In this document: in pieces, positions 1-64,000 of the stretch
Layout of the letters: each line of letters begins with the position of its first letter
Position numbering within the stretch: position 1 is the first letter of the stretch
NCBI RefSeq assembly: GCF_011046735.1
Contig: NZ_CP049258.1
Span: 1,630,001-1,694,000 of the forward strand
DNA: 64,000 nt
DNA from: Nordella sp. HKS 07
GTDB lineage: Bacteria; Pseudomonadota; Alphaproteobacteria; Rhizobiales; Aestuariivirgaceae
Reading direction: 5' to 3'
The notes under the pieces: model-generated
What the model saw: the letters and a program-made list of their open reading frames with translations, nothing else
What the model was told of the DNA's origin: nothing
The model's database searches: none
Program-made: the position numbers and the translations under genes

Positions 1-11
1 GATCGGCCGCT

Positions 12-1322
12 CTACTCCGCCGCCATCTTCGCCGCCGGATTATTTGGATGCGTCGTCCAGTTGGCGTATTTGGGATCGATCTTCTTGCCGGTGCGCGGAT
101 CGGTGCCTTCCGTCATCTGCACCATGGTGATGCAGCTCTCGACCGGGCAGACCTCGACGCAGAGATTGCAGGCCACGCACTCCTCTTCGATCACTTCGAA
201 ATGGCGCTTGCCGTTCTTGGGCGCATTCGAGATCGCCTGATGCGAGGTGTCCTCACAGGCGGCATAGCAGCGCCCGCACTGGATGCATTTGTCCTGGTCG
301 ATATGCGCCTTGGCGACGTAGTTGAGATTGAGATACTGCCAGTCGGTGACATTGGGCACCGCCTTGCCGACGAGTTCGTCGAGATGCGTGAAGCCGCGCT
401 CGTCCATCCAGTTCTCGAGGCCTGAGATCATCTCCTGCACGATCTTGAAGCCATAGGTCATGGCGGCGGTGCAGACTTGCGCCGTGCCGGCGCCGAGCAG
501 GATGAATTCGAGCGCATCGCGCCAGTTGGTGATGCCGCCGATGCCGGAGATCGGCATGCCTTTCGTCTCGGCGTCGCGCGCGATCTCCGACACCATGGAG
601 AGCGCGATCGGCTTCACCGCCGGACCGCAATAGCCGCCATGCGTGCCCTTGCCGTCGATCGTCGGCTCCGGCGCGAAACTGTCGAGATTGACGCTCATGA
701 TCGAATTGATCGTGTTGATCAGCGACACGGCGTCGGCGCCGCCCTGCTTGGCCGCGCGCGCCGGCTTCCTGACATCGGTGATATTGGGGGTGAGCTTGAC
801 GATCACCGGCATGCGCGTATTGGCCTTGCACCAGCGCGCCACCATCTCGATATATTCCGGCACCTGCCCGACCGCCGAACCCATGCCGCGTTCCGACATG
901 CCATGCGGACAGCCGAAATTGAGCTCGACGCCGTCGCACGCCGTCTCCTCGACGCGCTTCAGGATAGCCGCCCAGTTCTGTTCCTCGCAGGGCACCATCA
1001 GCGAGACGATCATGGCGCGGTCCGGCCAGTCGCGCTTGACGCGCTTGATCTCGTCGAGATTGGTCTGCAGCGGCCGGTCGGTGATCAGTTCGATGTTGTT
1101 GAGGCCGAGCAGCCGCCGGTCGCCCGAATGGATGGCGCCATAACGCGGGCCGTTCACATTGACGATATGCGGGTCCTCGCCCAGCGTCTTCCACACGACG
1201 CCGCCCCAGCCCGCCTTGAACGCGCGGACCACATTGTATTCTTTATCCGTCGGCGGCGCCGAGGCGAGCCAGAACGGGTTCGGCGACTTGATGCCGACGA
1301 AATTGCTGCGGAGGTCTGCCAT
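12..1322 (-). CDS. preA: NAD-dependent dihydropyrimidine dehydrogenase, subunit PreA
   Basis: Catalytic subunit of the enzyme that reduces uracil and thymine to their dihydro forms with NADH, the first reductive step of pyrimidine breakdown. The 436-residue protein has a dihydroorotate-dehydrogenase-like FMN barrel (NFGCPHGMSERGMGSA in the active-site loop). Two C-terminal CX2CX2CX3C 4Fe-4S motifs follow, at C346/349/352/356 and C382/385/388/392. An upstream in-frame start would add 57 residues that overlap preT; the ATG at 1322 is preferred because AAGGAGAA precedes it and MADLRSNF is the usual family beginning. It lies 10 bp behind preT, so the two subunits are co-transcribed. Family assignment is certain; direction in the cell is inferred. 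Confidence 0.95.
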   Translation of the reverse strand: MADLRSNFVGIKSPNPFWLASAPPTDKEYNVVRAFKAGWGGVVWKTLGEDPHIVNVNGPRYGAIHSGDRRLLGLNNIELITDRPLQTNLDEIKRVKRDWPDRAMIVSLMVPCEEQNWAAILKRVEETACDGVELNFGCPHGMSERGMGSAVGQVPEYIEMVARWCKANTRMPVIVKLTPNITDVRKPARAAKQGGADAVSLINTINSIMSVNLDSFAPEPTIDGKGTHGGYCGPAVKPIALSMVSEIARDAETKGMPISGIGGITNWRDALEFILLGAGTAQVCTAAMTYGFKIVQEMISGLENWMDERGFTHLDELVGKAVPNVTDWQYLNLNYVAKAHIDQDKCIQCGRCYAACEDTSHQAISNAPKNGKRHFEVIEEECVACNLCVEVCPVESCITMVQMTEGTDPRTGKKIDPKYANWTTHPNNPAAKMAAE

Positions 1323-1332
1323 GGGGTTCTCC

Positions 1333-2664
1333 TTAGGCTGACAAATAGCTATGGATCGCTTCAGCGGCGCGCCGGCCGTCATCAACGGCAGCGACGGTGA
1401 GGTCCTGTCCGCCTGCCGCGCAATCGCCGCCTGCCCACACATCGGGCAGGCTGGTGCGGCGGGAAGCGTCGACCTTGATGCGTCCGCCGTCAAGCACGAT
1501 CGCCTCCTTCATCGGCTCCGGCACGAAGGTCTGGCCGATCGCCTTGAAGATCATGTCGGCGGCGAGCTTGAAAGTCTCGCCGGTGCCCTGGAGCCTGCCC
1601 TTCTTCTCTTCCGTATATTCGCATTCGAGGCCGATGGCCTGGCCGTCCTTGACCAAAACCTTCCTCGGCATCACCCAATGCTTGATCTTGACGCCCTTGG
1701 TTTGCGCCAGTTCCTGCTCGAAGCCGGAGGCCTTCATCTGCTCGGCGCCGCGCCGATAGAGAATGGTGACGTCCTCGGCGCCCAGAAGCTTCGACTGCAC
1801 CGCGATATCGATGGCGGTCATGCCGCCGCCGATCACCAGCACCTTGCGCCCGACCGCCAATTTGCCCAGGTCTTTCGCCTGGCGAAGCTCAGCGATGTAG
1901 TCGACCGCATCCTCGACGCCATCGCTCTCCTCATGGCGCGTGTTGAGCGCGTTGACGCCCTGCAATCCCATGCCGAGGAACACGGCGTCGTAGTCCTTGC
2001 GCAAGGTCTCGAGCCCGATCTGCTTGCCCAGCGCCTTGCCGTGCTCGATGGCGATGCCGCCGATACCGAGGATGAAATCGACTTCGTCTTGAGCGAAGCC
2101 GTCGACGGTCTTGTAGGCCGCGATACCATATTCGTTGAGGCCGCCCGATTTCTTGCGCGCCTCGAAGATCGTGACGTCATGGCCATGCAATGCCAGGCGG
2201 TGAGCGCAAGCGAGGCCCGCCGGCCCCGCCCCGATAACCGCCACTTTCTTGCCCGTCGCTGCCGCTCGTTGGAAGGGATGCTCCTTGGAGCGCATCAGCG
2301 TGTCGGTGGCATAGCGCTGCAGGAGGCCTATCTTGACCGGCTTGCCTTCCGCTTTTTCACGGACGCAGGCTTCCTCGCACAAGGTTTCGGTCGGGCAGAC
2401 GCGGGCGCACATGCCGCCCAATATGTTCTGCTCGAAGATCGTCTCGGCGGCCCCGTTCGGATTGCCGGCGCCGATCTGGCGGATGAACAGCGGAATGTCG
2501 ATCGAGGTTGGGCAAGCCTGCTGGCAAGGCGCGTCGTAGCAGAAATAGCACCGGTCGCTCTCGACCAGAGCCTCATGCGTGCTGAGCGGCGGATGCAGGT
2601 CGCTGAAATTTTTCGCATAGGCGTCTTTCGGCAGACGCCGGCCCGCAATGTCGGGATGGCCCAT
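1333..2664 (-). CDS. preT: NAD-dependent dihydropyrimidine dehydrogenase, subunit PreT
   Basis: Electron-transfer subunit that passes electrons from NADH to PreA. The 443-residue protein matches the GltB-small-subunit-like family. N-terminal cysteines C39/42/47/51 and C86/90/96/100 would bind two Fe-S clusters. An FAD-binding GAGPAGLACA motif follows at about 144-153, and an NAD-binding GGGMTAIDIA motif lies near residue 275. GAGGA lies 8 bases before the ATG. It is the first gene of preTA and has a 122-bp AT-rich upstream gap carrying a RutR-like palindrome. Confidence 0.95.
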   Translation of the reverse strand: MGHPDIAGRRLPKDAYAKNFSDLHPPLSTHEALVESDRCYFCYDAPCQQACPTSIDIPLFIRQIGAGNPNGAAETIFEQNILGGMCARVCPTETLCEEACVREKAEGKPVKIGLLQRYATDTLMRSKEHPFQRAAATGKKVAVIGAGPAGLACAHRLALHGHDVTIFEARKKSGGLNEYGIAAYKTVDGFAQDEVDFILGIGGIAIEHGKALGKQIGLETLRKDYDAVFLGMGLQGVNALNTRHEESDGVEDAVDYIAELRQAKDLGKLAVGRKVLVIGGGMTAIDIAVQSKLLGAEDVTILYRRGAEQMKASGFEQELAQTKGVKIKHWVMPRKVLVKDGQAIGLECEYTEEKKGRLQGTGETFKLAADMIFKAIGQTFVPEPMKEAIVLDGGRIKVDASRRTSLPDVWAGGDCAAGGQDLTVAAVDDGRRAAEAIHSYLSA

Positions 2665-2717
2665 GGGTAGTCTCCTCGCATCCGGTCTTTGCGCCGGTCA
2701 AGAAATACTGAATCAGT

Positions 2718-2733
2718 TTTCTCATTTGGTCAA
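2718..2733 (-). promoter_or_regulatory. RutR-like palindrome upstream of preTA
   Basis: Read on the minus strand the 16-mer is TTGACCAAATGAGAAA. The known RutR operator is TTGACCA-N2-TGGTCAA, so the left half is perfect and four of seven bases in the right half agree. It sits 54-69 bp before the preT ATG in a conspicuously AT-rich gap. A second GGTCAA half-site occurs at 2748-2753. RutR is a TetR-family regulator that responds to uracil and thymine, which suits a pyrimidine-degradation operon. This is an inference from motif resemblance only. Confidence 0.4.
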
Positions 2734-2786
2734 ATTATTTATCAAAAGGTCAAAAAATGAGTGGGAGGCCCATAGGTCTGATCGTC

Positions 2787-4082
2787 CTAGCCTTGTGCTT
2801 GCGGCGCGTAATCGGCGCCGTTCACCGCTTTCGGCCGCCCGTCGAGATGGAGCGCCGTCACTCTGAGCGGCGCCTCGGCGATCACCTCGCCGCGCTTGAC
2901 GACGAAGAGCCGCTGCGGCTTGAGCCTGATCGCCTCGATCGGATCCCCGGCCTGCAGCACCACCATGTCGGCATGACATCCCTTCTCCAGGCCATAGCCA
3001 TCGAGATGCATCGCCTTGGCGGGATTTACCGTCACCGCATCGAAGCACCAACGCATGCCTTCGCGGCTCGTCATCTGCGCCACATGCACGCCCATATGGG
3101 CCGCCTCCAGCATGTCGCCCTGGCCCAGCGAATACCAGGGGTCGAGCATGCAATCTTGGCCGAAAGAGACATTGATGCCGGCCTGGCGCAGTTCCGGCAC
3201 TCGCGTCATGCCGCGCCGCTTGGGGTAGGTGTCGTGCCGGCCTTGAATTGTGATGTTGATGAGCGGATTGGGCGTCGCATGAAGCTGCGCCTCCACCATC
3301 AGCGCCATCAGCTTCGACACGTAATAATTGTCCATCGAATGCATGGAGGTGAGATGCGATCCGACTACCCGGCCATGGAGACCGAGCCTTTGCGTTTCAT
3401 AGGCGAGAGCCTCGACATGGCGCGACATCGGATCATCCGTCTCGTCGCAATGGATATCGACCAGGAGGCCGCGCTTCGCCGCGATCTCACACAAGGCTTT
3501 GAGGCTCTCGGCACCATCCGCCATGGTGCGCTCGAAATGCGGAATCCCGCCCACCACATCGACACCCATATCGAGAGCGCGCTCGAGATTTTTTGCCGCT
3601 GTGGGCGAGCGGTAATAGCCGTCCTGCGGGAAGGCGACGATCTGCAGATCGATATAGGGTGCGATCTTCTTGCGCACATCGAGCAGCGCCTCGACACAGA
3701 GCAAGCGGTCGTCGCATACATCGACATGGGTGCGGATGGCGAGCAGCCCCTGTGACACCGCGAGGTCGCAATAGCGCAGCGCCCGCTCGATGACGGCCTC
3801 ATGGGTGAGGAGCGGCTTGAGCTCGCCCCACAGCGCGATGCCTTCGAGCAGCGTGCCTGAGCGGTTGAGCCGCGGCTGGCCAAGCGAGAGGGTCGCATCC
3901 ATGTGGAAATGCGCATCGACGAAGGGCGGCGAGACGAGATAGCCCAAGGCGTCGATCTCGCGGGCGCCGGCGATCGCCGGCACCGTGCCGATCTCGGCGA
4001 TACGGCCGTTGCGGCACAATATGCTCTGCCCCGTCCGGCCATCGGGCAGGGTCGCGTTTCTGACGATCAGATCACTGGTCAT
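2787..4082 (-). CDS. codA: Cytosine deaminase-like amidohydrolase
   Basis: Amidohydrolase of 431 residues that reads as an E. coli CodA homologue along its whole length (427 residues in E. coli). Predicted reaction: cytosine to uracil plus ammonia. The metal site is intact: H58 and H60 (DAHFHMD), catalytic E214 (HCDETDD), a histidine at 243, and D310 in SFGQDCMLDPWY. The residue after the metal aspartate is Cys311 where E. coli has Asp314, and the preceding His is Gln; both changes are at the substrate pocket, so specificity could differ. Its product uracil would feed PreTA, encoded just downstream on the same strand. The gene name is by homology. Confidence 0.8.
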   Translation of the reverse strand: MTSDLIVRNATLPDGRTGQSILCRNGRIAEIGTVPAIAGAREIDALGYLVSPPFVDAHFHMDATLSLGQPRLNRSGTLLEGIALWGELKPLLTHEAVIERALRYCDLAVSQGLLAIRTHVDVCDDRLLCVEALLDVRKKIAPYIDLQIVAFPQDGYYRSPTAAKNLERALDMGVDVVGGIPHFERTMADGAESLKALCEIAAKRGLLVDIHCDETDDPMSRHVEALAYETQRLGLHGRVVGSHLTSMHSMDNYYVSKLMALMVEAQLHATPNPLINITIQGRHDTYPKRRGMTRVPELRQAGINVSFGQDCMLDPWYSLGQGDMLEAAHMGVHVAQMTSREGMRWCFDAVTVNPAKAMHLDGYGLEKGCHADMVVLQAGDPIEAIRLKPQRLFVVKRGEVIAEAPLRVTALHLDGRPKAVNGADYAPQAQG

Positions 4083-4154
4083 GGGCTCCGCTCACAGAAG
4101 GAGTGTCCCGCTTCGCATACTCAAGAGTCGCGGAGAGCTCAATATGAGCCGAGC

Positions 4155-4278
4155 CCCCCACCCGTCTCCTCGCTTCGCGAGGATCCACCCTCCCCGCGCA
4201 GGCGCGCGCGGGAGGGAGATGTTCAACTTCTCCCTTCCCGCTCTTGCGGGGAGGGTGGCGCGCAGCGCCGGGTGGGGC
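4155..4278. repeat. GC-rich palindromic intergenic element (family E)
   Basis: Dense CCCTCCCC/GGGGAGGG palindromes fill the gap between the methyltransferase and codA. One hairpin is built on CCCTCCCCGC...GCGGGAGGG and another on CCCGCTCTTGCGGGGAGGG. Related elements occur at 12406-12538 and 31926-31968. They look like REP-type elements placed between genes. No coding potential is seen. Confidence 0.6.
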
Positions 4279-5097
4279 CTACCCCTTCCTCGCCTGGAGC
4301 GAGAAGGAAAGCGCCAGCTGCGCATGGTCCGCGGGCAGGCGGTAGAGCCCGTCTTCACCGGCCGTCATATTGGGGAAGAGCGGCCAGGTCAGCGCCGGAT
4401 GCTCGTGCAGCCAGTCGAGGCTCATGCCCGCCGCGATGAGGCCGTTGATGATGTCGGACAGCGGATGCTGCCACTCATAGACCTTCTTGTTGACGAGAAT
4501 GTCGGCGGCACCGGTATAGGTGTTTTGCGTCTCGTCGCTGATGGGCACATCCTTGGGCGTGCGCCAGTCGAAGCGCGGCGCGACGCGGCCGTTGACCCAG
4601 TCGAAGGGAAGAACATTCGGATGGCTTTCGGCAAGATAAAGCCGCCCGCCGGACTTGAGGAGCGAGGCGACGACCTTGGCCCATTGCGCGATATCCGGCA
4701 GCCAGTTGATAGCGCCCCAGGTGACATAGACCATATCGAAGTCGCCCGAGAGAAGCTGGCGCGCGTCATAGACATTGCCTTCGACGAATTGCGCATCGAC
4801 GGCGAGTCGCGTGGCGAGCGCGCCGGCCTCCTTGACGGCGGCCGATGAGAAATCGAGCCCGACAACCGAGGCGCCGCGCCTGGCAAGACAGATCGAATCG
4901 AGGCCGAAATGGCATTGCAGATGCGCGATGCGCAGACCTTTCACATCGCCGATCTCTGACGCCTCTATGGCATTGAGCTTGTCGCCGCCATCGAGAACCT
5001 TCTGCACATCATAGAAGCCGGTCTCATCGCGGCGATGAATCGCCACGCGCTCGTCCCAGCTCTTGCGGTTGGCGTCGAAATAACTCTGCTTGTCCAT
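4279..5097 (-). CDS. Class I SAM-dependent methyltransferase
   Basis: A 272-residue soluble protein with a Rossmann methyltransferase fold. Motif I is the variant LQCHFGLDS near residue 60, followed by VVGLDFS, a motif-II acidic end. An FDMVYVTWGAINWLPD segment corresponds to motif IV. The substrate cannot be read from sequence; the C-terminal HPALTWPLFPNM region is typical of the uncharacterised members that act on small molecules. It follows rplS after a strong hairpin terminator, so it is probably transcribed separately or by read-through. Confidence 0.8.
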   Translation of the reverse strand: MDKQSYFDANRKSWDERVAIHRRDETGFYDVQKVLDGGDKLNAIEASEIGDVKGLRIAHLQCHFGLDSICLARRGASVVGLDFSSAAVKEAGALATRLAVDAQFVEGNVYDARQLLSGDFDMVYVTWGAINWLPDIAQWAKVVASLLKSGGRLYLAESHPNVLPFDWVNGRVAPRFDWRTPKDVPISDETQNTYTGAADILVNKKVYEWQHPLSDIINGLIAAGMSLDWLHEHPALTWPLFPNMTAGEDGLYRLPADHAQLALSFSLQARKG

Positions 5098-5107
5098 GTG
5101 AATTCCC

Positions 5108-5143
5108 CGAAAAGGAAACGGGCCAGCTCGATGAGCCGGCCCG
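5108..5143 (-). terminator. Rho-independent terminator after rplS
   Basis: On the minus strand a hairpin with arms CGGGCC and GGCCCG (5119-5124 / 5138-5143), extended inward by GCTC/GAGC around a 3-base loop, is followed by TTTCCTTTT. It lies just behind the rplS stop and would end the ribosomal/tRNA-modification transcript. Confidence 0.7.
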
Positions 5144-5171
5144 CGCCAATCTCAATAAGCTGAAACTTGGA

Positions 5172-5594
5172 TTATGCCTTGTCGGCTTCGCTCGCTTCGG
5201 TCGCCGGAACGGCATCCGAAGTGGTCGGCACCATGGCGCGCTGCTTCTCGGCGATACGCGCCGACTTGCCGGTGCGGCCACGCAGGTAATAGAGCTTGGC
5301 GCGGCGCACATGGCCGCGGCGCACCACCTTGATCGAGTCGATCAGCGGCGAATAGACCGGGAAGACGCGCTCCACGCCTTCGCCATAGGAAATCTTGCGA
5401 ACCGTGAAGTTCTCGTTCAGGCCGCCGCCCGAACGCGCGATCACCACGCCTTCATAGGCCTGCACGCGGCTGCGGTCGCCTTCGACGACCTTCACATTCA
5501 CGATGACCGTGTCGCCGGGGGCAAATTCGGGAACGGCGCGCTTCGCAGCCACCACCGCTACTTGCTCTTTTTCGAGCTGTTCGATGATATTCAT
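5172..5594 (-). CDS. rplS: 50S ribosomal protein L19
   Basis: L19 of 140 residues; it sits at the 30S-50S interface of the large subunit. The core is typical ([29 protein letters not shown], and [24 protein letters not shown]), with a longer acidic, Ala/Thr-rich C-terminal tail (about residues 118-140) such as other alphaproteobacteria have. It is the last gene of the ffh-rpsP-rimM-trmD-rplS cluster, 52 bp after trmD, and is followed by a terminator hairpin. Confidence 0.98.
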
Positions 5595-5646
5595 GACAAT
5601 CAGTCCTTTTGGAGTTGCGGCTCTTTACCTGCTGAGCCGGGTAAAA

Positions 5647-6339
5647 TCAATTCTTTCTCTGCACATAAGCCTGCCAAAGATCGGCGCGGCGTATCTCGGT
5701 CAGCCTTTCCCGCTGCTCCTTCTTCCAGCGGGCCATCGCCTTATGGTCGCCGGAGAGTAAAACCTCAGGAATCTCAAGGCCTTCCCAGCTCCGTGGGCGA
5801 GTATATTGCGGCTGCTCCAGGAGCCCGTCCTCGAAGCTCTCCTCGAAACCCGACCGCTCATCGCCCATGACGCCCGGCAACAGCCTCACCACTGCGTCCA
5901 AAAGCGCCAGCGCGGCCGGCTCGCCGCCCGACAGGACGAAATCCCCAAGCGAGACCTCGCGCAGCTGTCGCCGCTCGATCACCCTTTCATCCACGCCCTC
6001 GAACCGGCCGCAGATGATGAGGGCCCCGGGTCCCGCCGCCAGATGCCGGACCAACCCTTGCGTAAGACGTTCGCCGCGTGGGCTCATCAGAAGCCTCGGC
6101 CCCTGATGTTCGGCCTGGTCGATCGCCGCCGCGAGGATATCGGGCTTGATCACCATGCCGGGCCCGCCGCCCGCCGGGGAATCGTCCACCGTGCGGTGCC
6201 GGTTGGTGGCGGAGCTGCGGATATCGCGCACCTCCATCGACCAGATGCCACCGCTGAGCGCCTTGCCGGCGAGCGAGGTGCCGAGCGGCCCCGGAAACAT
6301 CTCCGGGAACAGCGTCAGGATGGTGGCGTGCCAGCTCAT
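5647..6339 (-). CDS. trmD: tRNA (guanine-N1-)-methyltransferase TrmD
   Basis: Methylates N1 of G37 in tRNAs reading CNN codons, using SAM bound in a trefoil knot. The 230-residue protein has the [10 protein letters not shown] loop, [12 protein letters not shown], and the knot motif [15 protein letters not shown]. The C-terminal domain [20 protein letters not shown] is also present. Its ATG overlaps the rimM stop by 4 bp (ATGA), implying translational coupling. Confidence 0.98.
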
Positions 6340-6869
6340 TGGTCGTCGGGCACGCCATCATCCAGATAGGTCTCGGGCAGATCGAGTGTGAGCTCGGCCT
6401 TCTCGAGATCGATCCTCGGCACATAGTCTTCGGCGAAAGGCACCAGGACCGTCTCTTTCACGCCGTCACGGCGGATTTCGAGAAGATCGCCGGCGCCGTA
6501 ATTCGGCACCGCGATCACCGTCCCGAATTTCTCGCCGCTGGCACTCACCGCCGTCACCCCGATGAGATCGGCCAGATAGACCTCATCACCCTCGGGTTCC
6601 GGCAATTGCGCGCGCTCGAGAAACAGCTCGGCCCCTTTCAGGGTCTCGGCCCGGTTGCGGTCGCGCACGCCCTTGAGGACGGCGATGAAGCCTTCCTTCT
6701 GGGCTCTGAGCTTCTCGATCTCGAGGCTTTCGCCCCGCGCGGTGATGAGAGGCCCATAGGAGGCGATCGCCTCGGGATCGCCGGTGAAGCTCCTGAGCTT
6801 CACCTCGCCCTTGATGCCATGCGCAGCCGTAATGACACCGGCCAGCACTTTAGCGCCGGGCGCGACCAT
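6336..6869 (-). CDS. rimM: Ribosome maturation factor RimM
   Basis: 16S rRNA-processing factor that binds S19 and helps mature the 30S head. It has 177 residues with the N-terminal [19 protein letters not shown] barrel and a C-terminal PRC-barrel ([13 protein letters not shown]...[17 protein letters not shown]). It overlaps trmD by 4 bp and lies 9 bp after rpsP. Confidence 0.97.
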
Positions 6870-6878
6870 CCCTCAGTC

Positions 6879-7250
6879 TCAGCTCTGCGACGCGGCGGCA
6901 GCTTCAGCGGCCTTGGCGGCGGCGTCGGCGGCAGCCTTCTCGCGCTCCTGGCGCTTCTTGCCGGGCAGAGCCTTCTTCGGGTTGTTGCGGGCGTCACGCT
7001 TCTTGAGGCCGGCCTTGTCGAGGAAGCGCAGCACGCGGTCGGTCGGCTGGGCGCCCTTCTTCAACCAGGCGGCGGCCTTCTCGGCGTCGAGCTTCACGCG
7101 ATTCTCGTCGGTCTTGCCGAGCATCGGGTTGAAGGCGCCGACGACGTCGATGAACTTGCCATCGCGCGGCGAGGCCGCATCGGCGACCACGATGTGGTAA
7201 TAGGGCCGCTTCTTGGTGCCGGCGCGCGACAGTCGGATCTTGAGGGACAT
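6879..7250 (-). CDS. rpsP: 30S ribosomal protein S16
   Basis: S16 of 123 residues. The first 80 form the conserved core ([29 protein letters not shown] and GFNP-type loop AFNPML). The rest is a Lys/Ala-rich tail common in alphaproteobacteria. GGAGA lies before the ATG. It is placed between rimM and a GNAT gene, whereas ffh-rpsP adjacency is more usual. Confidence 0.98.
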
Positions 7251-7270
7251 TCTAGTTCTCCTTGGAAGTT

Positions 7271-7777
7271 TCAGTATTGGTTATGCAGATAGACGTGGTG
7301 TTTTTTGCCTTTGAGGAGGAATTCACCCTCCCTCCTGGCGCCAAGCTTCTCGGCGACGCGCTGCGAGGCCGTGTTGCCGGGATCGATGTAGCTGACGAGA
7401 CGCGCAAGCTTGAGGGTGCGATAGCCGTGCGCGCGGGCGCGCTCAGCCGCTTCGCTGGCAAAGCCCTTGCCGCGGAATTCCGGCATGATACCCCAGCCGA
7501 TTTCCGGATCGCCCCAGCCGTCGGGAAACCATAGACCGCACTGCCCGGCGAATTTTCCGCTCGCGCGGTCCTCGAGGGCCCATGGCCCGTAGCCGCGCAA
7601 TTGCCAATGGCCGATGAAGAGGCCGACACGGCGCCAGACATCGCTGCGCGCGACATCGCCGCTGTCATAGACAGTGACCGATTGCGGGTCGCGATAGAAG
7701 TCGAAGAGCGGATCGACGTCGCTTTCGCGCCACTGGCGCAAGCGCAGCCTTTCTGTCTCGAATTCGGGATGGGCCAT
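7271..7777 (-). CDS. GNAT-family N-acetyltransferase (RimJ-like)
   Basis: Acetyl-CoA-dependent acetyltransferase of 168 residues. [21 protein letters not shown] is the typical RimJ/RimL-type beginning. [28 protein letters not shown] carries the acetyl-CoA pyrophosphate loop, and [20 protein letters not shown] is the third motif. The ATG at 7777 lies one base after the ffh stop, so translation is coupled; an upstream start would overlap ffh. The substrate is unknown. Confidence 0.85.
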
Positions 7778-7778
7778 G

Positions 7779-9347
7779 TCATTTCTTCTTGCCCAGTCCC
7801 GGCAAGCCTTTGAAGGTGGGCCCGCCCAGGCCCGGCAGGCCGCCAAGACCCGGAAGTCTGCCCGCGCCGAGCCCCGGAAGGCCCGCCGGCAGCTTCGGCA
7901 TGTCGGGGAGTGCCCCGCCCTGCATCATGTCCTTCAGCTCGGCCGGGATCGCATTGGGATCCATCTTGGCGAGCTCGGCCTGCATCTTTTCGAGCTCCGC
8001 CGCGTCGGGGGCGCCCTTGCCGCCGAACATGCGGCTCATCAGGCCTTTGCTGCCGCCCATCTTCTTCATCATATCCGCCATCTGGATATGCATCTTGAGC
8101 AGCCGGTTGATCTCCTCGACCTTGGTGCCCGAGCCCGCCGCCACGCGCTTCTTGCGCGACGCGTTCATCACCTTGGGGTTGCGCTTCTCGAATTTCGTCA
8201 TCGATCCGATGATCGCCATCTGGCGTTTCAGCACCGAATTGTCGAGATCGGCGCCTTCGAGCTGCTTCTTGATCTTGCCCATGCCGGGCAGCAATCCCAT
8301 CATGCCCGACATGCCGCCGAGCTTCTGCAGCTGGCGCAGCTGATCGGCGAGATCCTCGAGATCAAAGGCGCCCTTCTTCATCCGCTCGGCGATGCGCTTC
8401 GCCTTCTCGGCGTCGATCGTCTGCGCGGCGCGCTCGACCAGGCTGACCACGTCGCCCATGCCGAGAATGCGCCCGGCGATGCGCTGCGGGTGGAAATCCT
8501 CGAGCCCGTCGAGCTTCTCGCCGGTGCCCATGAGCTTGATCGGCTTGCCGGTGACGGCGCGCATCGACAGAGCGGCGCCGCCGCGGCCGTCGCCGTCGAT
8601 ACGGGTCAGCACGATGCCGGTGATGCCGATCTTCTCGTCGAAGCTCTTCGCCAGATTGACGGCGTCCTGTCCGGTCAGCGCGTCGGCGACCAGCAGCGTC
8701 TCGTTCGGCTTGGCGATATCGCGCACCGCGGCTGCTTCGGCCAGGAGCTCCTCATCGATATGGAGACGGCCTGCGGTGTCGAGCATGACCACATCGAAGC
8801 CGCCGCGCCGTGCTTCCGACATCGCCCGCTTGGCGATCTCGACCGGCGTCTGGCCCTTGACGATGGGGAGCGTCTCGACGCCCGTCTGCTGGCCGAGAAT
8901 GGCGAGCTGTTCCTGCGCGGCGGGCCGCCGCGTGTCGAGCGAGGCCATCAGGACTTTGCGCTTCTCGCGCTCCTGCAGGCGCTTGGCGATCTTGGCGGTG
9001 GTGGTCGTCTTGCCCGAACCCTGCAAACCCACCATCAGGATCGGCACCGGCGGCGAGGCCCTGAGATTGAGTGCAGCACCTTCCGAGCCCAGCGTCTCGA
9101 CCATCGCATCATGGACGATCTTGACGACCATCTGGCCGGGGGTCACCGATTTGACCACTTCGGCGCCGACCGCCTTTTCCCTCACCTTGTCGATGAAGCC
9201 ACGCACCACATCCAGCGCCACGTCGGCTTCGAGCAAGGCCCGGCGGACCTCGCGCATCGCCGCATCGACATCGGCCTCCGACAGCGCACCGCGCCCGGTG
9301 AGCTTGTCGAGAATGCCGGAAAGCCGCTCTTGCAGTGTGTCAAACAT
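7779..9347 (-). CDS. ffh: Signal recognition particle protein Ffh
   Basis: SRP54 GTPase (522 residues) that binds signal sequences of nascent membrane proteins and docks on FtsY, also encoded in this window at 15.8 kb. N domain about 1-90, G domain with GLQGSGKTTTTAK (G1), DTRRPAAQEQL, DTAGRLH and TRIDGDGRGGAAL. The Met-rich M domain follows (KLGGMSGMMGLLPGMGK ... ADMMKKMGGSKGLMSRMFGG). The C-terminal tail is an unusual run of PGLG units. Its SD (AAGGA) directly abuts an intergenic hairpin element. Confidence 0.98.
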   Translation of the reverse strand: MFDTLQERLSGILDKLTGRGALSEADVDAAMREVRRALLEADVALDVVRGFIDKVREKAVGAEVVKSVTPGQMVVKIVHDAMVETLGSEGAALNLRASPPVPILMVGLQGSGKTTTTAKIAKRLQEREKRKVLMASLDTRRPAAQEQLAILGQQTGVETLPIVKGQTPVEIAKRAMSEARRGGFDVVMLDTAGRLHIDEELLAEAAAVRDIAKPNETLLVADALTGQDAVNLAKSFDEKIGITGIVLTRIDGDGRGGAALSMRAVTGKPIKLMGTGEKLDGLEDFHPQRIAGRILGMGDVVSLVERAAQTIDAEKAKRIAERMKKGAFDLEDLADQLRQLQKLGGMSGMMGLLPGMGKIKKQLEGADLDNSVLKRQMAIIGSMTKFEKRNPKVMNASRKKRVAAGSGTKVEEINRLLKMHIQMADMMKKMGGSKGLMSRMFGGKGAPDAAELEKMQAELAKMDPNAIPAELKDMMQGGALPDMPKLPAGLPGLGAGRLPGLGGLPGLGGPTFKGLPGLGKKK

Positions 9348-9359
9348 ACTCGTTTCCTT

Positions 9360-9406
9360 TAGAGCCTTCCCGGTCGGATCATCCGATCCGACCGGGTAAA
9401 ACGCTC
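9360..9406. repeat. Hairpin element C, copy 1 (ffh leader)
   Basis: Perfect 12-bp inverted repeat: CCCGGTCGGATC at 9369-9380 and its complement at 9385-9396, loop ATCC, framed by TAGAGCC at the ffh side. A second copy with the same frame but different arms is at 26104-26160. On the minus strand the element ends 3 bp before the ffh ribosome-binding site. Confidence 0.7.
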
Positions 9407-9421
9407 GAAAACATTAGTCCT

Positions 9422-9470
9422 GCACGCTTCCTTATCGCCAAAGTCGAACAACTTTGGCGGGAAGCGCGCC
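9422..9470. repeat. Hairpin element D, copy 1
   Basis: Inner arms CGCCAAAGT (9436-9444) and ACTTTGGCG (9451-9459) and outer arms built on CGCTTCC/GGAAGCG. Copy 2 at 26039-26086 has the same outer arms but inner arms GCGAAAGT/ACTTTCGC, so pairing is preserved while sequence changed. Confidence 0.65.
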
Positions 9471-9480
9471 ACTCAAACGC

Positions 9481-9587
9481 AAAAAACACCCGGGGGCGCC
9501 ACGCGCTGCCGGATGCCGGCTCATCACCTCCCGGGATCAATCCCATGTGTGATAAGGCCCTGAGACGTTCAAGCGTCTTGAAATTCA
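9481..9587 (-). ncRNA. Candidate small RNA or structured leader upstream of ffh
   Basis: Downstream of a good sigma70-type promoter (9593-9621) and not coding. Minus-strand folds: AGACG/CGTCT hairpin around 9562-9577; a stem of TTATCAC with GTGATGA enclosing GGGAT-TG-ATCCC (9533-9544); GCCGGCATCCGGC (9509-9521). A CCCGGG/CCCGGG closure (9530-9535 / 9489-9494) is followed by TGTTTTTT at 9481-9488, a terminator-like end. The 4.5S SRP RNA signature (GGAA tetraloop with AGGUC/AAGCAG) was looked for and is absent. Identity unknown; it could be a free sRNA or an attenuating ffh leader. Confidence 0.4.
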
Positions 9588-9592
9588 GGCGT

Positions 9593-9621
9593 GTTCTAGA
9601 GACAGGGCCCACAAAAGTCAA
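9593..9621 (-). promoter_or_regulatory. Sigma70-like promoter for the ffh upstream transcript
   Basis: TTGACT (9616-9621) and TAGAAC (9593-9598) on the minus strand are separated by 17 bp. It is the best promoter-like pair in the 300-bp gap between the amine-oxidase gene and ffh. Transcription would start near 9586. Confidence 0.5.
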
Positions 9622-9647
9622 TCTTAAGCCCTGATAGGACGATCCCC

Positions 9648-10883
9648 CTATGTTAGGTGCCGGCAAACCTGGAGAGCGGCCGCCTCGCCAGAGAGCCTGG
9701 CCCCGGCACAGGTCTGGACAAGCGTTCCCCCCAGTGCCTCGCCGGCGAAGAAGATGCGTTCGCCCACCGGTTCCATCAGGCTTTTGCGGGCCCCGGCGAA
9801 GCCGGGCCGCGCCGACGCATAGGCGCCCCGTGTGAAGGGATTGGCGCCCCAGTCGGTCATGGCGGTGCGCCCGATCTGCTTCTCGATGCCTGCGCCGAAG
9901 GTGCGCGCCAGGTTCTGCACCGCGAAGTCGACCGCCGCGGCCTCTCCCGCCGCCGACAGCTCCCAGGCGAAGTCGCCGCCGACGAAGCCGACGACCAGAT
10001 CGCAGTCGAAGGGGAAGCACAGGAAATAGACATCGTGATGCCCGTGGCGCTCGATGAGAACGTCCTCGAAGGGCCTGAGGCCCAGCCGGTCGCCTTTGAT
10101 CTCGAGCGGGATCTTGGTGAGAAGCCCCATCGGCAGATTGTGGATCGCCTCGTCCTGCGCCAAGGGCAGATCCGGCGAAAAGCGCAATCCCCCGAAGGCC
10201 AGAACACCCGTCGACACGGTCACGATCGCCGTCTTGGCCGACACCTCGCCGCGCGGCGTCTCGGCGACGACGCCGGGCCCGTCCCAGCGCAGCCTCTTGA
10301 CCGGCGTATCGAGCTCCACCGCGATCGATTTCGCCCAATTGGCGACGATGGCGCCGAAGCCTTCGCGCACCAGGAAATTGGGATCGAGATCGGCCGCCGA
10401 CATGAGGTCGGCCACCGATATTTCATCCGTATCCTGAGCAAAATCCATGGGCCCGGCATAGGTCGCGGCCGCCGCGCCTATGGAGCTCACCTCGAGCAGC
10501 TCGGCGAGCCTGTCGCCCTTCGCGGTCTTGTGCTCGAGGACAGAGGAAAGCTCGAAATCGGCCTTGAACATCTTCGCCATCTCGACCGCGGTGGCGCGCC
10601 GCGACCCAAAATAGAGCCGGTCGAGATTGAGATCGTGATGCTGCAGCGTGGCGCCTTGCGCGATGGCCTCGTCGAAGAACGGATTGCGGTCGGCGGCATG
10701 GAGCCAGGCGCAGCCCCAGTCGAAGGGCACGCCGAATTTGTCGCTGACGGTCAGGGCCCGCCCGCCGATGCGGCTCTGCGCTTCGAGCACGCGCACGCTC
10801 TTGCCTTGGGCGATGAGCGCCTTGGCGGCGCCGAGGCCGGCGGCGCCGGCGCCCACGATCAGGACATCTGCTGCTGACGTCAT
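9648..10883 (-). CDS. FAD-dependent oxidoreductase, flavin amine oxidase type
   Basis: A 411-residue flavoprotein. The N-terminal dinucleotide-binding motif VLIVGAGAAGLGAAKALIAQGKSVRVLEA ends in the ribose-binding acid, followed by RIGGRAL, the amine-oxidase GGR motif. The C-terminal FFAGEALGGTLVQTCAGARLSGEAAA contacts FAD. The overall shape is that of monoamine/polyamine oxidase-like proteins. The true substrate is unknown. No signal peptide is seen, so it is cytoplasmic. Confidence 0.85.
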   Translation of the reverse strand: MTSAADVLIVGAGAAGLGAAKALIAQGKSVRVLEAQSRIGGRALTVSDKFGVPFDWGCAWLHAADRNPFFDEAIAQGATLQHHDLNLDRLYFGSRRATAVEMAKMFKADFELSSVLEHKTAKGDRLAELLEVSSIGAAAATYAGPMDFAQDTDEISVADLMSAADLDPNFLVREGFGAIVANWAKSIAVELDTPVKRLRWDGPGVVAETPRGEVSAKTAIVTVSTGVLAFGGLRFSPDLPLAQDEAIHNLPMGLLTKIPLEIKGDRLGLRPFEDVLIERHGHHDVYFLCFPFDCDLVVGFVGGDFAWELSAAGEAAAVDFAVQNLARTFGAGIEKQIGRTAMTDWGANPFTRGAYASARPGFAGARKSLMEPVGERIFFAGEALGGTLVQTCAGARLSGEAAALQVCRHLT

Positions 10884-10895
10884 GCTGCGCTCCCT

Positions 10896-11007
10896 AGATC
10901 ACGATCACTTCAGGTCGGTTCGACCTGAAGTGATAACGTGATCGGAATCTTATGTTTAGCGCGTGATCGGACGGAAAACCGGTGCCACTTTTCCTGATCA
11001 CGCGCTA
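10896..11007. repeat. Composite palindromic element B, copy 1
   Basis: Begins AGATCACGATCACTTC, with a hairpin CACTTCAGGTCG/CGACCTGAAGTG. It then has GTGATCGG and an outer inverted pair AGCGCGTGATC ... GATCACGCGCT enclosing GGAAAACCGGTGCCACTTTTCC. Copies are at 13504, 25925 (inverted) and 53359. Confidence 0.75.
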
Positions 11008-11059
11008 GCGCCCTCTCCCGTAACGTCAGAATGTCTTGACGGACTGCCTTAGGCAAGCC

Positions 11060-12318
11060 TCAATTGGCCGGCGACAGCAGCAGCCCTCTCCGCGACCGGT
11101 CCTCCTTCACGAAATAGACCATGATGCCGGCCAGCACAGCGGTGCCGAAGGCGGCCCACCACATTTCCGTGTAGCGGGCGAAGAGGTCGAACAGATAGCC
11201 GCCCATGAAGGAGCCGAGCGCGCCGCCCAGCGCATGGCCGCCGCTGATCAGTCCCATGGCGAGGCCCATGATCTTGAGCCCCAGATGCGAGGCGGCGAGG
11301 CTGGCGGTCGGCGGCACCGTCGAATAATCGAAAATGCCGTAGATGAAGGCGAAGAGGATCAGCATCTCGTAGCTCGTGCCCACCTGCATGAGGACCAGGA
11401 ACGAGAAGGAGCGCACAATATAGATGGTGCCCAGAAGCAACGGCCGGTTGACCCGGTCGGTGAGCCAGCCCGACAGGAACATGCCGCCGAGATTGATGGC
11501 CATGATGGCGCCATAGACGCCCGAGGCCGGCACCGGGGGAAGCCGCAAAAGGCGGCATAGGGCAGGAAATGCGTCTCGATGGCGCCGGTGGTGGTGACGC
11601 CGCAGATGAAGAAGCTCCAATAGAGTATCTGGAAGGTCGGATTGGTGAGCAGGAATTTGAGCCGCGTCCACAGCGCCTCCTGCGGTTCGGCGAGCACCGC
11701 CTTGTCCTCTGCCTCTGCCCCTGCCGGCGGCTTGAGCGCCACCCAGATGACCGCCGCCATGACGAGGCAGACCACCGCGACCGCGACGATGCTCCACCGC
11801 CAACTCACATAAGCGAGCCCCGCGGTGACGAGCGGAACAGTGACGAACTGTCCGGCGGTGGCGCCCGAATTGGCGATGCCGGTGGCAAGTCCCCTCTGCT
11901 CGCTGAACAGCTTGGCGACGGCGGTCGAGATCAGATGCATGTTGGCGGTGGCGAAGCCCACGCCGCCGACGAGCCCGTAGCCGACAATATAAAGTGCGGC
12001 GACCGGATAGGCGGCGAAGATCAGAAGGCCTGCCGCCACGACAAGCAGCCCCAGGGTGAGCATGAGACGGGCGCCATAGCGGTCGGCGAGATTGCCGGCG
12101 ATCGGCGCCACGATGGCGATCATCACCAGCGCCACCGATTGGCCCGTGCCGATGAAGGTTTTCGACCAGCCGAGCGTTCTCGTCCAGTCGTCGGTCATGA
12201 TGGCGACGACCTGGCGCGCCGACATCACGATGGAAAGGACGGCGAAGCACAACCACACCACGACCCAGGGATTGATCCGGCGCGCGATGTCTGGGGAAGA
12301 GTCGGAAATGCTGGTCAT
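11060..12318 (-). pseudogene. MFS transporter with a single-base frameshift
   Basis: The first ~260 residues (from the ATG at 12318, MTSISDSSPDIARRINPW) and the last ~160 residues (ending KEDRSRRGLLLSPAN at 11060) are clearly one major-facilitator protein of OFA/oxalate-antiporter type. They are in two frames. The break is at a run of five G at 11535-11539 (C on the coding strand). One added C would give CGFPPVPASGVYGAIMAIN, a continuous and family-typical sequence. Either the gene is inactivated or the base was lost in sequencing. A 7-bp hairpin (GCCCGGC/GCCGGGC, 12319-12341) immediately precedes the ATG. Substrate unknown; monocarboxylates are usual for the family. Confidence 0.8.
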
Positions 12319-12405
12319 GCCCGGCAGATGGCCAGCCGGGCAAGCGTCAGTCCAGCGAATTTATTTGATGAACCCATCGCGGATGCTGATGGATCGGATT
12401 CCCTT

Positions 12406-12538
12406 ATACCCTCGCCCCCAATGCGAAGCATCGGGAGGGTGAGGGGGAACTGACAGCAGTCACTCTGACAATTCACCAGGATCGTGCTGCTGGTTTCCCC
12501 CTCACCCTAACCCTCTCCCCCGCAGGGGGAGAGGGGAT
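12406..12538. repeat. GC-rich palindromic elements (family E), two units
   Basis: The unit at 12496-12538 (CCCCTCACCCTAACCCTCTC then a hairpin CTCTCCCCC-GCA-GGGGGAGAG) is the reverse complement of the element at 31926-31968 with about one mismatch over 43 bp. A related, looser unit (ACCCTCGCCCCC ... GGGAGGGTGAGG) lies at 12408-12448. The rest of the gap between the MFS gene and the hydroxylase holds nothing recognised. Confidence 0.7.
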
Positions 12539-12608
12539 CTTTCAACAGCGATTTTCAAATACGCTGTCTCAAAAAGGCAACCAAATGCGCCGCCATGAGA
12601 AGGTGGAA

Positions 12609-13451
12609 CTAGCTCTGCGGCCGGTTGCGCAGCGCTTCGGCCTGCGCGTAGAAGCGCTTTTCCCATTCCTTGTGATTGTCGAGGCCTTCGCGGATGAACG
12701 GCGTGAACAGCGCGATGTTCATCAGCAGCCAGTTGACGAAATTGCCCGGGAAACGCATCGGCTTCACGAAATCGACGAACAGCACGACCCGCGTCTTGTC
12801 GGAATGGTTCCACGCCTCGTGCTCATAGGCGTCGTCGAAAATCAGGACCTTGCCTTCGCTCCAATGGCAAATCTGGTCGTTGACCCGGATGGCGATCTTG
12901 TCGCGCGGCTCCGGCACGATCATCCCGAGATGCATGCGCAGCACGCCATTATAGGGGCCGCGATGGGCGGGGAGATGCTTCCCCGGCTCGAAGATCGAGA
13001 ACATGGCAGTCTTGAGTCCCGGGATGGCCTGCACGGCCTTCCAGGTTTCGGGGCACTGCGCGATGTTCTGTTCCGACTTCATGCCGAAGGCGAGCAGGAA
13101 AAAGGTCTTCCAGCCCTGGTCGGTGCTGATCGTCTTCACGTCGGACGAGATGTCCTGGAAATTCGGCAGTTCCGACTTGCGCACCAGCACGCGCTCGAGC
13201 TCGGCCCGGATCGCCGGGTACGCCTTCTCGACCTCGGCCGCCCAGGGGAAGGCCTTGTTGTCGTAGACGGGCGGATTGCCGAGCTTGGCGCATTTCAGAT
13301 TGAGCTTCTCGGCCTTGGCGACGATGTTCATGAAGAAGCGCGTGACGGCGCTCGGTCGGTCCATGGGAGCGACGCCGGCGGTTCCGAATTTTTGCTGGGC
13401 TTCCTCCTGCTTCGCAGGAGAGAACGCACGGTCCGTGGTATTTGCAGTCAT
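12609..13451 (-). CDS. Aspartyl/asparaginyl beta-hydroxylase family (LpxO-like) dioxygenase
   Basis: Fe(II)/2-oxoglutarate-dependent dioxygenase of 280 residues. Iron ligands are probably H163 or H174 in HLPAHRGPYNGVLRMHLGM and H211 or H216 in YEHEAWNHSDKTRVVLFVDF; the second segment also carries the arginine that would bind 2-oxoglutarate. Length and layout resemble LpxO, which 2-hydroxylates a lipid A acyl chain, and the RFPGNFVNWLLMNIALFTPFI segment is a candidate membrane-associated helix. Substrate assignment is tentative: the domain family also hydroxylates proteins. It is divergent from dapF across a repeat element. Confidence 0.75.
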   Translation of the reverse strand: MTANTTDRAFSPAKQEEAQQKFGTAGVAPMDRPSAVTRFFMNIVAKAEKLNLKCAKLGNPPVYDNKAFPWAAEVEKAYPAIRAELERVLVRKSELPNFQDISSDVKTISTDQGWKTFFLLAFGMKSEQNIAQCPETWKAVQAIPGLKTAMFSIFEPGKHLPAHRGPYNGVLRMHLGMIVPEPRDKIAIRVNDQICHWSEGKVLIFDDAYEHEAWNHSDKTRVVLFVDFVKPMRFPGNFVNWLLMNIALFTPFIREGLDNHKEWEKRFYAQAEALRNRPQS

Positions 13452-13503
13452 GATGTCACCGGTTATGGCCGCATCGTGGCGGCTCTATGGCAGAAACTTT
13501 GCT

Positions 13504-13616
13504 TAGGTCACGACCGCTTCAGACCCTACGCCCGAAATGGTAAACATGATCGAAATCCTGTATTTAGTGCGCAATCGGACGGCAAACTGCGGACCACTTC
13601 TCCTGATTACGCGTTA
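13504..13616. repeat. Composite palindromic element B, copy 2 (degenerate)
   Basis: Same order as copy 1 (TCACGACCGCTTCAGACC ... ACATGATCGAAATC ... GCGCAATCGGACGG ... ACCACTTCTCCTGATTACGCG), but many arm bases no longer pair, so this copy looks old. Confidence 0.6.
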
Positions 13617-13668
13617 GGGGTTAGCAAAAGGCTAGCCTTTTCTGGAGCTTTCACCATATAAACCGGCC

Positions 13669-14526
13669 ATGAACGGGTTGGCACCCATGCAATTCCGCAA
13701 GATGAACGGGCTCGGCAACGACTTTGTCGTGCTCGACGCCCGCTTGCGCCCGCTATCCATAAGTCAGGACAAAGCCCGCGCCATAGCCGACCGTAAATCC
13801 GGCATCGGCTGCGACCAGCTCATCGTGCTGGAGCCGTCGAGCACGGCCGATGTCCTCATGCGCATCTGGAACAATGAGGGCTTCGAGGTCGAATCCTGCG
13901 GCAACGCGTCCCGCTGCATCGCCGACATTCTCTTCGAGGAGAAGCGCAAGACGCTCGCCACCATAGATACCAAGGGCGGTTTCCTCGTCTGCGAGAAGGG
14001 TGGCGACGGGCTGGTGACAGTCGACATGGGAGCTCCCCGTTTCAGCTGGCGCGACATCCCCTTGTCCGAACCCTTCGCCGACACCCGCCATATCGAACTT
14101 CAGCTGGGGCCCATTGACGCGCCATTGATCCATTCGCCCTCGGTCGTGAATGTCGGCAATCCGCATTGCATCTTCTGGGTCAAGGATCTGGACATTGTCG
14201 ACCTCGCCAAGGCCGGGCCGATGCTCGAGCATCATCCGCTCTTCCCGGAGCGCGCCAATATCTCGCTCGCGAGGGTCGACGCCAAGGATCATATCACGCT
14301 CAAGGTGTGGGAGCGCGGCGCCGGCCTGACGCGCGCCTGTGGTACAGCCGCCTGCGCCGTCGTGGCGGCGGCGGCCCGCATCAAGCTTACGCACCGCAAA
14401 GCCACCGTGACTTTGCCGGGCGGCGACCTCCTCATCGATTGGCGCGAAGCCGACGATCACATTTTGATGACCGGGCCGGTCACTTATGAATATGAGGGTG
14501 TACTGCCCGCTCATCTCACGGTGTGA
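13669..14526 (+). CDS. dapF: Diaminopimelate epimerase
   Basis: PLP-independent epimerase converting LL- to meso-diaminopimelate for lysine and peptidoglycan. It has 285 residues. The catalytic cysteine pair is C77 (ESCGNASRC) and C224 (RACGTAACA), the latter in the alphaproteobacterial ACGTAACA form. KMNGLGNDFVVLD is the N-terminal signature. An alternative ATG six codons downstream (13687) starts closer to the family norm; neither start has a strong SD. It is the first gene of dapF-mtaB-ftsY-yciB. Confidence 0.97.
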   Translation: MNGLAPMQFRKMNGLGNDFVVLDARLRPLSISQDKARAIADRKSGIGCDQLIVLEPSSTADVLMRIWNNEGFEVESCGNASRCIADILFEEKRKTLATIDTKGGFLVCEKGGDGLVTVDMGAPRFSWRDIPLSEPFADTRHIELQLGPIDAPLIHSPSVVNVGNPHCIFWVKDLDIVDLAKAGPMLEHHPLFPERANISLARVDAKDHITLKVWERGAGLTRACGTAACAVVAAAARIKLTHRKATVTLPGGDLLIDWREADDHILMTGPVTYEYEGVLPAHLTV

Positions 14527-14532
14527 TGACCC

Positions 14533-15795
14533 ATGTCGAAACCGGACATCATCACCTTTGGCTGCCGTCTGAACGCCTATGAATCGGAAGTGATGCGCCA
14601 TGAGGCCGAGAAGGCCGGCCTCGAGGACGCGATCATCTTCAACACCTGCGCGGTGACCGCGGAGGCGACGCGCCAGGCGCGCCAGGCCATCCGCCGCGCC
14701 CGCAAGGACAATCCGCAAGCGCGCATCATCGTCACCGGCTGCGCCGCCCAGACCGACCCCGCGATGTTCGCCGCGATGGCGGAAGTCGACCTGGTGCTCG
14801 GCAACCAGGAAAAGCTCGACGCGAAGAACTATCGTGTCGCCGATTTCGGCCTTTCGACCGAAGAGCGCGTCAAGGTGAACGACATCATGTCGGTGCGCGA
14901 GACAGCACTGCACATGATCGACGGCTTCTCCGAGCGCACCCGCGCATTTGTGCAGATTCAGAACGGCTGCGACCATCGCTGCACCTTCTGCATCATCCCC
15001 TTCGGACGCGGCAATTCGCGCTCGGTGGCGGCCGGCGAAGCGGTCGAGCAGATCCGCCGCCTTGTTGCCAACGGCTATTCGGAGATCGTTCTCTCAGGCG
15101 TCGACATCACGTCCTGGGGCTCCGACCTGCCGGGCAAGCCGCGCCTCGGCAATCTGGTGCGCCGCATCCTCAAGGCGGTGCCGGATCTGAAGCGTTTGCG
15201 CCTTTCCTCGATCGATTCGATCGAGGCCGATGACGACCTCATGCGCGCCATCGCCGAGGAGGAACGGCTGATGCCGCATCTCCATCTCTCGCTGCAGGCG
15301 GGCGACGACATGATCCTCAAACGCATGAAGCGCCGGCATCTGCGCGACCATTCGATCGCTTTCTGTCGGGAGGTGCGCCGGTTGCGCCCCGACATCGTCT
15401 TCGGCGCCGACATCATCGCCGGCTTCCCGACAGAGACCGAGGCGATGTTCGAGAATTCGCTGCGGATCGTCGAGGAATGCGGCCTGACCTATCTGCATGT
15501 CTTCCCCTTCTCGGCGAGACCCGGCACGCCGGCGGCGCGCATGCCGCAACTGGCGAAGCCAATTATTCAGGAGCGTGCCAGACGCCTGCGCGAGAAGGGC
15601 AAGGCGCGGCTCGACACCTTCCTCGGCCAGGAAGTCGGCGCCTCGCGCTCCATCCTCATCGAGACCGAGAGCACCGGCCGCACCGAGCATTTCGCCGCCG
15701 TCAAATTCGTGCAACGCATGAGCGCCGGCGCCATCGTCCGCGCCACCGTGACGGGCCGCGGCGCCGACCATCTCGAGGCGAGCCTCGCCGCATGA
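14533..15795 (+). CDS. mtaB: tRNA t6A37 methylthiotransferase MtaB
   Basis: Radical-SAM enzyme that adds a methylthio group to N6-threonylcarbamoyl-A37 of tRNAs. The 420-residue protein has the N-terminal UPF0004 domain with three cluster cysteines (TFGCRLNAYESE, FNTCAVT, TGCAAQ). The radical-SAM motif is CDHRCTFCIIPFGRG, and a C-terminal TRAM-like segment follows. It starts 6 bp after dapF; its stop overlaps the ftsY start (ATGA). Confidence 0.95.
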   Translation: MSKPDIITFGCRLNAYESEVMRHEAEKAGLEDAIIFNTCAVTAEATRQARQAIRRARKDNPQARIIVTGCAAQTDPAMFAAMAEVDLVLGNQEKLDAKNYRVADFGLSTEERVKVNDIMSVRETALHMIDGFSERTRAFVQIQNGCDHRCTFCIIPFGRGNSRSVAAGEAVEQIRRLVANGYSEIVLSGVDITSWGSDLPGKPRLGNLVRRILKAVPDLKRLRLSSIDSIEADDDLMRAIAEEERLMPHLHLSLQAGDDMILKRMKRRHLRDHSIAFCREVRRLRPDIVFGADIIAGFPTETEAMFENSLRIVEECGLTYLHVFPFSARPGTPAARMPQLAKPIIQERARRLREKGKARLDTFLGQEVGASRSILIETESTGRTEHFAAVKFVQRMSAGAIVRATVTGRGADHLEASLAA

Positions 15796-16925
15796 GTGGT
15801 TTCTTCAAGAAACTCTTCACGCGGGGCTCGAGCCGCGAGGATCCGGCACCGCCGCCGGCACCCGAAGCCGAGATCCCGCCGCCCGCCACGGAAATTGTCT
15901 CATCGCCGGATCCGGAACCGGCTCCCCCTGCTCCGGATCTCGTGCCTGTTGCGCCGGAACATGTTGCACTGCAGCCGGAACCCGAGCCCGAGGTCGCGCC
16001 GCAACAGCGCGGCGGCTGGTTCGGCCGGCTCACGGAAGGCCTGGCGAAATCCTCGCGCTCCCTCACCGGCTCGATCACCTCGATCTTCACCAAGCGCAAG
16101 CTCGATGCGGCGACGCTCGGGGAGCTCGAGGACGCGCTGATCCAGGCCGATCTCGGCGTCGCGACGACCGCTCGCATCATCAGCGCGGTTTCGGCTGGCC
16201 GCTATGACAAGGAGATCGAGCCCGAGGAGGTGAAAGCCATTCTCGCCGGCGAAGTGGCGAAGGTGCTGAAGCCGGTCGAGGTTCCTTTCAGTTTCGGCAC
16301 GCAGAAGCCGTTCGTCATCCTCGTGGTTGGCGTCAACGGCGCCGGCAAGACCACCACCATCGGCAAGCTCGGCGCCATCGCGACGCGCGAGGGCCACTCG
16401 GTCATGCTGGCGGCCTGCGACACCTTCCGCGCCGCTGCCATCGAGCAACTGACCGTCTGGGGCAAGCGCATCGGCGCCAAGGTCATCTCGCGTCCCACCG
16501 GAGCGGACGCCGCCGGCCTCGCCTTCGACGCGATGAAGGAGGCGCAGGACAGCCGGACCGACATCCTCTTCATCGACACCGCCGGACGCCTGCAGAACAA
16601 GGCCAACCTCATGGCCGAGCTCGACAAGGTGGTGCGCGTCATCAAGAAGCAGGATGAAACGGCGCCGCACGCCGTCCTGCTGGTGCTCGATGCCACCACC
16701 GGCCAGAACGCCATATCGCAGGCCGACGTCTTCACCAGGGTCGCGGGCGTCACCGGCTTGATCATGACCAAGCTTGACGGCACGGCGAGGGGCGGCATTC
16801 TTGTCGCCATCGCCGAAAGGTTCAAGCTTCCCATCCACGCCATCGGCGTCGGCGAGCAGATCGAGGATCTGCAGCCTTTCGATGCCGATGCCTTCTCGCG
16901 CGCCATAGCAGGTCTCGCCGAATGA
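15792..16925 (+). CDS. ftsY: Signal recognition particle receptor FtsY
   Basis: SRP receptor GTPase, partner of Ffh. It has 377 residues from the ATG overlapping the mtaB stop; a longer upstream reading would lie wholly inside mtaB. The N-terminal A domain is Pro/Glu/Ala-rich (about 12-70) and thought to bind the membrane. The NG domain carries GVNGAGKTTTIGKLG, DTFRAAAIEQL, IDTAGRLQNK, TKLDGTARGG and the closing GVGEQIEDLQPFD. Confidence 0.97.
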   Translation: MSGFFKKLFTRGSSREDPAPPPAPEAEIPPPATEIVSSPDPEPAPPAPDLVPVAPEHVALQPEPEPEVAPQQRGGWFGRLTEGLAKSSRSLTGSITSIFTKRKLDAATLGELEDALIQADLGVATTARIISAVSAGRYDKEIEPEEVKAILAGEVAKVLKPVEVPFSFGTQKPFVILVVGVNGAGKTTTIGKLGAIATREGHSVMLAACDTFRAAAIEQLTVWGKRIGAKVISRPTGADAAGLAFDAMKEAQDSRTDILFIDTAGRLQNKANLMAELDKVVRVIKKQDETAPHAVLLVLDATTGQNAISQADVFTRVAGVTGLIMTKLDGTARGGILVAIAERFKLPIHAIGVGEQIEDLQPFDADAFSRAIAGLAE

Positions 16926-17476
16926 ACCCCTTGGTCAAAATCCTCATCGAAGCGGGCCCGCTCGTGGCCTTCTTCCTGTCCAATTGGCTGGCCGGCATCT
17001 TCTGGGCTACCGGCATCTTCATGGCCGCGACCGCGATCGCCCTGCTCCTGTCCTGGCTGCTCACGCGCAAGCTGGCCGTCATACCGCTGATCAGCGCCGG
17101 CTTCGTCGCGATTTTCGGCGTCCTCACTCTGTGGCTCCACGATGAGACTTTCATCAAGGTGAAAGTCACGCTGATCAACGCCCTGTTCGGCGTCATTCTC
17201 CTCGGCGGTTTGCTCTTTGGACAGACTTTCCTCAAATATGTCATGGGCGAAGCCGTCAAGATGACCGAGCAAGGCTGGCGCGCCCTCACCATACGCTGGG
17301 GAATATTCTTTCTGCTCGTCGCTCTCGTGAATGAGGTGGTGTGGCGGATGGTCTCGACCGACAACTGGGTGAACTTCAAGCTGGCGCTTCTGCCGGTCAC
17401 GCTCGTTTTTGCCCTCTCCCAGGCGCCAATGATGACCAAACATATGATTCAGGACGACCCCAAGCCCCCTCAGTAA
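16922..17476 (+). CDS. yciB: Inner membrane protein YciB / septation protein A
   Basis: A 184-residue polytopic protein with about five hydrophobic helices; ILIEAGPLVAFFLSN at the N terminus and FGQTFLKYVMGEAVKMTEQGWRALTIRW in the middle are family hallmarks. The family supports cell-envelope integrity and division. Its ATG overlaps the ftsY stop by 4 bp. Confidence 0.93.
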   Translation: MNPLVKILIEAGPLVAFFLSNWLAGIFWATGIFMAATAIALLLSWLLTRKLAVIPLISAGFVAIFGVLTLWLHDETFIKVKVTLINALFGVILLGGLLFGQTFLKYVMGEAVKMTEQGWRALTIRWGIFFLLVALVNEVVWRMVSTDNWVNFKLALLPVTLVFALSQAPMMTKHMIQDDPKPPQ

Positions 17477-17746
17477 CCGGTCTGGTCACACTTCGCGACC
17501 ACTCCGTATGCGGACAATACGGTTGTGCGGCCGCGGTCATGTCGCTTCTCGCAATTGCACAAGAGCATGCGCTTTATCCCCTTGCCGTCGCCGTTGCGAG
17601 GCGCTAGGACAAATGGCTTCGGGTGACGGTAACGATAAGCTCTTGCAGTTTCGGGGCAAGAAAGCGGGGCAAACCATCCGGAATGAGGCATCAAAAGATA
17701 CGCGCGGCGAAGCTGGCGGCTCGCGGTGTGGCAGGAGTAGGGGTCG

Positions 17747-18247
17747 ATGACAGGCAACAAAGATGTGAAGCAGCTTTCGCGCTCGCCGTATCATCTTTTG
17801 AAGAGAGCAGCTCAGTATGCTGCCTATGTTTATCAAGGTGAGGTGGGCAAGGCCGGCCTCACACAGCGCCAATTCACCGTTCTTATAGCCGTCGACCAGA
17901 ATGAAGGCGTCAGCCAGACGGCTCTGGTGAAGATGACCGGGATCGACCGCTCGACGCTGGCCGATCTCGTCGCCCGTCTTCTGGCGCAGGGCTATCTGCA
18001 ACGCCGGCGTACCAAGGACGATGGACGCACCAATTCGGTGCGCATCACCTCCGCCGGCAAGCGCATGCTGAAGCTGGCGCAGCCGGGCGCCGACGAGGTG
18101 GACAAGCAGGTGCTTTCCGCGATCCCGGCAAGCCACCGCAAATCCTTCACCGAGGCATTGAGTCTACTGGCCGCCGAAATGGACCGCATCGAGGACGAGA
18201 GCGAGGTCAAGCCCGCCCTCAAGATCAAGAACCGCCGGCGCGCCTGA
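17747..18247 (+). CDS. MarR-family transcriptional regulator
   Basis: A 166-residue winged-helix repressor or activator. LTQRQFTVLIAVDQNEGVSQTALVKMTGIDRSTLADLVARLLAQGYLQRRRTKDDGRTNSVRITSAGKRML is the complete MarR helix-turn-helix and wing (split here by no insertion). GGAG precedes the ATG. Its 3' end overlaps the convergent ccmG by 23 bp. The 270-bp gap before it contains a CCGTAT/ATACGG inverted repeat at about 17504-17523 but no other feature. Ligand and targets are unknown. Confidence 0.88.
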   Translation: MTGNKDVKQLSRSPYHLLKRAAQYAAYVYQGEVGKAGLTQRQFTVLIAVDQNEGVSQTALVKMTGIDRSTLADLVARLLAQGYLQRRRTKDDGRTNSVRITSAGKRMLKLAQPGADEVDKQVLSAIPASHRKSFTEALSLLAAEMDRIEDESEVKPALKIKNRRRA

Positions 18248-18797
18248 TTTCTTCGACTTTAGGAATGATCTGATTTGTGAGGGCTTCTCGCGTGAGAGGC
18301 CCGATCCATTTCATGCGGATCGTGCCGGTGCCGTCGACGAGGAAGTTCTCCGGCACGCCATAAACGCCCCAGTCGACCGCCGCCCGGCCCTTGGGATCGG
18401 AGCCGACCGCCGTGAAGGGAATGCCGAGCGTGACCAGGAACCGCCGGGCATTCTCCGGATCATCCTTGTAGTTGATCCCGACGACGTTCAGATCACCGCG
18501 CGCCGCGAGTTCCATCAGGAGAGGATGCTCCTCGCGGCAGGGCGGGCACCAGGAGGCCCAGACATTGACGAGCGTGACTTCGCCCTTCTTGAGGTCGTCG
18601 CTGGAGAGGCCAGGCAGGCCGAGACCTGCGACCGGCGGCAGCGAGAAAGCCGGAACCGGCTTATTGAGGAGTACCGAAGGCACCTCAGACGGATTGCCCG
18701 ACAGGCCCCGATAGAAGAGAACCGCCAGGAGAGCGAAGGCGGCAACTGGCAGGATGGTGAGCCAGGTGCGCCTGCGGGGCAGACTAGCCTCGGCCAT
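18225..18797 (-). CDS. ccmG: Thiol:disulfide interchange protein CcmG/DsbE
   Basis: Periplasmic, membrane-anchored thioredoxin that reduces the CXXC of apocytochrome c before heme attachment. It has 190 residues: one N-terminal anchor helix (about 12-30), then a thioredoxin fold with WCPPC (C84, C87) and the cis-proline loop YGVPENFLVD. It is the last gene of ccmABCDG and overlaps ccmD by 14 bp. Confidence 0.95.
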   Translation of the reverse strand: MAEASLPRRRTWLTILPVAAFALLAVLFYRGLSGNPSEVPSVLLNKPVPAFSLPPVAGLGLPGLSSDDLKKGEVTLVNVWASWCPPCREEHPLLMELAARGDLNVVGINYKDDPENARRFLVTLGIPFTAVGSDPKGRAAVDWGVYGVPENFLVDGTGTIRMKWIGPLTREALTNQIIPKVEEIRRAGGS

Positions 18798-18948
18798 GTT
18801 TGCTACCTTTGTTGCGTTCGAGCGCCGCGATTTGCCGCTTCAGCTTCCGGTCCCGTATCAGGACGCAGGTGGCGAGCAGGATGAGCCCGGCGAAGCTCAC
18901 CGCATAGGCGGCGACCACGAAGGCGACATGGGCGGCGTTCCAGTCCAT
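18784..18948 (-). CDS. ccmD: Heme exporter protein CcmD
   Basis: Small 54-residue membrane protein that helps release holo-CcmE from the CcmABC complex. One transmembrane helix (about 8-31, AFVVAAYAVSFAGLILLATCVLI) is followed by a basic cytoplasmic tail (RDRKLKRQ), as in the family. The ATG shares one base with the ccmC stop (TGATG) and the gene overlaps ccmG at its 3' end. The position between ccmC and ccmG makes the call firm despite the size. Confidence 0.9.
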   Translation of the reverse strand: MDWNAAHVAFVVAAYAVSFAGLILLATCVLIRDRKLKRQIAALERNKGSKHGRG

Positions 18949-19670
18949 CACCGCCCCTCGATCCCGGCCAGGCGCAGTTGGCGCAGTTTGCGCTGGGCGA
19001 TCTCGCTTCTCATCGCGACGAGGAGCAGCCCGGTGAAGAGCAGCATGTAGGCGAGCGCCATGACGAGCAGCGGCCACAGCATGCGCGCATCGATGGTGGG
19101 GCCGTCCATGCGGAAGACGCTGGGGCCCTGATGCAGCGAGTTCCACCAGTCGACCGAGAACTTGACGATCGGCACGTTGATGAAGCCCGCTAGGGCGACG
19201 ACGCGGGCGATGAGCGCGGCGCGATGCGGATCCTCGATTGCCTGCCACACCGCCATATAGCCGAGATAAAGCAGAAGCAGGACGAACATCGAGGTCAGTC
19301 GCGCATCCCACACCCACCAGGCGCCCCACATCGGCTTGCCCCAGAGCGAGCCGGTGATGAGCGACAGAAGGCAGAACATGGCACCGATGGGTGCCGCCGC
19401 CTTGGCCGCCATATCGGCCAGGGGATGCCGGAACACCGCCGCCATGGCGCTGGCCGCCGCCATGGCGGTGTAGACCATGAGCGCCATCCAGGCCGCCGGC
19501 ACATGCACGAACATGATGCGGACCGTCTCGCCCTGCTGGTAGTCGGGCGGTGCGGTCACGAGCGACATATAGAGCCCGGCCGCGAAGGCCAGGATCATCG
19601 CCCCCCAAACATAGGGCAGGAGCGCTTCGGCGAGCTTCTGGAACCGGGCCGGATTAGCGAATTTCTGCAT
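18948..19670 (-). CDS. ccmC: Heme exporter protein CcmC
   Basis: Integral membrane heme-handling protein of 240 residues with six predicted helices and the tryptophan-rich WWD motif (GAWWVWDARLTSMFVLL) that presents heme to CcmE. Conserved histidines of FVHVPAAWMAL and the SLHQGPSV loop are the usual axial ligands. It lies 23 bp after ccmB. Confidence 0.96.
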   Translation of the reverse strand: MQKFANPARFQKLAEALLPYVWGAMILAFAAGLYMSLVTAPPDYQQGETVRIMFVHVPAAWMALMVYTAMAAASAMAAVFRHPLADMAAKAAAPIGAMFCLLSLITGSLWGKPMWGAWWVWDARLTSMFVLLLLYLGYMAVWQAIEDPHRAALIARVVALAGFINVPIVKFSVDWWNSLHQGPSVFRMDGPTIDARMLWPLLVMALAYMLLFTGLLLVAMRSEIAQRKLRQLRLAGIEGR

Positions 19671-19693
19671 GGTTGTATTTTAGGGGGCTCATA

Positions 19694-20350
19694 TCATTTC
19701 AGATAGGCGCGCAACGCCGCAGCGGCGGCGACCGGCACCAGGACGAAACTGGTCAGCGCCAGCGCGGTCAGCATCAGCAGCGACGGCTTGACAAGCTCGC
19801 TGGAGGAACTCGCCGCCACCCCGAAAATGAGGCAGGGCACATAGAAGGGGAGGATCAGCAGCGACACCAGAAGCCCGCCGCGCCTGAGCGCCACGGTGAT
19901 CGCCGCCCCCAGTGCGGCAAGCAGCGAGAGGAACACCGAGCCCAGGATCATCGCCAGGCTGAGCGGCAGGATATCATACGTGTCGAGATTGATGAGGAAG
20001 CCGAAGAAGGGTGCGGCGATCGCCAGCGGCAAGGAGGTGGTGAGCCAGTGCGCCATCGCCTTGGCCAGCACCACGAGCTCCAGCGGCACCACGCCGAGCG
20101 CCATCGCGTCGAGCGAGCCATCCTCGTAATCGGCCTGGAAGATCCGCTCCGCCGAAAGCAGGACGGAGAGCAGGAGCGCGATCCACAAGGCGCCGGGCGC
20201 GATGCGCTGCAACAGCGCCTGGTCGGGACCGAGACCCAGCGGCAAGAGCACGATCACCGTCACGAAGAAGCCGATGGCCGTGCCGGCGCCACCGCCCTGG
20301 CGGGTCGCCAGCATGAGATCGCGCCGGATGAGCGCCCAGATGAGCTTCAT
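19694..20350 (-). CDS. ccmB: Heme exporter protein CcmB
   Basis: Membrane subunit of the CcmAB ABC complex that powers release of heme-loaded CcmE. It has 218 residues and about six hydrophobic segments; FQADYEDGSLDAMALGVVPLELVVLAKAMAHW is the family signature. It overlaps the ccmA stop by 4 bp. Confidence 0.95.
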   Translation of the reverse strand: MKLIWALIRRDLMLATRQGGGAGTAIGFFVTVIVLLPLGLGPDQALLQRIAPGALWIALLLSVLLSAERIFQADYEDGSLDAMALGVVPLELVVLAKAMAHWLTTSLPLAIAAPFFGFLINLDTYDILPLSLAMILGSVFLSLLAALGAAITVALRRGGLLVSLLILPFYVPCLIFGVAASSSSELVKPSLLMLTALALTSFVLVPVAAAAALRAYLK

Positions 20351-20949
20351 CGAGAGACCCCCAGCACGAGCTTGACGTCAGCTTCGAGGCTGAGCGGCGC
20401 ATGGGTTGCCACCACCGCGAGGCCGCCGCCCGTCAAGTGGCCGCGCAGCAACCGGGTCAGCCGGTCGAGCGAGGCGGCGTCGAGGCCGACCGTCGGCTCG
20501 TCGAGCAGCCACAGGAGCCGCGGCACCAAAGCGAGCCGCGCCAGCGACAGGCGGCGCTTCTGCCCGGCCGAGAGGAGGGCTGCCGGGTAATCGGCGAGCG
20601 CTTCGAGATCGAAGGCGGCCAGTGCCGCGTCCATATCCCCGCCACCCAGAAAGTCACCCCAGAATTTCAGGTTCTCGCTGACCGTCAGCGGCGATTTGAT
20701 CGCCTCCTGATGCGCGCCATAATGCGCCTGCTGGCCGATGCTGAGGTCCTCGCCGCCGCCCGACAGCGTGATCCGGCCGGAAACGGCCTCTCCCAGGCCC
20801 GCAATGAGACGCAGAAGCGACGACTTGCCGGCGCCGTTGGGACCTCTGAGCTCCATGAGCTGACCGGAGGAGAGGGTAAAGTTCACGTCGGTGAACACTG
20901 TCCGGCCGCCGCGCTGGCAGGCGAGCGAGTCTGCTTGTAATTGGACCAT
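20347..20949 (-). CDS. ccmA: Cytochrome c biogenesis ATPase CcmA
   Basis: ABC ATPase of the CcmAB complex. From the ATG at 20949 it has 200 residues with Walker A GPNGAGKSSLLRL, signature LSAGQKRRLSLARL, Walker B LWLLDEPTVGLD and an H-loop in ATHAPL. An ATG ten codons upstream (20979) is possible but lacks an SD; MVQLQADSLACQRGGR matches the family beginning. It is divergent from acnA. Confidence 0.95.
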   Translation of the reverse strand: MVQLQADSLACQRGGRTVFTDVNFTLSSGQLMELRGPNGAGKSSLLRLIAGLGEAVSGRITLSGGGEDLSIGQQAHYGAHQEAIKSPLTVSENLKFWGDFLGGGDMDAALAAFDLEALADYPAALLSAGQKRRLSLARLALVPRLLWLLDEPTVGLDAASLDRLTRLLRGHLTGGGLAVVATHAPLSLEADVKLVLGVSR

Positions 20950-21024
20950 CGTCCACCCGCTTAACCCATCGGGCGGCACGAGGCAAAGGCGGTTCTGGCG
21001 GTTCTGCTTGTGTGACCTGCAGCC

Positions 21025-21054
21025 TTGGCATTGTCATGGAAATGGACCTATATG
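21025..21054 (+). promoter_or_regulatory. Possible acnA promoter
   Basis: TTGGCA (21025-21030) and TATATG (21049-21054) with an 18-bp spacer, 44 bp before the acnA ATG, in the divergent ccmA-acnA gap. It is the best sigma70-like pair there but not exceptional. Confidence 0.4.
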
Positions 21055-21097
21055 CTGGGCAAATCCCGCCGACACCAATTTGCACCAAGGATCAGCC

Positions 21098-23806
<2,709 letters not shown>

Positions 23807-23814
23807 GGCTTGGA

Positions 23815-23938
23815 GCATCGGCCCGAAAAGCTCGTGGTCGGGCTTGACCCGACCATGCGCAGCGGTTTTCGGATAATCCGATGCGCAAATCAAAGAGTTA
23901 GAGCGCCGGATCGATTCTATGTGAGCGTCCGGCGCTCT
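23815..23938. repeat. Palindromic element A, copy 1
   Basis: Three nested or successive stems: long-range GCATCGG (23815-23821) with CCGATGC (23878-23884); GGTCGGG/CCCGACC; and a 3' hairpin with 11-bp arms AGAGCGCCGGA/TCCGGCGCTCT ending at 23938. Copies are at 27260, 50648 and 53474. It is 8 bp behind the acnA stop and may act as a transcript end, although no T run follows. Confidence 0.75.
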
Positions 23939-24071
23939 TGCGCGATGGAGAAGAGCGGGCAACGGTCCTTGCCATCACGCGCCAAACCTGCGATTCCGGC
24001 CTCACCCCCTCGTGAGCGGGCTCACTTGAACGTGACTCGAAGGGGTATCATGATTACGTCATATAGGCCGA

Positions 24072-24839
24072 ATGCAGAGTTCCCTTGAACTGACCCGTCG
24101 ACAGGTGCTGGCGCTCGCCGCCGGCGCCGTGGCGGCCGGTGCCACGGGCCGGATCGCGAAGGCGGACGGCGTGCGTCCGGCCGTCGTCGAACTCTTCACC
24201 AGCCAGGGCTGCTCGTCCTGCCCGCCCGCCGATGCCTTCATGGAGGAAGTGCGCGCCATGAAGGACGTCGTGGCGCTCACTTACAATGTCGACTACTGGG
24301 ACTATCGCGGCTGGCGCGACACGCTCGCCTCGCCGGAAAATTCCAAGCGCCAGTACAAATATGCCAAGGCGCGCGGCGACATGGATGTTTATACACCGCA
24401 GATGATCATCGACGGCGTGACGCATGTCGTCGGCAGCCAGAAGAGTGCTGTGATCTCCGCCATCCGGTATTCGCTCAGCAATCCTCCGCCCGTCTGGATA
24501 CCGGTGTCGATCTTCGCCAATGACGCGGAATTTCAGATCACCGTCGACGAGTCGCCAGCCGATACTCCGGTCCCCGCGGCGAGCCTGTGGTTCGTGTCCG
24601 TGGCGCCACGCATACCGGTCGAAATCGAGAAGGGCGAGAATGCCGGACAGAACATCGTCTATCTGAATGTCGTGCGCAAGCTCGTGCCCGTCGGCATGTG
24701 GCACGGCGATAAGATGACCCTGGCCTTGCCCAAGGACAGCGTGATGACCGAGGACAGCACCAGCTGCGTCGCTTTGCTGCAGATGAAGCCCCTGGGCCGT
24801 ATTCTGGGCTGCGCCACCTGGGGCCGCCTGAATTCTTAA
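24072..24839 (+). CDS. DUF1223 secreted thioredoxin-like protein
   Basis: A 255-residue DUF1223 protein. An LTRRQVLALAAGAVAAGA segment (about 8-25) is a likely twin-arginine export signal. The mature part starts with a thioredoxin-like strand and ELFTSQGCSSCPPAD (C47, C50), then YNVDYWDYRGWRDTLAS and TPQMIIDGV as in the family. The CXXC suggests a periplasmic redox role, not proven. Placement after acnA recurs in Rhizobiales. Confidence 0.85.
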   Translation: MQSSLELTRRQVLALAAGAVAAGATGRIAKADGVRPAVVELFTSQGCSSCPPADAFMEEVRAMKDVVALTYNVDYWDYRGWRDTLASPENSKRQYKYAKARGDMDVYTPQMIIDGVTHVVGSQKSAVISAIRYSLSNPPPVWIPVSIFANDAEFQITVDESPADTPVPAASLWFVSVAPRIPVEIEKGENAGQNIVYLNVVRKLVPVGMWHGDKMTLALPKDSVMTEDSTSCVALLQMKPLGRILGCATWGRLNS

Positions 24840-24902
24840 ACGCGCGTCCCGGCGAAGTGTGATCACTCCTCCGAAAAGGATTCGTGCCAGATCAATATCT
24901 TG

Positions 24903-24949
24903 GAGCAAATCCTTGTCGCCGAAGCCTTCACCTTTGGCGGAATTTGCTC
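24903..24949. repeat. Hairpin element D-like, copy 3
   Basis: Outer arms GAGCAAAT/ATTTGCTC and inner arms CGCCGAAG/CTTTGGCG (one G-T wobble). It has the layout of element D with different outer arms. It occupies the gap between the DUF1223 and stress-protein genes, where no gene is seen. Confidence 0.5.
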
Positions 24950-25083
24950 TGACCGCGATCGGGCCCGATATGCTCCGGGGCTCGCAATTCCTATCACAAT
25001 GATTATATAGTAGGCGCGTGCCTCGGCATCTCGTGAACAGCGCGGGGGGCCGCGTTCGCTCGTGCCCAACACGGAGAATGACA

Positions 25084-25926
25084 ATGTCTTACAAGACCGT
25101 TCTCGTCGCCCTCAATGAAATCAATCGCCTCGACGCGCTGAACGACGCCGCCACCAAGGTCGCGAAGCTCGGTGGCGCCTTCGTACGCGGCCTCTATACG
25201 ATTCCGGCGGCTCAGATCTATCCCTCGACAGGCTTCGAGGCGGTGCCGCAGATGTTCGAAGGCCATCAAACCTTCTTCAAGAACAATTTGGTCAAGGTGA
25301 GGAGCGCTTTCGAGATTGCGCTGCAGAAAGCCGGGCTGCAGGGTGAGTTCATCGCCATAGAGGGGCGCTCCCCGCTGATCTCGGATGAAATCATCATCCA
25401 TGGCAAATCCGCCGATATCATCATCGCCAGCGCCACCGATCCGTCCGAGGTTTCGGGCGTCGAGCTCGACTGCATCGAGCGTGTCCTCATCGGTGCCGGC
25501 CGTCCGCTTCTCGTCCTGCCGCGGCGCAACGATCATGTTCTCGAACTCAGCCGCGTGGTCGTCGGCTGGAACGGCGGGCGCGAGGCGGCCCGCTCTGTCT
25601 TCGACGCCATACCGCTGCTCCGGTCGGCGCAGTCCGTCCATGTCGTTTGCGTCGATTCCAGGAATGAGGAGCGCGTGACGCCCGAGGAGCCCGGGCGCCG
25701 CATTGTGGCGACCTTGCAGCGCCATGACGTGAAGGCCGAGGCGAGGACGATGGAGAGCAGCGGTGAGAGCGCCGGCAAGGCGCTGCTGAAGCACGCTCAG
25801 GAGATCAATGCCGGCCTTCTGGTCATGGGCGCCTATGGCCATAGTCGCTTGCGCGAATTCGTCTTCGGCGGCGCCACCCGCCATGTTCTCGACGACATGA
25901 CGCGTCCTGTACTTATGTCACACTAG
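25084..25926 (+). CDS. Universal stress protein, two-domain
   Basis: A 280-residue protein with tandem Usp domains. The first begins YKTVLVALNEI; the second (about 155-280) begins SRVVVGWNGGREAARS. It ends with the ATP-binding GAYGHSRLREFVFGGATRHVL motif (G-2X-G-9X-G-S/T type). The first domain lacks that motif. The ATG at 25084 has GGAG upstream; an upstream in-frame start adds 22 unlikely residues. Probably a cytoplasmic stress-survival protein. Confidence 0.9.
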   Translation: MSYKTVLVALNEINRLDALNDAATKVAKLGGAFVRGLYTIPAAQIYPSTGFEAVPQMFEGHQTFFKNNLVKVRSAFEIALQKAGLQGEFIAIEGRSPLISDEIIIHGKSADIIIASATDPSEVSGVELDCIERVLIGAGRPLLVLPRRNDHVLELSRVVVGWNGGREAARSVFDAIPLLRSAQSVHVVCVDSRNEERVTPEEPGRRIVATLQRHDVKAEARTMESSGESAGKALLKHAQEINAGLLVMGAYGHSRLREFVFGGATRHVLDDMTRPVLMSH

Positions 25927-26038
25927 CGCGTGGTCAGGAAAAGTGGGTACCGGTTTTTCCGTCCGACCACGCGCTAAACTTAAGTTTCGATCACGTTTAT
26001 CACTTCAGACCGAACCGGTCTGAAGTGATCGTGATCTA
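25925..26038. repeat. Composite palindromic element B, copy 3 (inverted)
   Basis: Element B in reverse orientation, starting inside the stop codon of the stress-protein gene: TAGCGCGTGGTC ... GACCACGCGCTA outer pair, then CACTTCAGACCG/CGGTCTGAAGTG hairpin and GATCGTGATCT. Both stems are perfect although arm bases differ from copy 1. Confidence 0.75.
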
Positions 26039-26086
26039 GAGCGCTTCCCGCGAAAGTTGCTCGACTTTCGCGAAGAGGAAGCGCTC
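26039..26086. repeat. Hairpin element D, copy 2
   Basis: GAGCGCTTCC/GGAAGCGCTC outer arms (10 bp) and GCGAAAGT/ACTTTCGC inner arms (8 bp). It directly abuts element B. Confidence 0.7.
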
Positions 26087-26103
26087 CAGATATATGTAGT
26101 CGA

Positions 26104-26160
26104 GCCTCTTTTCCCGTTTTGATCGAATCCTTTGATTCGATCAAAACGGGAAAGGCTCTA
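26104..26160. repeat. Hairpin element C, copy 2 (HAD leader)
   Basis: A perfect 20-bp inverted repeat (26110-26129 with 26134-26153, loop CTTT) framed by GAGCCTC and GGCTCTA. The element ends exactly at the GGAG ribosome-binding site of the HAD gene, as copy 1 does before ffh. Confidence 0.75.
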
Positions 26161-26170
26161 GGAGTCCCAT

Positions 26171-26851
26171 ATGCCCGTATCGAAAACCGCATTTCTGTTC
26201 GATCTCGACGGCACGCTCGTCGACAGCGTCTATGATCACGTGCTGGCGTGGCACGATGCGCTGCTGGCCGAGAATATCGAGCTGCCGGTGTGGCGCATCC
26301 ATCGCCGCATCGGCATGTCGGGCGGTCTTTTCGCTAACATGCTGCTGCGCGAGACCGGCCTCGAGATCAGCCAGGAGCGCATCGCGAATCTGCGCCGTGT
26401 CCATAAGGAATCCTACGCCAAACGCTCGGCCAATGTCAGGCCGTTGCCGGGCGCCAGGGAGCTGCTCGCCTATCTGACCCAGGCGAAGATTCCCTGGGCC
26501 ATCGCCACCAGCGGGCGCATGGAGACCGCCGGGCCGGTGCTCAAGACGCTGGGCGTCGATCCCGCGAAGACCCCGGTGGTGACGCGCGACCAGGTGCGCT
26601 TCGCCAAGCCCGATCCCGACCTCTTCATCGAGGCGGCCGATCGCCTCGGCATCGATATCACTACCGCCTCGGTGGTGGGTGATGCCATCTGGGACATGCT
26701 CGCGGCACGCCGCGCCCGGGCGTTGGGCATCGGCCTCCTGTCCGGCGGCTATGGCGAGGAGGAATTGGTGCGCTCGGGCGCCTATCGCGTCTTCGCCGAG
26801 CCCGCCGACATGTTGCGCCACATCGATGAGATCGGCGGACGCCAGGTCTGA
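26171..26851 (+). CDS. HAD-superfamily hydrolase (phosphoglycolate-phosphatase-like)
   Basis: A 226-residue phosphatase of the haloacid-dehalogenase fold. Motif I FDLDGTLVDS has nucleophile D11 and acid D13; motif II is ATSGR, motif III is KPDPD, motif IV is VVGDAIWDM. A helical cap (about 20-85) follows motif I. Small phosphorylated metabolites are the usual substrates; which one is unknown. GGAG precedes the ATG, directly after hairpin element C. Confidence 0.88.
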   Translation: MPVSKTAFLFDLDGTLVDSVYDHVLAWHDALLAENIELPVWRIHRRIGMSGGLFANMLLRETGLEISQERIANLRRVHKESYAKRSANVRPLPGARELLAYLTQAKIPWAIATSGRMETAGPVLKTLGVDPAKTPVVTRDQVRFAKPDPDLFIEAADRLGIDITTASVVGDAIWDMLAARRARALGIGLLSGGYGEEELVRSGAYRVFAEPADMLRHIDEIGGRQV

Positions 26852-26856
26852 CCGCA

Positions 26857-27258
26857 ATGAAATCCAAGCCCGGCAAACAGGACGAGACGGGCAAGCTGCG
26901 CGAAGGCCCGGCCGAATTCTTTTTCAAGGACGGCACCCTCGAATCGGCCGGCAGCTTCGCCAAAGGCGAGAAGCACGGGCCGTGGAAGTATTTCCTGAAG
27001 AACGGCAAGCTGAAGGCCGCCGGCGCCTATGAGTTGGGCCAGTTGCACGGCGAATGGAAATGGTACCGCGAGAACGGCAAGCTCATGCAGGCCGGCGCAT
27101 TCGAGAAGGGCGTCCAGACCGGCCTGTGGCGGCGCTATCATCCCACCGGCGCCCTCTATGACGAGGGACTTTACGACAGGGGAAAGAAGACCGGCGAATG
27201 GAAGATCTTCAACGACAAGGGCGGTGTCATCAAGACGACGCAGCACCGAAAGGCCTGA
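26857..27258 (+). CDS. MORN-variant repeat protein (YwqK-like)
   Basis: A 133-residue protein made of about five short repeats of the form GSFAKGEKHGPWKYFLKNGKLKAAG (MORN_2 type: G-x-Y/F-x2-G-x2-H/T-G-x-W). The repeats form a beta meander. Some relatives are annotated as YwqK antitoxins, but no toxin is next to this one. It starts 5 bp after the HAD gene and is probably co-transcribed. Function unknown. Confidence 0.8.
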   Translation: MKSKPGKQDETGKLREGPAEFFFKDGTLESAGSFAKGEKHGPWKYFLKNGKLKAAGAYELGQLHGEWKWYRENGKLMQAGAFEKGVQTGLWRRYHPTGALYDEGLYDRGKKTGEWKIFNDKGGVIKTTQHRKA

Positions 27259-27259
27259 A

Positions 27260-27384
27260 GCATCGGCCCGAAAAGCTTGTGGTCGGGCTCGACCCGACCA
27301 TGCAAAGCGGTTTTCGGAGAATCCAACGCGCAAATCAAAGAATTAGAGCGCCAGGGCGATTCCATTGGAATGCCCGGGCGCTCT
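27260..27384. repeat. Palindromic element A, copy 2
   Basis: Same order as copy 1, with the middle hairpin GGTCGGGCTCGACCCGACC intact and the 3' stem AGAGCGCC.GG/CC.GGCGCTCT changed on both sides. The long-range GCATCGG partner has decayed to CCAACGC. Confidence 0.7.
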
Positions 27385-27440
27385 AGTGTGACGCCCCCGA
27401 ATGATCACTTTCGAGCAGTACCGCCCGGAAGCGATCGCGA

Positions 27441-27767
27441 TCAGGCGCTTCTTTTCTTCTCCGCTTTCGCTTTCGCTCTTGCTGTCGACGCGATGGATGC
27501 CACCGACAGTTTCAAGCCCAGCGCCTTCATCACCTTGAGCATAGTGGCGAATTCCGGGTTGCCCTGGTCGCCGAGAGCCCGGTAGAGACTTTCGCGGTTG
27601 AGATTCGTGGTGCTGGCGATGTGCGTCATGCCGCGCTTGCGCGCCACTACCCCGACCGCATTGCGGATCGTCGGTGCATCGCCCGTCGCAACTGCACGTC
27701 CAATATAGGCACCCTGTTGCTCCGGCGTGTCCAACTTCCTGGACACATCGAGCTTCTTCTTTTTCAT
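27441..27767 (-). CDS. Putative addiction-module antidote (HTH), without toxin
   Basis: A 108-residue protein of the COG3636 antidote family: DVSRKLDTPEQQGAYIGRAVATGD, then an XRE-like helix-turn-helix (RGMTHIASTTNLNRESLYRALGDQGNPEFATMLKVMKALGLKL). The chosen ATG at 27767 has GGGGGA upstream; the longer frame adds an unlikely hydrophobic segment. In most genomes its RelE-like toxin partner is encoded immediately beside it; none is present here on either side. The basic tail KAKAEKKRSA may bind DNA. Confidence 0.8.
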   Translation of the reverse strand: MKKKKLDVSRKLDTPEQQGAYIGRAVATGDAPTIRNAVGVVARKRGMTHIASTTNLNRESLYRALGDQGNPEFATMLKVMKALGLKLSVASIASTARAKAKAEKKRSA

Positions 27768-27918
27768 ATGCGCAATTCCCCCGTTGGGGCGCTTCACCGT
27801 CGCCGTTATCCAACTGTGCATAATTGCAACAAAAATGGCAAGCAGAAAATCATCACGCAAGCGATTAGAAATAATTGAACGCGTCTCGCCAGGTCATCCC
27901 AACCAGAGGTGGTGTAAC

Positions 27919-28812
27919 TTATAGGCGGGACGTCTCCGGAGCGGACTTATCACGGTTCCGGCTCGACCGCATGGCGAGCCCTGCCGCCAGAAGGATGGCG
28001 GCAAATCCCGCCGTATCAGCCGGGCTCGGCCGGTCGCCCACCAGCAACATGGCCGAGAGGACGCCGACCACCGGCACGGCAAAGCTGAGCAGCGCCGATG
28101 TCGAGGCGGAATTCCGGTCGAGAATGGTGAACCAGAGAAGATATGCCGCGGATGTCGCGCCGGCGACGTGAAACAGGAAGGCCCCGAACACGGGTAAAGA
28201 CAGGAACTCCGGCAGCGCCGGCCGGGTTACCAGGAGACAGACCACCGAGATCACCGCCCCGATCAGGAGCTGGTAGCCGGTCGTCGCCACGGGATCGCCC
28301 GCGATCGGCCATTTCTTCTGGATCACGATGCCTATGGCCCAGGCGAGGGCCGCGAGCAGCGACAAGATTACCCCAAGGAATTCTTCTGCGGCAAAGACTG
28401 GCGCGGCAAGCAGCGTGACGCCCGCCGCACCGGCCATGAGGGCGATGGCCTTGTCGCGCCCGATGGGCTCGCGCAGGACCAGGGCGGCCAGCAGGGTCGA
28501 CCAGACCGGCATCGTGTAAGTCAGGATGGCGGCGCGCGACGTCGTGGTGTTGAGCTGCGCGAAGGCGGTGAAGATATTGAAGGCGGCGATGTTGAGCGCG
28601 CCGGCGAGCGCCAGCGGAAGCCATGAACCGCGTGCGACGACGAGGCTGCGGCGCAGCAGCAGCGCGGCGCTAAGAAGCAGCACGCTCGCGATGGCGAGCG
28701 CGCTGCTCCGCAACACGAAGACGGGAACCTCGCTCAGCACGATCTTGACGGCAGGCCAGTTGAGCCCCCATAGCAAAGCGAGCACGACGGGATAGAAATT
28801 CTCGCGCTTCAT
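27919..28812 (-). CDS. EamA/DMT-family transporter
   Basis: A 297-residue drug/metabolite transporter with ten predicted helices in two EamA halves (VVLALLWGLNWPAVKI at the start; AIGIVIQKKWPIAGDP at the start of the second half). The C-terminal tail is basic, RSSRNRDKSAPETSRL. Such proteins export amino acids or other metabolites; substrate not deducible. It is separated from the GNAT gene upstream by 14 bp, so possibly co-transcribed. Confidence 0.85.
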   Translation of the reverse strand: MKRENFYPVVLALLWGLNWPAVKIVLSEVPVFVLRSSALAIASVLLLSAALLLRRSLVVARGSWLPLALAGALNIAAFNIFTAFAQLNTTTSRAAILTYTMPVWSTLLAALVLREPIGRDKAIALMAGAAGVTLLAAPVFAAEEFLGVILSLLAALAWAIGIVIQKKWPIAGDPVATTGYQLLIGAVISVVCLLVTRPALPEFLSLPVFGAFLFHVAGATSAAYLLWFTILDRNSASTSALLSFAVPVVGVLSAMLLVGDRPSPADTAGFAAILLAAGLAMRSSRNRDKSAPETSRL

Positions 28813-28826
28813 GCGCCGGCGGCGCT

Positions 28827-29273
28827 CTAAAGAGACTTGCGGTAGACGATGAAGGAGGAACGCGGCACGATCGTGTCATAGAGCGAGCGCGCCGCCCCAT
28901 TATATTCCTGGGTCTGCCAATAGAGCCGGAAGGCCCCCTTCTCCTTGGCCTTCTCCTCGCAGGCGAGAATGAGTTTCTTTGCAGCACCCCCGCCGCGCGC
29001 CTTGGGGTCGACGAACAGGTCCTGCAGATAGCAGATGGGCTGCGTGCTCCAGGTGCTGTCATGGAAGAGATAGTTGCAGAGGCCGATGACCTCGCCGTCG
29101 CTCTCGGCCACCAGCGCCTCGATATTGCTTCCCGGCGTCAGGATCAGCTTCCAGGTATTGGCGGTCGCCTCTTCGGGCACCGAGCCCCGGTAGAACTTGA
29201 TATAGCCCGCCCAGAGCTCGCGCCATCTGGCTTCATCCTTCGGTTGGGCGGGGCGGATGACGATGTCCGGCAT
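28827..29273 (-). CDS. GNAT-family N-acetyltransferase
   Basis: A 148-residue acetyltransferase. IRPAQPKDEARWRELWAGYIKFY is the usual start. YLQDLFVDPKARGGGAAKKLILACEEKAKEKGA contains the acetyl-CoA binding R/Q-G-x-G-A motif in the form ARGGGAA, and LYWQTQEYNGAARSLYD is the third motif. Start at 29273 is supported by GAGAGGAA; the open frame upstream is not likely to be translated. Substrate unknown. Confidence 0.85.
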   Translation of the reverse strand: MPDIVIRPAQPKDEARWRELWAGYIKFYRGSVPEEATANTWKLILTPGSNIEALVAESDGEVIGLCNYLFHDSTWSTQPICYLQDLFVDPKARGGGAAKKLILACEEKAKEKGAFRLYWQTQEYNGAARSLYDTIVPRSSFIVYRKSL

Positions 29274-29375
29274 GCGGGAATTCCTCTCTGGCAAAAGGCG
29301 AAACTCGCTTTTCCGAGGCGGCCGAGACAGAGCCACTTTGGTGAAAGGAACACAGTCCACCGGCGTGCAGCCGGT

Positions 29376-30407
29376 TCAGCTTGCCGGGAGAGACTGCCGG
29401 TATTTTTCCGCATCCCAGTTGACCAGCGCGAGCTCGTCCTCGCGCGACAGCACTTGCGCCGGATCATTTTCGCTGAGCCTCGCCGTGACATCGGCGAGGC
29501 AGCGCGCCATGGCGAGCGCCGCCGGCGTCACACCCTTGGCGAGGAGCACGCCCTTGCCCGGAATGGCGATGAGCTTGGGCTCGGGCCGGCCGGAAAGCCC
29601 GATGCGTTCCGCGGCGGATCTCGGATCTTCGCCCGCTTGCGCGACCGCAATCCCCGCCCCCAGAAACACGATATGATCCGGATAGAGCGTGCCCTTGCGC
29701 GCCTGGGCGAGGCTCACGGGATCGACGGCCAGCGCATGGATGGACGGATCGGCCGCCAGCTCGTAGCGGCCGTCACGGGCGAGTTCCTCCAGCATCGGCA
29801 GATCGGCCAGGGGCATGGCGCGCGCCGGCCTGACCAGTGCCCGCACGACCTCGTGGAGGAGCGCTTCAGCCGCGGCGACCGTTTCGGCGGCGACGACGAG
29901 CCCGTGATTGCCAAGGACGAGCACATTCGTGTCGCCTTTGAGCCGCTTGCGGATTTCCGTGGCGAGCGGCAGGCCCGGGCGGCGATAGGGTATGAAGGCC
30001 CAATGGAAGGGGGCGAGACGCGGCGCGAGCATGGCTTCGGCGTCGGCACGCACCGCCCAGGAAATCGTCTCCACGCAGTGGACATGCAGGACGATCCTGT
30101 GGGCGAAGCTCGCATGTACCGTCGTCTCGATCGACGGCCGGAGACCCAGGCTGTTCAGATCCGTGCGGACGAAATCGGTGCAGCTCTCGCAAGCCGGATC
30201 GTCCCTTTCGAGCGCGGCGAGGAGCGGATCGAGTGCCACCGGCACGAAGATGTTGCGCTCGTGCGCATGCTGGAGCCAGGTGCCCGAGGCCTTGATCCAC
30301 ATGGTCCCGTCCTGCTTCAACGATGTATTGCCGCCCGCCGCCTGCACCAACAGGGGATCGGCACCGACCTTGGCGGAGAGCGCCATCAGGCGTGTCATCT
30401 CATCCAT
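29376..30407 (-). CDS. Class II aldolase/adducin-family protein
   Basis: A 343-residue class II aldolase-fold protein, like the aldolase half of bifunctional rhamnulose-1-phosphate aldolase/dehydrogenases. The phosphate-binding loop is QAAGGNTSLK near residue 23; zinc histidines are in LHVHCVET and GNHGLVV. As last gene of the polyol-type operon (8-bp overlap with the GlpD-like gene) it would cleave or otherwise process the oxidised phosphorylated intermediate. The exact substrate is not known; decarboxylase or isomerase activity is also possible in this fold. Confidence 0.75.
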   Translation of the reverse strand: MDEMTRLMALSAKVGADPLLVQAAGGNTSLKQDGTMWIKASGTWLQHAHERNIFVPVALDPLLAALERDDPACESCTDFVRTDLNSLGLRPSIETTVHASFAHRIVLHVHCVETISWAVRADAEAMLAPRLAPFHWAFIPYRRPGLPLATEIRKRLKGDTNVLVLGNHGLVVAAETVAAAEALLHEVVRALVRPARAMPLADLPMLEELARDGRYELAADPSIHALAVDPVSLAQARKGTLYPDHIVFLGAGIAVAQAGEDPRSAAERIGLSGRPEPKLIAIPGKGVLLAKGVTPAALAMARCLADVTARLSENDPAQVLSREDELALVNWDAEKYRQSLPAS

Positions 30408-31908
30408 GCATCCAGCCTTTAAGATATGCCCTGACCGCCTCGATTTCGCTGGGCGTCAGATGCAGCCCGTGCTTGGTGCGTCGCTCTAGAATGTCCTCGG
30501 CCGTCTGCGCCCATTCCGCTTCCCGCAGATAGGCGATCTCGCGCTCATAGAGCAGGCCGCCGAAATGCCGGCCGAGATCGTTCATCGATGTCGTGCCATC
30601 GAGCAGCCCATGCGCCATGCTGCCATAGAGCCTGGCATAGTGGCGGGCGAGCGGCGCCGAAAGCCATCCATGGCGCGTGCCGAGCTGATCCACGAAGGCC
30701 GCAAAGCTTGCCGCACCATTGAGATCACCACCCGGCAGATGCGCGCTGCCCGTCCAGTCGCCGCTCATCTTCGGGAAATGGGAGCTGAGCTTCTGCAGCG
30801 CATGCTCGGCGAGCTTGCGATAGGTGGTGATCTTGCCCCCGAAGACCGAAAGCAGCGGCGCCTGGCCCTCGCCGCCATCGATGTCGAAGACATAGTCGCG
30901 GGTCACCGCCGAAGGATTGGCGGCATTGTCGTCGTAAAGCGGCCTGACGCCCGAAAAACCCTGGATGATGTCCGAGCGTTTCAGCTCCCGCTTGCTGTAG
31001 CGATTGACCACCGCCAGGAGATAGTCGATCTCGCGCTCGTCGATGGCGACATCCTCGGGCCTGCCTTCATAGGGGATGTCGGTCGTGCCGATCAGGCAGA
31101 GATTGTCCTGATAGGGATTGACGAAGATCACCCGTTTGTCGTCGTTCTGGAACAGATAGGCATGGGGACCGTCCCAGAATTTTGGCACCACGATATGGCT
31201 GCCTTTGACGAGACGGATGCGGCGGGTGGAATTGACGCCGCTCACCTGCCCGAGCACCTCCTGCACCCAGGGTCCAGCGGCATTGACGAGTACACGCGCC
31301 TCGACGCGGCGCGCCCCTTCCACGCCCTTGAGGTCGACCTGCCACAAGCCCTTTTCCCGCCGGGCCGAAACGGCGGCCATGCGGGTGAGGATGGTGGCGC
31401 CCCGGTCGCGGGCATCAATGGCATTGAGGACGACGAGGCGCGCGTCGTCGACCCAGCAGTCGGAATATTCGAAGCCGGTCTTGAACTCGCCGCGCATGAT
31501 GGCCCCTTCGGGATCGCGGACGAGATCGATGCGTCGGCAGCCCGGCAGAGTCTCGCGTTTGCCCAGATGATCATAGAGGAAGAGGCCGAGGCGGATCAGC
31601 CAGGCCGGACGCTGCTCCGGCGAATGCGGCAGGACGAGGCGCATCGGCCAGATGATATGGGGCGCCGCCTTGAGCAGGACCTCCCGCTCGGTCAGCGCCT
31701 CGCGCACCAGCCGGAACTCGTAATATTCGAGATAGCGCAGGCCGCCATGGATGTATTTACCGGATCGCGAGCTGGTTCCCTGCGCCAGGTCGTCCTTCTC
31801 GCAGAGCAGCACCTTGAGGCCGCGGCCCGCCGCGTCGCGCGCGATCCCCGCACCATTGATGCCGCCGCCAATGACGAGAAGATCGACCGGCTCCCGCTTG
31901 GTCATCAC
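30400..31908 (-). CDS. GlpD/EryB-like FAD polyol-phosphate dehydrogenase
   Basis: A 502-residue membrane-associated flavoprotein of the glycerol-3-phosphate dehydrogenase family. FAD motif GGGINGAGIARDAAGRG at about 13-29; SGKYIHGGLRYLEYYEFRLV and LLSVFGGKITTYRKLAEHAL are family signatures. In this operon the kinase and regulator resemble EryA and EryD, and EryB, the erythritol-phosphate dehydrogenase, is also a 502-residue GlpD relative, so a polyol phosphate is as likely a substrate as glycerol-3-phosphate. A family-E repeat separates it from the hydroxyacid dehydrogenase. Confidence 0.85.
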   Translation of the reverse strand: MMTKREPVDLLVIGGGINGAGIARDAAGRGLKVLLCEKDDLAQGTSSRSGKYIHGGLRYLEYYEFRLVREALTEREVLLKAAPHIIWPMRLVLPHSPEQRPAWLIRLGLFLYDHLGKRETLPGCRRIDLVRDPEGAIMRGEFKTGFEYSDCWVDDARLVVLNAIDARDRGATILTRMAAVSARREKGLWQVDLKGVEGARRVEARVLVNAAGPWVQEVLGQVSGVNSTRRIRLVKGSHIVVPKFWDGPHAYLFQNDDKRVIFVNPYQDNLCLIGTTDIPYEGRPEDVAIDEREIDYLLAVVNRYSKRELKRSDIIQGFSGVRPLYDDNAANPSAVTRDYVFDIDGGEGQAPLLSVFGGKITTYRKLAEHALQKLSSHFPKMSGDWTGSAHLPGGDLNGAASFAAFVDQLGTRHGWLSAPLARHYARLYGSMAHGLLDGTTSMNDLGRHFGGLLYEREIAYLREAEWAQTAEDILERRTKHGLHLTPSEIEAVRAYLKGWMHG

Positions 31909-31925
31909 ATACCTCCCCAGCCAAT

Positions 31926-31968
31926 CCCCTCTCCCCCTGCGGGGGAGAGGGTTAAGGTGAGGGGGAAC
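31926..31968. repeat. GC-rich palindromic element (family E)
   Basis: CCCCTCTCCCCC-TGC-GGGGGAGAGG followed by GTTAAGGTGAGGGGGAA. It is nearly identical, inverted, to 12496-12538, and lies inside the long catabolic operon between the GlpD-like and hydroxyacid dehydrogenase genes. Confidence 0.75.
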
Positions 31969-31992
31969 CAGGTTGGGTGAAGGACGAACACA

Positions 31993-33036
31993 CTAGCACC
32001 TGTTCACGGGAGGCTCGCCGGTGAGATAGCGCCTCACCTCTTCCGCCGCGAGACCCGCCGCATAGGTGACGGTCCTGACCGAGGCGCCGGCGATATGCGG
32101 GGTGAGCGTCACATTTTCGAGCTCGAGCAGCGGCCAATCGGCCGGCACCGGCTCGACGGCGAAGGTCTCCAGCATCGCGCTCCTGAGATGCCCGCCCGCC
32201 AGCGCTTGGTAGAGCGCGTCGTAATCGACGAGCGGCCCGCGCGCCGTGTTGATGAGGATGGCGGTCGGCTTCATCTGCGCCAGCGTCTCGGCATTGATCA
32301 TCTTTTCCGTCTCCTTGGTGACGCGCGGATGCAGCGTCACGACGTCGGATCTGGCGAGCAGCGTATCGAGCGCCACCTGCTCGACGCCGTCGGCGCGGTC
32401 TGTCGCCGACAATTGCACATAAGGGTCGGTGACCAGGATGCGGCAGCCGAAGACCTTGAGCAGGCGCACGACGCGCGTACCGATCTGGCCATAGCCGATG
32501 ACGCCGACCGTCATCTCCGACAATTCCTCGCCGGTGCGGTCGGCTCGATAGAGGTCGCCCCGCCACTCGCCGCGCCTGAGCGCATCATGCCCACGGGTGA
32601 TGAGGCGCGTCTCGGCGAGAATGGCGCCGATGGCGAACTCGGCGACGGCCGACGCATTGCGGCCTGGCGTGTTGACGACAGTGATGCCGCGCTCACGTGC
32701 CGCCTTCATGTCGATATTGACCGGTCCGCCGCGCGACACGGCGACGAATTTGAGCGCCGGGCAGCGCGCCATGATCTCGACCGACAGGGGTGCGAGATGC
32801 GTGACCAGGATCTCGGCGCCGTCGATCAGGGCCACCGTGTCATCGACACCGCCCATATATTCCTTGAGCCCGTCCATGCCGGCTTGCGCGTAGCCATGCT
32901 CCATCGGCTTGTCCGGCCAGTCGAGATCATGCCGCACGATGTCGAGAACGACTTTCGGGCATTTCTCCCTTATCGCCTTCTCGAACATGTCCGAGCGCAT
33001 GAAATGATCGCCAATGATAACAAGCTTACGCATCAT
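31993..33036 (-). CDS. D-2-hydroxyacid dehydrogenase (SerA-like), NAD-dependent
   Basis: A 347-residue dehydrogenase. Rossmann motif VGVIGYGQIGTRVV with Asp in the NAD position (VTDPYV) indicates NAD. Catalytic Arg in VNTARGPLVDYD... (INTARGPLVD), Glu in LETFAVEP and His in TPHIAGAS are all present. The start ATG at 33036 has GAGG seven bases upstream and overlaps the kinase stop; the frame extends upstream inside the kinase gene. It would oxidise or reduce a hydroxy-acid intermediate of the pathway. Substrate unknown. Confidence 0.85.
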   Translation of the reverse strand: MMRKLVIIGDHFMRSDMFEKAIREKCPKVVLDIVRHDLDWPDKPMEHGYAQAGMDGLKEYMGGVDDTVALIDGAEILVTHLAPLSVEIMARCPALKFVAVSRGGPVNIDMKAARERGITVVNTPGRNASAVAEFAIGAILAETRLITRGHDALRRGEWRGDLYRADRTGEELSEMTVGVIGYGQIGTRVVRLLKVFGCRILVTDPYVQLSATDRADGVEQVALDTLLARSDVVTLHPRVTKETEKMINAETLAQMKPTAILINTARGPLVDYDALYQALAGGHLRSAMLETFAVEPVPADWPLLELENVTLTPHIAGASVRTVTYAAGLAAEEVRRYLTGEPPVNRC

Positions 33037-34591
33037 CAAATTGCCTCGCAGTCTGCAGCGCGCGCCAGATGGGTCGCATCCGCTCGCGCGTTTCCTTGTA
33101 GATCGGGTAGATTTCGTCGAACATTCGCGCGAGCGCAGCATCGGGCTTCGTTTCGGGCCCGAGCGCCGGCTCGACCCAGTGCGCCGCGCAACTCTCCATG
33201 CTGGGATAGATCTTCTGCTGCACGCAGGCCATCATCGCCGCGCCCGCGGCACCCGCTTCCTCGCGTTGCACACTGCGCACCGGCGCGTTGAGCGCACTGG
33301 CGAACAATAGCCGCAGCGCATTGGAGCGCGCGCCTCCTCCGGTGAGCCGCACATCCTTAGGGAGAGGACCCATCGCGGCATAGCAGTCGCGCGCGGCAAG
33401 GCTCAGACCCTCGAAGACCGCGCGCATCAGGTCGGCATAGCCCATCCCCGCCTCGAGCCCGGTGAACTGCGCTCTCGCCCCCGCGTCGAGGAAAGGCCCG
33501 CGCTCGCCAGCTTGCGAAATATAGGGGTGATAGAGAAGCCGGCCGCCGGGCCGCTCCAATATGCGCTCATCGATCCCCTCGATCAGATCACGGCGGCTGC
33601 GCTCGACGCCCTGGCTCGCCAGCACGTCGCGGCCGAGATCGAGCATCCAGTCGATATTGAGGGTCGAAGCCATGTTTGACTGCATTTGCGCCAGCATGCC
33701 CGGCGCCGGAAAGGCCATGGTGTAGCCGGTCCGCTCTTCATTGAGGCGCACCGCATCAACGCTCGGCGCCAGCCGCATATGCATGCCGGTCGAGCCCGCG
33801 ATCGAGCAGCCGACTCGGCCTTCGCGGTCGAACAGGCCGCCGCCCAGCGCCGTGCAGACGACATCGACATAGCCGAGCACCATCGGCGTTCCGGCGGCGA
33901 GACCGGTGGCGGCCGCCGCGTCGAGGCTCAACCCATGCGCGACTTCCGTTCCCTCGATGATCGGCGGCAGGAGCCGCTTAGCTTCGGGTGCCGCAAGCGC
34001 GTCCAGGATCTCCGGCGCATATTGGCGGGTGCGATAATTGCCGAAAGTGAAATTGGCTTCGGAAGGATCGCATACCCGCTCGCCCGTCAGCTTGAAATAG
34101 AGCCAGTCCTTGCAATGATGCGCTGAATGGGCGGCGGCGAGCACGTCGGGCGCGTTGCGCTTGAGCCAGGCGAGCTGGACATTCTGTTGGCAGGCATTCA
34201 CGCCGGTGCCGGTGCGCTCATAGTGGGCCGGATAGGCGTCGGATCGGGTGAAGTCCTCGGCGATCGAAGCGGCGCGTGAATCGAGCCACAGCCAGGCGGG
34301 AGCGGCCGGCTCGCCGCCCTTGTCGATGAGCCACATCCCATCGCCCTGCCCCGTCACCGCGATGGCGACGACGCGATGATTGAGATTGTCGATCTTGTCG
34401 GCGAGGTCTCGCAAGGTCTGCGCCGCATCTTTCCAGGTGCGCGCCATATCCTGCTCGACGCCGCCATTCTTGAGTGTCTTGTAGCCATTGGCGATGGCCG
34501 CGACCGCCAGCTGTTCGCCTCTCGTCGAAAAGGCGACGGATTTGATTACCGACGTTCCGGCGTCGATGCCGATAATTACATCGTCACTCAT
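33026..34591 (-). CDS. FGGY-family carbohydrate kinase (EryA-like)
   Basis: A 521-residue sugar kinase. GIDAGTSVIKSVAF is the N-terminal phosphate-binding motif; AVTGQGDGMWLI, CSIAGSTGMHMRL and LTGGGARSNALRLLFASAL are the other FGGY landmarks. The start and overall length resemble erythritol kinase EryA more than glycerol or xylulose kinases (recalled resemblance, not an alignment). It phosphorylates the incoming substrate of the adjacent ABC transporter. It overlaps the ATPase gene by 4 bp. Confidence 0.85.
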   Translation of the reverse strand: MSDDVIIGIDAGTSVIKSVAFSTRGEQLAVAAIANGYKTLKNGGVEQDMARTWKDAAQTLRDLADKIDNLNHRVVAIAVTGQGDGMWLIDKGGEPAAPAWLWLDSRAASIAEDFTRSDAYPAHYERTGTGVNACQQNVQLAWLKRNAPDVLAAAHSAHHCKDWLYFKLTGERVCDPSEANFTFGNYRTRQYAPEILDALAAPEAKRLLPPIIEGTEVAHGLSLDAAAATGLAAGTPMVLGYVDVVCTALGGGLFDREGRVGCSIAGSTGMHMRLAPSVDAVRLNEERTGYTMAFPAPGMLAQMQSNMASTLNIDWMLDLGRDVLASQGVERSRRDLIEGIDERILERPGGRLLYHPYISQAGERGPFLDAGARAQFTGLEAGMGYADLMRAVFEGLSLAARDCYAAMGPLPKDVRLTGGGARSNALRLLFASALNAPVRSVQREEAGAAGAAMMACVQQKIYPSMESCAAHWVEPALGPETKPDAALARMFDEIYPIYKETRERMRPIWRALQTARQFDDA

Positions 34592-35709
34592 GCGAGCTCC
34601 GCGCCATGGGCGATGGCCTCGCCACTGCCGGCGGAGAACATATGCAGATCATTGGGGGTGATGCGCAGGCGCAGGGTGCTGCCCGGCACCGCCGCGATCT
34701 TTTCATGCGAGACGGATACGACGGTGCGCCCGGCGATCTCGGCGGCGATATGGGTCTGGTCGCCGAGCCATTGGCAGGTGACGACGCGTGCCGTGAGCCC
34801 GCTCTCGCCGATATGCACCGCATGCGGCCTTACCCCCAACATCAGCCCTTCGTCATTCTTGAGGCGCTGGCGCACGGCGTCCGGGAAATCCCGCGCGGCA
34901 TAGGAAAGCGTTTGGCCCTCGCCGCCCTCGAGAACGAGCTCGATGGTCTGGCCGTTGTCCTTGACCCGCACCGGCAGGACATTCATCGGCGGCTCGCCGA
35001 TGAACGAACCGACGAAGAGATTGACGGGGCGCGTCTTCAGCTCCGCCGGCGTCGCATATTGCTGCAGCACCCCGCCTTCCATGACGGCGATGCGGTCGGC
35101 GAGCGCATTGGCCTCCGTCTGGTCATGGGTGACGAGGATCGTCGTGCATTTGTGCTCGCGCAGATAATGCTTGATGCGCCCGCGCAGCACGGCGCGCAAC
35201 TGCGGCTCGAGCTGCCCCATCGGCTCGTCGAGCAGGTAGAGGCCGGCGGAACGCACCAGCGCGCGCCCCAGGCTCGCCCGTTGCTGCTGGCCGCCCGAGA
35301 CCGAGCTTGGGTATTTGTGCAGCACGTCGCCGATCTCGAGCATTTCGGCCATGGCCTTGACCCGCTTGTTGACCTCGGCGCTCCCAAGTTTCTGAGCCTT
35401 CAGCGCGAAGGAGATGTTCTCGGCAAGGGTGAGCGGCGGATAAAGTGAATAGGTCTCGAACGCCATGGCGACGCCGCGTTGCGCCGGCGCCAGCATATGG
35501 ATGGGGCGATTGTCGAGCGCGATCGAGCCGCGTGTCAGGGTCTCGAAGCCCGCGATCATGCGCAAGGTCGAGGTCTTGCCGCATCCCGAGGAGCCGAGCA
35601 ATGCGGTGATTTCGCCGGGCTTCACCGTGAAGCTCAGATCTTTCACCGCATGGACCGCACCTGAGCCATAGATCTTGTCGACATTCTGGAGAACGAGCTC
35701 GGACGACAT
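34588..35709 (-). CDS. ABC transporter ATPase, UgpC type (first of an unlike pair)
   Basis: A 373-residue ATPase with Walker A GSSGCGKT (39-46), signature VSGGQ (137-141), Walker B YLLDEP (E162) and H-loop H195, then a C-terminal OB/TOBE regulatory domain. The Q-loop carries Glu85 (AMAFETYSLYP) where Gln is usual, and the D-loop reads GQLE (E168) instead of the usual SNLD. With its partner it would form an asymmetric pair driving sugar or polyol uptake. Confidence 0.9.
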   Translation of the reverse strand: MSSELVLQNVDKIYGSGAVHAVKDLSFTVKPGEITALLGSSGCGKTSTLRMIAGFETLTRGSIALDNRPIHMLAPAQRGVAMAFETYSLYPPLTLAENISFALKAQKLGSAEVNKRVKAMAEMLEIGDVLHKYPSSVSGGQQQRASLGRALVRSAGLYLLDEPMGQLEPQLRAVLRGRIKHYLREHKCTTILVTHDQTEANALADRIAVMEGGVLQQYATPAELKTRPVNLFVGSFIGEPPMNVLPVRVKDNGQTIELVLEGGEGQTLSYAARDFPDAVRQRLKNDEGLMLGVRPHAVHIGESGLTARVVTCQWLGDQTHIAAEIAGRTVVSVSHEKIAAVPGSTLRLRITPNDLHMFSAGSGEAIAHGAELA

Positions 35710-36794
35710 CAGGCTCGTCCTTTCGCGAGGGCCGCACCCGTTTCGCGGTCGAAGAGATGGGTGCCGATGGGATTGAAAGTAATGGCGACCTCGCTTTCCG
35801 ATCTGGGGATGACAGGCGACGATGATGGAAGCGACGCCAGAAGCTCGGCGCCGGCCTTGGTCTGCAGCAGAAGAACGGTGCGTTCGTTGAGCGGCGTCAC
35901 CGCCATGACCCGCGCCTTGAAGCCATGGCCGGCGCTGTTCGAAACCTCGACCGCCTCCGGCCGGACCCCGAAAGTGACGGCTTTGCCCTTGAGCGGGACA
36001 TAGGCCTTGTCGACTGCCGCCTTCTCGCCGGCAAGATCGATCGTCGCATCGTCGCCGACGATCGTCTCGACGAGATTGATGGTCGGATCGCCGAACAGCC
36101 GCGCCACGCTCACCGTCGCCGGATGGCGATAGATCTCTTCCGGCGTCGCCACCTGGACGAACTTTCCGTTCGCCAGCACGGCGATGCGGTCGGCGAGCGC
36201 CATGGCCTCCTTGTAGTCCTGGGTCACATAGAGCACCGTCGATCTCGCCTGGCGCAGAAGCCGCGGCAGCTCGAGGCGCATCTCGAAACGCAGTTTCGCA
36301 TCGACATTGCGCAAGGGATCATCGAGGAGGAGAAGTTTCGGCGACGAGGCGAGCGCTCGGGCCAGGGCCGTGCGCTGCTTCTGGCCGTTCGACAATTGCC
36401 GCGGCGCGTGGCCGAGCACATGGTCGATCTTGAGGAGCTTGGCGACGCGCGCCACGCCGTCCTTGATCTGGCCTTCGCTTTGCGCCCGCGCCCTCAATGG
36501 ACTGGCGATATTCTCGAAAGCGTCGAGATGCGGGAAGAGCGCGAAATTCTGGAAGGCCATGCCGACATCGCGATGTTCGGGCGCCACATCGGCCATGTCC
36601 TGATCATCGATGCTGATCCGGCCCGTGGTCGGTTCCTCGACGCCGGCGATGAGACGCAGGAGCACCGTCTTGCCGGTGCCCGAGGGCCCGAAGATGACGA
36701 CGATCTCGCCGGCGTCGGCGACGAGTGAGATATCGTCCAGCACCTTGTTGGACTTGAAGGATTTGGAAACGGCGGCGAGTTCGAGATGCGGCAT
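35709..36794 (-). CDS. ABC transporter ATPase, UgpC type, with altered catalytic residues
   Basis: A 361-residue ATPase. Walker A GPSGTGKT (36-43) and Q82 are normal. The signature is LSNGQ (134-138), the Walker B glutamate is replaced by Asp159 (LLLLDDP) and the H-loop histidine by Gln192 (VTQDYKEA). Hydrolysis at its own site should be weak, so the partner ATPase probably carries the productive site. The ATG at 36794 follows the permease stop by 2 bp; the longer open frame runs inside the permease gene. The C-terminal TOBE domain is present. Confidence 0.9.
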   Translation of the reverse strand: MPHLELAAVSKSFKSNKVLDDISLVADAGEIVVIFGPSGTGKTVLLRLIAGVEEPTTGRISIDDQDMADVAPEHRDVGMAFQNFALFPHLDAFENIASPLRARAQSEGQIKDGVARVAKLLKIDHVLGHAPRQLSNGQKQRTALARALASSPKLLLLDDPLRNVDAKLRFEMRLELPRLLRQARSTVLYVTQDYKEAMALADRIAVLANGKFVQVATPEEIYRHPATVSVARLFGDPTINLVETIVGDDATIDLAGEKAAVDKAYVPLKGKAVTFGVRPEAVEVSNSAGHGFKARVMAVTPLNERTVLLLQTKAGAELLASLPSSSPVIPRSESEVAITFNPIGTHLFDRETGAALAKGRA

Positions 36795-36796
36795 GA

Positions 36797-37654
36797 TCAA
36801 CCCTTCACCGCGCCGAGCGACAGGCCTTCGACCAGGTAGCGCTGCGCATAGAGGGCAAGCGCCAGGGTCGGTGCGATCGACAGCACGATGGCCGCGGCGA
36901 TCTGCCCATATTGGATGCCGGACGCGGTCACGAAGGCGAGCGCGCCTACCGTCACCGGCTGCTTGTCGGCTGAAGCGAGGATGAGCGCGAAGATGAAATT
37001 GTTCCAGGCGAAGATGAAGGCGAGGAGGCCCGCCGCCGCGATGCCGGGCATGGCGAGCGGCACGGCGATCTTGCGGAAGGTCCGCCACCAGCTGTTGCCG
37101 GCGATGCGATAGGCATGTTCGATATCGGGGCTGATATCCTCGAAATAGCCGCGCACGATCCACAGGATCAGCGGCAGGCAGATGAGCTGATAGACCCAGA
37201 TGAGGCCGATATAGGTGTTGGTGAGGCCGAGCTGCTTGAAATAGAGGCTGAGCGGCAGGAGCACCAGAAGCGGCGGCGCGAAGCGGAAGGACAAGAGCGT
37301 GAAGGCGATGTCTTCCCCGAGCCGGAAGCGGAAGCGGGCGAAGGCATAGGCCGCCGGCACGCCCAGGATGAGCGACAGCGCCACCGACAGGGTCGAGAGC
37401 AGCACGCTGTTCCAGAGATTCTTCATGAAGGCGATGTCGAGATTGCCGGCCGTGGTTTCGAGCCGGCCGGTGATCAGCGCCGAATAGTTGGTGAGCGTCG
37501 GCTCGAAGACGATGCTCGGCGGGATGCGCAGGATCGTCTCGTTCGTCTGGAACGACATCAGCACGATCCAGAAGATCGGGAACAGGAAGAAGATCAGGAC
37601 GAGGCCGATAAGGATGCCGCGGATGGCGCGCTCGAGGCCGGAAGTGTGGTCCAT
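36797..37654 (-). CDS. ABC transporter permease, MalG/UgpE type
   Basis: Inner-membrane subunit of 285 residues and six helices. The coupling (EAA) loop is YFEDISPDIEHAYRIAGNSWWRTFRKIAVPLAMPGI. The start at 37654 has GGGGGAG nine bases upstream and clears the preceding stop; an ATG six codons upstream has no SD. It pairs with the permease encoded upstream. Confidence 0.93.
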   Translation of the reverse strand: MDHTSGLERAIRGILIGLVLIFFLFPIFWIVLMSFQTNETILRIPPSIVFEPTLTNYSALITGRLETTAGNLDIAFMKNLWNSVLLSTLSVALSLILGVPAAYAFARFRFRLGEDIAFTLLSFRFAPPLLVLLPLSLYFKQLGLTNTYIGLIWVYQLICLPLILWIVRGYFEDISPDIEHAYRIAGNSWWRTFRKIAVPLAMPGIAAAGLLAFIFAWNNFIFALILASADKQPVTVGALAFVTASGIQYGQIAAAIVLSIAPTLALALYAQRYLVEGLSLGAVKG

Positions 37655-37658
37655 GGCG

Positions 37659-38585
37659 TCACGCTCCCCCATGCGCGCGTTCGCGCAGTTTGAGCCACTG
37701 TTTGATGAAGACGTTCGACAGCAGATAGGTGATCGCCCACAGGATGATCAGCAGCGCCGCCGAGCGTCCGACATTCGTATACTGGAAGAACTCGAGATAG
37801 GACTGGACCTGGAACACCATCAGCCGGTCACCGGGCCCGCCCTGCGTCATCGAATAGATGATGTCGAATTGCTGGATCGAATCGAGGAGGCGGAACAGCG
37901 ACGCGGTGATGATATAGGGCAATAGCATCGGTAGCGTGATGCGGAAGAAGACGAAGCTCCTGGGCACGCCGTCGAGCGCCGCCGCTTCGAAGGGCGCCTT
38001 CGGCAAGGAGCGCAATCCCGCCAGCAGCAGGATCATGATGAAGGGCGTATAGACCCAGACATCGACCAGCGTGACGGTGAGAAGCGCGGTCGAGGGATCG
38101 GAAGCCCATTTGAAATTGTGGAAGCCGAGCAGGCTCACGAAGTAGCTGAGAATCCCGAAATTGGGGTTGGTCATGAGCTTCCACATGAGAGCGGCAAGGG
38201 CCGGCGCCGTCATCAAGGGCAGGAGCAGCAGGATCGAGGCGACATTGTTGAAGCGGGTCGGCTTCTGCAGGAGGAGTGCGATGCCGAGTCCGAGCAGCAA
38301 TTCGACGCCGACGGTGAGGCCCGCATACACGAGCGAGATCTTGACCGTGTTCCAGAAGGCCGGATCACTGAGGAAATTGATGTAGTTGTCGAACCAGATG
38401 AAGCCCTTGAGGGCAGGCAAATTCAGCCGGAAGCGCAGCAGCGAGTAATAGACGGCGGTGAAGAACGGGATGAGGATGCCGATGCAGACGAGGAGCGCCG
38501 GCAGGCTGAGGAGATAGGGCAGTGCGCGGCGGAAGAACCGGCTGCTCGTCTTCGGTTGCGTCACGTGATCGGCTGCCGCGGTCAT
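37659..38585 (-). CDS. ABC transporter permease, MalF/UgpA type
   Basis: A 308-residue permease with six helices (ALPYLLSLPALLVCIGILIPF at the N terminus). EAA loop: SLPKAPFEAAALDGVPRSFVFFRITLPMLLP. It follows the binding-protein gene by 91 bp and is 4 bp before the second permease. Confidence 0.93.
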   Translation of the reverse strand: MTAAADHVTQPKTSSRFFRRALPYLLSLPALLVCIGILIPFFTAVYYSLLRFRLNLPALKGFIWFDNYINFLSDPAFWNTVKISLVYAGLTVGVELLLGLGIALLLQKPTRFNNVASILLLLPLMTAPALAALMWKLMTNPNFGILSYFVSLLGFHNFKWASDPSTALLTVTLVDVWVYTPFIMILLLAGLRSLPKAPFEAAALDGVPRSFVFFRITLPMLLPYIITASLFRLLDSIQQFDIIYSMTQGGPGDRLMVFQVQSYLEFFQYTNVGRSAALLIILWAITYLLSNVFIKQWLKLRERAHGGA

Positions 38586-38676
38586 GATCGTGGCCCGTTC
38601 TCCATTTTATTATAGGTCATATCGAGGGGTGCGCAGCCCGGCCGGGGAGGGTCGGCCGGACTGCGCGGGTCGATGC

Positions 38677-40116
38677 CTAGCCGAGACCGGCATCCTTCAG
38701 TTGCTTGTCGATATTGGCGGCGAGCTTGTCGAGGCCCTCATCGACCGGCAGCTCCTTGGCCACCATCTTCTGCAATGTCTCCGCCCACTGCGTGGTGAGG
38801 TCGAAGAACAGCGGCTGCGCCGTGAAGTAGATCTTCGCTCCCGGCGCCGACGTGTCGTGCTGGTTGAGATAGCCAGGATACGACTTGTCGATGCGGCTGC
38901 GGAACTCCTCATCCTTCCACACCGAGGCGCGGACCGGATTGACGAAGTCCATCTTGCGTGCGCCGAACAGATCGTGCTCGACGGACGAGGCCCACTGCAT
39001 GAAGTACCAGGCCGCGTCCTTCTGCGCGGAGAAGTTCGAGAGCGCCAACGACCAGATCCATACATTGGGCGTCGGCGCCGAGGCCTTCGGATTGGCGGCG
39101 AAGGGTGCATAGCCGATATTGCCCTTCTCCTTGTTGTCGCCGCCATTCATGAAGTAACCGAGAATGTCGGCGTCGAAGATCATGGCAGAGGCGCCGGCGC
39201 CGAGATCGGTGCCGACCTGATACCAGGTATAGGTCGACCAGTTCTTCGGCCCCGATTCCTGGATCATCTGCACCCACTGCTTGTGGAAGGCTTTCGATTC
39301 GGCCGTATTCATCGCCGCAGTGAGCTTGCCGTCGGCGACGGTGAAGTCTCTCTGGCCGAAATTCGAATAGCCGGACAGGAAGCCCGGATGGATCGTGGCC
39401 CAGGAACGCGAGCCGCGCACGCCGACGCCATAGGGCCCGCCCAGATCTTTGGTGAGCTTCGCCGCCGTCGCCACGAGCTCGTCGAGATTCTTCGGCGGCT
39501 GGACGCCGGCCTTCTCGAACATCTTCACATTGTAGGAGAGGTTGTTGAGCTCATAGCCCCAGGGGATGCACCATTGCTTGGCGTCCGCCGAACCGAGCTC
39601 GCCGCCCGGCACACCGTTCCACGCCGTCGAGGCGCGCAGGCCCGGCAGCACGTCGTCCCAATTATAGGTCGGGTTGGTCTTGGCCGGATCCTTGATGTAC
39701 TCGTTGAGATCGGCGATCCAGCCGGCGGGACCATAAGTCCAGGTCATATAGGCGCCGGTCATGAAGGCATCATATTCACTGGAGCCCGATGAGAGCGCCG
39801 CCGTCACCTTGTCGAAATAGACATCTTCGGGGAAGACGTCATAGGTGACGTCCATGCCGGTCATGTCCTTGAAGGTCTGCAGATTGGCGATCATCGCATC
39901 CGCATAGGGATGCTTGTTGAGCAGGAGCTTGAGCTTGGTGCCCTTGTGGGCCATCCAGTCGAACTCCGCCGCCATGGCGCGCGTCTGCGCGGCCGTGAGC
40001 AGCATGCCGCCGGCAGCGGCCGAAATTCCGAGCTTGGCCGAAGTGGCGAGCAATTCGCGACGCGAGAGCTTGCCGGCGACGAATGCGTCGAACAGCCCTT
40101 TTTCTTTCTCGTACAT
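38677..40116 (-). CDS. Extracellular solute-binding protein, family 1
   Basis: Periplasmic binding protein of about 479 residues that delivers the substrate to the two permeases. KLSRRELLATSAKLGISAAAGG (about 14-35) is a twin-arginine type signal, so it is probably exported folded. Acidic and aromatic residues such as FPEDVYFDKVTAAL and AYMTWTYGPAGW match the sugar-binding cluster 1 fold. Two ATGs (40122, 40116) fit; GGAGG is spaced best for 40116. It is much longer than the ribose-type EryG protein. Confidence 0.92.
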   Translation of the reverse strand: MYEKEKGLFDAFVAGKLSRRELLATSAKLGISAAAGGMLLTAAQTRAMAAEFDWMAHKGTKLKLLLNKHPYADAMIANLQTFKDMTGMDVTYDVFPEDVYFDKVTAALSSGSSEYDAFMTGAYMTWTYGPAGWIADLNEYIKDPAKTNPTYNWDDVLPGLRASTAWNGVPGGELGSADAKQWCIPWGYELNNLSYNVKMFEKAGVQPPKNLDELVATAAKLTKDLGGPYGVGVRGSRSWATIHPGFLSGYSNFGQRDFTVADGKLTAAMNTAESKAFHKQWVQMIQESGPKNWSTYTWYQVGTDLGAGASAMIFDADILGYFMNGGDNKEKGNIGYAPFAANPKASAPTPNVWIWSLALSNFSAQKDAAWYFMQWASSVEHDLFGARKMDFVNPVRASVWKDEEFRSRIDKSYPGYLNQHDTSAPGAKIYFTAQPLFFDLTTQWAETLQKMVAKELPVDEGLDKLAANIDKQLKDAGLG

Positions 40117-40147
40117 ACCCATTTTCCTCCGTTGGTTTGGACAGTCT

Positions 40148-41167
40148 TCAGGCCGATACCGTCTTGTTGTTCTTGTCACCGGTTTCTGCGCCCGGTTCGT
40201 CTTCCGCCAGTTGCCCGGCGGTTGTCTCGTCGGTGATGAGGCCGGTCAGGAGGCCGCTCTTCAGCACCGCGCGAATGGCTGTGATCTTGTTGCGGCCGCC
40301 GGCGATGGCGACCATTTCGCGCCCGCGCAGCAATTCGATGTCGGGGGCGAGCGCCCGCTCCGACAGATCGGTCGGCACGCGCCCGCCATCGGCGGCGAAG
40401 AACGAGCCCAGCACCTCGCCGCAGGCACCGGCGCGCGCTACTTCGTCGATCTCGGCGGGAGCGATCATTCCGGCCGACGTGATGAAGCCGGCATTGTCGA
40501 CCTCGCCGATGCCGACCAGATGGAGAGAGGCCTGGCGCGCCAAGGCCACGACATCGGCAATGCCAAACTGCGACAAGAGCACCGCCTTGTCTTCGACGCT
40601 GTTGGCGAAGAAGGGCACCGGGAGGAGATAGGCTTCCGAGCCGGTGCGCTCGGACAAGCGGTGGATCACGTCATAAGGATTGGCGGCGAAGCGGCGCGTG
40701 AGGCCGCCGAGCAGCGACACGAATTTCACATGCGGTGCCGGCGACGACGGCAGGAAATCGATCGCCGCGGCCAGCGTTCGGCCATGGCCGACGCCGATAA
40801 TCTCATGCGCGGCCCGGTCGAGCACATTGCGCAGATAGCGCGCCCCTGCCATGCCCAGCGTCCGCAAGGGCAACTGGCCGTCATCGATATTGGGCACGAC
40901 CTCGCATTGGCCGAGGCCGAATTTCGCTTTCAGCCTCTCCTCCAGCGCTACGCAGCCGGCGATCGGACCTTCGACAAAGACGCGGATCAGGCCATCGCGG
41001 CTGGCGCGCGCGATGAGGCGATGCGCCTTGGTGTTGGGGACATTGAGCTTCTCGGCGATCTCGCCCTGGGTCTGGCCGCCGGCGAAATAGAGCCACGCGG
41101 CGCGCGCCGCCAGCGTTGCTTCTTCGTCGACCTGCAGATGTGACCTCGGCTGATCCAACGCTCCCAT
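40148..41167 (-). CDS. SorC-family sugar-binding transcriptional regulator (EryD-like)
   Basis: A 339-residue regulator. The N-terminal helix-turn-helix (GGQTQGEIAEKLNVPNTKAHRLIARA) precedes a SorC effector domain. VGIGEVDNAGFITSAGM and LRGREMVAIAGGRNKITAIRAVLKSGLLTGLITDETTA are typical of it, and the latter binds a phosphorylated sugar. The sequence closely recalls EryD of Brucella, the erythritol operon repressor. As the first gene of the operon, behind a palindrome overlapping the -10 region, it probably represses its own operon until a pathway intermediate binds. Confidence 0.9.
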   Translation of the reverse strand: MGALDQPRSHLQVDEEATLAARAAWLYFAGGQTQGEIAEKLNVPNTKAHRLIARASRDGLIRVFVEGPIAGCVALEERLKAKFGLGQCEVVPNIDDGQLPLRTLGMAGARYLRNVLDRAAHEIIGVGHGRTLAAAIDFLPSSPAPHVKFVSLLGGLTRRFAANPYDVIHRLSERTGSEAYLLPVPFFANSVEDKAVLLSQFGIADVVALARQASLHLVGIGEVDNAGFITSAGMIAPAEIDEVARAGACGEVLGSFFAADGGRVPTDLSERALAPDIELLRGREMVAIAGGRNKITAIRAVLKSGLLTGLITDETTAGQLAEDEPGAETGDKNNKTVSA

Positions 41168-41193
41168 CCATTTTTGAATTTTTTTTCGTTGCT

Positions 41194-41240
41194 TGCAATA
41201 TTTTGCATCGCAGGGCGTGAGTCAACGAAATTCGTCGTTG
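41194..41240 (-). promoter_or_regulatory. Promoter and operator candidates of the polyol-type operon
   Basis: On the minus strand TTGACT (41220-41225) and AATATT (41197-41202) are 17 bp apart. The palindrome TGCAA-TATT-TTGCA (41194-41207) covers the -10. A second inverted repeat CAACGA...TCGTTG (41223-41240) touches the -35. Both are plausible sites for the SorC-family regulator encoded next. Confidence 0.55.
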
Positions 41241-41295
41241 CGGCGCAGCAAGCCGGCGACGGGGACACACTAGAGGTTTGAAATTAGGGGCACTT

Positions 41296-41709
41296 TCAGA
41301 ACTCCCAGGGGGAGACCAGCTTTAAGCCTGTTGTCTTGAAATCAGCGAGGTTGCGGGTGGCCAAGCGCCCACCGTTCACTTGTGCGATGGCGGCAATCAT
41401 TCCGTCAGGCTCAGACATCGGACGACCCTGCCGTGTCGCAAATCCCATGATCTCGCCATAGGCAAGTGCGGCCTCCTCCGTCAGCCCAAATATCCGACCG
41501 GCGAAACGATATCGCCAATCGGACAGGCGCTGTTCCAGCTGCTGAGCGCGCTGGTCCGGTCTTATTTTTTCGATGCCGAAGGCGATCTCGGCGATGGCGA
41601 CGGTGAAAAGCGCAAGTTCGGCGTCATAGCGGGCGAGCCAGGCGACGACGGCCTCGTTCGGCTGCTTCCTCAACGTCTCGGCAACGACATTCGTATCAAG
41701 GAAAATCAA
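41296..41709 (-). CDS. vapC: Type II toxin VapC (PIN-domain RNase)
   Basis: A 137-residue PIN nuclease of the FitB subgroup. MIFLDTNVVAETLRK has the first acid (D5), AIAEIAFGIEKI the second, and SEPDGMIAAIAQVNGGRLATRNLADF the remaining ones. It cuts RNA when free of the antitoxin. The ATG overlaps the antitoxin stop by 4 bp. Confidence 0.92.
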   Translation of the reverse strand: MIFLDTNVVAETLRKQPNEAVVAWLARYDAELALFTVAIAEIAFGIEKIRPDQRAQQLEQRLSDWRYRFAGRIFGLTEEAALAYGEIMGFATRQGRPMSEPDGMIAAIAQVNGGRLATRNLADFKTTGLKLVSPWEF

Positions 41710-41957
41710 AGATCGATCCCGGTGTGCTTCCGCCGGCTTTCCTTGATGATGGCCTCGAGATCGATGTCTTCGGCGTCACTTGGAGCTGCCATGCGGGCAT
41801 AAAAAGCTGCTGCCGGTTCGCGGCCCGTTTCACGAATTTCATAGGCCTCCAATGCACGCTCCACGATATCGGAAACCGAGCGGTTTTCACGACGGGCCAG
41901 GCGGTGGGCAAGATCCCGCGCTTTGGCGCTGCGCACGGAAAGTTGAGGTTCGGCCAT
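41706..41957 (-). CDS. vapB: Antitoxin of the VapB/FitA type
   Basis: An 83-residue ribbon-helix-helix antitoxin: PQLSVRSAKARDLAHRLARRENRSVSDIVERALEAYE. The acidic C-terminal part (SDAEDIDLEAIIKESRRK) would wrap the toxin. AAAGGAG precedes the ATG. As usual it is first in the two-gene operon and should autorepress it. Confidence 0.9.
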   Translation of the reverse strand: MAEPQLSVRSAKARDLAHRLARRENRSVSDIVERALEAYEIRETGREPAAAFYARMAAPSDAEDIDLEAIIKESRRKHTGIDL

Positions 41958-42046
41958 TGGAGATCTCCTTTCGGCCCAATATAGAGGCCGAAAGATTTGC
42001 CATCAAGATGGCAAGAGGTGGCTTGATGGCACTCTGGATGAGCCTC

Positions 42047-42787
42047 TTATCCCGGCGGCTGGCACCGCGTGTAACGCTTTGATTTAAAATCGAAAATCAC
42101 GCCATTCTGATCGAAGCCGGGGCTCAGCATGGTGAGGACCGACGGCCCCAGCGCCTCAGGCCGGGGCACGCTTTCCGGGTCCTCCTCGGGCCAAGCTTCG
42201 GTGCGCAATTCGGTGCGGATCGGACCCGGGCTGATCAGATTGGCCCGGACCGTCGTGCCCTCGATCTCATGCGCATAGACCCCGACCAGCGCTTCGAGCG
42301 CCGCCTTGCTCACCGCATAGGGTGCCCAGCCGGCATGGCGCTTCCAGGCGACGCCCGAGGTCACGAACAGCGCCCGGCCGGCCGCGCTTTTCCGGAGCAG
42401 CGGATCGAGCCGGTGCAGCAGCCGGAAATTGGCGGTGAGATTGATGGCGAGCGCCGCATCGAAATCCTCCGGCGGCAAGTCACCGACCGGCTGCTTCCTG
42501 CCGAGAATACCGGCATTGCCGAACAGTCCGTCGAGCCGGCTGAAACGATGAGCGATCAGCGCCGCCAGCTCGTCGATGTCGCCCGCCTCGCTCATCTCGC
42601 AGGCGACTGGCGTCGCGGCGCCACCCAGCGATTTCGCCTCCGCTTCGATCCCGTCGAGGGCCTCGAGCGTGCGCGCCGTCGCCACCACATAGGCGCCCTT
42701 CTCGGCCAGCGCCCTGAGCGCGGCGCGGCCGATGCCGCGCGATGCGCCGGTGACCAGGATGACGCGGTCTTTCTGCTCTCCGGCCAC
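42047..42787 (-). CDS. Short-chain dehydrogenase/reductase
   Basis: A 246-residue classical SDR. Cofactor motif TGASRGIGRAAL, NAG motif GNAGILG, catalytic Ser in FVTSGVAWK and YAVSK. ARTL at the end of strand 2 (Arg after Ala) suggests NADP. The 152-bp gap to the divergent amino-sugar operon holds that operon's operator. Substrate unknown. Confidence 0.9.
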   Translation of the reverse strand: MAGEQKDRVILVTGASRGIGRAALRALAEKGAYVVATARTLEALDGIEAEAKSLGGAATPVACEMSEAGDIDELAALIAHRFSRLDGLFGNAGILGRKQPVGDLPPEDFDAALAINLTANFRLLHRLDPLLRKSAAGRALFVTSGVAWKRHAGWAPYAVSKAALEALVGVYAHEIEGTTVRANLISPGPIRTELRTEAWPEEDPESVPRPEALGPSVLTMLSPGFDQNGVIFDFKSKRYTRCQPPG

Positions 42788-42860
42788 GGGATACCTCTCC
42801 GAGATCTGACTGTGTTGCGCCTGCGCTTAACCCGTCCTTCGCCGGCGTTCAACCCGGAGC

Positions 42861-42908
42861 AATACCACTATAATACCACTATACACAGGTATTGCTTTGG
42901 TATTATAG
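42861..42908 (+). promoter_or_regulatory. Operator cluster of the amino-sugar operon
   Basis: Four half-sites in 48 bp: AATACCA (42861-42867), ATAATACCA (42870-42878), AGGTATTG (42887-42894) and TGGTATTAT (42898-42906). The second and fourth are exact inverted copies. TGGTAT/ATACCA half-sites are what HutC-type GntR regulators of amino-sugar genes bind, and such a regulator is the second gene of the operon. Direct reading; binding is inferred. Confidence 0.7.
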
Positions 42909-42939
42909 CTCGCGGCAAGGGCGGCAAGGAGAGTCGCGG

Positions 42940-43830
42940 GTGACCGACAGAATTCTGTTCATGGGGGTCGATGGCGGCGGCACGAAATGCCGGGTCCGCC
43001 TGCGCGACCGGCAGGGCGAACGCCTCGGCGAAGCGGTCGGCGGCCTTGCCAATCTCTATCAGGATCTCGAGGCTGCCATCGCCACGATCCATGCCACCAT
43101 GGCCGAAACCATGGGCCAGGCGGGGCTCACGGAGGCGGACCGGCGTTTTATTCATGTCGGGCTCGGCCTCGCCGGCGCCGTCACCGACGAGACGACCGGC
43201 GCGGTCAGCCGCGCCTTGCGGGACTTCGCGAGCGTCAACGTCGATGTCGACGCCTATGCCGCCTGCCTTGGCGCTCATGACGGCGCCGATGGCGGCATCG
43301 TCATCGCCGGCACTGGCTCGGCGGGCCTCGCTCTCGTCGACGGCCGGCGCCATTGGATCGGCGGCTTCGGCTTTCCTCTTGGCGATCAGGGCTCGGGCGC
43401 CATTTTGGGCCGCAGCGCCTTGCGGCGCGCCGCGCTGAGCCTCGACAATCTCATTCCCTCCTCACCCCTGCTTGAGGAAATACTCACGGAATTCCAGCGT
43501 GACCGCGACGGTTTCGCCGACTGGGCGCGCCATGCGCTGCCGCGCGACTATGCCCGCTATGCGCCGCGCATCTTCGCCGCCGCCGCGCAAGGCGATCCTT
43601 ATGGAATCGAGCTCGTCCAGGACGCCGCGCGCGCCGTCTCGCGACTTGCCCGGGAGCTTCTGGCGCGCGGCGCGCCCAGCGTCGCCCTTGTCGGCGGTCT
43701 CGCCAGGCCTTTGGCGCCCTATATGCCGGAGGATCTCAAAGTCCATCTGATCGAGCCGAAGCGCGATGCCCTCGATGGCGCGATCATGATGGCGCGCCGG
43801 GCCGTCGGCCTCGCAGGCTGGAGCGCATGA
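42940..43830 (+). CDS. BadF/BadG-type N-acetylglucosamine kinase
   Basis: A 296-residue ATPase of the ASKHA fold: FMGVDGGGTKCRVRL (phosphate 1), GTGSAGLALVDGRRHWIGGFGFPLGDQGSGAILGRSAL (adenosine and phosphate 2). Expected to phosphorylate N-acetylglucosamine or glucosamine in the cytoplasm. The GTG at 42940 has AAGGAGAG upstream and lies clear of the operator; an upstream ATG would begin inside the operator. It overlaps gntR by 4 bp. Confidence 0.85.
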   Translation: MTDRILFMGVDGGGTKCRVRLRDRQGERLGEAVGGLANLYQDLEAAIATIHATMAETMGQAGLTEADRRFIHVGLGLAGAVTDETTGAVSRALRDFASVNVDVDAYAACLGAHDGADGGIVIAGTGSAGLALVDGRRHWIGGFGFPLGDQGSGAILGRSALRRAALSLDNLIPSSPLLEEILTEFQRDRDGFADWARHALPRDYARYAPRIFAAAAQGDPYGIELVQDAARAVSRLARELLARGAPSVALVGGLARPLAPYMPEDLKVHLIEPKRDALDGAIMMARRAVGLAGWSA

Positions 43831-44591
43831 CCGCCGCGCCTCAACTCTTCGCGCGCGCCCGCATCGCCGCGGGCGGGTCGGCACCGCTCTATCTGAAGCT
43901 CAAGCGTCTCGTCACCGACGCCATCGCGCAAGGCGAGCTCGCCGACCGCGACGCCATTCCCGGCGAACGCGATCTCGCCCGCATGCTCGGAATTTCGCGC
44001 GTCACGGTGCGCAAAGCCTTTGCCGATCTGGTGGCGGAAGGCGTCCTGGTGCAGCGCCGCGGCTCCGGCACTTTCGTGGCACCCCGGGAAGAGCGTATCG
44101 AACTGCCTCTGTCGCGGCTGACGAGCTTCACCGAGGACATGCGCCTTCGTGGCCTCGATACCCGCTCCGACTGGCTGGAGCGCTCGATCGCTTTGCCGAC
44201 GCCCGAGGAGGCGCTCGTCCTGGCGCTGTCGCCCGGCGAGAAGGTCAGCCGGCTGCATCGCCTGCGCCTCGCCGAGGATAAGCCGCTCGCCATCGAGCGC
44301 GCCACCATCCCGCACCGTTTCCTGCCCGATCCGCTCGCCGTCGAGACCTCGCTCTATGAGACACTGATCGAACGGGGCTTGCGCCCGGTGCGCGCCTTGC
44401 AGCGCCTGCATGCCGCCGCCCTCGGCAAGGGCGATGGCGACCTGCTTGGGCTTGCCGAAGGAAGCCCGGCTCTCTTCACCGAACGTGTGGCCTATCTCGC
44501 CGATGGACGCGTCGTCGAATTCACCCGTTCACACTACCGCGGCGATTCCTATGATTTCGTCGCCGAACTTCATCTCGCAGAAGGATCATGA
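43827..44591 (+). CDS. GntR-family regulator, HutC/UTRA type
   Basis: A 254-residue regulator with N-terminal winged helix (PGERDLARMLGISRVTVRKAFADLVAEGVLVQRRGSGTFV) and a C-terminal UTRA domain that binds an amino-sugar phosphate (ERVAYLADGRVVEFTRSHYRGDSYDFVAEL). It is probably the repressor of the operon it sits in, acting at the TGGTATT palindromes upstream; overlaps of 4 bp on both sides indicate coupling. Confidence 0.92.
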   Translation: MTAAPQLFARARIAAGGSAPLYLKLKRLVTDAIAQGELADRDAIPGERDLARMLGISRVTVRKAFADLVAEGVLVQRRGSGTFVAPREERIELPLSRLTSFTEDMRLRGLDTRSDWLERSIALPTPEEALVLALSPGEKVSRLHRLRLAEDKPLAIERATIPHRFLPDPLAVETSLYETLIERGLRPVRALQRLHAAALGKGDGDLLGLAEGSPALFTERVAYLADGRVVEFTRSHYRGDSYDFVAELHLAEGS

Positions 44592-45589
44592 CAGAACATC
44601 ACACCGACATGGCGCGCGAAGTCGCCGAAGCGCCCGAAGCCGTTGCCCGCATGCTGACCACCAACCGCAGCGCGCTTGCCGAGCTGGGCAAGCTCTACCG
44701 GGCGAAAGCGCCGAGCCACATCGTCACCTGCGCGCGCGGTTCCTCGGACTGCGCCGCTTCCTATTTCAAGTACCTGATCGAGATCACGCTGGGCCTGCCC
44801 TGCTGCTCCGTCGGCGCCTCCGTCGTCTCCGTCTACGGCGCCAGGCTCGCCTTGCGCGACACGCTGCTGCTCACTATTTCGCAGTCCGGCCGCAGTCCCG
44901 ACATCCTGGCCTTCCAGGCCGAAGCGAAGCGCGCCGGCATCCCCACCCTCGCCGTGACCAACACCGAGGATTCTCCCTTGGCGCGCGAGGCCGATCTCTG
45001 CCTGCCGCTTTGCGCCGGGCCTGAGCGCAGCGTCGCCGCGACCAAGACCTTCATTGCGTCGGCCGCCATGGCGGCGGCACTCGTCGCGGCCTGTGGCGGA
45101 GATGCCCGCTTCGCCCAGGCGGTCGAGAAGCTGCCGGAAGACCTGGACCGTGCGCTCGCGATCCGCTGGAGCGAAATGGAGGAGGCCTTCGCGCCGGCGA
45201 CATCGGCCTATGTGCTGGGCCGCGGCCCTTCGCTCCCGATGGCGCAGGAAGCGGCCCTCAAGCTCAAGGAGACCTCCGGTCTGCATGCCGAAGCCTATTC
45301 CGCCGCCGAGGTGATTCACGGGCCCATGGAGCTCGTCGGACCGGGCTTCCCGGTCGTGGTGCTGGCGCCCGAGGACAAGGCCTTCGCCACCACCGCCGAC
45401 ACGGCACGGCGCCTGGCCGAAGCCGGCGCCCATGTGATGACGCCGGACTTTGCCCGCACCAGCGATCCGCGCCTCGATCCCATTTCGATGATCCAGAGCT
45501 TTTATGGCAGCGCCGAGCGCATCGCCCGGGCGCGCAACCGCGATCCCGACAAGCCGCGGCTTCTGAAAAAGGTGACGGAGACCAGATGA
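44588..45589 (+). CDS. SIS-domain protein, glucosamine-6-phosphate deaminase type II (NagB-II-like)
   Basis: A 333-residue protein with two SIS domains like the isomerase half of GlmS but without the glutaminase domain. CARGSSDCAASYFKYLIE and LTISQSGRSPDILAF form the first sugar-phosphate site; GRGPSLPMAQEAALKLKETSGLHAEAYSAAEVIHGP is the second with its catalytic Glu/His. In amino-sugar operons such proteins replace NagB and convert GlcN-6-P to fructose-6-P and ammonia. That role fits the neighbouring nagA. Confidence 0.85.
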   Translation: MTEHHTDMAREVAEAPEAVARMLTTNRSALAELGKLYRAKAPSHIVTCARGSSDCAASYFKYLIEITLGLPCCSVGASVVSVYGARLALRDTLLLTISQSGRSPDILAFQAEAKRAGIPTLAVTNTEDSPLAREADLCLPLCAGPERSVAATKTFIASAAMAAALVAACGGDARFAQAVEKLPEDLDRALAIRWSEMEEAFAPATSAYVLGRGPSLPMAQEAALKLKETSGLHAEAYSAAEVIHGPMELVGPGFPVVVLAPEDKAFATTADTARRLAEAGAHVMTPDFARTSDPRLDPISMIQSFYGSAERIARARNRDPDKPRLLKKVTETR

Positions 45590-46725
45590 CCCGCTTTGCG
45601 CTGAAGGGTGCCCGCCTCTTCGACGGCGATACGATCCGCGAGGGCATGGCCGTCGTCATCGATCAGGAGAAGATCGAAAGCATCCTTCCCGCAGCGAAAC
45701 TGACCGGTGATATTCCGACGCTCGACCTCGCGGGCGGGCTGCTGGCGCCTGGCTTCGTCGACGCGCAAGTGAATGGCGGCGGCGGCGTGCTGCTCAATGA
45801 AGCGCCGACCGTCGCCACCATCCGCCGCATGGCCGAAGCCTATCGCATCTACGGCACCACCAGCCTGCTCCCGACCGTCATCACCGACCGCACCGACATC
45901 ATCCATCAGGCCGCCGATGCGGTGGCGACGGCCCGGCGCGAGAATGTTCCGGGCGTTCTCGGCATCCATATCGAGGGGCCTTTCCTCGATCCCAGCCGGC
46001 GAGGCGCCCATCCGCCCGAGTATATCCGCGCCATCACGCCCGACGACGTGAGCTGGCTCACCCGCCTCGATTGCGGCATCGTGCTCCTCACCGTGTCGCC
46101 GTCGCATGTCTCGCCCGAGACGATCGCCACTTTGACCAGGGCCGGCATCATCGTTTCGCTCGGCCATTCCGACGCGACCGCGCCGCAGGCGGCGGCCGCT
46201 CTCGCCGCCGGCGCCCGCGGCTTCACGCATCTCTACAACGCCATGAGCCAGCTGCAGCATCGCGAGCCTGGCATGGTCGGCGCGGCGCTCGCCGATCGCG
46301 CCAGCTATTGCGGCATCATCGCCGACGGCCATCATGTCGATCCGCTCGCCTTGCGGGTGGCGCTCGCCGCGAAGCCCAGGGGCCACATCTTCCTCGTCAC
46401 CGACGCGATGCCGCCCGCCGCCGGCGGTCCGGCACGGTTCAAGCTCCAGGGCCGCGAGGTCGAGGTCCGCAATGGCCGCTTGGCACTTTCCGACGGAACG
46501 CTGGCGGGCTCCGTCCTGACGATGGACCAGGCACTGCGCTATTGCGTCGACATCCTGAGGCTCGATCTCGCCGAGGCCTTGCGCATGGCCTCGCTCTATC
46601 CCTCGGCATTTCTCGGGCAGGATCGCGTTCGGGGCCGAATCGCTCCAGATTACCGCGCCGATCTCGTACATCTGACGGACGATCTCGCCGTCACCACAAC
46701 CTGGATCGACGGAAAGAGCTCATGA
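45586..46725 (+). CDS. nagA: N-acetylglucosamine-6-phosphate deacetylase
   Basis: Amidohydrolase of 379 residues. The metal ligand Glu is in GIHIEGPFLDPSRRGAHP, histidines in LGHSDAT and THLYNAMSQLQHREPG, and the catalytic Asp in LVTDAMPPAAGG. The substrate-binding FVDAQVNGGGGVLLNE loop is present. It removes the acetyl group from GlcNAc-6-P made by the kinase, giving substrate for the SIS protein. Overlaps of 4 bp on both sides. Confidence 0.95.
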   Translation: MTRFALKGARLFDGDTIREGMAVVIDQEKIESILPAAKLTGDIPTLDLAGGLLAPGFVDAQVNGGGGVLLNEAPTVATIRRMAEAYRIYGTTSLLPTVITDRTDIIHQAADAVATARRENVPGVLGIHIEGPFLDPSRRGAHPPEYIRAITPDDVSWLTRLDCGIVLLTVSPSHVSPETIATLTRAGIIVSLGHSDATAPQAAAALAAGARGFTHLYNAMSQLQHREPGMVGAALADRASYCGIIADGHHVDPLALRVALAAKPRGHIFLVTDAMPPAAGGPARFKLQGREVEVRNGRLALSDGTLAGSVLTMDQALRYCVDILRLDLAEALRMASLYPSAFLGQDRVRGRIAPDYRADLVHLTDDLAVTTTWIDGKSS

Positions 46726-47564
46726 AACTCAAACTCGCCGGGCATCTGAGCCGGGGCAGCGGCAAGGTGAATGAGGACGCCGTGGGCTTCATCGGCGATC
46801 CTGAGGATGTCAAAGCGGCCTGGGCGCTCGACGGCGTCACCGGCATCAATGACAAGGGCCTCGGCCTCATGGGCAGCGACGCGCAATGGTTCGTGGCGCG
46901 CATCGATCATCATCTGCGCGCGCTGCTGCCCGGCGCTGCCGATCTACCGGGCGCGATGTCCGAGCTGATCGACCGGCTGATCGACGATCTCGGACAGCAC
47001 AGACTTCCGGAGAAATACGATCCCCCCGCCGCCTGCATTGCCGCGGTCTGCCGGATCGGCGGCACGTGGCAGGCCGTGCGCCTCGGCGACTGCCGCCTGA
47101 TCGCCAGCGATCACTGTGGCTTCCAGCGCATCGTCGATTTCCCGAATGACGATTTCGATCATTGGATCACCGCCGAGGCGATGCGCCTGCGCGCCTCAGG
47201 CGTGAGCGATCTCAAGGAGATGGTGCGAACCTTGCAGCCGGCGCTCTTCGCCAATCGCCGTAAACGCAACCGCACGGGTGGCTACGGCGTGATCGAGGCG
47301 GACCGCGCCTGTCTCGCTTTCGCCGAATATCTGGAACTCGATGATCCCTCGCCCGTGCTGCTGGCGAGCGATGGATTCTTTCGCCTCGTCGACCACTACC
47401 ACGATCTCTCCGAAGCCGAGCTTCTGGCGCGCGTGGCGAAGCCGGGCGAGATCGAGACCCTCTATGCGAGATTGCGGGCACTCGAGGCGGGCGATCCCGA
47501 CTGCCGGCGATTTCCGCGCTTCAAGCCGCAGGATGATGCGAGCGCCGTGGCGCTCGTCGCGTAA
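46722..47564 (+). CDS. PP2C-family protein phosphatase
   Basis: A 280-residue protein. KVNEDAVG, WALDGVTGIND, VRLGDCRLIA, LLASDGFFRLVD and KPQDDASAVALV correspond to the metal-binding PP2C motifs, so it should be an active Mn/Mg-dependent Ser/Thr phosphatase. The ATG overlaps the nagA stop by 4 bp, so it is translated as part of the amino-sugar operon. No kinase is encoded near. Its target is unknown; control of the regulator or of a transporter is conceivable. Confidence 0.85.
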   Translation: MKLKLAGHLSRGSGKVNEDAVGFIGDPEDVKAAWALDGVTGINDKGLGLMGSDAQWFVARIDHHLRALLPGAADLPGAMSELIDRLIDDLGQHRLPEKYDPPAACIAAVCRIGGTWQAVRLGDCRLIASDHCGFQRIVDFPNDDFDHWITAEAMRLRASGVSDLKEMVRTLQPALFANRRKRNRTGGYGVIEADRACLAFAEYLELDDPSPVLLASDGFFRLVDHYHDLSEAELLARVAKPGEIETLYARLRALEAGDPDCRRFPRFKPQDDASAVALVA

Positions 47565-47579
47565 TCGGCGGGACTGCGC

Positions 47580-48719
47580 TCAGGCCCTTGCCTTCAGCTC
47601 CGCCGCCGCCATCGCATAGCCGCCCGCCGCTCCGTCGATGAAGTGGAAATGATCGCGCGCGAAAGGATTGGGCACGAAGCAGGTCATCAGCGCTGAATCC
47701 TGGCGGTGCAGGCCATAGCGGCAGAGGCCCGCCTCATAGGCTTGGGCGAGGCGCTGCTCGAGGCGCGTGATCAGCGTCGGGGCAATGTCGACCGTGAGCT
47801 TGAGCCCGTCGTCGAACTTGCGGAAATCGGTGTTCTGCGCGACATCGTTCTTATACACCGCCGCATCGAAGCGGCCGATCTTCAGGTTGGCGCGGAAAAT
47901 CAGCCAGCCGAGCAGGCTTTCGGCGAGGATATGAAGCTTGCGCCGCCATAGCGATCCGTGGCGCGTGGCGAGCGCCTCGTAATTGAGACCCTTGGGCGGA
48001 AAGCCGAATTTGCGCGGTACCGGCAGGCCGGCCTGGTCCTCGCCATCGACGATGGCGATGATATCGTCGATGAGCCTGGTGAAATCGGCGCTGCGTTCAA
48101 CGCCGACCGGCGTGACGATGAGAGAAACGATCTCGCCATTCTTTGCCGCGATGGGATCCCAGCGGCAGGAGAGGCCGGAGAGATCGGGACGCGCGCCCGC
48201 CGTGGCGGCCGGCACACGATAGTCGCCCGCCTTCATCCGCGCCTCCGCCCAGCTGGCGCCGCCGCCCGCGAACATCGCATAGGTAACCTCGGAGCTGGCG
48301 CGAAAGCGCGCGACCCGCACATCATGGCCCTCGGCCCTGATATCGCGCATCGGCACGATGGCGGCGCGCAGATCGAGCCCCAGATCGTCCTTGACCCAGG
48401 CCTGCGTGAGGGAGAGCGCCTCGCTTGTCTCGGGCACCGCATTCTCGGGCACCGCCAGCATGGCGCCATCACCGCCGAAGACGAAGGGGATCTTGCGCGT
48501 CCCCACCGCATTCAGCACCGCCGAGATCACGCTGGCGCCCGCCATGTTGACGGCCTTGTATTCGCCGCGCGCGATCGCCTGCGTCGAGCTGACGATGTCG
48601 GCGGTTGCCAGTGACCACGTGCCGGGCAAGGGCTGATAGTTTTTCGCATCGGCGACGCCCGAGAATTTTTCGAAGGTCGGCAACGCTTCGAAGAAATCGT
48701 CCTGCCCCATATCGGTCAT
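47580..48719 (-). CDS. DUF3095 protein with class III cyclase-like motifs
   Basis: A 379-residue DUF3095 member. ATADIVSSTQAI (D41) and FVFGGDGAML (D84) have the order and the 43-residue spacing of the two metal-binding aspartates of class III adenylate/guanylate cyclases (44 in the cyclase at 51.6-53.3 kb). The C-terminal half (about 250-379) is a separate conserved region of unknown function. Activity is not established. An ATG three codons in (48710) is equally possible. It is convergent with the PP2C gene and divergent from the glycosyltransferase. Confidence 0.75.
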   Translation of the reverse strand: MTDMGQDDFFEALPTFEKFSGVADAKNYQPLPGTWSLATADIVSSTQAIARGEYKAVNMAGASVISAVLNAVGTRKIPFVFGGDGAMLAVPENAVPETSEALSLTQAWVKDDLGLDLRAAIVPMRDIRAEGHDVRVARFRASSEVTYAMFAGGGASWAEARMKAGDYRVPAATAGARPDLSGLSCRWDPIAAKNGEIVSLIVTPVGVERSADFTRLIDDIIAIVDGEDQAGLPVPRKFGFPPKGLNYEALATRHGSLWRRKLHILAESLLGWLIFRANLKIGRFDAAVYKNDVAQNTDFRKFDDGLKLTVDIAPTLITRLEQRLAQAYEAGLCRYGLHRQDSALMTCFVPNPFARDHFHFIDGAAGGYAMAAAELKARA

Positions 48720-48805
48720 CCGGAAAAACTAGCATGGCAGCCTAGCCATGGCGACAACGCGATCCCGGATTGACGCCTGCACGCGCCGCCGCCATAGGCA
48801 AAGGG

Positions 48806-49891
48806 GTGAGGATCGCCTTCTATGCCCCGCTCAAAGCGCCCGACCATCCGGTTCCCTCGGGGGACCGTCAGATGGCGCGGCTCATCATGAAGGCGCTCGG
48901 CCAGGCGGGCTTCGAGGTGGACCTCGCCAGCGGCTTGCGCGCCTTCACGCCAGATCCCGCGCCGGAAGCTTTCGCTGTCCTGCTTGATGCCGCCGAAGCG
49001 GAGAAGGCACGCCTGAGGCAGGCCTGGCAGGACGGTCAAAGGCCCGATCTCTGGTTCACCTATCATCCCTATTACAAGGCACCCGATCTTCTTGGGCCTG
49101 AGCTCGCGCGTCATTTCGACATTCCCTATGTCACCGCCGAAGCTTCCTACGCGCCCAAGCGCGACCGCCAGGGCTGGGCACAGCGCCAGGCACTGATCCG
49201 CGACGCAGTCGGCCTCGCTCGCATCAATATCTGCTTCACTGAGCGCGACCGCGCCGGACTGGAAAAGTCCGTGCCCGAGGCGCGCTTCGCGGCCCTTCCA
49301 CCTTTCATTGATACGCAGGCCTATGGTGATGGTTGCGCCGCCGCACCGCCCGCACACCTGATGGCGGTCGCGATGATGCGCAAGGGCGACAAATTTGCGA
49401 GCTTCACCATGCTCGCCGAGGCGCTCGGGCTGCTGCTCGATCTGCCTTGGCGGCTCACAATTCTAGGCGACGGGCCGATGCGGGCGGAAACCATGGCGCT
49501 TTTCGATCGAATCCCGTCCGATCGCCTCGACTGGCGAGGTGAGTTCAGGCCCGAAGCCGTGCCTCAATGCCTGCGCCAGGGCGGCATCTATGCCTGGCCG
49601 GGCACCGGCGAGGCCTATGGCCTCGCTTATCTCGAGGCGCAGGCCTCAGGCCTGCCGGTGGTGGCGCAATCGACCGCCGGCGTTCCGGCCGTCGTCCGCG
49701 ACGGCGTGACTGGTATCCTGACGCCCGAAGGCGATGTCGCCGCCTATGCGGCGGCCGTCCGCGTATTGCTGACGGACGACGCCAGACGCGCGGCCTATGG
49801 CCGGGCGGCCCGCGATTTCGTGCTCGCCGAGCGCTCGCTCACCAAGGCCTCCGAGCGCCTGGCCGCGATCCTGAACGAGGCGATGACATGA
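48806..49891 (+). CDS. Glycosyltransferase, GT4/GT-B fold
   Basis: A 361-residue transferase from the GTG at 48806. VRIAFYAPLKAPDHPVPSGDRQMARLIMKAL is the N-terminal GT-B strand and loop. GEAYGLAYLEAQASGLPVVAQSTAGVPAVVRDGVTG is the C-terminal nucleotide-sugar site with the EX7E-like arrangement. A TTG twelve codons upstream is the only alternative. No membrane helix, so cytoplasmic. Donor and acceptor unknown. Its stop overlaps the deacetylase start. Confidence 0.85.
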   Translation: MRIAFYAPLKAPDHPVPSGDRQMARLIMKALGQAGFEVDLASGLRAFTPDPAPEAFAVLLDAAEAEKARLRQAWQDGQRPDLWFTYHPYYKAPDLLGPELARHFDIPYVTAEASYAPKRDRQGWAQRQALIRDAVGLARINICFTERDRAGLEKSVPEARFAALPPFIDTQAYGDGCAAAPPAHLMAVAMMRKGDKFASFTMLAEALGLLLDLPWRLTILGDGPMRAETMALFDRIPSDRLDWRGEFRPEAVPQCLRQGGIYAWPGTGEAYGLAYLEAQASGLPVVAQSTAGVPAVVRDGVTGILTPEGDVAAYAAAVRVLLTDDARRAAYGRAARDFVLAERSLTKASERLAAILNEAMT

Positions 49892-50646
49892 TGAACGAAG
49901 ATCTCTGGCGGCCGCTCCGTGACGAACTTCAGGAGTGGCGCGCCGCCGGCCGCACCGCCTCGCTGTGGCTGCGCGATGATGATGCGGTGGCACCGACGCC
50001 GGCACTCGACCGGCTGATCGGCCTCGCGCGCGATTATGCCGTGCCCGTGGCGCTGGCGATCATCCCGGTCAGTACCGGGCCTGATCTGGCCCACCGTCTC
50101 GCCCAGGAAACACTTATCCATCCCGTCGTCCATGGCTGGTCGCATGCCAATCACGCGCCCCCGTCCGAGAAGAAGCAGGAACTGGGCGATGACCGGCCGC
50201 GCCAGGCGGTCAAGGATGATCTCACAAGAGGACTTGCGCGCCTGAGCGAGTTCTATCGCGACAGGCTCACCAGCTTGCTGGTGCCGCCCTGGAATCGTAT
50301 CGATCCGGCGCTCCTCGATGATCTGCCGATGCTCGGCTACACTGGCCTGTCGGCTTTCGGACACAAGCTCGCCTCGACGGAGCACCTCACCGTCGTCAAC
50401 ACGCATATCGACATCGTCGATTCGCGCGCCGGCAATCGCTGTCGCGATCATGGCGTGCTGATCGCAGACCTCGCCCGGGAACTTGCGGAGGCGCGCGCTG
50501 CCGGTGGCGCGGCACCCGTCGGCGTGCTGAGCCATCATCTGGTGAGCGACGACGACGCTTTCCGCTTCCTGAGCGATCTCTTCGACGTCACCGCCCGAAG
50601 CGGCGTGGTGCGCTGGCGAACGCCGGCAGAGCTTCTCGAGCGATAG
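49888..50646 (+). CDS. Polysaccharide deacetylase-like protein
   Basis: A 252-residue protein with a glycoside-hydrolase/deacetylase barrel. SLWLRDDDAV gives the catalytic/metal acids, HPVVHGWSHANHAP the two metal histidines, and LLVPPWNRIDPALL the next family motif. It has no signal peptide, so it acts inside the cell, perhaps on a lipid- or nucleotide-linked glycan made with the coupled glycosyltransferase (4-bp overlap). Confidence 0.8.
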   Translation: MMNEDLWRPLRDELQEWRAAGRTASLWLRDDDAVAPTPALDRLIGLARDYAVPVALAIIPVSTGPDLAHRLAQETLIHPVVHGWSHANHAPPSEKKQELGDDRPRQAVKDDLTRGLARLSEFYRDRLTSLLVPPWNRIDPALLDDLPMLGYTGLSAFGHKLASTEHLTVVNTHIDIVDSRAGNRCRDHGVLIADLARELAEARAAGGAAPVGVLSHHLVSDDDAFRFLSDLFDVTARSGVVRWRTPAELLER

Positions 50647-50647
50647 C

Positions 50648-50769
50648 GCATCGGACCGAAAAGCTTGTGACCGGGCCTGACCCGGCCATCGCAGCGGTTT
50701 TCGGATAATCCGATGCGCAATACAAGAGATGGAGCGCCGACGCGATTCCATCGCAACGTCCGGCGCTCT
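50648..50769. repeat. Palindromic element A, copy 3
   Basis: GCATCGG/CCGATGC long-range pair and the 3' stem AGCGCCG.CG/CG.CCGGCGCT. The middle hairpin now reads GACCGGG...CCCGGCC, a changed sequence that still pairs. It lies between the convergent deacetylase and MBL genes. Confidence 0.75.
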
Positions 50770-50774
50770 GGCCC

Positions 50775-51635
50775 TTACAGATCCACGACCAGGCCCTGAC
50801 GCGCCACGAAGGCGCCGGCGAATGCCGCCTTGGCCTCCTCGCCGATCACGTCCAGTTCGTCGTCATTGCGCAGCGGCGAATGGTGGAAGATGGCGAGTTG
50901 CTTGGCCTTGGCCGCCTTGCACAGGCGCACGCCTTCCTCCCAGCTCGAATGGCCGAAACCGCGATAGCGTGGCATCTCCTCGTCGGTGAAGGCGGCGTCA
51001 TAGATGACGAGATCGGCATGGTCGATGAGCTTCAGCACATTCTGGTCGAGCTTGCCGGGCGCATGCTCGGTGTCGGTGATATAGCAGGCGCACCTGCCCT
51101 GGAATTCGACGCGATAGCCGACGGCGGCATTGGGATGGTTGAGGCTGGCGGTCCTGAGCACGATGCCGTCATGGGGATTGAGCACATCGCCCGGTTTGAA
51201 ATCCTTGTAATCGACATCGGCGATGAAGATCTCCGGGGCGATCGGAAAATACGGCGCCTTCATGATTCCCGAGATCATTTCATGCGTCGTCATCACCCCG
51301 GCGAGATGGCCGGACCATATGCGGATCTTGTTGCTGCCGCGATAGAACGGCAGGAAGAACGGAATGCCGAAAATATGATCCCAATGGCAATGGGAGAAGA
51401 ACATGTCGAGGCGCGTCACGCCTTCGCGTTCGAATTCCTGGCCGGCACGCTTCAGGCCCGACCCCGCATCGAACATCAGGACATGCTCGCCGCAGCGCAT
51501 TTCGACGCAGGACGAATCACCCCCATAACGCGTGACTTCCGACCCCGACACCGGAATGCTACCCCTGGCGCCCCAAAACTTTACCGTAAATTCACTCTTT
51601 TCTTTCAACGACTTGACCCCTCGCTCGGCGGGCAT
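50775..51635 (-). CDS. MBL-fold metallo-hydrolase
   Basis: A 286-residue metallo-beta-lactamase fold hydrolase. VKFWGARGSIPVSG and RYGGDSSCVEMR are the start of one cytoplasmic phosphodiesterase-like subgroup. The zinc motif is SHCHWDH (H82, H84, D86, H87); YITDTEH and FHHSP supply further ligands. It lies 11 bp behind the cyclase gene in one operon, so hydrolysis of a cyclic nucleotide is a sensible but unproven guess. Confidence 0.85.
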   Translation of the reverse strand: MPAERGVKSLKEKSEFTVKFWGARGSIPVSGSEVTRYGGDSSCVEMRCGEHVLMFDAGSGLKRAGQEFEREGVTRLDMFFSHCHWDHIFGIPFFLPFYRGSNKIRIWSGHLAGVMTTHEMISGIMKAPYFPIAPEIFIADVDYKDFKPGDVLNPHDGIVLRTASLNHPNAAVGYRVEFQGRCACYITDTEHAPGKLDQNVLKLIDHADLVIYDAAFTDEEMPRYRGFGHSSWEEGVRLCKAAKAKQLAIFHHSPLRNDDELDVIGEEAKAAFAGAFVARQGLVVDL

Positions 51636-51646
51636 CGTAGCATTTC

Positions 51647-53344
51647 CTACGGCTTATGCGACTCTAAAGCGGGCAATTGCGTCGCCCGCTTCACCATGAC
51701 CACTTCGAGCGTTCCGGCCCTTCCCCGGATCTCCAGGCTTCGGGTTTCGAGGTCTCCCGGCTCGGTCTCCGCCTTGTCGAGGACCACCCGGGAAATGATC
51801 GCCTGCACATTGAGCTCCTTGGCTGCGGCCTCCAGCCGGCTGGCGGTGTTGACGGTATCGCCGAGCGCGGTGACGCCGCGCGCCGTGGCACTTTTGCCCG
51901 CCGCCCCGATGCGCCCCAGTATGGCGGCACCCGAATGAAGACCGATGCCCATCTCGAGCGCGCCGCGTAGTTCCTCGTGCAGGCTCTGATTCAGGGCGTC
52001 GAGCACGCCGCCCATGGCCCTGGCCGCGGCCAGGGCCTCGCGCGCTCCGGCCTTCGCCGTCTTGTCCATGCCGAATATCGCCATGATGCCGTCGCCCATG
52101 AACTTGTCGACATAGCCTCCTGTATCGACGATGACTTCGCTCATGCGTCCCAGATACTGGTTGAGCAGGAAAACGACGTCATAGGAGAGACGCTGCTGCG
52201 ACAGCTTGGTGAAGCCCCGCAGATCGCAGAACATCACGGTGACCTCCTGCTCGACGCCCCAGAAATATTTGTCGACGAGCCCATCCACCGCGTCGGCCGT
52301 CGCCGCCGGCAGGAGCGTGGTGATGACGAGATCGGTCTCGGGGCGAAACTGGCAGGCGAGCCTGACATTGGCCGGAGCGCCGACCCGCTTCAGCACTTTC
52401 AGCTCATTGGCATCCGGCGGCGGCTCGTTCGCCGGGCCTTCGATGACCCTGATTCGGCAGGTCGAGCAGCGTGCCCGCCCGCCGCACACCGAGGCATGCG
52501 GAATGTTGTTGAGGCGGCTCATTTCGAGGACGGACAGGCCGCGCCGCGCCGAGACACGCTGTCCACCCGTATAGGTGATGGTGATCGTGTGCCGGTACCG
52601 ATCGAGGAGCCCGAGGCCGATGCGCGACGCCACGATCAGGGCGAGCAGGCCCAGATAGAGGTAGAATTCATAGTCGAGCAGGCCATGCAGGAAGTTGAAC
52701 TGCTCCTGCGACATTGGCGGCTCGAAATCCGAAACATAGCGGATGGCACGCCCGGCGGATGCAAATCCCGCGAAGCCAAGCGCCGGTATAAGGGTCGCCA
52801 GCGCTACCCACAGCCATCTGAGCCGGCGATACCAGAACTTGAACTCGAGCCAGTGATGCAGGCCGATCAGACCGTGCACCCAGACGAGCAGCATCAGCGC
52901 CGCCTGTCGCCAGGCTTCGGCCGGCCACATGACCCACAAAGCGTAGGTATAGTTGTCATCGACTCCGGCATAGATATGAGCGCCGCGCATGCCGGTGACA
53001 TGGCGCAACAGCAATAGCGGGATGAGCAGGCCGAAACCCAGCTGCACCCATTCATGCGGCCTGATTCTCAGGCTGCGGCGCCTGATGAAGACCACGATCC
53101 CGAGCACGAAGTGGACGAGGAACGAGGCCAGCAGGATGATCGTGCCGGGAAGGCTCCGGGTAAGGGCGATGCGCCAGAGGCGCACCTCTTCCATCATCTC
53201 GATCGACAGCAGCCCAACCGCATGATTGAGGAAATGCGTCGCCGCGAATGTGAACAGAACGAGGCCGGTCGCCAGCCTGAGCTGGCGCAATGTCACGCGT
53301 GGAAGGGCGGTACGGTAGGGCAAGGCAACATCTGGAGAAGTCAT
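51647..53344 (-). CDS. Membrane adenylate/guanylate cyclase with 2Fe-2S domain
   Basis: A 565-residue signalling enzyme in three parts. Residues 1-245 hold about six helices with many histidines (H37, H41, H78, H114, H157, H163) in a cytochrome-b-like arrangement, so heme binding is possible. Residues 252-345 are a ferredoxin domain with C287-X5-C293-X2-C296 and C331. Residues 362-530 are a class III cyclase domain with metal aspartates D374 (FCDLRGFTKL) and D418 (KFMGDGIMAIFG) and ALGDTVNTASRLE. It presumably makes a cyclic nucleotide in response to redox state. ATP or GTP specificity not decided. Confidence 0.88.
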   Translation of the reverse strand: MTSPDVALPYRTALPRVTLRQLRLATGLVLFTFAATHFLNHAVGLLSIEMMEEVRLWRIALTRSLPGTIILLASFLVHFVLGIVVFIRRRSLRIRPHEWVQLGFGLLIPLLLLRHVTGMRGAHIYAGVDDNYTYALWVMWPAEAWRQAALMLLVWVHGLIGLHHWLEFKFWYRRLRWLWVALATLIPALGFAGFASAGRAIRYVSDFEPPMSQEQFNFLHGLLDYEFYLYLGLLALIVASRIGLGLLDRYRHTITITYTGGQRVSARRGLSVLEMSRLNNIPHASVCGGRARCSTCRIRVIEGPANEPPPDANELKVLKRVGAPANVRLACQFRPETDLVITTLLPAATADAVDGLVDKYFWGVEQEVTVMFCDLRGFTKLSQQRLSYDVVFLLNQYLGRMSEVIVDTGGYVDKFMGDGIMAIFGMDKTAKAGAREALAAARAMGGVLDALNQSLHEELRGALEMGIGLHSGAAILGRIGAAGKSATARGVTALGDTVNTASRLEAAAKELNVQAIISRVVLDKAETEPGDLETRSLEIRGRAGTLEVVMVKRATQLPALESHKP

Positions 53345-53358
53345 GCCGGCCTCCGCTT

Positions 53359-53470
53359 AGATCACGATGAGTTTGGATTGAGTCAATCCAAACTCATAAA
53401 CGTGATCGATTCGATATTCAGCGCGGGATACTTGCGAAAAACCGGTACCCACTTTTTCGCATCCTGCGCT
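53359..53470. repeat. Composite palindromic element B, copy 4
   Basis: The hairpin here is TGAGTTTGGATTGA and its exact complement separated by one base (53368-53396), unlike copies 1 and 3. The outer pair is AGCGCGGGAT...ATCCTGCGCT. Flanks (AGATCACGAT, ACGTGATCG, AAAAACCGGTACCCACTTTT) match the other copies. Confidence 0.75.
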
Positions 53471-53473
53471 ACA

Positions 53474-53572
53474 GCATCGGACCGAAAAGTGCGAAGCGGT
53501 TTTCAGATAATCCGATGCGCAAATCAAAGAGTTAGAGCGCCGGACCGATTCCATGTGAGCGTCCGGCGCTCT
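53474..53572. repeat. Palindromic element A, copy 4 (short form)
   Basis: GCATCGG...CCGATGC and the 3' stem AGAGCGCCGGA/TCCGGCGCTCT are perfect, but the middle hairpin has been cleanly deleted. It follows element B by 3 bp; together they fill the gap between the cyclase and the cNMP-binding gene. Confidence 0.75.
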
Positions 53573-53583
53573 AGCGCGGGCTT

Positions 53584-54048
53584 CTAGTTTGCCTTTCGCC
53601 TGAGATCGCTGCGCGCCTCGCTGAGCTCCGCCGTCGTGTGGCTCAGGCGGTCGGCGAGCACCCGCATGATTTCGACGGCCATTTCCGGAAACTCGGCCAG
53701 CAGCTTGAGGAAATGCTCCTTGCGGATGCGCAGGGTTTCGAGCGGCGCGTTGGCCCTGACGGTAGCGGTGCGCGAGACGTCGCACAGGATGGCGATCTCT
53801 CCGACGATCGAATTCGGCTCCAAGGTCGCCACCTTGATCTCGCCGCTCTGCGAATTGACCAGCACATCGGCCGAACCGGCGAGAACCACATAGGCGGCAT
53901 CGCCCGGATCACCCTGCTTGAAGAGTGTCTGTCCGGCGTCGAAACTGACGCGGTCCGAAGTAAAGGCCAGGAGCTTGAGCTTGCCTGGCGCCACGCCCGA
54001 AAAGAGCGGTACGCGCCGCAACAGCTCCACCTCATCTTTGAGCTGCAT
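53584..54048 (-). CDS. Stand-alone cyclic-nucleotide-binding domain protein
   Basis: A 154-residue protein consisting of one Crp-type cNMP-binding domain and a short helical tail, with no helix-turn-helix. The phosphate-binding cassette GEIAILCDVSRTATVRA keeps the Glu and the Arg-Thr pair needed to hold the cyclic phosphate. It lies 34 bp behind the degenerate ABC gene and 240 bp ahead of the cyclase, all on the minus strand. It probably acts by protein contact rather than by binding DNA. Confidence 0.88.
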   Translation of the reverse strand: MQLKDEVELLRRVPLFSGVAPGKLKLLAFTSDRVSFDAGQTLFKQGDPGDAAYVVLAGSADVLVNSQSGEIKVATLEPNSIVGEIAILCDVSRTATVRANAPLETLRIRKEHFLKLLAEFPEMAVEIMRVLADRLSHTTAELSEARSDLRRKAN

Positions 54049-54082
54049 CGCTCAATACTCCTATATCTGGTCCAACCATATA

Positions 54083-56812
54083 CTACGACGCCAGAAGCCC
54101 TGCAAAAACGCCCTTCTTGGACATGAGCTGGTCATAATCGCCGTCCTCCACCGCGGTCCCCCGGTCGAGCACCACCACCCGGTCGAAAAGCCGCGCCAGA
54201 TTGGGATTGCTGAGCACCCAGACGACCGCCGGCTTGCGGCCGTCGCGCGCCGCCTCGCCCAGGACCGAGCGCACCAGCTGCTCCTGGGTGCGCTGCTCGA
54301 CCGAGGACAGCGCCTTGTTGAGGATGATGTAATCGCCCCGCTTGAGGAGCGCACGGGCGACATGCAGCTTCTGGCGCTGCACCGAGGTGAGGCGGCGGCC
54401 GCCGACACCGACATTGAATTCGAGCCCCACCCTGATAACGTCCCGGCTGACATCCAGGTCATCCAGCACCGAGCGGACAATGCCGCGGATGCGCTCGGCG
54501 CCGTCGGCATGGCGGTGGCCGACGCGGCCAAACAGCACGTTGTCGAGAATGCTGGCGGATTTGTTGTAGCTCTCGACATCGTAAGGCTCGATCGCCCCTT
54601 TCAGGCTGTCCGGCAGATTGTCGTGGAAGGCCGCGCGCGCCGCCACGATGCGATCCATCATCTCCTGATCGAGAAGACCGAAGCGATAACGCGGCTCGAC
54701 ATAGGAGAAAGCCAGTTTCATCATCCGGCTGCGGTCCGCCTCGGCGACCTGGGCGAAGGGCTTGTCCTGCAGCTTCTGCAGCAGCGCCTGATAATCGGGG
54801 ATCTCATCCGCCGTCATAAAGATCAGTTGCTGGAAGAACGGATGATCGGGCGGCAGGTCGCGGAACAATTCGACGGCGTTGCGCGCGATCTCGACGCCCA
54901 TGCGATAGAGCGCCTCATCCAGGCCCGACTGCGCCAGCACCGAGCGGAAATAGGCGTTGGACGCGAGATTGACATTGGACAGCTCGGGTCCCACCGGCGT
55001 GCCGAACAGGAGGTTTTCGCCGACCGTCGCCTCCGCATTGTAGAGTGCGGGATCGAAGGAGGTGACGAGGCTCGCCAGTCCTTCCTCCTCGAGGCGTGTC
55101 CGCAATGCCTTGCGCGCCGACACGATATGCTCGGGGATAGCGGGATGTAGCGTCTCGTCGACGGAGGCCCTGAGCCCCAGATCGAAGACGTCATCCGAGA
55201 AATGCACCGCGTCGAGCACCTGCTCGATGGCGGCGAGCAGATCATCCGGGCCTTTGGCGCCGATCGTCTCGTAGTCGATCCAGTCGCTGCGCAGGTCGTG
55301 ATCGGGGTTTCCGGCGCGCCCGGCTTCGTCCATCTCCCAGGCGCGTTGCTTCGCCAGATCACCTTCATAGGTGGCTTGGCGCATCGGAAAATGCTTCAGC
55401 ACATAGACCAGGTTCTCCAGAATGGTGCCCTGGAAGAGATGGGCGTCGGCTGCCGCATAGGCCGTGCGCCGCCCCGTCACGGCTTCGGGAAGCGCCTGGA
55501 GATCGGTGCCGTTGATGGCGACGCGGCCCTGCTCCGGCCATACGAGGCGCACCATGGCGTCGGCCAGTGCCTCGGTGCCGCCGCCCGCCGTACCGATGAC
55601 GGCGACATTCTCGCCGGGTCTTATGTCGAGCGTGATGTTCTCGAGGAGTCTCGCGCCGCTGTCGTCGCTGGCGGAGAAATTGGTGATGGAGATCGGCGTC
55701 GTGATCGGCGCCACCGGCTTGCCGTTCAGTTCCTGGACTTCCGCCTCGATCAACTGGTCGACCTGAAACTGCTCATAGACCTGGGCGTATTTGACCTGAA
55801 CGTCGAGACGCTGCTGATCCCAGTCGATCAGGTCCTTGATCGGGCTCGGCAGATCCTTGTAGGCCGAAATCACCGCGACGAGCTGACCGATATCGAGCTG
55901 GCCCCTCAGCGCCAGATAGCCGCCGATCGCGTAGAACAGGAAGGGCGTGACCTGGGCGAGGAAATTATTGAGGAACTTGACGAAGAATTTCCACTGGTAG
56001 AGATCATAGCGGATCTTGAAGATGCGGCCGAGGCGGTTCGCGATGTCGGCGCGCTCGTAGTTCGACGTGTCATGGACATGGATCGAGGAAATGCCGTCGA
56101 CGATCTCGCCGACGCGTCCGGCAAGCTGGCGCGCGGTGAGCTGGCGCTCCTTGCCGAGCTTGATGAGGCGGCGCCGCATTTTCGGGATGACGACGCCCTG
56201 GATGCCGACCATGAAGGCGGCGAGGAAGCCGAGCCAGAAATTCTGCAGGATGATGAAGAACAGCGCGGTCGCCGCCTGAAGACCGAGAAATGCCGGCTGC
56301 ACGAAAGCATCGCCGATGAAGCCGCCCAGCGGCTCGACCTCGTCCTTCACCATGGTCGCGACTTCGGAGGCCTTTACGCGCTTGAAGACATTCGGCGGGA
56401 AGCGCAGCACGCGGTCGACGAGTTGGAAACGCAGGCGGCGCAGCATGCGCTCGCCGAGCCGGCCTTTGAACGTGTTGATATAGAGCTTGAAGAGGCCGTT
56501 GATGATGACGAGGACGAGAAAACCGCCCGACAGCGCCATCAGCATTTGAAAGCGGTCGAGGCTGAATCCCTCGAAGAGGACGAAGGGCTTCGCCGTCGAT
56601 ATCCAGTCCGGCAGATCGATGACCAGGCGCAGGAAGGTCTGGTGCGCGTCTGGGGTGGCGAAGCCGTCGCCCTGGATCGGTCCGTTGACGATCTGCTTGG
56701 GCAGATCGAGCGACATGTAGTAGGTCGGCATCGACAGCAGGATGATGAACAGGATCCAAATCTGCTGCCGGCTCGTATGCCTCCAGATATATTTGGCGAG
56801 ATTCTTATCCAT
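54083..56812 (-). CDS. ABC-exporter-like protein with degenerate, enlarged nucleotide-binding region
   Basis: A 909-residue protein. Residues 1-345 look like an exporter membrane domain (helices near 15-35, 90-115, 178-210, 283-302). The region from 370 starts as an NBD, but Walker A is GTAGGGTE (407-414), lacking the lysine. The signature is LTSVQ (about 808), Walker B reads YIILNKAL without Asp-Glu, and the H-loop is LSNP. About 400 residues separate Walker A from the signature (about 100 is normal). In them the exporter motif that follows the Q-loop recurs three times: TILENLVY (463), TVGENLLFG (597), SILDNVLFG (755). ATP hydrolysis looks impossible. Confidence 0.85.
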   Translation of the reverse strand: MDKNLAKYIWRHTSRQQIWILFIILLSMPTYYMSLDLPKQIVNGPIQGDGFATPDAHQTFLRLVIDLPDWISTAKPFVLFEGFSLDRFQMLMALSGGFLVLVIINGLFKLYINTFKGRLGERMLRRLRFQLVDRVLRFPPNVFKRVKASEVATMVKDEVEPLGGFIGDAFVQPAFLGLQAATALFFIILQNFWLGFLAAFMVGIQGVVIPKMRRRLIKLGKERQLTARQLAGRVGEIVDGISSIHVHDTSNYERADIANRLGRIFKIRYDLYQWKFFVKFLNNFLAQVTPFLFYAIGGYLALRGQLDIGQLVAVISAYKDLPSPIKDLIDWDQQRLDVQVKYAQVYEQFQVDQLIEAEVQELNGKPVAPITTPISITNFSASDDSGARLLENITLDIRPGENVAVIGTAGGGTEALADAMVRLVWPEQGRVAINGTDLQALPEAVTGRRTAYAAADAHLFQGTILENLVYVLKHFPMRQATYEGDLAKQRAWEMDEAGRAGNPDHDLRSDWIDYETIGAKGPDDLLAAIEQVLDAVHFSDDVFDLGLRASVDETLHPAIPEHIVSARKALRTRLEEEGLASLVTSFDPALYNAEATVGENLLFGTPVGPELSNVNLASNAYFRSVLAQSGLDEALYRMGVEIARNAVELFRDLPPDHPFFQQLIFMTADEIPDYQALLQKLQDKPFAQVAEADRSRMMKLAFSYVEPRYRFGLLDQEMMDRIVAARAAFHDNLPDSLKGAIEPYDVESYNKSASILDNVLFGRVGHRHADGAERIRGIVRSVLDDLDVSRDVIRVGLEFNVGVGGRRLTSVQRQKLHVARALLKRGDYIILNKALSSVEQRTQEQLVRSVLGEAARDGRKPAVVWVLSNPNLARLFDRVVVLDRGTAVEDGDYDQLMSKKGVFAGLLAS

Positions 56813-56933
56813 GCGCGACGAAGCGCCCGGGGCGCCGAGGCAGATCGAATGATTCGCTAGAATTAAACATGACCACTCGCCTCAGCATACAAAATCACCT
56901 CTGCCGCGGATACTGGCATAAATTCCTTTTAAA

Positions 56934-58055
56934 TCAAGGTTCGGCCACATGCCGGCGCAGGATGCGCGCGGTTTCGGCGGCGCCGTCGAGATTGAGCACC
57001 ACGGCACTTCGCTGCGGCATCGTCGCGATCGTCCGGCTCAGGCTTTCGGGCGTGAGCATGTCTTCACGCAGCATCGCCGCGAGTTCCAGCGCCTCGAGGC
57101 GCCTGGCCCGGTCGGTCTGCTCGGTCTCGCCGCCCGCCGCGAAAGGAATGAGGATAGCCGGACACTGCGCCCGGAGAATATCGCAGACCGTGTTGTAGCC
57201 GGCCTGCGAGATCGACAGGCTGGCACGCGCCAGCAGGCCCGGAAAGTCGCTGCGGAAGGTTTCGAGCGCGACGCCGCGCGGGAGGCGTGCCGTAAGCTCC
57301 TGTTTCTCCGCCGCGGGGAAGTTGGGCCCGGTGATGATGCACCAACTGGGCCATCGCCCGAGAAACTGAGGCGCCACCGCGATGGCCGTCTCGATGAGCT
57401 TGCGGCCAACCACGCCGCCTCCAGCCGAGACCACGACATCGAACCGGTCGGCCGATATCGCCGCCTCGCCGGCGACGAGCCCGGTATAGGCTATGCGCTC
57501 GGCAATCTCGCCAGCCTCGGGGAAAGTTTCATCGAGGCGCGCGAAGGCCGGATCGCCATGGACGAGAACGAGATCGAAGTAGTCACGCAACACGCCGAGC
57601 GTTTCCTCGGCGCGGCCGGCTTTGCGATTCTCCTGCAATATGTCGCGCACCGAGCTGGCGATGAGTGGCGGCCGCTTTGCCGCGCGCGCATGGCGAAGCA
57701 GCGGCAGCAATTCGAAGCGCATCTGGCGCCGGCCGAAGGGAAAGGCCTCGATGACCAGTGCATCGGGCCGGATCGCATCGAATTCCGCGATCAGGCGGTC
57801 GCGCCTCGCTGCCTTGAAGGCGTCATCGATTTCGTTGCCGTCGTCGTCGATGAGCGCGGAGAAAGACATGTCGCGCGCCCGGATAGGCGGCAGCTGGACA
57901 AGCCTGACCCCGGATGGCGGAAAGCCCGAGACAGGCGCCCCGCCGCTGAGCAGCGTCACATCGTCTCCGGCCCTGGCGAGGGCCGCCGATATACGGCTTA
58001 CCCGGGCCAGATGCCCGATGCCGAGCAGATGCTGCACATAGATGAGCACCTTCAT
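56934..58055 (-). CDS. GT28/MurG-like glycosyltransferase
   Basis: A 373-residue GT-B protein. VLIYVQHLLGIGHLARVSRISAALARAGDDVTLLSGG is the N-terminal domain start; VVVSAGGGVVGRKLIE and ISQAGYNTVCDILRAQCPAILIPFAAGGETEQTDRARRLE form the nucleotide-sugar site. The product is unknown. It is related to the protein encoded at 59298-60509 and overlaps the GT4 gene between them by 4 bp. Confidence 0.83.
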   Translation of the reverse strand: MKVLIYVQHLLGIGHLARVSRISAALARAGDDVTLLSGGAPVSGFPPSGVRLVQLPPIRARDMSFSALIDDDGNEIDDAFKAARRDRLIAEFDAIRPDALVIEAFPFGRRQMRFELLPLLRHARAAKRPPLIASSVRDILQENRKAGRAEETLGVLRDYFDLVLVHGDPAFARLDETFPEAGEIAERIAYTGLVAGEAAISADRFDVVVSAGGGVVGRKLIETAIAVAPQFLGRWPSWCIITGPNFPAAEKQELTARLPRGVALETFRSDFPGLLARASLSISQAGYNTVCDILRAQCPAILIPFAAGGETEQTDRARRLEALELAAMLREDMLTPESLSRTIATMPQRSAVVLNLDGAAETARILRRHVAEP

Positions 58056-59287
58056 GCGTGGCCCCGCGCCGCACGAAAGAGCTGGGTGAGTTCGCCAATG
58101 CTGTTGGTATGATCGAAATGCCCGCGCACCCGCGTCTCGGCGGCCGCGCCGAGCCGCCGGCGCAGCTGCGGATCGCCGATGGCCCGCGTCAGGGCGGCGC
58201 TGAGCGCCCGCGGGTCTTCAGGCGGGACGAGGAGCCCGTCGACACCGTCGCTCAGAAGCTCGGGTACGCCTGAGACCGTCGTTGATATGCAGGCAAGCCC
58301 TTGGCTCGACGCCTCGACCAGCACATTGGGCAGGCCGTCGCGGTCGCCGTCGCGGGCGATGCGGCAGGGCAGCACGAAGAGATCGCTTTGCCGGTACTGC
58401 GCCAGCACATCTTCCTGGGCGCGCGAACCGAGCCATTCCATGCGCGCCGCAAGGCCAAGCGCCTCGGCCTTGGCCTTGAGCTCGCTCAATTTTTCGCCGC
58501 CGCCGATATGGACGAAACGCCAGGCGAGATCCTTCGGCAGCAGCGCCAGGGCGTCGATGAGAATGTCATAGCCCTTCTTTTCGACCGCGCGGCCGACGCT
58601 GAGGAGAAGCACCGGATCCTTCGCATCCGTGCCGTCGCGCGCCGGACGCGCTCCGTCGAAGTGAGCGAAACGGGAAAGATCGAGGCCGTGATAACTCAGA
58701 TGGACGCGCGACGGATCGGGGCTCAGGCTTTGCAGTCTGTCGAAGCCGGCTTTCGTGCAGGTCACCACCCAGCGCGCCTGGCCGAGCTTGGCGCTGAGAT
58801 CCCAGTCGGGCGACGTCCAGATGTCCTTGGCATGCGCCGAGCAGCTCCAGCCGATATCGAGGATGAGGCTTGCATAGGCTGTGACCGAGCCCGGCGTGTG
58901 GATGAAATGCGCATGGAGCCAGTCGACGTCCCGGGGAAATTCGGCGGCGAGCACCAGCGCCTGGCCGAAGCGTCGCCAGCGGTTGCGCGTGAAGTCGCGC
59001 TTGAGATCGGCCAGGAAGGTCTGGCGCAAGCGTTTGTAATGCGCAAACCGGCGGGCCTTCCACCAGGAGCGGATGACGCGCCAAGGCTCGTCGTGGAGAT
59101 ATTCCGGCAGGTAGCGCACCGGCGCCTTGATCTCGTCATGGACCGGATGGCGCTTCTTGTCGGTGGGATGGCGCATCGAGACGAGATAAAGCTCATGGCC
59201 GGCGCGCTCCAGTCCGAGCAGCTCCTGCGCGATGAAGGTCTCCGACAGGCGCGGATAGCCCTTGAGGACGATGACGATCTTCGTCAT
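58052..59287 (-). CDS. Glycosyltransferase family 4
   Basis: A 411-residue GT4 protein: IVLKGYPRLSETFIAQELLGLERAGHEL at the N terminus. LLSVGRAVEKKGYDILIDAL and EKLSELKAKAEALGL begin the C-terminal domain; PNVLVEASSQGLACISTTVSGVPELLSDGVDGLLVPPED is the donor site with the EX7E motif replaced by E/S spacing. Typical of exopolysaccharide or lipid-linked glycan synthesis. Confidence 0.88.
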   Translation of the reverse strand: MTKIVIVLKGYPRLSETFIAQELLGLERAGHELYLVSMRHPTDKKRHPVHDEIKAPVRYLPEYLHDEPWRVIRSWWKARRFAHYKRLRQTFLADLKRDFTRNRWRRFGQALVLAAEFPRDVDWLHAHFIHTPGSVTAYASLILDIGWSCSAHAKDIWTSPDWDLSAKLGQARWVVTCTKAGFDRLQSLSPDPSRVHLSYHGLDLSRFAHFDGARPARDGTDAKDPVLLLSVGRAVEKKGYDILIDALALLPKDLAWRFVHIGGGEKLSELKAKAEALGLAARMEWLGSRAQEDVLAQYRQSDLFVLPCRIARDGDRDGLPNVLVEASSQGLACISTTVSGVPELLSDGVDGLLVPPEDPRALSAALTRAIGDPQLRRRLGAAAETRVRGHFDHTNSIGELTQLFRAARGHA

Positions 59288-59297
59288 GGAGGCGAAA

Positions 59298-60509
59298 TCA
59301 GTTGCTGCTTTCGACGACGGTAAGCCGCTTTTGCGAACCGGGTTCGAGCCACTCGCCGACCAGATCGGTGATCTTTTCGAGCCCGTCGAGCTTGAGCTTG
59401 GAGGTCACATGCGAGGGCGGCGCCCGGTCGGGCAGACGCTTGAGGGCTTGGGCCAGCCGTGCCGGGTCCTCGGCTTCCGCCGGTAACAGCATGTCGATCA
59501 CGCCGAGCTCGGCCGCTCGCTTGGCCCGGATCAGCTGCTCCTCGCGCGGCGTGACCCTGGGTACGATCAGGGCCGGCTTGTCGAAGGACAGGATCTCGCA
59601 GAACGTGTTGTAGCCGCCCATGCTGACGACGGCGCGCGCCCCGGCGATGAGATTTTCCATCCGGTTGTCGAACTCGATGATCTCGACATGCGGGATGGCG
59701 GAACCCTTCTTGACGAGCTTGCGCCGCTTGCGCGCCGGCATGAAGGGGCCGAGCACGATGAGGAGCTTGTGCGTGAGCGACGGGTCATGGTGATAGGCAT
59801 CGAAGATATTGTGAATGAGATCGGCTCCGTCGCCGCCCCCGCCCGTCGTCGCCAGGATGTAATTGCCCTCGACCTCGCGCATCGGCACATCGGCCAGGGA
59901 GATATAGCGCTGCAGGAAGCCCACATAGTGCATGCGCGAACGTACTGCCGGGGAAACATCGAAACCGGTCAGCGGATCGTAGAAATCCTCCGGCCCATAG
60001 ACCCAGATCGAATCGTAGAACATCCCGATCTTGCGCAGCACGTCGCGCTTCGCCCATTCCGCCTTGAGAAGATGCGGCGCGTCCATGACCTCGCGCAGGC
60101 CGAGCACCAGGGTGGTCCCGTGCGTCTTGAGATAGGAGAGCGTGTCCTCGAGCTCGCCGCGCAGGCCAAGAGGCTCCTTGTCGACGATGAAGAGGTCGGG
60201 CTGGAAGGATTCCGCCGTGTGCCGGATGATCGACTCGCGCATTTCCAGCGTTTCATGCAGATCGGTGTGCCGGTCGATCGACGTATAGTCGCCGTTGTGG
60301 AGCTTGATGATCGAGGGGATCTTCACAAAGTCGACGCGTACGCGGTAATCGAATGCGCCGGCGATGGTCGAGCCCGAGATGATGAGGACGCTCAAGCCGC
60401 GGTAGTTCTCGACGAGTGAATGTGCAATCGTTCGGCACCGTCTCAGATGTCCTAGCCCGAACGTATCGTGGCTGTACATGAGAATGCGCGCGTGTTCCAG
60501 CCGCCGCAT
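59298..60509 (-). CDS. GT28-like glycosyltransferase
   Basis: A 403-residue GT-B protein from the ATG at 60509 (AGGGGAC upstream; the open frame begins 27 codons earlier without an SD). RILMYSHDTFGLGHLRRCRTIAHSLV, ILATTGGGGDGADLIHNIFDAY and VVSMGGYNTFCEILSFDKPALIVPRVTPREEQLIRAKRA match the family. It is the first gene of the glycosyltransferase-ABC-cNMP-binding operon and resembles the GT28-like protein two genes downstream, so a duplication is likely. Confidence 0.83.
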   Translation of the reverse strand: MRRLEHARILMYSHDTFGLGHLRRCRTIAHSLVENYRGLSVLIISGSTIAGAFDYRVRVDFVKIPSIIKLHNGDYTSIDRHTDLHETLEMRESIIRHTAESFQPDLFIVDKEPLGLRGELEDTLSYLKTHGTTLVLGLREVMDAPHLLKAEWAKRDVLRKIGMFYDSIWVYGPEDFYDPLTGFDVSPAVRSRMHYVGFLQRYISLADVPMREVEGNYILATTGGGGDGADLIHNIFDAYHHDPSLTHKLLIVLGPFMPARKRRKLVKKGSAIPHVEIIEFDNRMENLIAGARAVVSMGGYNTFCEILSFDKPALIVPRVTPREEQLIRAKRAAELGVIDMLLPAEAEDPARLAQALKRLPDRAPPSHVTSKLKLDGLEKITDLVGEWLEPGSQKRLTVVESSN

Positions 60510-60616
60510 CTTCAGTCCCCTCTCGCTACACCAACTACGCTGGCCCCGAAACGGCGGACTATGCCACAGCCCAGGGGCGCGGCCAAACACTCCTTCTTAG
60601 CCGGTCGCCGTTTCAT

Positions 60617-61798
60617 CTATTTGTACGGATCGGCCGCATCACGCAGTCCGTCTCCGAGGAAATTGAAGGCCAGAATGACGATGATCACCGGCAGGACCGG
60701 CAGCATGAGCCAGGGATAGAGCGCCACCACATTGATGTTGGTGGCTTCCTGGAGCAGCACCCCCCAGCTGGTGATGGGGGGCCGCAAGCCAAGCCCGAGG
60801 AAGCTCAATGCCGTTTCGCCCAGAATCATGCCGGGAATGGATATGGTGGCCGAGGCGATCAAATGCGACATGAATCCGGGGACCAGATGCCGGCCGATGA
60901 TGCGGCTGCCCTTGGCGCCCATCAGCTGTGCCGCGAGGACGTAGTCTTCCTCGCGTAAAGCCAGCAATTTGGATCTCACCGCGCGTGCGAGCCCGGTCCA
61001 ATCGAGAAGCCCGAGGATGAAGGTGATGCCGAAATAGACGAGCAGTGGCGACCAGGTGACCGGCATAATCGCGGCCAGTGCCATCCATAGCGGGATGCTG
61101 GGCAGCGATTGCAGGACTTCGATGATACGCTGCGTAATCAGATCGACGACGCCGCCCTTATAGCCGGCGATACCGCCGATGACAATGCCGAGGATGAAGC
61201 TCACCGCCACGCCGAGAAGGCCGATGGTGAGCGAGATGCGCGCGCCATAGATGATGCGCGAAAGCATGTCGCGTCCGAGCCGGTCGGTGCCGAGCAGGAA
61301 GAATTCGCCGTCCTTGGCCGGGCAGACGAGATGGAGGTTGCTCTCGACCAGCCCCCAGAATTTGTAAGTATCGCCGCGGCAGAAGAAGCGCAGCCTCTGA
61401 GGGTCATCCTTGTTGTCGGTATATTCGCGCCTCAGATTGTCCATGTTGAGCCGCATCGTGCGGCCATAGACGAAGGGTCCGATGAACTCCCCGTTATGGA
61501 ACAGACGCACCCGCTGCGGCGGCGCGTAGATATTGTCCATATTGCGGGTGGCGAGATTATAGGGCGCCAGGAACTCCGCGATGATGATCATGCCGTAAAG
61601 GGCGGTGAGGATGATACCGGAGATCAGAGCGAGGCGGTGGCGCTTGAACTTCCACCACATCAGCCGCCATTGCGAGGCGAGGAAGACCTTCTTCTGCTGG
61701 TCGCTCATCGCCTCGCCATAGGCGGGATCGAAGGGCGCCTTGGAAACATAGTGCCGGAGCGGCTGGCCGGACGGCGGAAGCGGCGTCGCGTCGTTCAT
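60617..61798 (-). CDS. Oligopeptide-type ABC permease, DppC/OppC family, with large loop insertion
   Basis: A 393-residue inner-membrane permease. After the first helix (ALISGIILTALYGMIIIAEFLAPY) there is a periplasmic insertion of about 80 residues (roughly 85-165), then LLGTDRLGRDMLSRIIYGARISL, the usual continuation. EAA loop: LREEDYVLAAQLMGAKGSRIIGRHLVPGFMSHLI. The last residues NFLGDGLRDAADPYK are a family hallmark. It overlaps the DppB-type gene by 4 bp. Confidence 0.92.
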   Translation of the reverse strand: MNDATPLPPSGQPLRHYVSKAPFDPAYGEAMSDQQKKVFLASQWRLMWWKFKRHRLALISGIILTALYGMIIIAEFLAPYNLATRNMDNIYAPPQRVRLFHNGEFIGPFVYGRTMRLNMDNLRREYTDNKDDPQRLRFFCRGDTYKFWGLVESNLHLVCPAKDGEFFLLGTDRLGRDMLSRIIYGARISLTIGLLGVAVSFILGIVIGGIAGYKGGVVDLITQRIIEVLQSLPSIPLWMALAAIMPVTWSPLLVYFGITFILGLLDWTGLARAVRSKLLALREEDYVLAAQLMGAKGSRIIGRHLVPGFMSHLIASATISIPGMILGETALSFLGLGLRPPITSWGVLLQEATNINVVALYPWLMLPVLPVIIVILAFNFLGDGLRDAADPYK

Positions 61799-62793
61799 TT
61801 CGTGCTTCCACCCTGGAGCCGGATGCGCGGATCGAGCACGGCGAGCGCCAGATCCGAGATGAGAACGCCGATTACGGTGAGGAAGGCGAGGAACATCAGG
61901 AAGGAGCCGGCGAGATACATGTCCTGGCTCTTCAGCGCCCGGATCAGCAAGGGTCCGGTGGTTTCGAGCGACAGCACGATTGCGGTGATCTCGGCGCCCG
62001 AGATGATGGCCGGCAGGATCGAGCCGATATCGGCGATGAAGAAGTTGAGCGCCATACGCAACGGGTATTTGATCAGCGCCTTGAACGGATGCAGGCCCTT
62101 GGCGCGCGCCGTGACCACATACTGCTTCTGCAATTCATCGAGCAGATTGGCGCGCAGTCGCCGCACCATGCCGGCGGTGCCCGCCGTGCCGATGATGATC
62201 ACCGGAATCCACAGATGTTCCAGGATCGACTTGAACTTGGCCCAGCTCATCGGCTCCGACATGAATTGCGGGTCCATGAGATGGCCGATCGACGTACCGA
62301 ACCACACATTGGCCAGATACATGAAGACCAGCGCCATCATGAAGTTGGGCACCGCGATGCCGAGCAGCCCGAGGAAGGTCAGCCCGTAATCGCCCCAGCT
62401 ATATTGGTGCGTCGCCGAATAAATGCCGATCGGGAAGGCGATGAGCCAGGTGAACAGGATGGTGATGAAGGACACCATGATGGTGAGCCACATCCGGTCG
62501 CCCACCACATCGGTGACCGGCATCTGATATTCGAAGGAATAGCCGAAATCGCCGGTGAGCATGCCGCCGACCCAGTGGAAGTAGCGGATGATCGGCGGCT
62601 TGTCGAAGCCATACTCCTTGCGCAATGCCTCGATCTCCTCGGCATTGACGCTCTCGCCCTGGGCCTGGAGCTCGGCGACATAGCTCTCGAAGTAATCGCC
62701 GGGCGGCAATTCGATGATGGTGAAGACCAGCGCTGATATGATCGCCAGCGTCGGCACCATCATGAAGATGCGCCAGATAATGTAGCGCGCCAT
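61795..62793 (-). CDS. Oligopeptide-type ABC permease, DppB/OppB family
   Basis: A 332-residue permease. YIIWRIFMMVPTLAIISALVFTIIELPPGD is helix 1 and the family motif. A longer than usual periplasmic segment follows (about 31-85). EAA loop: LQKQYVVTARAKGLHPFKALIKYPLRMAL. It starts 2 bp after the binding-protein gene. Confidence 0.93.
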   Translation of the reverse strand: MARYIIWRIFMMVPTLAIISALVFTIIELPPGDYFESYVAELQAQGESVNAEEIEALRKEYGFDKPPIIRYFHWVGGMLTGDFGYSFEYQMPVTDVVGDRMWLTIMVSFITILFTWLIAFPIGIYSATHQYSWGDYGLTFLGLLGIAVPNFMMALVFMYLANVWFGTSIGHLMDPQFMSEPMSWAKFKSILEHLWIPVIIIGTAGTAGMVRRLRANLLDELQKQYVVTARAKGLHPFKALIKYPLRMALNFFIADIGSILPAIISGAEITAIVLSLETTGPLLIRALKSQDMYLAGSFLMFLAFLTVIGVLISDLALAVLDPRIRLQGGSTK

Positions 62794-62795
62794 CC

Positions 62796-64000
62796 TCAGG
62801 ACCCTCCCTTCTCGTCGAACCAGAAGGTGTCCATGCCGTAGACGCCGAAATAAGCGGTCGGGTCGAAGCCGTAGATGGCCTTGTCCGGAACGTTGCGCAG
62901 TTTCGTCGAGGCGACGATCGGCTGCAGCGTCGAGTTCACGATGCCGATGGAGAAGACCTGGCTGGTATAGAGCGCCAGCATCTTATGCCAGATCTCGGCG
63001 CGCGCCGCGTGGTCGGCCGTTTGGCGCCACTGCTTGTAGAGGTCATAGAGTTCCCGGGCCTCCGGCAGATCCGCCTCGGTCCCCTTCTCACCGTTCGATT
63101 CGACGAAGATGCCCCATTGCGGCCATTGCAGCTGCTCGTGGCTGGTCGGCGCCAGCGCCTTGGGATTCATGTCGGCGGTCGGGATGCCGTTGTCCAAGCC
63201 CGACGCCATCGCCATCATGACCTTGCCGCCGATGATGCGGCTTCTCAGCACGTCGGTCTGCGAGGTGCGCACCAGGAGCTTGATGCCGATCTTGTCCCAA
63301 TGATCGACGATGAGCTCGAGCACATCCGTCTCGACCGTGTCCTCGCCCGCCGTCTCGATGATGATCTCGGCGCGTCTGCCGTCGGGCAGGAAACGGATGC
63401 CGTCGCTGTCGCGTTTGTCGAGGCCCATCTCGTCGAGCAGCTTGTTGGCCGCGGCCGGATCGAAATCCGTATAGGCCTTGGCATATTCCTCGCGGAACAG
63501 CGGGCTCGCCGGGAGCACCGTATCGGCGCTGGGTTTCCCTAGGCCGAAGAACACCGCGAGATTGATCTCGCGCCGGTTGATCGCCAGCGACAGGGCCCGC
63601 CGGAAGCGCACATCCTGCAGGATCTTGCGCCAGGCCTCATCCTCGTAATTGAGATTGGGGTAGAGCGCGACGCGCGATCCGCGTCCGCTCTCCCACAGCT
63701 TTACATTGATCGGATGCGACTGCTCCGACTCCTTGAGGAAGGTATAGTCCGCGAAGCTGATGTTGCTGCCCTGCAGATCCGCTTCGCCGGCCCCGGTCTT
63801 GGCCGGGATCAGCGAGGAGGAGCTCACATTGAGGACGAACCGGTCGATATAGGGAAGCTGACGGCCTTCCGCGTCGACGCGGTGGAAATAAGGATTGCGC
63901 TCGAAGACGAACTGCTCGGCCGGCGGCTTGGTCGTGTTGCGCCAGGGATCGAGCGTCGGCAGATCGGGGTTTTCCGGACGGTATTGCCGCGCCTTGCCGA
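62796..64000 (-). CDS. Extracellular solute-binding protein, family 5 (partial)
   Basis: The last 400 residues of a periplasmic binding protein for the two permeases; the 5' end lies beyond the window. The reading frame is open to the right edge, where it includes TLDPWRNTTKPPAEQFVFER and NPYFHRVDAEGRQLPYIDR, then ILQDVRFRRALSLAINRREI, a family-5 signature. The internal start that can be read near 63827 is only a GTG inside the gene. Substrates of this family include peptides, opines and oligosaccharides. Confidence 0.92.
   Translation of the reverse strand, partial: GKARQYRPENPDLPTLDPWRNTTKPPAEQFVFERNPYFHRVDAEGRQLPYIDRFVLNVSSSSLIPAKTGAGEADLQGSNISFADYTFLKESEQSHPINVKLWESGRGSRVALYPNLNYEDEAWRKILQDVRFRRALSLAINRREINLAVFFGLGKPSADTVLPASPLFREEYAKAYTDFDPAAANKLLDEMGLDKRDSDGIRFLPDGRRAEIIIETAGEDTVETDVLELIVDHWDKIGIKLLVRTSQTDVLRSRIIGGKVMMAMASGLDNGIPTADMNPKALAPTSHEQLQWPQWGIFVESNGEKGTEADLPEARELYDLYKQWRQTADHAARAEIWHKMLALYTSQVFSIGIVNSTLQPIVASTKLRNVPDKAIYGFDPTAYFGVYGMDTFWFDEKGGS

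Follow-up and report, generated by a model that had tools for sequence, protein, structure and literature searches.

A degenerate ABC exporter-like protein, a cyclic-nucleotide-binding partner and glycan genes in Nordella sp. HKS 07: a candidate locus for surface-polysaccharide control

Could the making or export of a bacterial surface polysaccharide be switched at the membrane by cAMP, through an ABC-type protein that has lost its ATPase motifs? Post-translational control of bacterial polysaccharide export by second messengers is best known for c-di-GMP, with BcsA-PilZ, PelD, and Alg44 as examples of polysaccharide synthesis gated by this molecule. The question is raised by a gene run in a 64,000-nucleotide stretch of the Nordella sp. 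HKS 07 genome (contig NZ_CP049258.1, positions 1,630,001 to 1,694,000), hereafter the window, where an earlier note had described glycosyltransferase and cyclic-nucleotide genes gathered around a seemingly dead ABC protein. The reading favored here, to which a probability of roughly 0.6 is given, is that cAMP bound to a small cyclic-nucleotide-binding protein (CNBD) would set the state of a non-hydrolyzing, ABC-fold membrane protein (pseudo-ABC) controlling polysaccharide assembly/export.

Gene content and the S. meliloti relative

All open reading frames of the earlier note are present at the places it gave (Table 1), and Pfam returns the families that it had described, namely DUF3095, Lactamase_B_2, Guanylate_cyc together with Fer2, a lone cNMP_binding domain, and ABC_membrane, as well as the four announced glycosyltransferases GT4a, GT28b, GT4c, and GT28d. 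The tight packing of the minus-strand genes 60509-53584 is likewise exact, with gaps of 10 bp (59287/59298), 121 bp (56812/56934), and 34 bp (54048/54083), and a 4-bp overlap (58052-58055), while the start of the deacetylase gene DAC (49888) overlaps the stop of GT4a (49891). An alternative start of GT28d is possible at a GTG at 60590. The genes attributed to the locus between 47580 and 60509 are thus there, but these limits were too narrow: the same-strand (-) run extends beyond 60509 to 62793 and over the window end, and outside it, as far as roughly window position 68963, the genome encodes a double ATPase, a polysaccharide lyase, and another class III cyclase. The importer, the lyase, and this second cyclase had been missed.

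Table 1. Features of the locus within the window
Feature	Position	Strand	Evidence
DUF3095 protein	47580..48719	-	Pfam PF11294, 439 bits; S. meliloti 1021 locus counterpart 54% identity
GT4a, glycosyltransferase family 4	48770..49891	+	Pfam; 55% identity in S. meliloti (gene placed at smb21252)
DAC, predicted intracellular CE4/NodB-type deacetylase	49888..50646	+	Conserved CE4 motifs; AF2 model; Foldseek CE4 matches
MBL-fold metallohydrolase, putative (cyclic) phosphodiesterase	50775..51635	-	Lactamase_B_2 PF12706
CyaC-type membrane adenylate cyclase	51647..53344	-	Pfam Guanylate_cyc + Fer2; invariant anchor His and Cys
CNBD, stand-alone cyclic-nucleotide-binding protein, 154 aa	53584..54048	-	Pfam cNMP_binding PF00027
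Pseudo-ABC, 909 aa: exporter-type membrane domain + degenerate NBD	54083..56812	-	Pfam ABC_membrane (PF00664) + partial ABC_tran
GT28b, GT28/MurG-like glycosyltransferase	56934..58055	-	Glyco_tran_28_C PF04101
GT4c, EpsE-like glycosyltransferase family 4	58052..59287	-	Pfam + further profile match
GT28d, GT28-type transferase	59298..60509	-	Glyco_tran_28_C; 72% identity in S. meliloti (gene placed at smb21265)
OppC-type permease of locus importer	60617..61798	-	PF00528/PF12911; 76% identity in S. meliloti
OppB-type permease	61795..62793	-	PF00528/PF19300; 82% identity in S. meliloti
Family-5 solute-binding protein (SBP), continues past window end	62796..64000	-	PF00496 on in-window part

Although DAC has no Pfam match at E<=0.01, its description as a deacetylase holds: its AF2 model (pLDDT 94.8) finds CE4/NodB deacetylases with Foldseek, and the CE4 residues DDD30-32, H82/H86, PPWNR133-137, D175, and H216 are invariant in 18/18 sequences.

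The statement that no described system has this composition was too strong, since the S. meliloti relative has already been studied as a polysaccharide locus. Fifteen genes are common to the window locus, with its continuation, and a single contiguous 22-kb stretch of pSymB (NC_003078 822580-844984): GT4a, DAC, MBL, DUF3095, cyclase, lyase, ATPase, SBP, OppB, OppC, GT28d, GT4c, GT28b, ABC, and CNBD, eleven of which, from the cyclase through the CNBD, stand in identical order. The two arrangements differ in that GT4a, DAC, MBL, and DUF3095 lie at the opposite end of the run in S. meliloti, and in that the window has a CyaC gene in addition, which is absent after the S. meliloti CNBD. The region smb21252-smb21271 is reported to be necessary for an uncharacterized polysaccharide protecting against phazolicin (Travin et al. 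2023, PMC10128002), named 'phazolicin-protecting polysaccharide' (PPP) and assigned nine genes, and the smb21252 and smb21265 mutants are described there as about 8-fold more sensitive to phazolicin. Counting from SMb21247, SMb21249, and SM_b21272 places GT4a at smb21252, GT28d at smb21265, the ABC protein at about 21269, and the CNBD at about 21270. In the same screen, the adenylate cyclase gene cyaA was depleted, with a small MIC effect (1.47 to 0.74), cyaA being a cyclase other than that of the locus (PMC10128002). Neither the dead ABC protein nor the cNMP-binding protein of the cluster is named in section 12 and other passages of this paper, and our literature search recognized no paper as being about the pseudo-ABC/CNBD module. 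PPP genes are also reported as up-regulated when Myxococcus attacks S. meliloti. Judged by its genes, the window locus is a relative of the PPP region, its glycan product being predicted from gene content, and it offers candidate genes for how cAMP bears on the polysaccharide with which S. meliloti withstands a peptide antibiotic.

The pseudo-ABC protein and its tie to the CNBD

The pseudo-ABC protein resembles the type IV ABC exporters in its membrane domain (PF00664) and in its predicted fold, for which Foldseek returns TmrAB, MsbA, and PCAT1 (E ~1e-15 to 1e-14, TM-scores 0.32-0.56), with a model that is weak (pLDDT <50) at residues 158-176 and 323-354. It differs from them in its nucleotide-binding part (NBD), which is made of three copies of a Q-loop-type (Q-loop/helical) unit and in which the Walker A GK[S/T], the Walker B D-E, and the LSGGQ signature are replaced by GTAGGGTE, ILNKA, and LTSVQ, respectively. 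The motif loss that the earlier note had read from this single protein is family-wide, as GK[S/T] is kept in 0/140 relatives. The Walker A Lys alone persists in 12 of these 140, never followed by S/T, and occurs together with DE only once (L161); a complete absence of this Lys, true for the first 41 relatives, had therefore to be given up. Mean pairwise identity within the family reaches 64% for the membrane domain versus 40-46% for the NBD parts. The exporter fold is thus predicted to be kept by a protein family whose ATPase motifs are lost and which would be incapable of hydrolysis. This family, which plasmid records often annotate as 'ABC transporter ATP-binding protein', can now be defined in 69/199 genomes of the order and 79/240 of the class; of six further genomes sampled from the taxonomic family to which the window belongs, none has it.

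The window CNBD carries a phosphate-binding cassette with both pocket residues, Glu84 and Arg93, and among 140 relatives the Arg is kept in 138 and the Glu in 136, which suggests a putative cAMP/cGMP receptor. In two genomes related to each other (L069, L070), the pocket Arg is missing from the CNBD copy linked to glycosyltransferases. Since PF00027 is the sole Pfam match of this 154-aa protein at E<=0.01, with no helix-turn-helix, a CRP/FNR-type transcription regulator was ruled out. One S. meliloti record labels the homologue Crp/Fnr family. The pseudo-ABC and CNBD genes are adjacent and on one strand in 140/140 related loci (gap lengths being measured from profile-match ends), a pairing that accordingly exceeds chance, and in 10/144 loci they are fused in one reading frame. 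Azospirillum sp. B510 offers an example of such a natural fusion.

The four glycosyltransferases and the CE4 deacetylase travel with pseudo-ABC. Over 199 genomes of the order, pseudo-ABC and GT28d occur together in 64, pseudo-ABC alone in 5, and GT28d alone in 2; for DAC, the corresponding numbers are 62, 7, and 5, with Fisher tests that ignore phylogeny. At the level of loci, three non-random sets were read: 40 from the order, picked out of 79 places by similarity and spread, 20 picked likewise from the class-level genome list, and 80 named loci, which are the best 80 of at least 574 confirmed matches and are skewed to Rhizobiaceae. Within the stretch read, GT28d was not seen in 9/40, 10/20, and 12/80 of them, respectively. 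DUF3095 was found in 5/40 order, 0/20 class, and 16/80 of the best 80 named loci, and the polysaccharide lyase in 2/40, 0/20, and 6/80; the lyase was rejected as a core part on these counts, which are low partly because many stretches stop short of its usual place.

Cyclases and the MBL hydrolase

The window cyclase combines a membrane anchor with conserved His, a [2Fe-2S] domain, and a class III catalytic domain with the residues K414, N499, R503, D374, and D418. Its anchor residues H37, H41, H78, H115, and H157, which include candidate heme ligands, and the cysteines C287, C293, C296, and C331 are invariant in 10/10 CyaC-like sequences, while three of these ten neighbours (L033, L034, L036) have lost catalytic residues. 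The same layout, down to the types of catalytic residues, is found in S. meliloti CyaC (SMc01818), whose gene has a TetR-type and a predicted LysR-type regulator as neighbours, instead of the ABC and CNBD genes of the window (PMC10463352).

Among 14 genomes selected for assembly quality, one of them that of the window, six have a cyclase <=5 kb from pseudo-ABC, against 0.24 expected under random placement (5/13 without the window's own). Two genomes (G028, G138) have a single class III cyclase at E<=1e-10, and it lies next to pseudo-ABC. Nevertheless, CyaC is within 5 kb of pseudo-ABC in only 15/57 CyaC-bearing genomes, compared to 40/64 MBL-bearing genomes for MBL. Where class III cyclases and MBL join the locus, which concerns a subset, the arrangement is mostly the window's own order. 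Outside the order, cyclases occur at 2/20 class loci and MBL at 0/20, so that the core of the locus does not include a cNMP source of its own; cyclases and MBL were both dropped from it, and the cyclase/MBL block is accessory. The co-travel expected in the earlier note is therefore borne out for the ABC-CNBD pair and for GT28d, and within the order for cyclase and MBL near the ABC gene, but it does not extend to the latter two outside the order.

As regards the MBL protein, its HCHWDH His/Asp and further metal residues are conserved in 19/19 sequences. No phosphodiesterase family is among its Pfam matches, and RNase Z and cyclic-nucleotide-phosphodiesterase profiles match it far under cut-off (NF041851: 48.9 bits, cut-off 400), leaving no family-level match to the class II (MBL) cyclic-nucleotide phosphodiesterases. 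A role as phosphodiesterase is thus putative.

Proposed mechanism and competing readings

A dead ABC look-alike paired with a cyclic-nucleotide sensor wherever examined suggests that cAMP may directly switch polymer making or export. In such a scheme, the four glycosyltransferases and the CE4 deacetylase would make a surface glycan, which the lyase and the oligopeptide-type importer, where present, would probably trim and recover in pieces. Uronic acids in the polymer would agree with the lyase and with nucleotide-sugar dehydrogenases encoded close by. Pseudo-ABC and CNBD would form one functional unit, with the cyclic-nucleotide receptor as a subunit in contact with the membrane protein or, in some lineages, as a fused domain. 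The cAMP, presumed to be the ligand, could come from the CyaC-type redox cyclase, the second locus cyclase, or other cell cyclases, and might be removed by the MBL hydrolase. Its binding to the CNBD would change the degenerate NBD, by which glycan assembly/export at the membrane would be gated or scaffolded.

Pseudo-ABC could alternatively be a working glycan or glycolipid transporter without ATP of its own, either a passive or gradient-driven conduit or one borrowing an ATPase, the CNBD being structural or binding another ligand. The exporter fold with its well-conserved membrane domain, the two CNBD copies that lack the pocket Arg and still lie beside glycosyltransferases, and the absence of any flippase family among the 16 proteins searched against Pfam are consistent with this; yet the near-constant pocket residues (Arg 138/140, Glu 136/140), cyclases near pseudo-ABC above expectation, and a 'lipopolysaccharide biosynthesis protein' with a sugar transferase close by in S. 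meliloti make it unlikely. Another reading, regarded as quite improbable, directs the control exerted by the pair at the oligopeptide-type importer encoded in this run, so that it would act on the uptake of fragments of glycan or wall and not on glycan export. OppB, OppC, SBP, and ATPase genes do adjoin in the window and many loci (ATPase 68/80 and SBP 57/80 in the named set, the best 80 of at least 574 matches), S. meliloti and R. leguminosarum have them immediately upstream of the glycosyltransferases, and in both the named and the class set the ATPase profile turns up as often as GT28d. However, SBP is found at 11/40 order loci against 31/40 for GT28d, and at 2/20 class loci against 10/20, in stretches that may cut genes off.

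The cyclases beside pseudo-ABC could also feed a cell-wide, Clr-type cAMP regulator of polysaccharide transcription, the CNBD being one cAMP sink of many. In S. meliloti, Clr and the regulator CycR are interaction partners of CyaC (PMC10463352), and the genes that Clr activates include some in the neighbouring polysaccharide region nodP2-smb21248 (PMC5498481). Against this, a DNA-binding domain was looked for in the CNBD and not found, its gene is linked to that of a membrane ABC protein and in some loci fused with it, and gene numbers starting with smb2125, smb2126, and smb2127 are absent from the main text of PMC5498481, so that this proposal is regarded as improbable. Least credible is a Pycsar-like anti-phage system, in which the product of a cyclase would act on a membrane effector that binds cNMP: cyclase and CNBD do score against the PADLOC PycC and PycTIR models, but these are matches of the shared domains only, with no TIR or other effector domain found, none of the PADLOC models matches pseudo-ABC at E<=1e-5, and the unit is linked to glycan genes. 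The Pycsar reading was consequently rejected, and so was a phage origin, since a search of 50,697 phage records gave no match to the pseudo-ABC/CNBD unit at E<=1e-20.

Under the preferred reading, cAMP control of pseudo-ABC through the CNBD, the locus would work like BcsA-PilZ, PelD, and Alg44 in that a membrane subunit of the polysaccharide machinery senses a second messenger; it differs from them in its cNMP-type receptor and ABC fold, and no homology is claimed. If this reading is true, the union of a cAMP-type receptor with an ATPase-dead ABC protein would represent a solution separate from c-di-GMP. It is tentatively proposed, at somewhat less than even odds, that this represents a new class of glycan machine, with a dead ABC exporter, a triplicated Q-loop unit, and an obligate cAMP receptor, which, in roughly one in three alphaproteobacteria, would gate surface-polysaccharide assembly/export post-translationally and, in some of these, link respiratory redox state (CyaC) to envelope protection. 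Finally, SUR2B turned up among the profile matches of pseudo-ABC, and the sulfonylurea receptor SUR (ABCC8/9) is similar in being an ABC-exporter-fold protein that serves as a regulator, although SUR, unlike pseudo-ABC, retains its nucleotide sites and has a K+ channel as partner.

Pseudo-ABC protein and its putative cNMP-binding partner

The ten open reading frames on which the earlier note built its candidate glycan locus were found with the positions and gaps that it had described, and profile searches confirmed their families. The 909-residue ABC protein represents a family of its own, with relatives in 69/199 genomes of the order, 79/240 of the class and 26/299 of a phylum sample, in which one partial match (residues 15-338) was labelled as belonging to the same phylum and not to the same class. 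The distribution is patchy: the six further genomes sampled from the family to which the window belongs all lack it. It is present in 262 plasmid records, and none was found in phage records at E<=1e-20.

Features of the locus and of its surroundings
Feature	Position	Strand	Remark
DUF3095 protein	47580-48719	-	
Deacetylase	49888-50646	+	
MBL metallohydrolase	50775-51635	-	
CyaC, membrane [2Fe-2S] class III cyclase	51647-53344	-	
CNBD, stand-alone cNMP-binding protein	53584-54048	-	
ABC, pseudo-ABC protein	54083-56812	-	
Polysaccharide lyase PF14099	~66667-67827 (L154:6668-7828)		between second cyclase and importer ATPase; same place in S. meliloti
Putative amino-sugar catabolic set adjoining the locus	43827-46725		GntR-type regulator, SIS-domain sugar isomerase, NagA-like deacetylase; translations judged by eye

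The ABC model (pLDDT 79.2, pTM 0.72; weak at residues 158-176 and 323-354) has a membrane part of six long helices, the final one being broken, and resembles TmrAB, MsbA and PCAT1 in Foldseek, with modest TM-scores that are due in part to the far greater length of the query. The insert splitting its nucleotide-binding domain contains copies two and three of a unit following the Q-loop (an ENLLFG-like motif, then a helical part); when the copies were compared as profiles, the probabilities were 98.6% (2-3), 96.5% (1-3) and 88.6% (1-2). The claim that this protein is a dead ABC protein is borne out by its relatives: Walker A GK[S/T] is present in 0/140, the Walker A Lys persists in 12/140, never followed by Ser or Thr, and it coincides with Asp-Glu at Walker B in a single one (1/140; L161). 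Besides, open frames of 863-1016 residues in four genomes (G117, G174, G196 and G668; family f42) match the ABC profile only at about 523-897, and may be ABC relatives in which the N-terminal part has diverged and is followed by the repeated Q-loop units.

ABC and CNBD form one unit. CNBD comes after ABC, in the same orientation, in 140/140 loci (40 from the order, the best 80 of 574 named matches and 20 from the class), at a median distance between profile matches of 72.5 bases and a maximum of 329. In 10/144 loci (L035, L038, L156, L157, L169, L171-L175), a single open frame runs through both, uninterrupted by a stop, three of these loci being found by a further search as well (E 5.5e-22 or lower). 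The cNMP pocket of CNBD keeps its Glu in 136/140 and its Arg in 138/140 copies, and the Pfam search detected no DNA-binding domain in the window protein. The Arg is absent from two glycosyltransferase-linked copies (L069 and L070); L069, which sits with glycan genes, shares genome G197 with a second ABC-CNBD copy (L045) that has an intact pocket and MBL and cyclase close by. Genome G084 likewise holds two ABC-CNBD copies.

Glycan enzymes and the S. meliloti relative

The glycan enzymes belong with ABC-CNBD. The glycosyltransferase GT28d occurs in 66/199 order genomes, 64 with ABC and 2 without (5 ABC genomes lack it), and the deacetylase in 67/199, 62 with ABC and 5 without (7 ABC genomes lack it). 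GT28d was seen in the stretches read at 31/40 order, 68/80 named (best 80 of 574) and 10/20 class loci. Together with the constant ABC-CNBD order, the 64 genomes uphold the co-occurrence of ABC, CNBD and glycosyltransferases expected in the earlier note. Gene order varies among lineages, the glycosyltransferases being co-directional or divergent, and the set mostly stays together; in some genomes (e.g. G039, G018), ABC and a glycan-enzyme gene lie on different contigs. In Azospirillum sp. B510, from another order, a fused ABC-CNBD gene precedes an importer, the four glycosyltransferases and the deacetylase; a histidine phosphatase family gene is located there between GT4a and GT28b (L157), and similar-sized proteins occupy this position in a few other loci. 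The deacetylase has no Pfam match at E<=0.01; its model (pLDDT 94.8) matches CE4/NodB deacetylases in Foldseek, where the top row is a virus turret protein, and typical CE4/NodB motif residues are kept in 18/18 sequences.

On the single 7.18-Mb contig of the source genome, the minus-strand run extends past 47580-60509 into the importer genes OppC, OppB and solute-binding protein, still within the window, and just beyond its end lie a double ATPase, a second class III cyclase and the PF14099 lyase, which could be a sign that the glycan contains uronate. The closest named-set loci (best 80 of 574 matches) are those of Rhizobiales bacterium Y(2018) and Taklimakanibacter lacteus, with 88% and 87% ABC identity.

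In S. meliloti 1021, 15 genes of the locus and its continuation (GT4a, deacetylase, MBL, DUF3095, cyclase, lyase, ATPase, solute-binding protein, OppB, OppC, GT28d, GT4c, GT28b, ABC and CNBD) form one stretch of pSymB (822580-844984; 43-82% identity). Eleven of them, from cyclase to CNBD, are ordered as in the window genome, whereas GT4a, deacetylase, MBL and DUF3095 stand at the opposite end of the run and no CyaC follows CNBD. The stretch corresponds to smb21252-smb21271, as placed from the anchors SMb21247 (deacetylase), SMb21249 (sulfotransferase) and SM_b21272 (LacI regulator). According to the PPP text of Travin et al. (PMC10128002), nine genes between smb21252 and smb21271 are required for PPP, an uncharacterised polysaccharide of the surface that is proposed to keep phazolicin out as a barrier; smb21252 and smb21265 mutants show strongly decreased resistance (MIC 1.47 -> 0.18), cyaA was depleted in the screen that gave the PPP genes, and A. 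tumefaciens orthologues surfaced in a pyocyanin screen. The corresponding text of PMC10315480 reports 7/9 PPP genes as up-regulated under Myxococcus attack. The ABC and CNBD genes are not named in the PPP text of either paper.

In the 1021 reference (NC_003078 841723-844432, 828488-829764; L179/L180), ABC and cyclase matches are broken: the ABC match exceeds that of strain 2011 by one base and is spread over two frames, and the locus cyclase matches in two pieces. The cause is either a sequencing error or genuine frameshifts. Strain RCAM1750 has split matches to DUF3095 and to GT28b, with two pieces for each.

Proposed control by a cyclic nucleotide

Neither the polysaccharide locus nor CyaC nor any of the enzyme families is new; searches of open-licence papers brought up no description of a pseudo-ABC family with a triplicated unit and invariant cNMP-receptor coupling. 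Since the polysaccharide locus contains a non-hydrolysing ABC protein that is obligately paired, and at times fused, with a cNMP receptor, the simplest reading is that the nucleotide, rather than ATP hydrolysis, would set the state of the ABC-fold membrane protein, which would then permit or scaffold glycan assembly or export. Nucleotide binding by CNBD, the gating and the glycan step controlled are all inferred here. Control of PilZ or PelD type by c-di-GMP is an analogue that works alike, although the window system is not a member of it.

Cyclic-nucleotide enzymes are frequent, not universal, at ABC loci. MBL occurs in 64/199 order genomes (55 with ABC; <=5 kb from it in 40) and CyaC-type proteins in 57/199 (48 with ABC; <=5 kb in 15). 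Cyclase distances were compared in 14 ABC-bearing genomes (1 to ~20 contigs each; the window's own is one of them): 6 have a class III cyclase <=5 kb from ABC, where random placement would give 0.24 (P ~3e-8). In G028 and G138 no other class III cyclase of the genome reaches E<=1e-10, weaker candidates not being counted. A cyclase was seen in the stretches read at 26/40 order, 32/80 named (best 80 of 574) and 2/20 class loci, and MBL at 20/40, 43/80 (again the best 80 of 574) and 0/20. The suggestion that the cyclase/MBL block travels with the ABC block thus holds in part, with MBL nearby in those 40 order genomes, but fails at most class loci.

S. meliloti CyaC is an adenylate cyclase of diheme/[2Fe-2S] type that responds to quinones (PMC10463352), and the window CyaC shows the His, Cys and catalytic residues to be expected from that enzyme. 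Where CyaC is adjacent, respiratory redox state would be linked to the glycan. Catalytic residues are lost in 3/10 CyaC-like neighbours, and these losses, the patchy cyclase/MBL presence, the copies lacking the pocket Arg and the split G197 copies argue against a single fixed circuit. Finally, genome G000 encodes 44 domains of class III cyclases (E<=1e-10), compared to 1-9 in 13 other ABC-bearing genomes.
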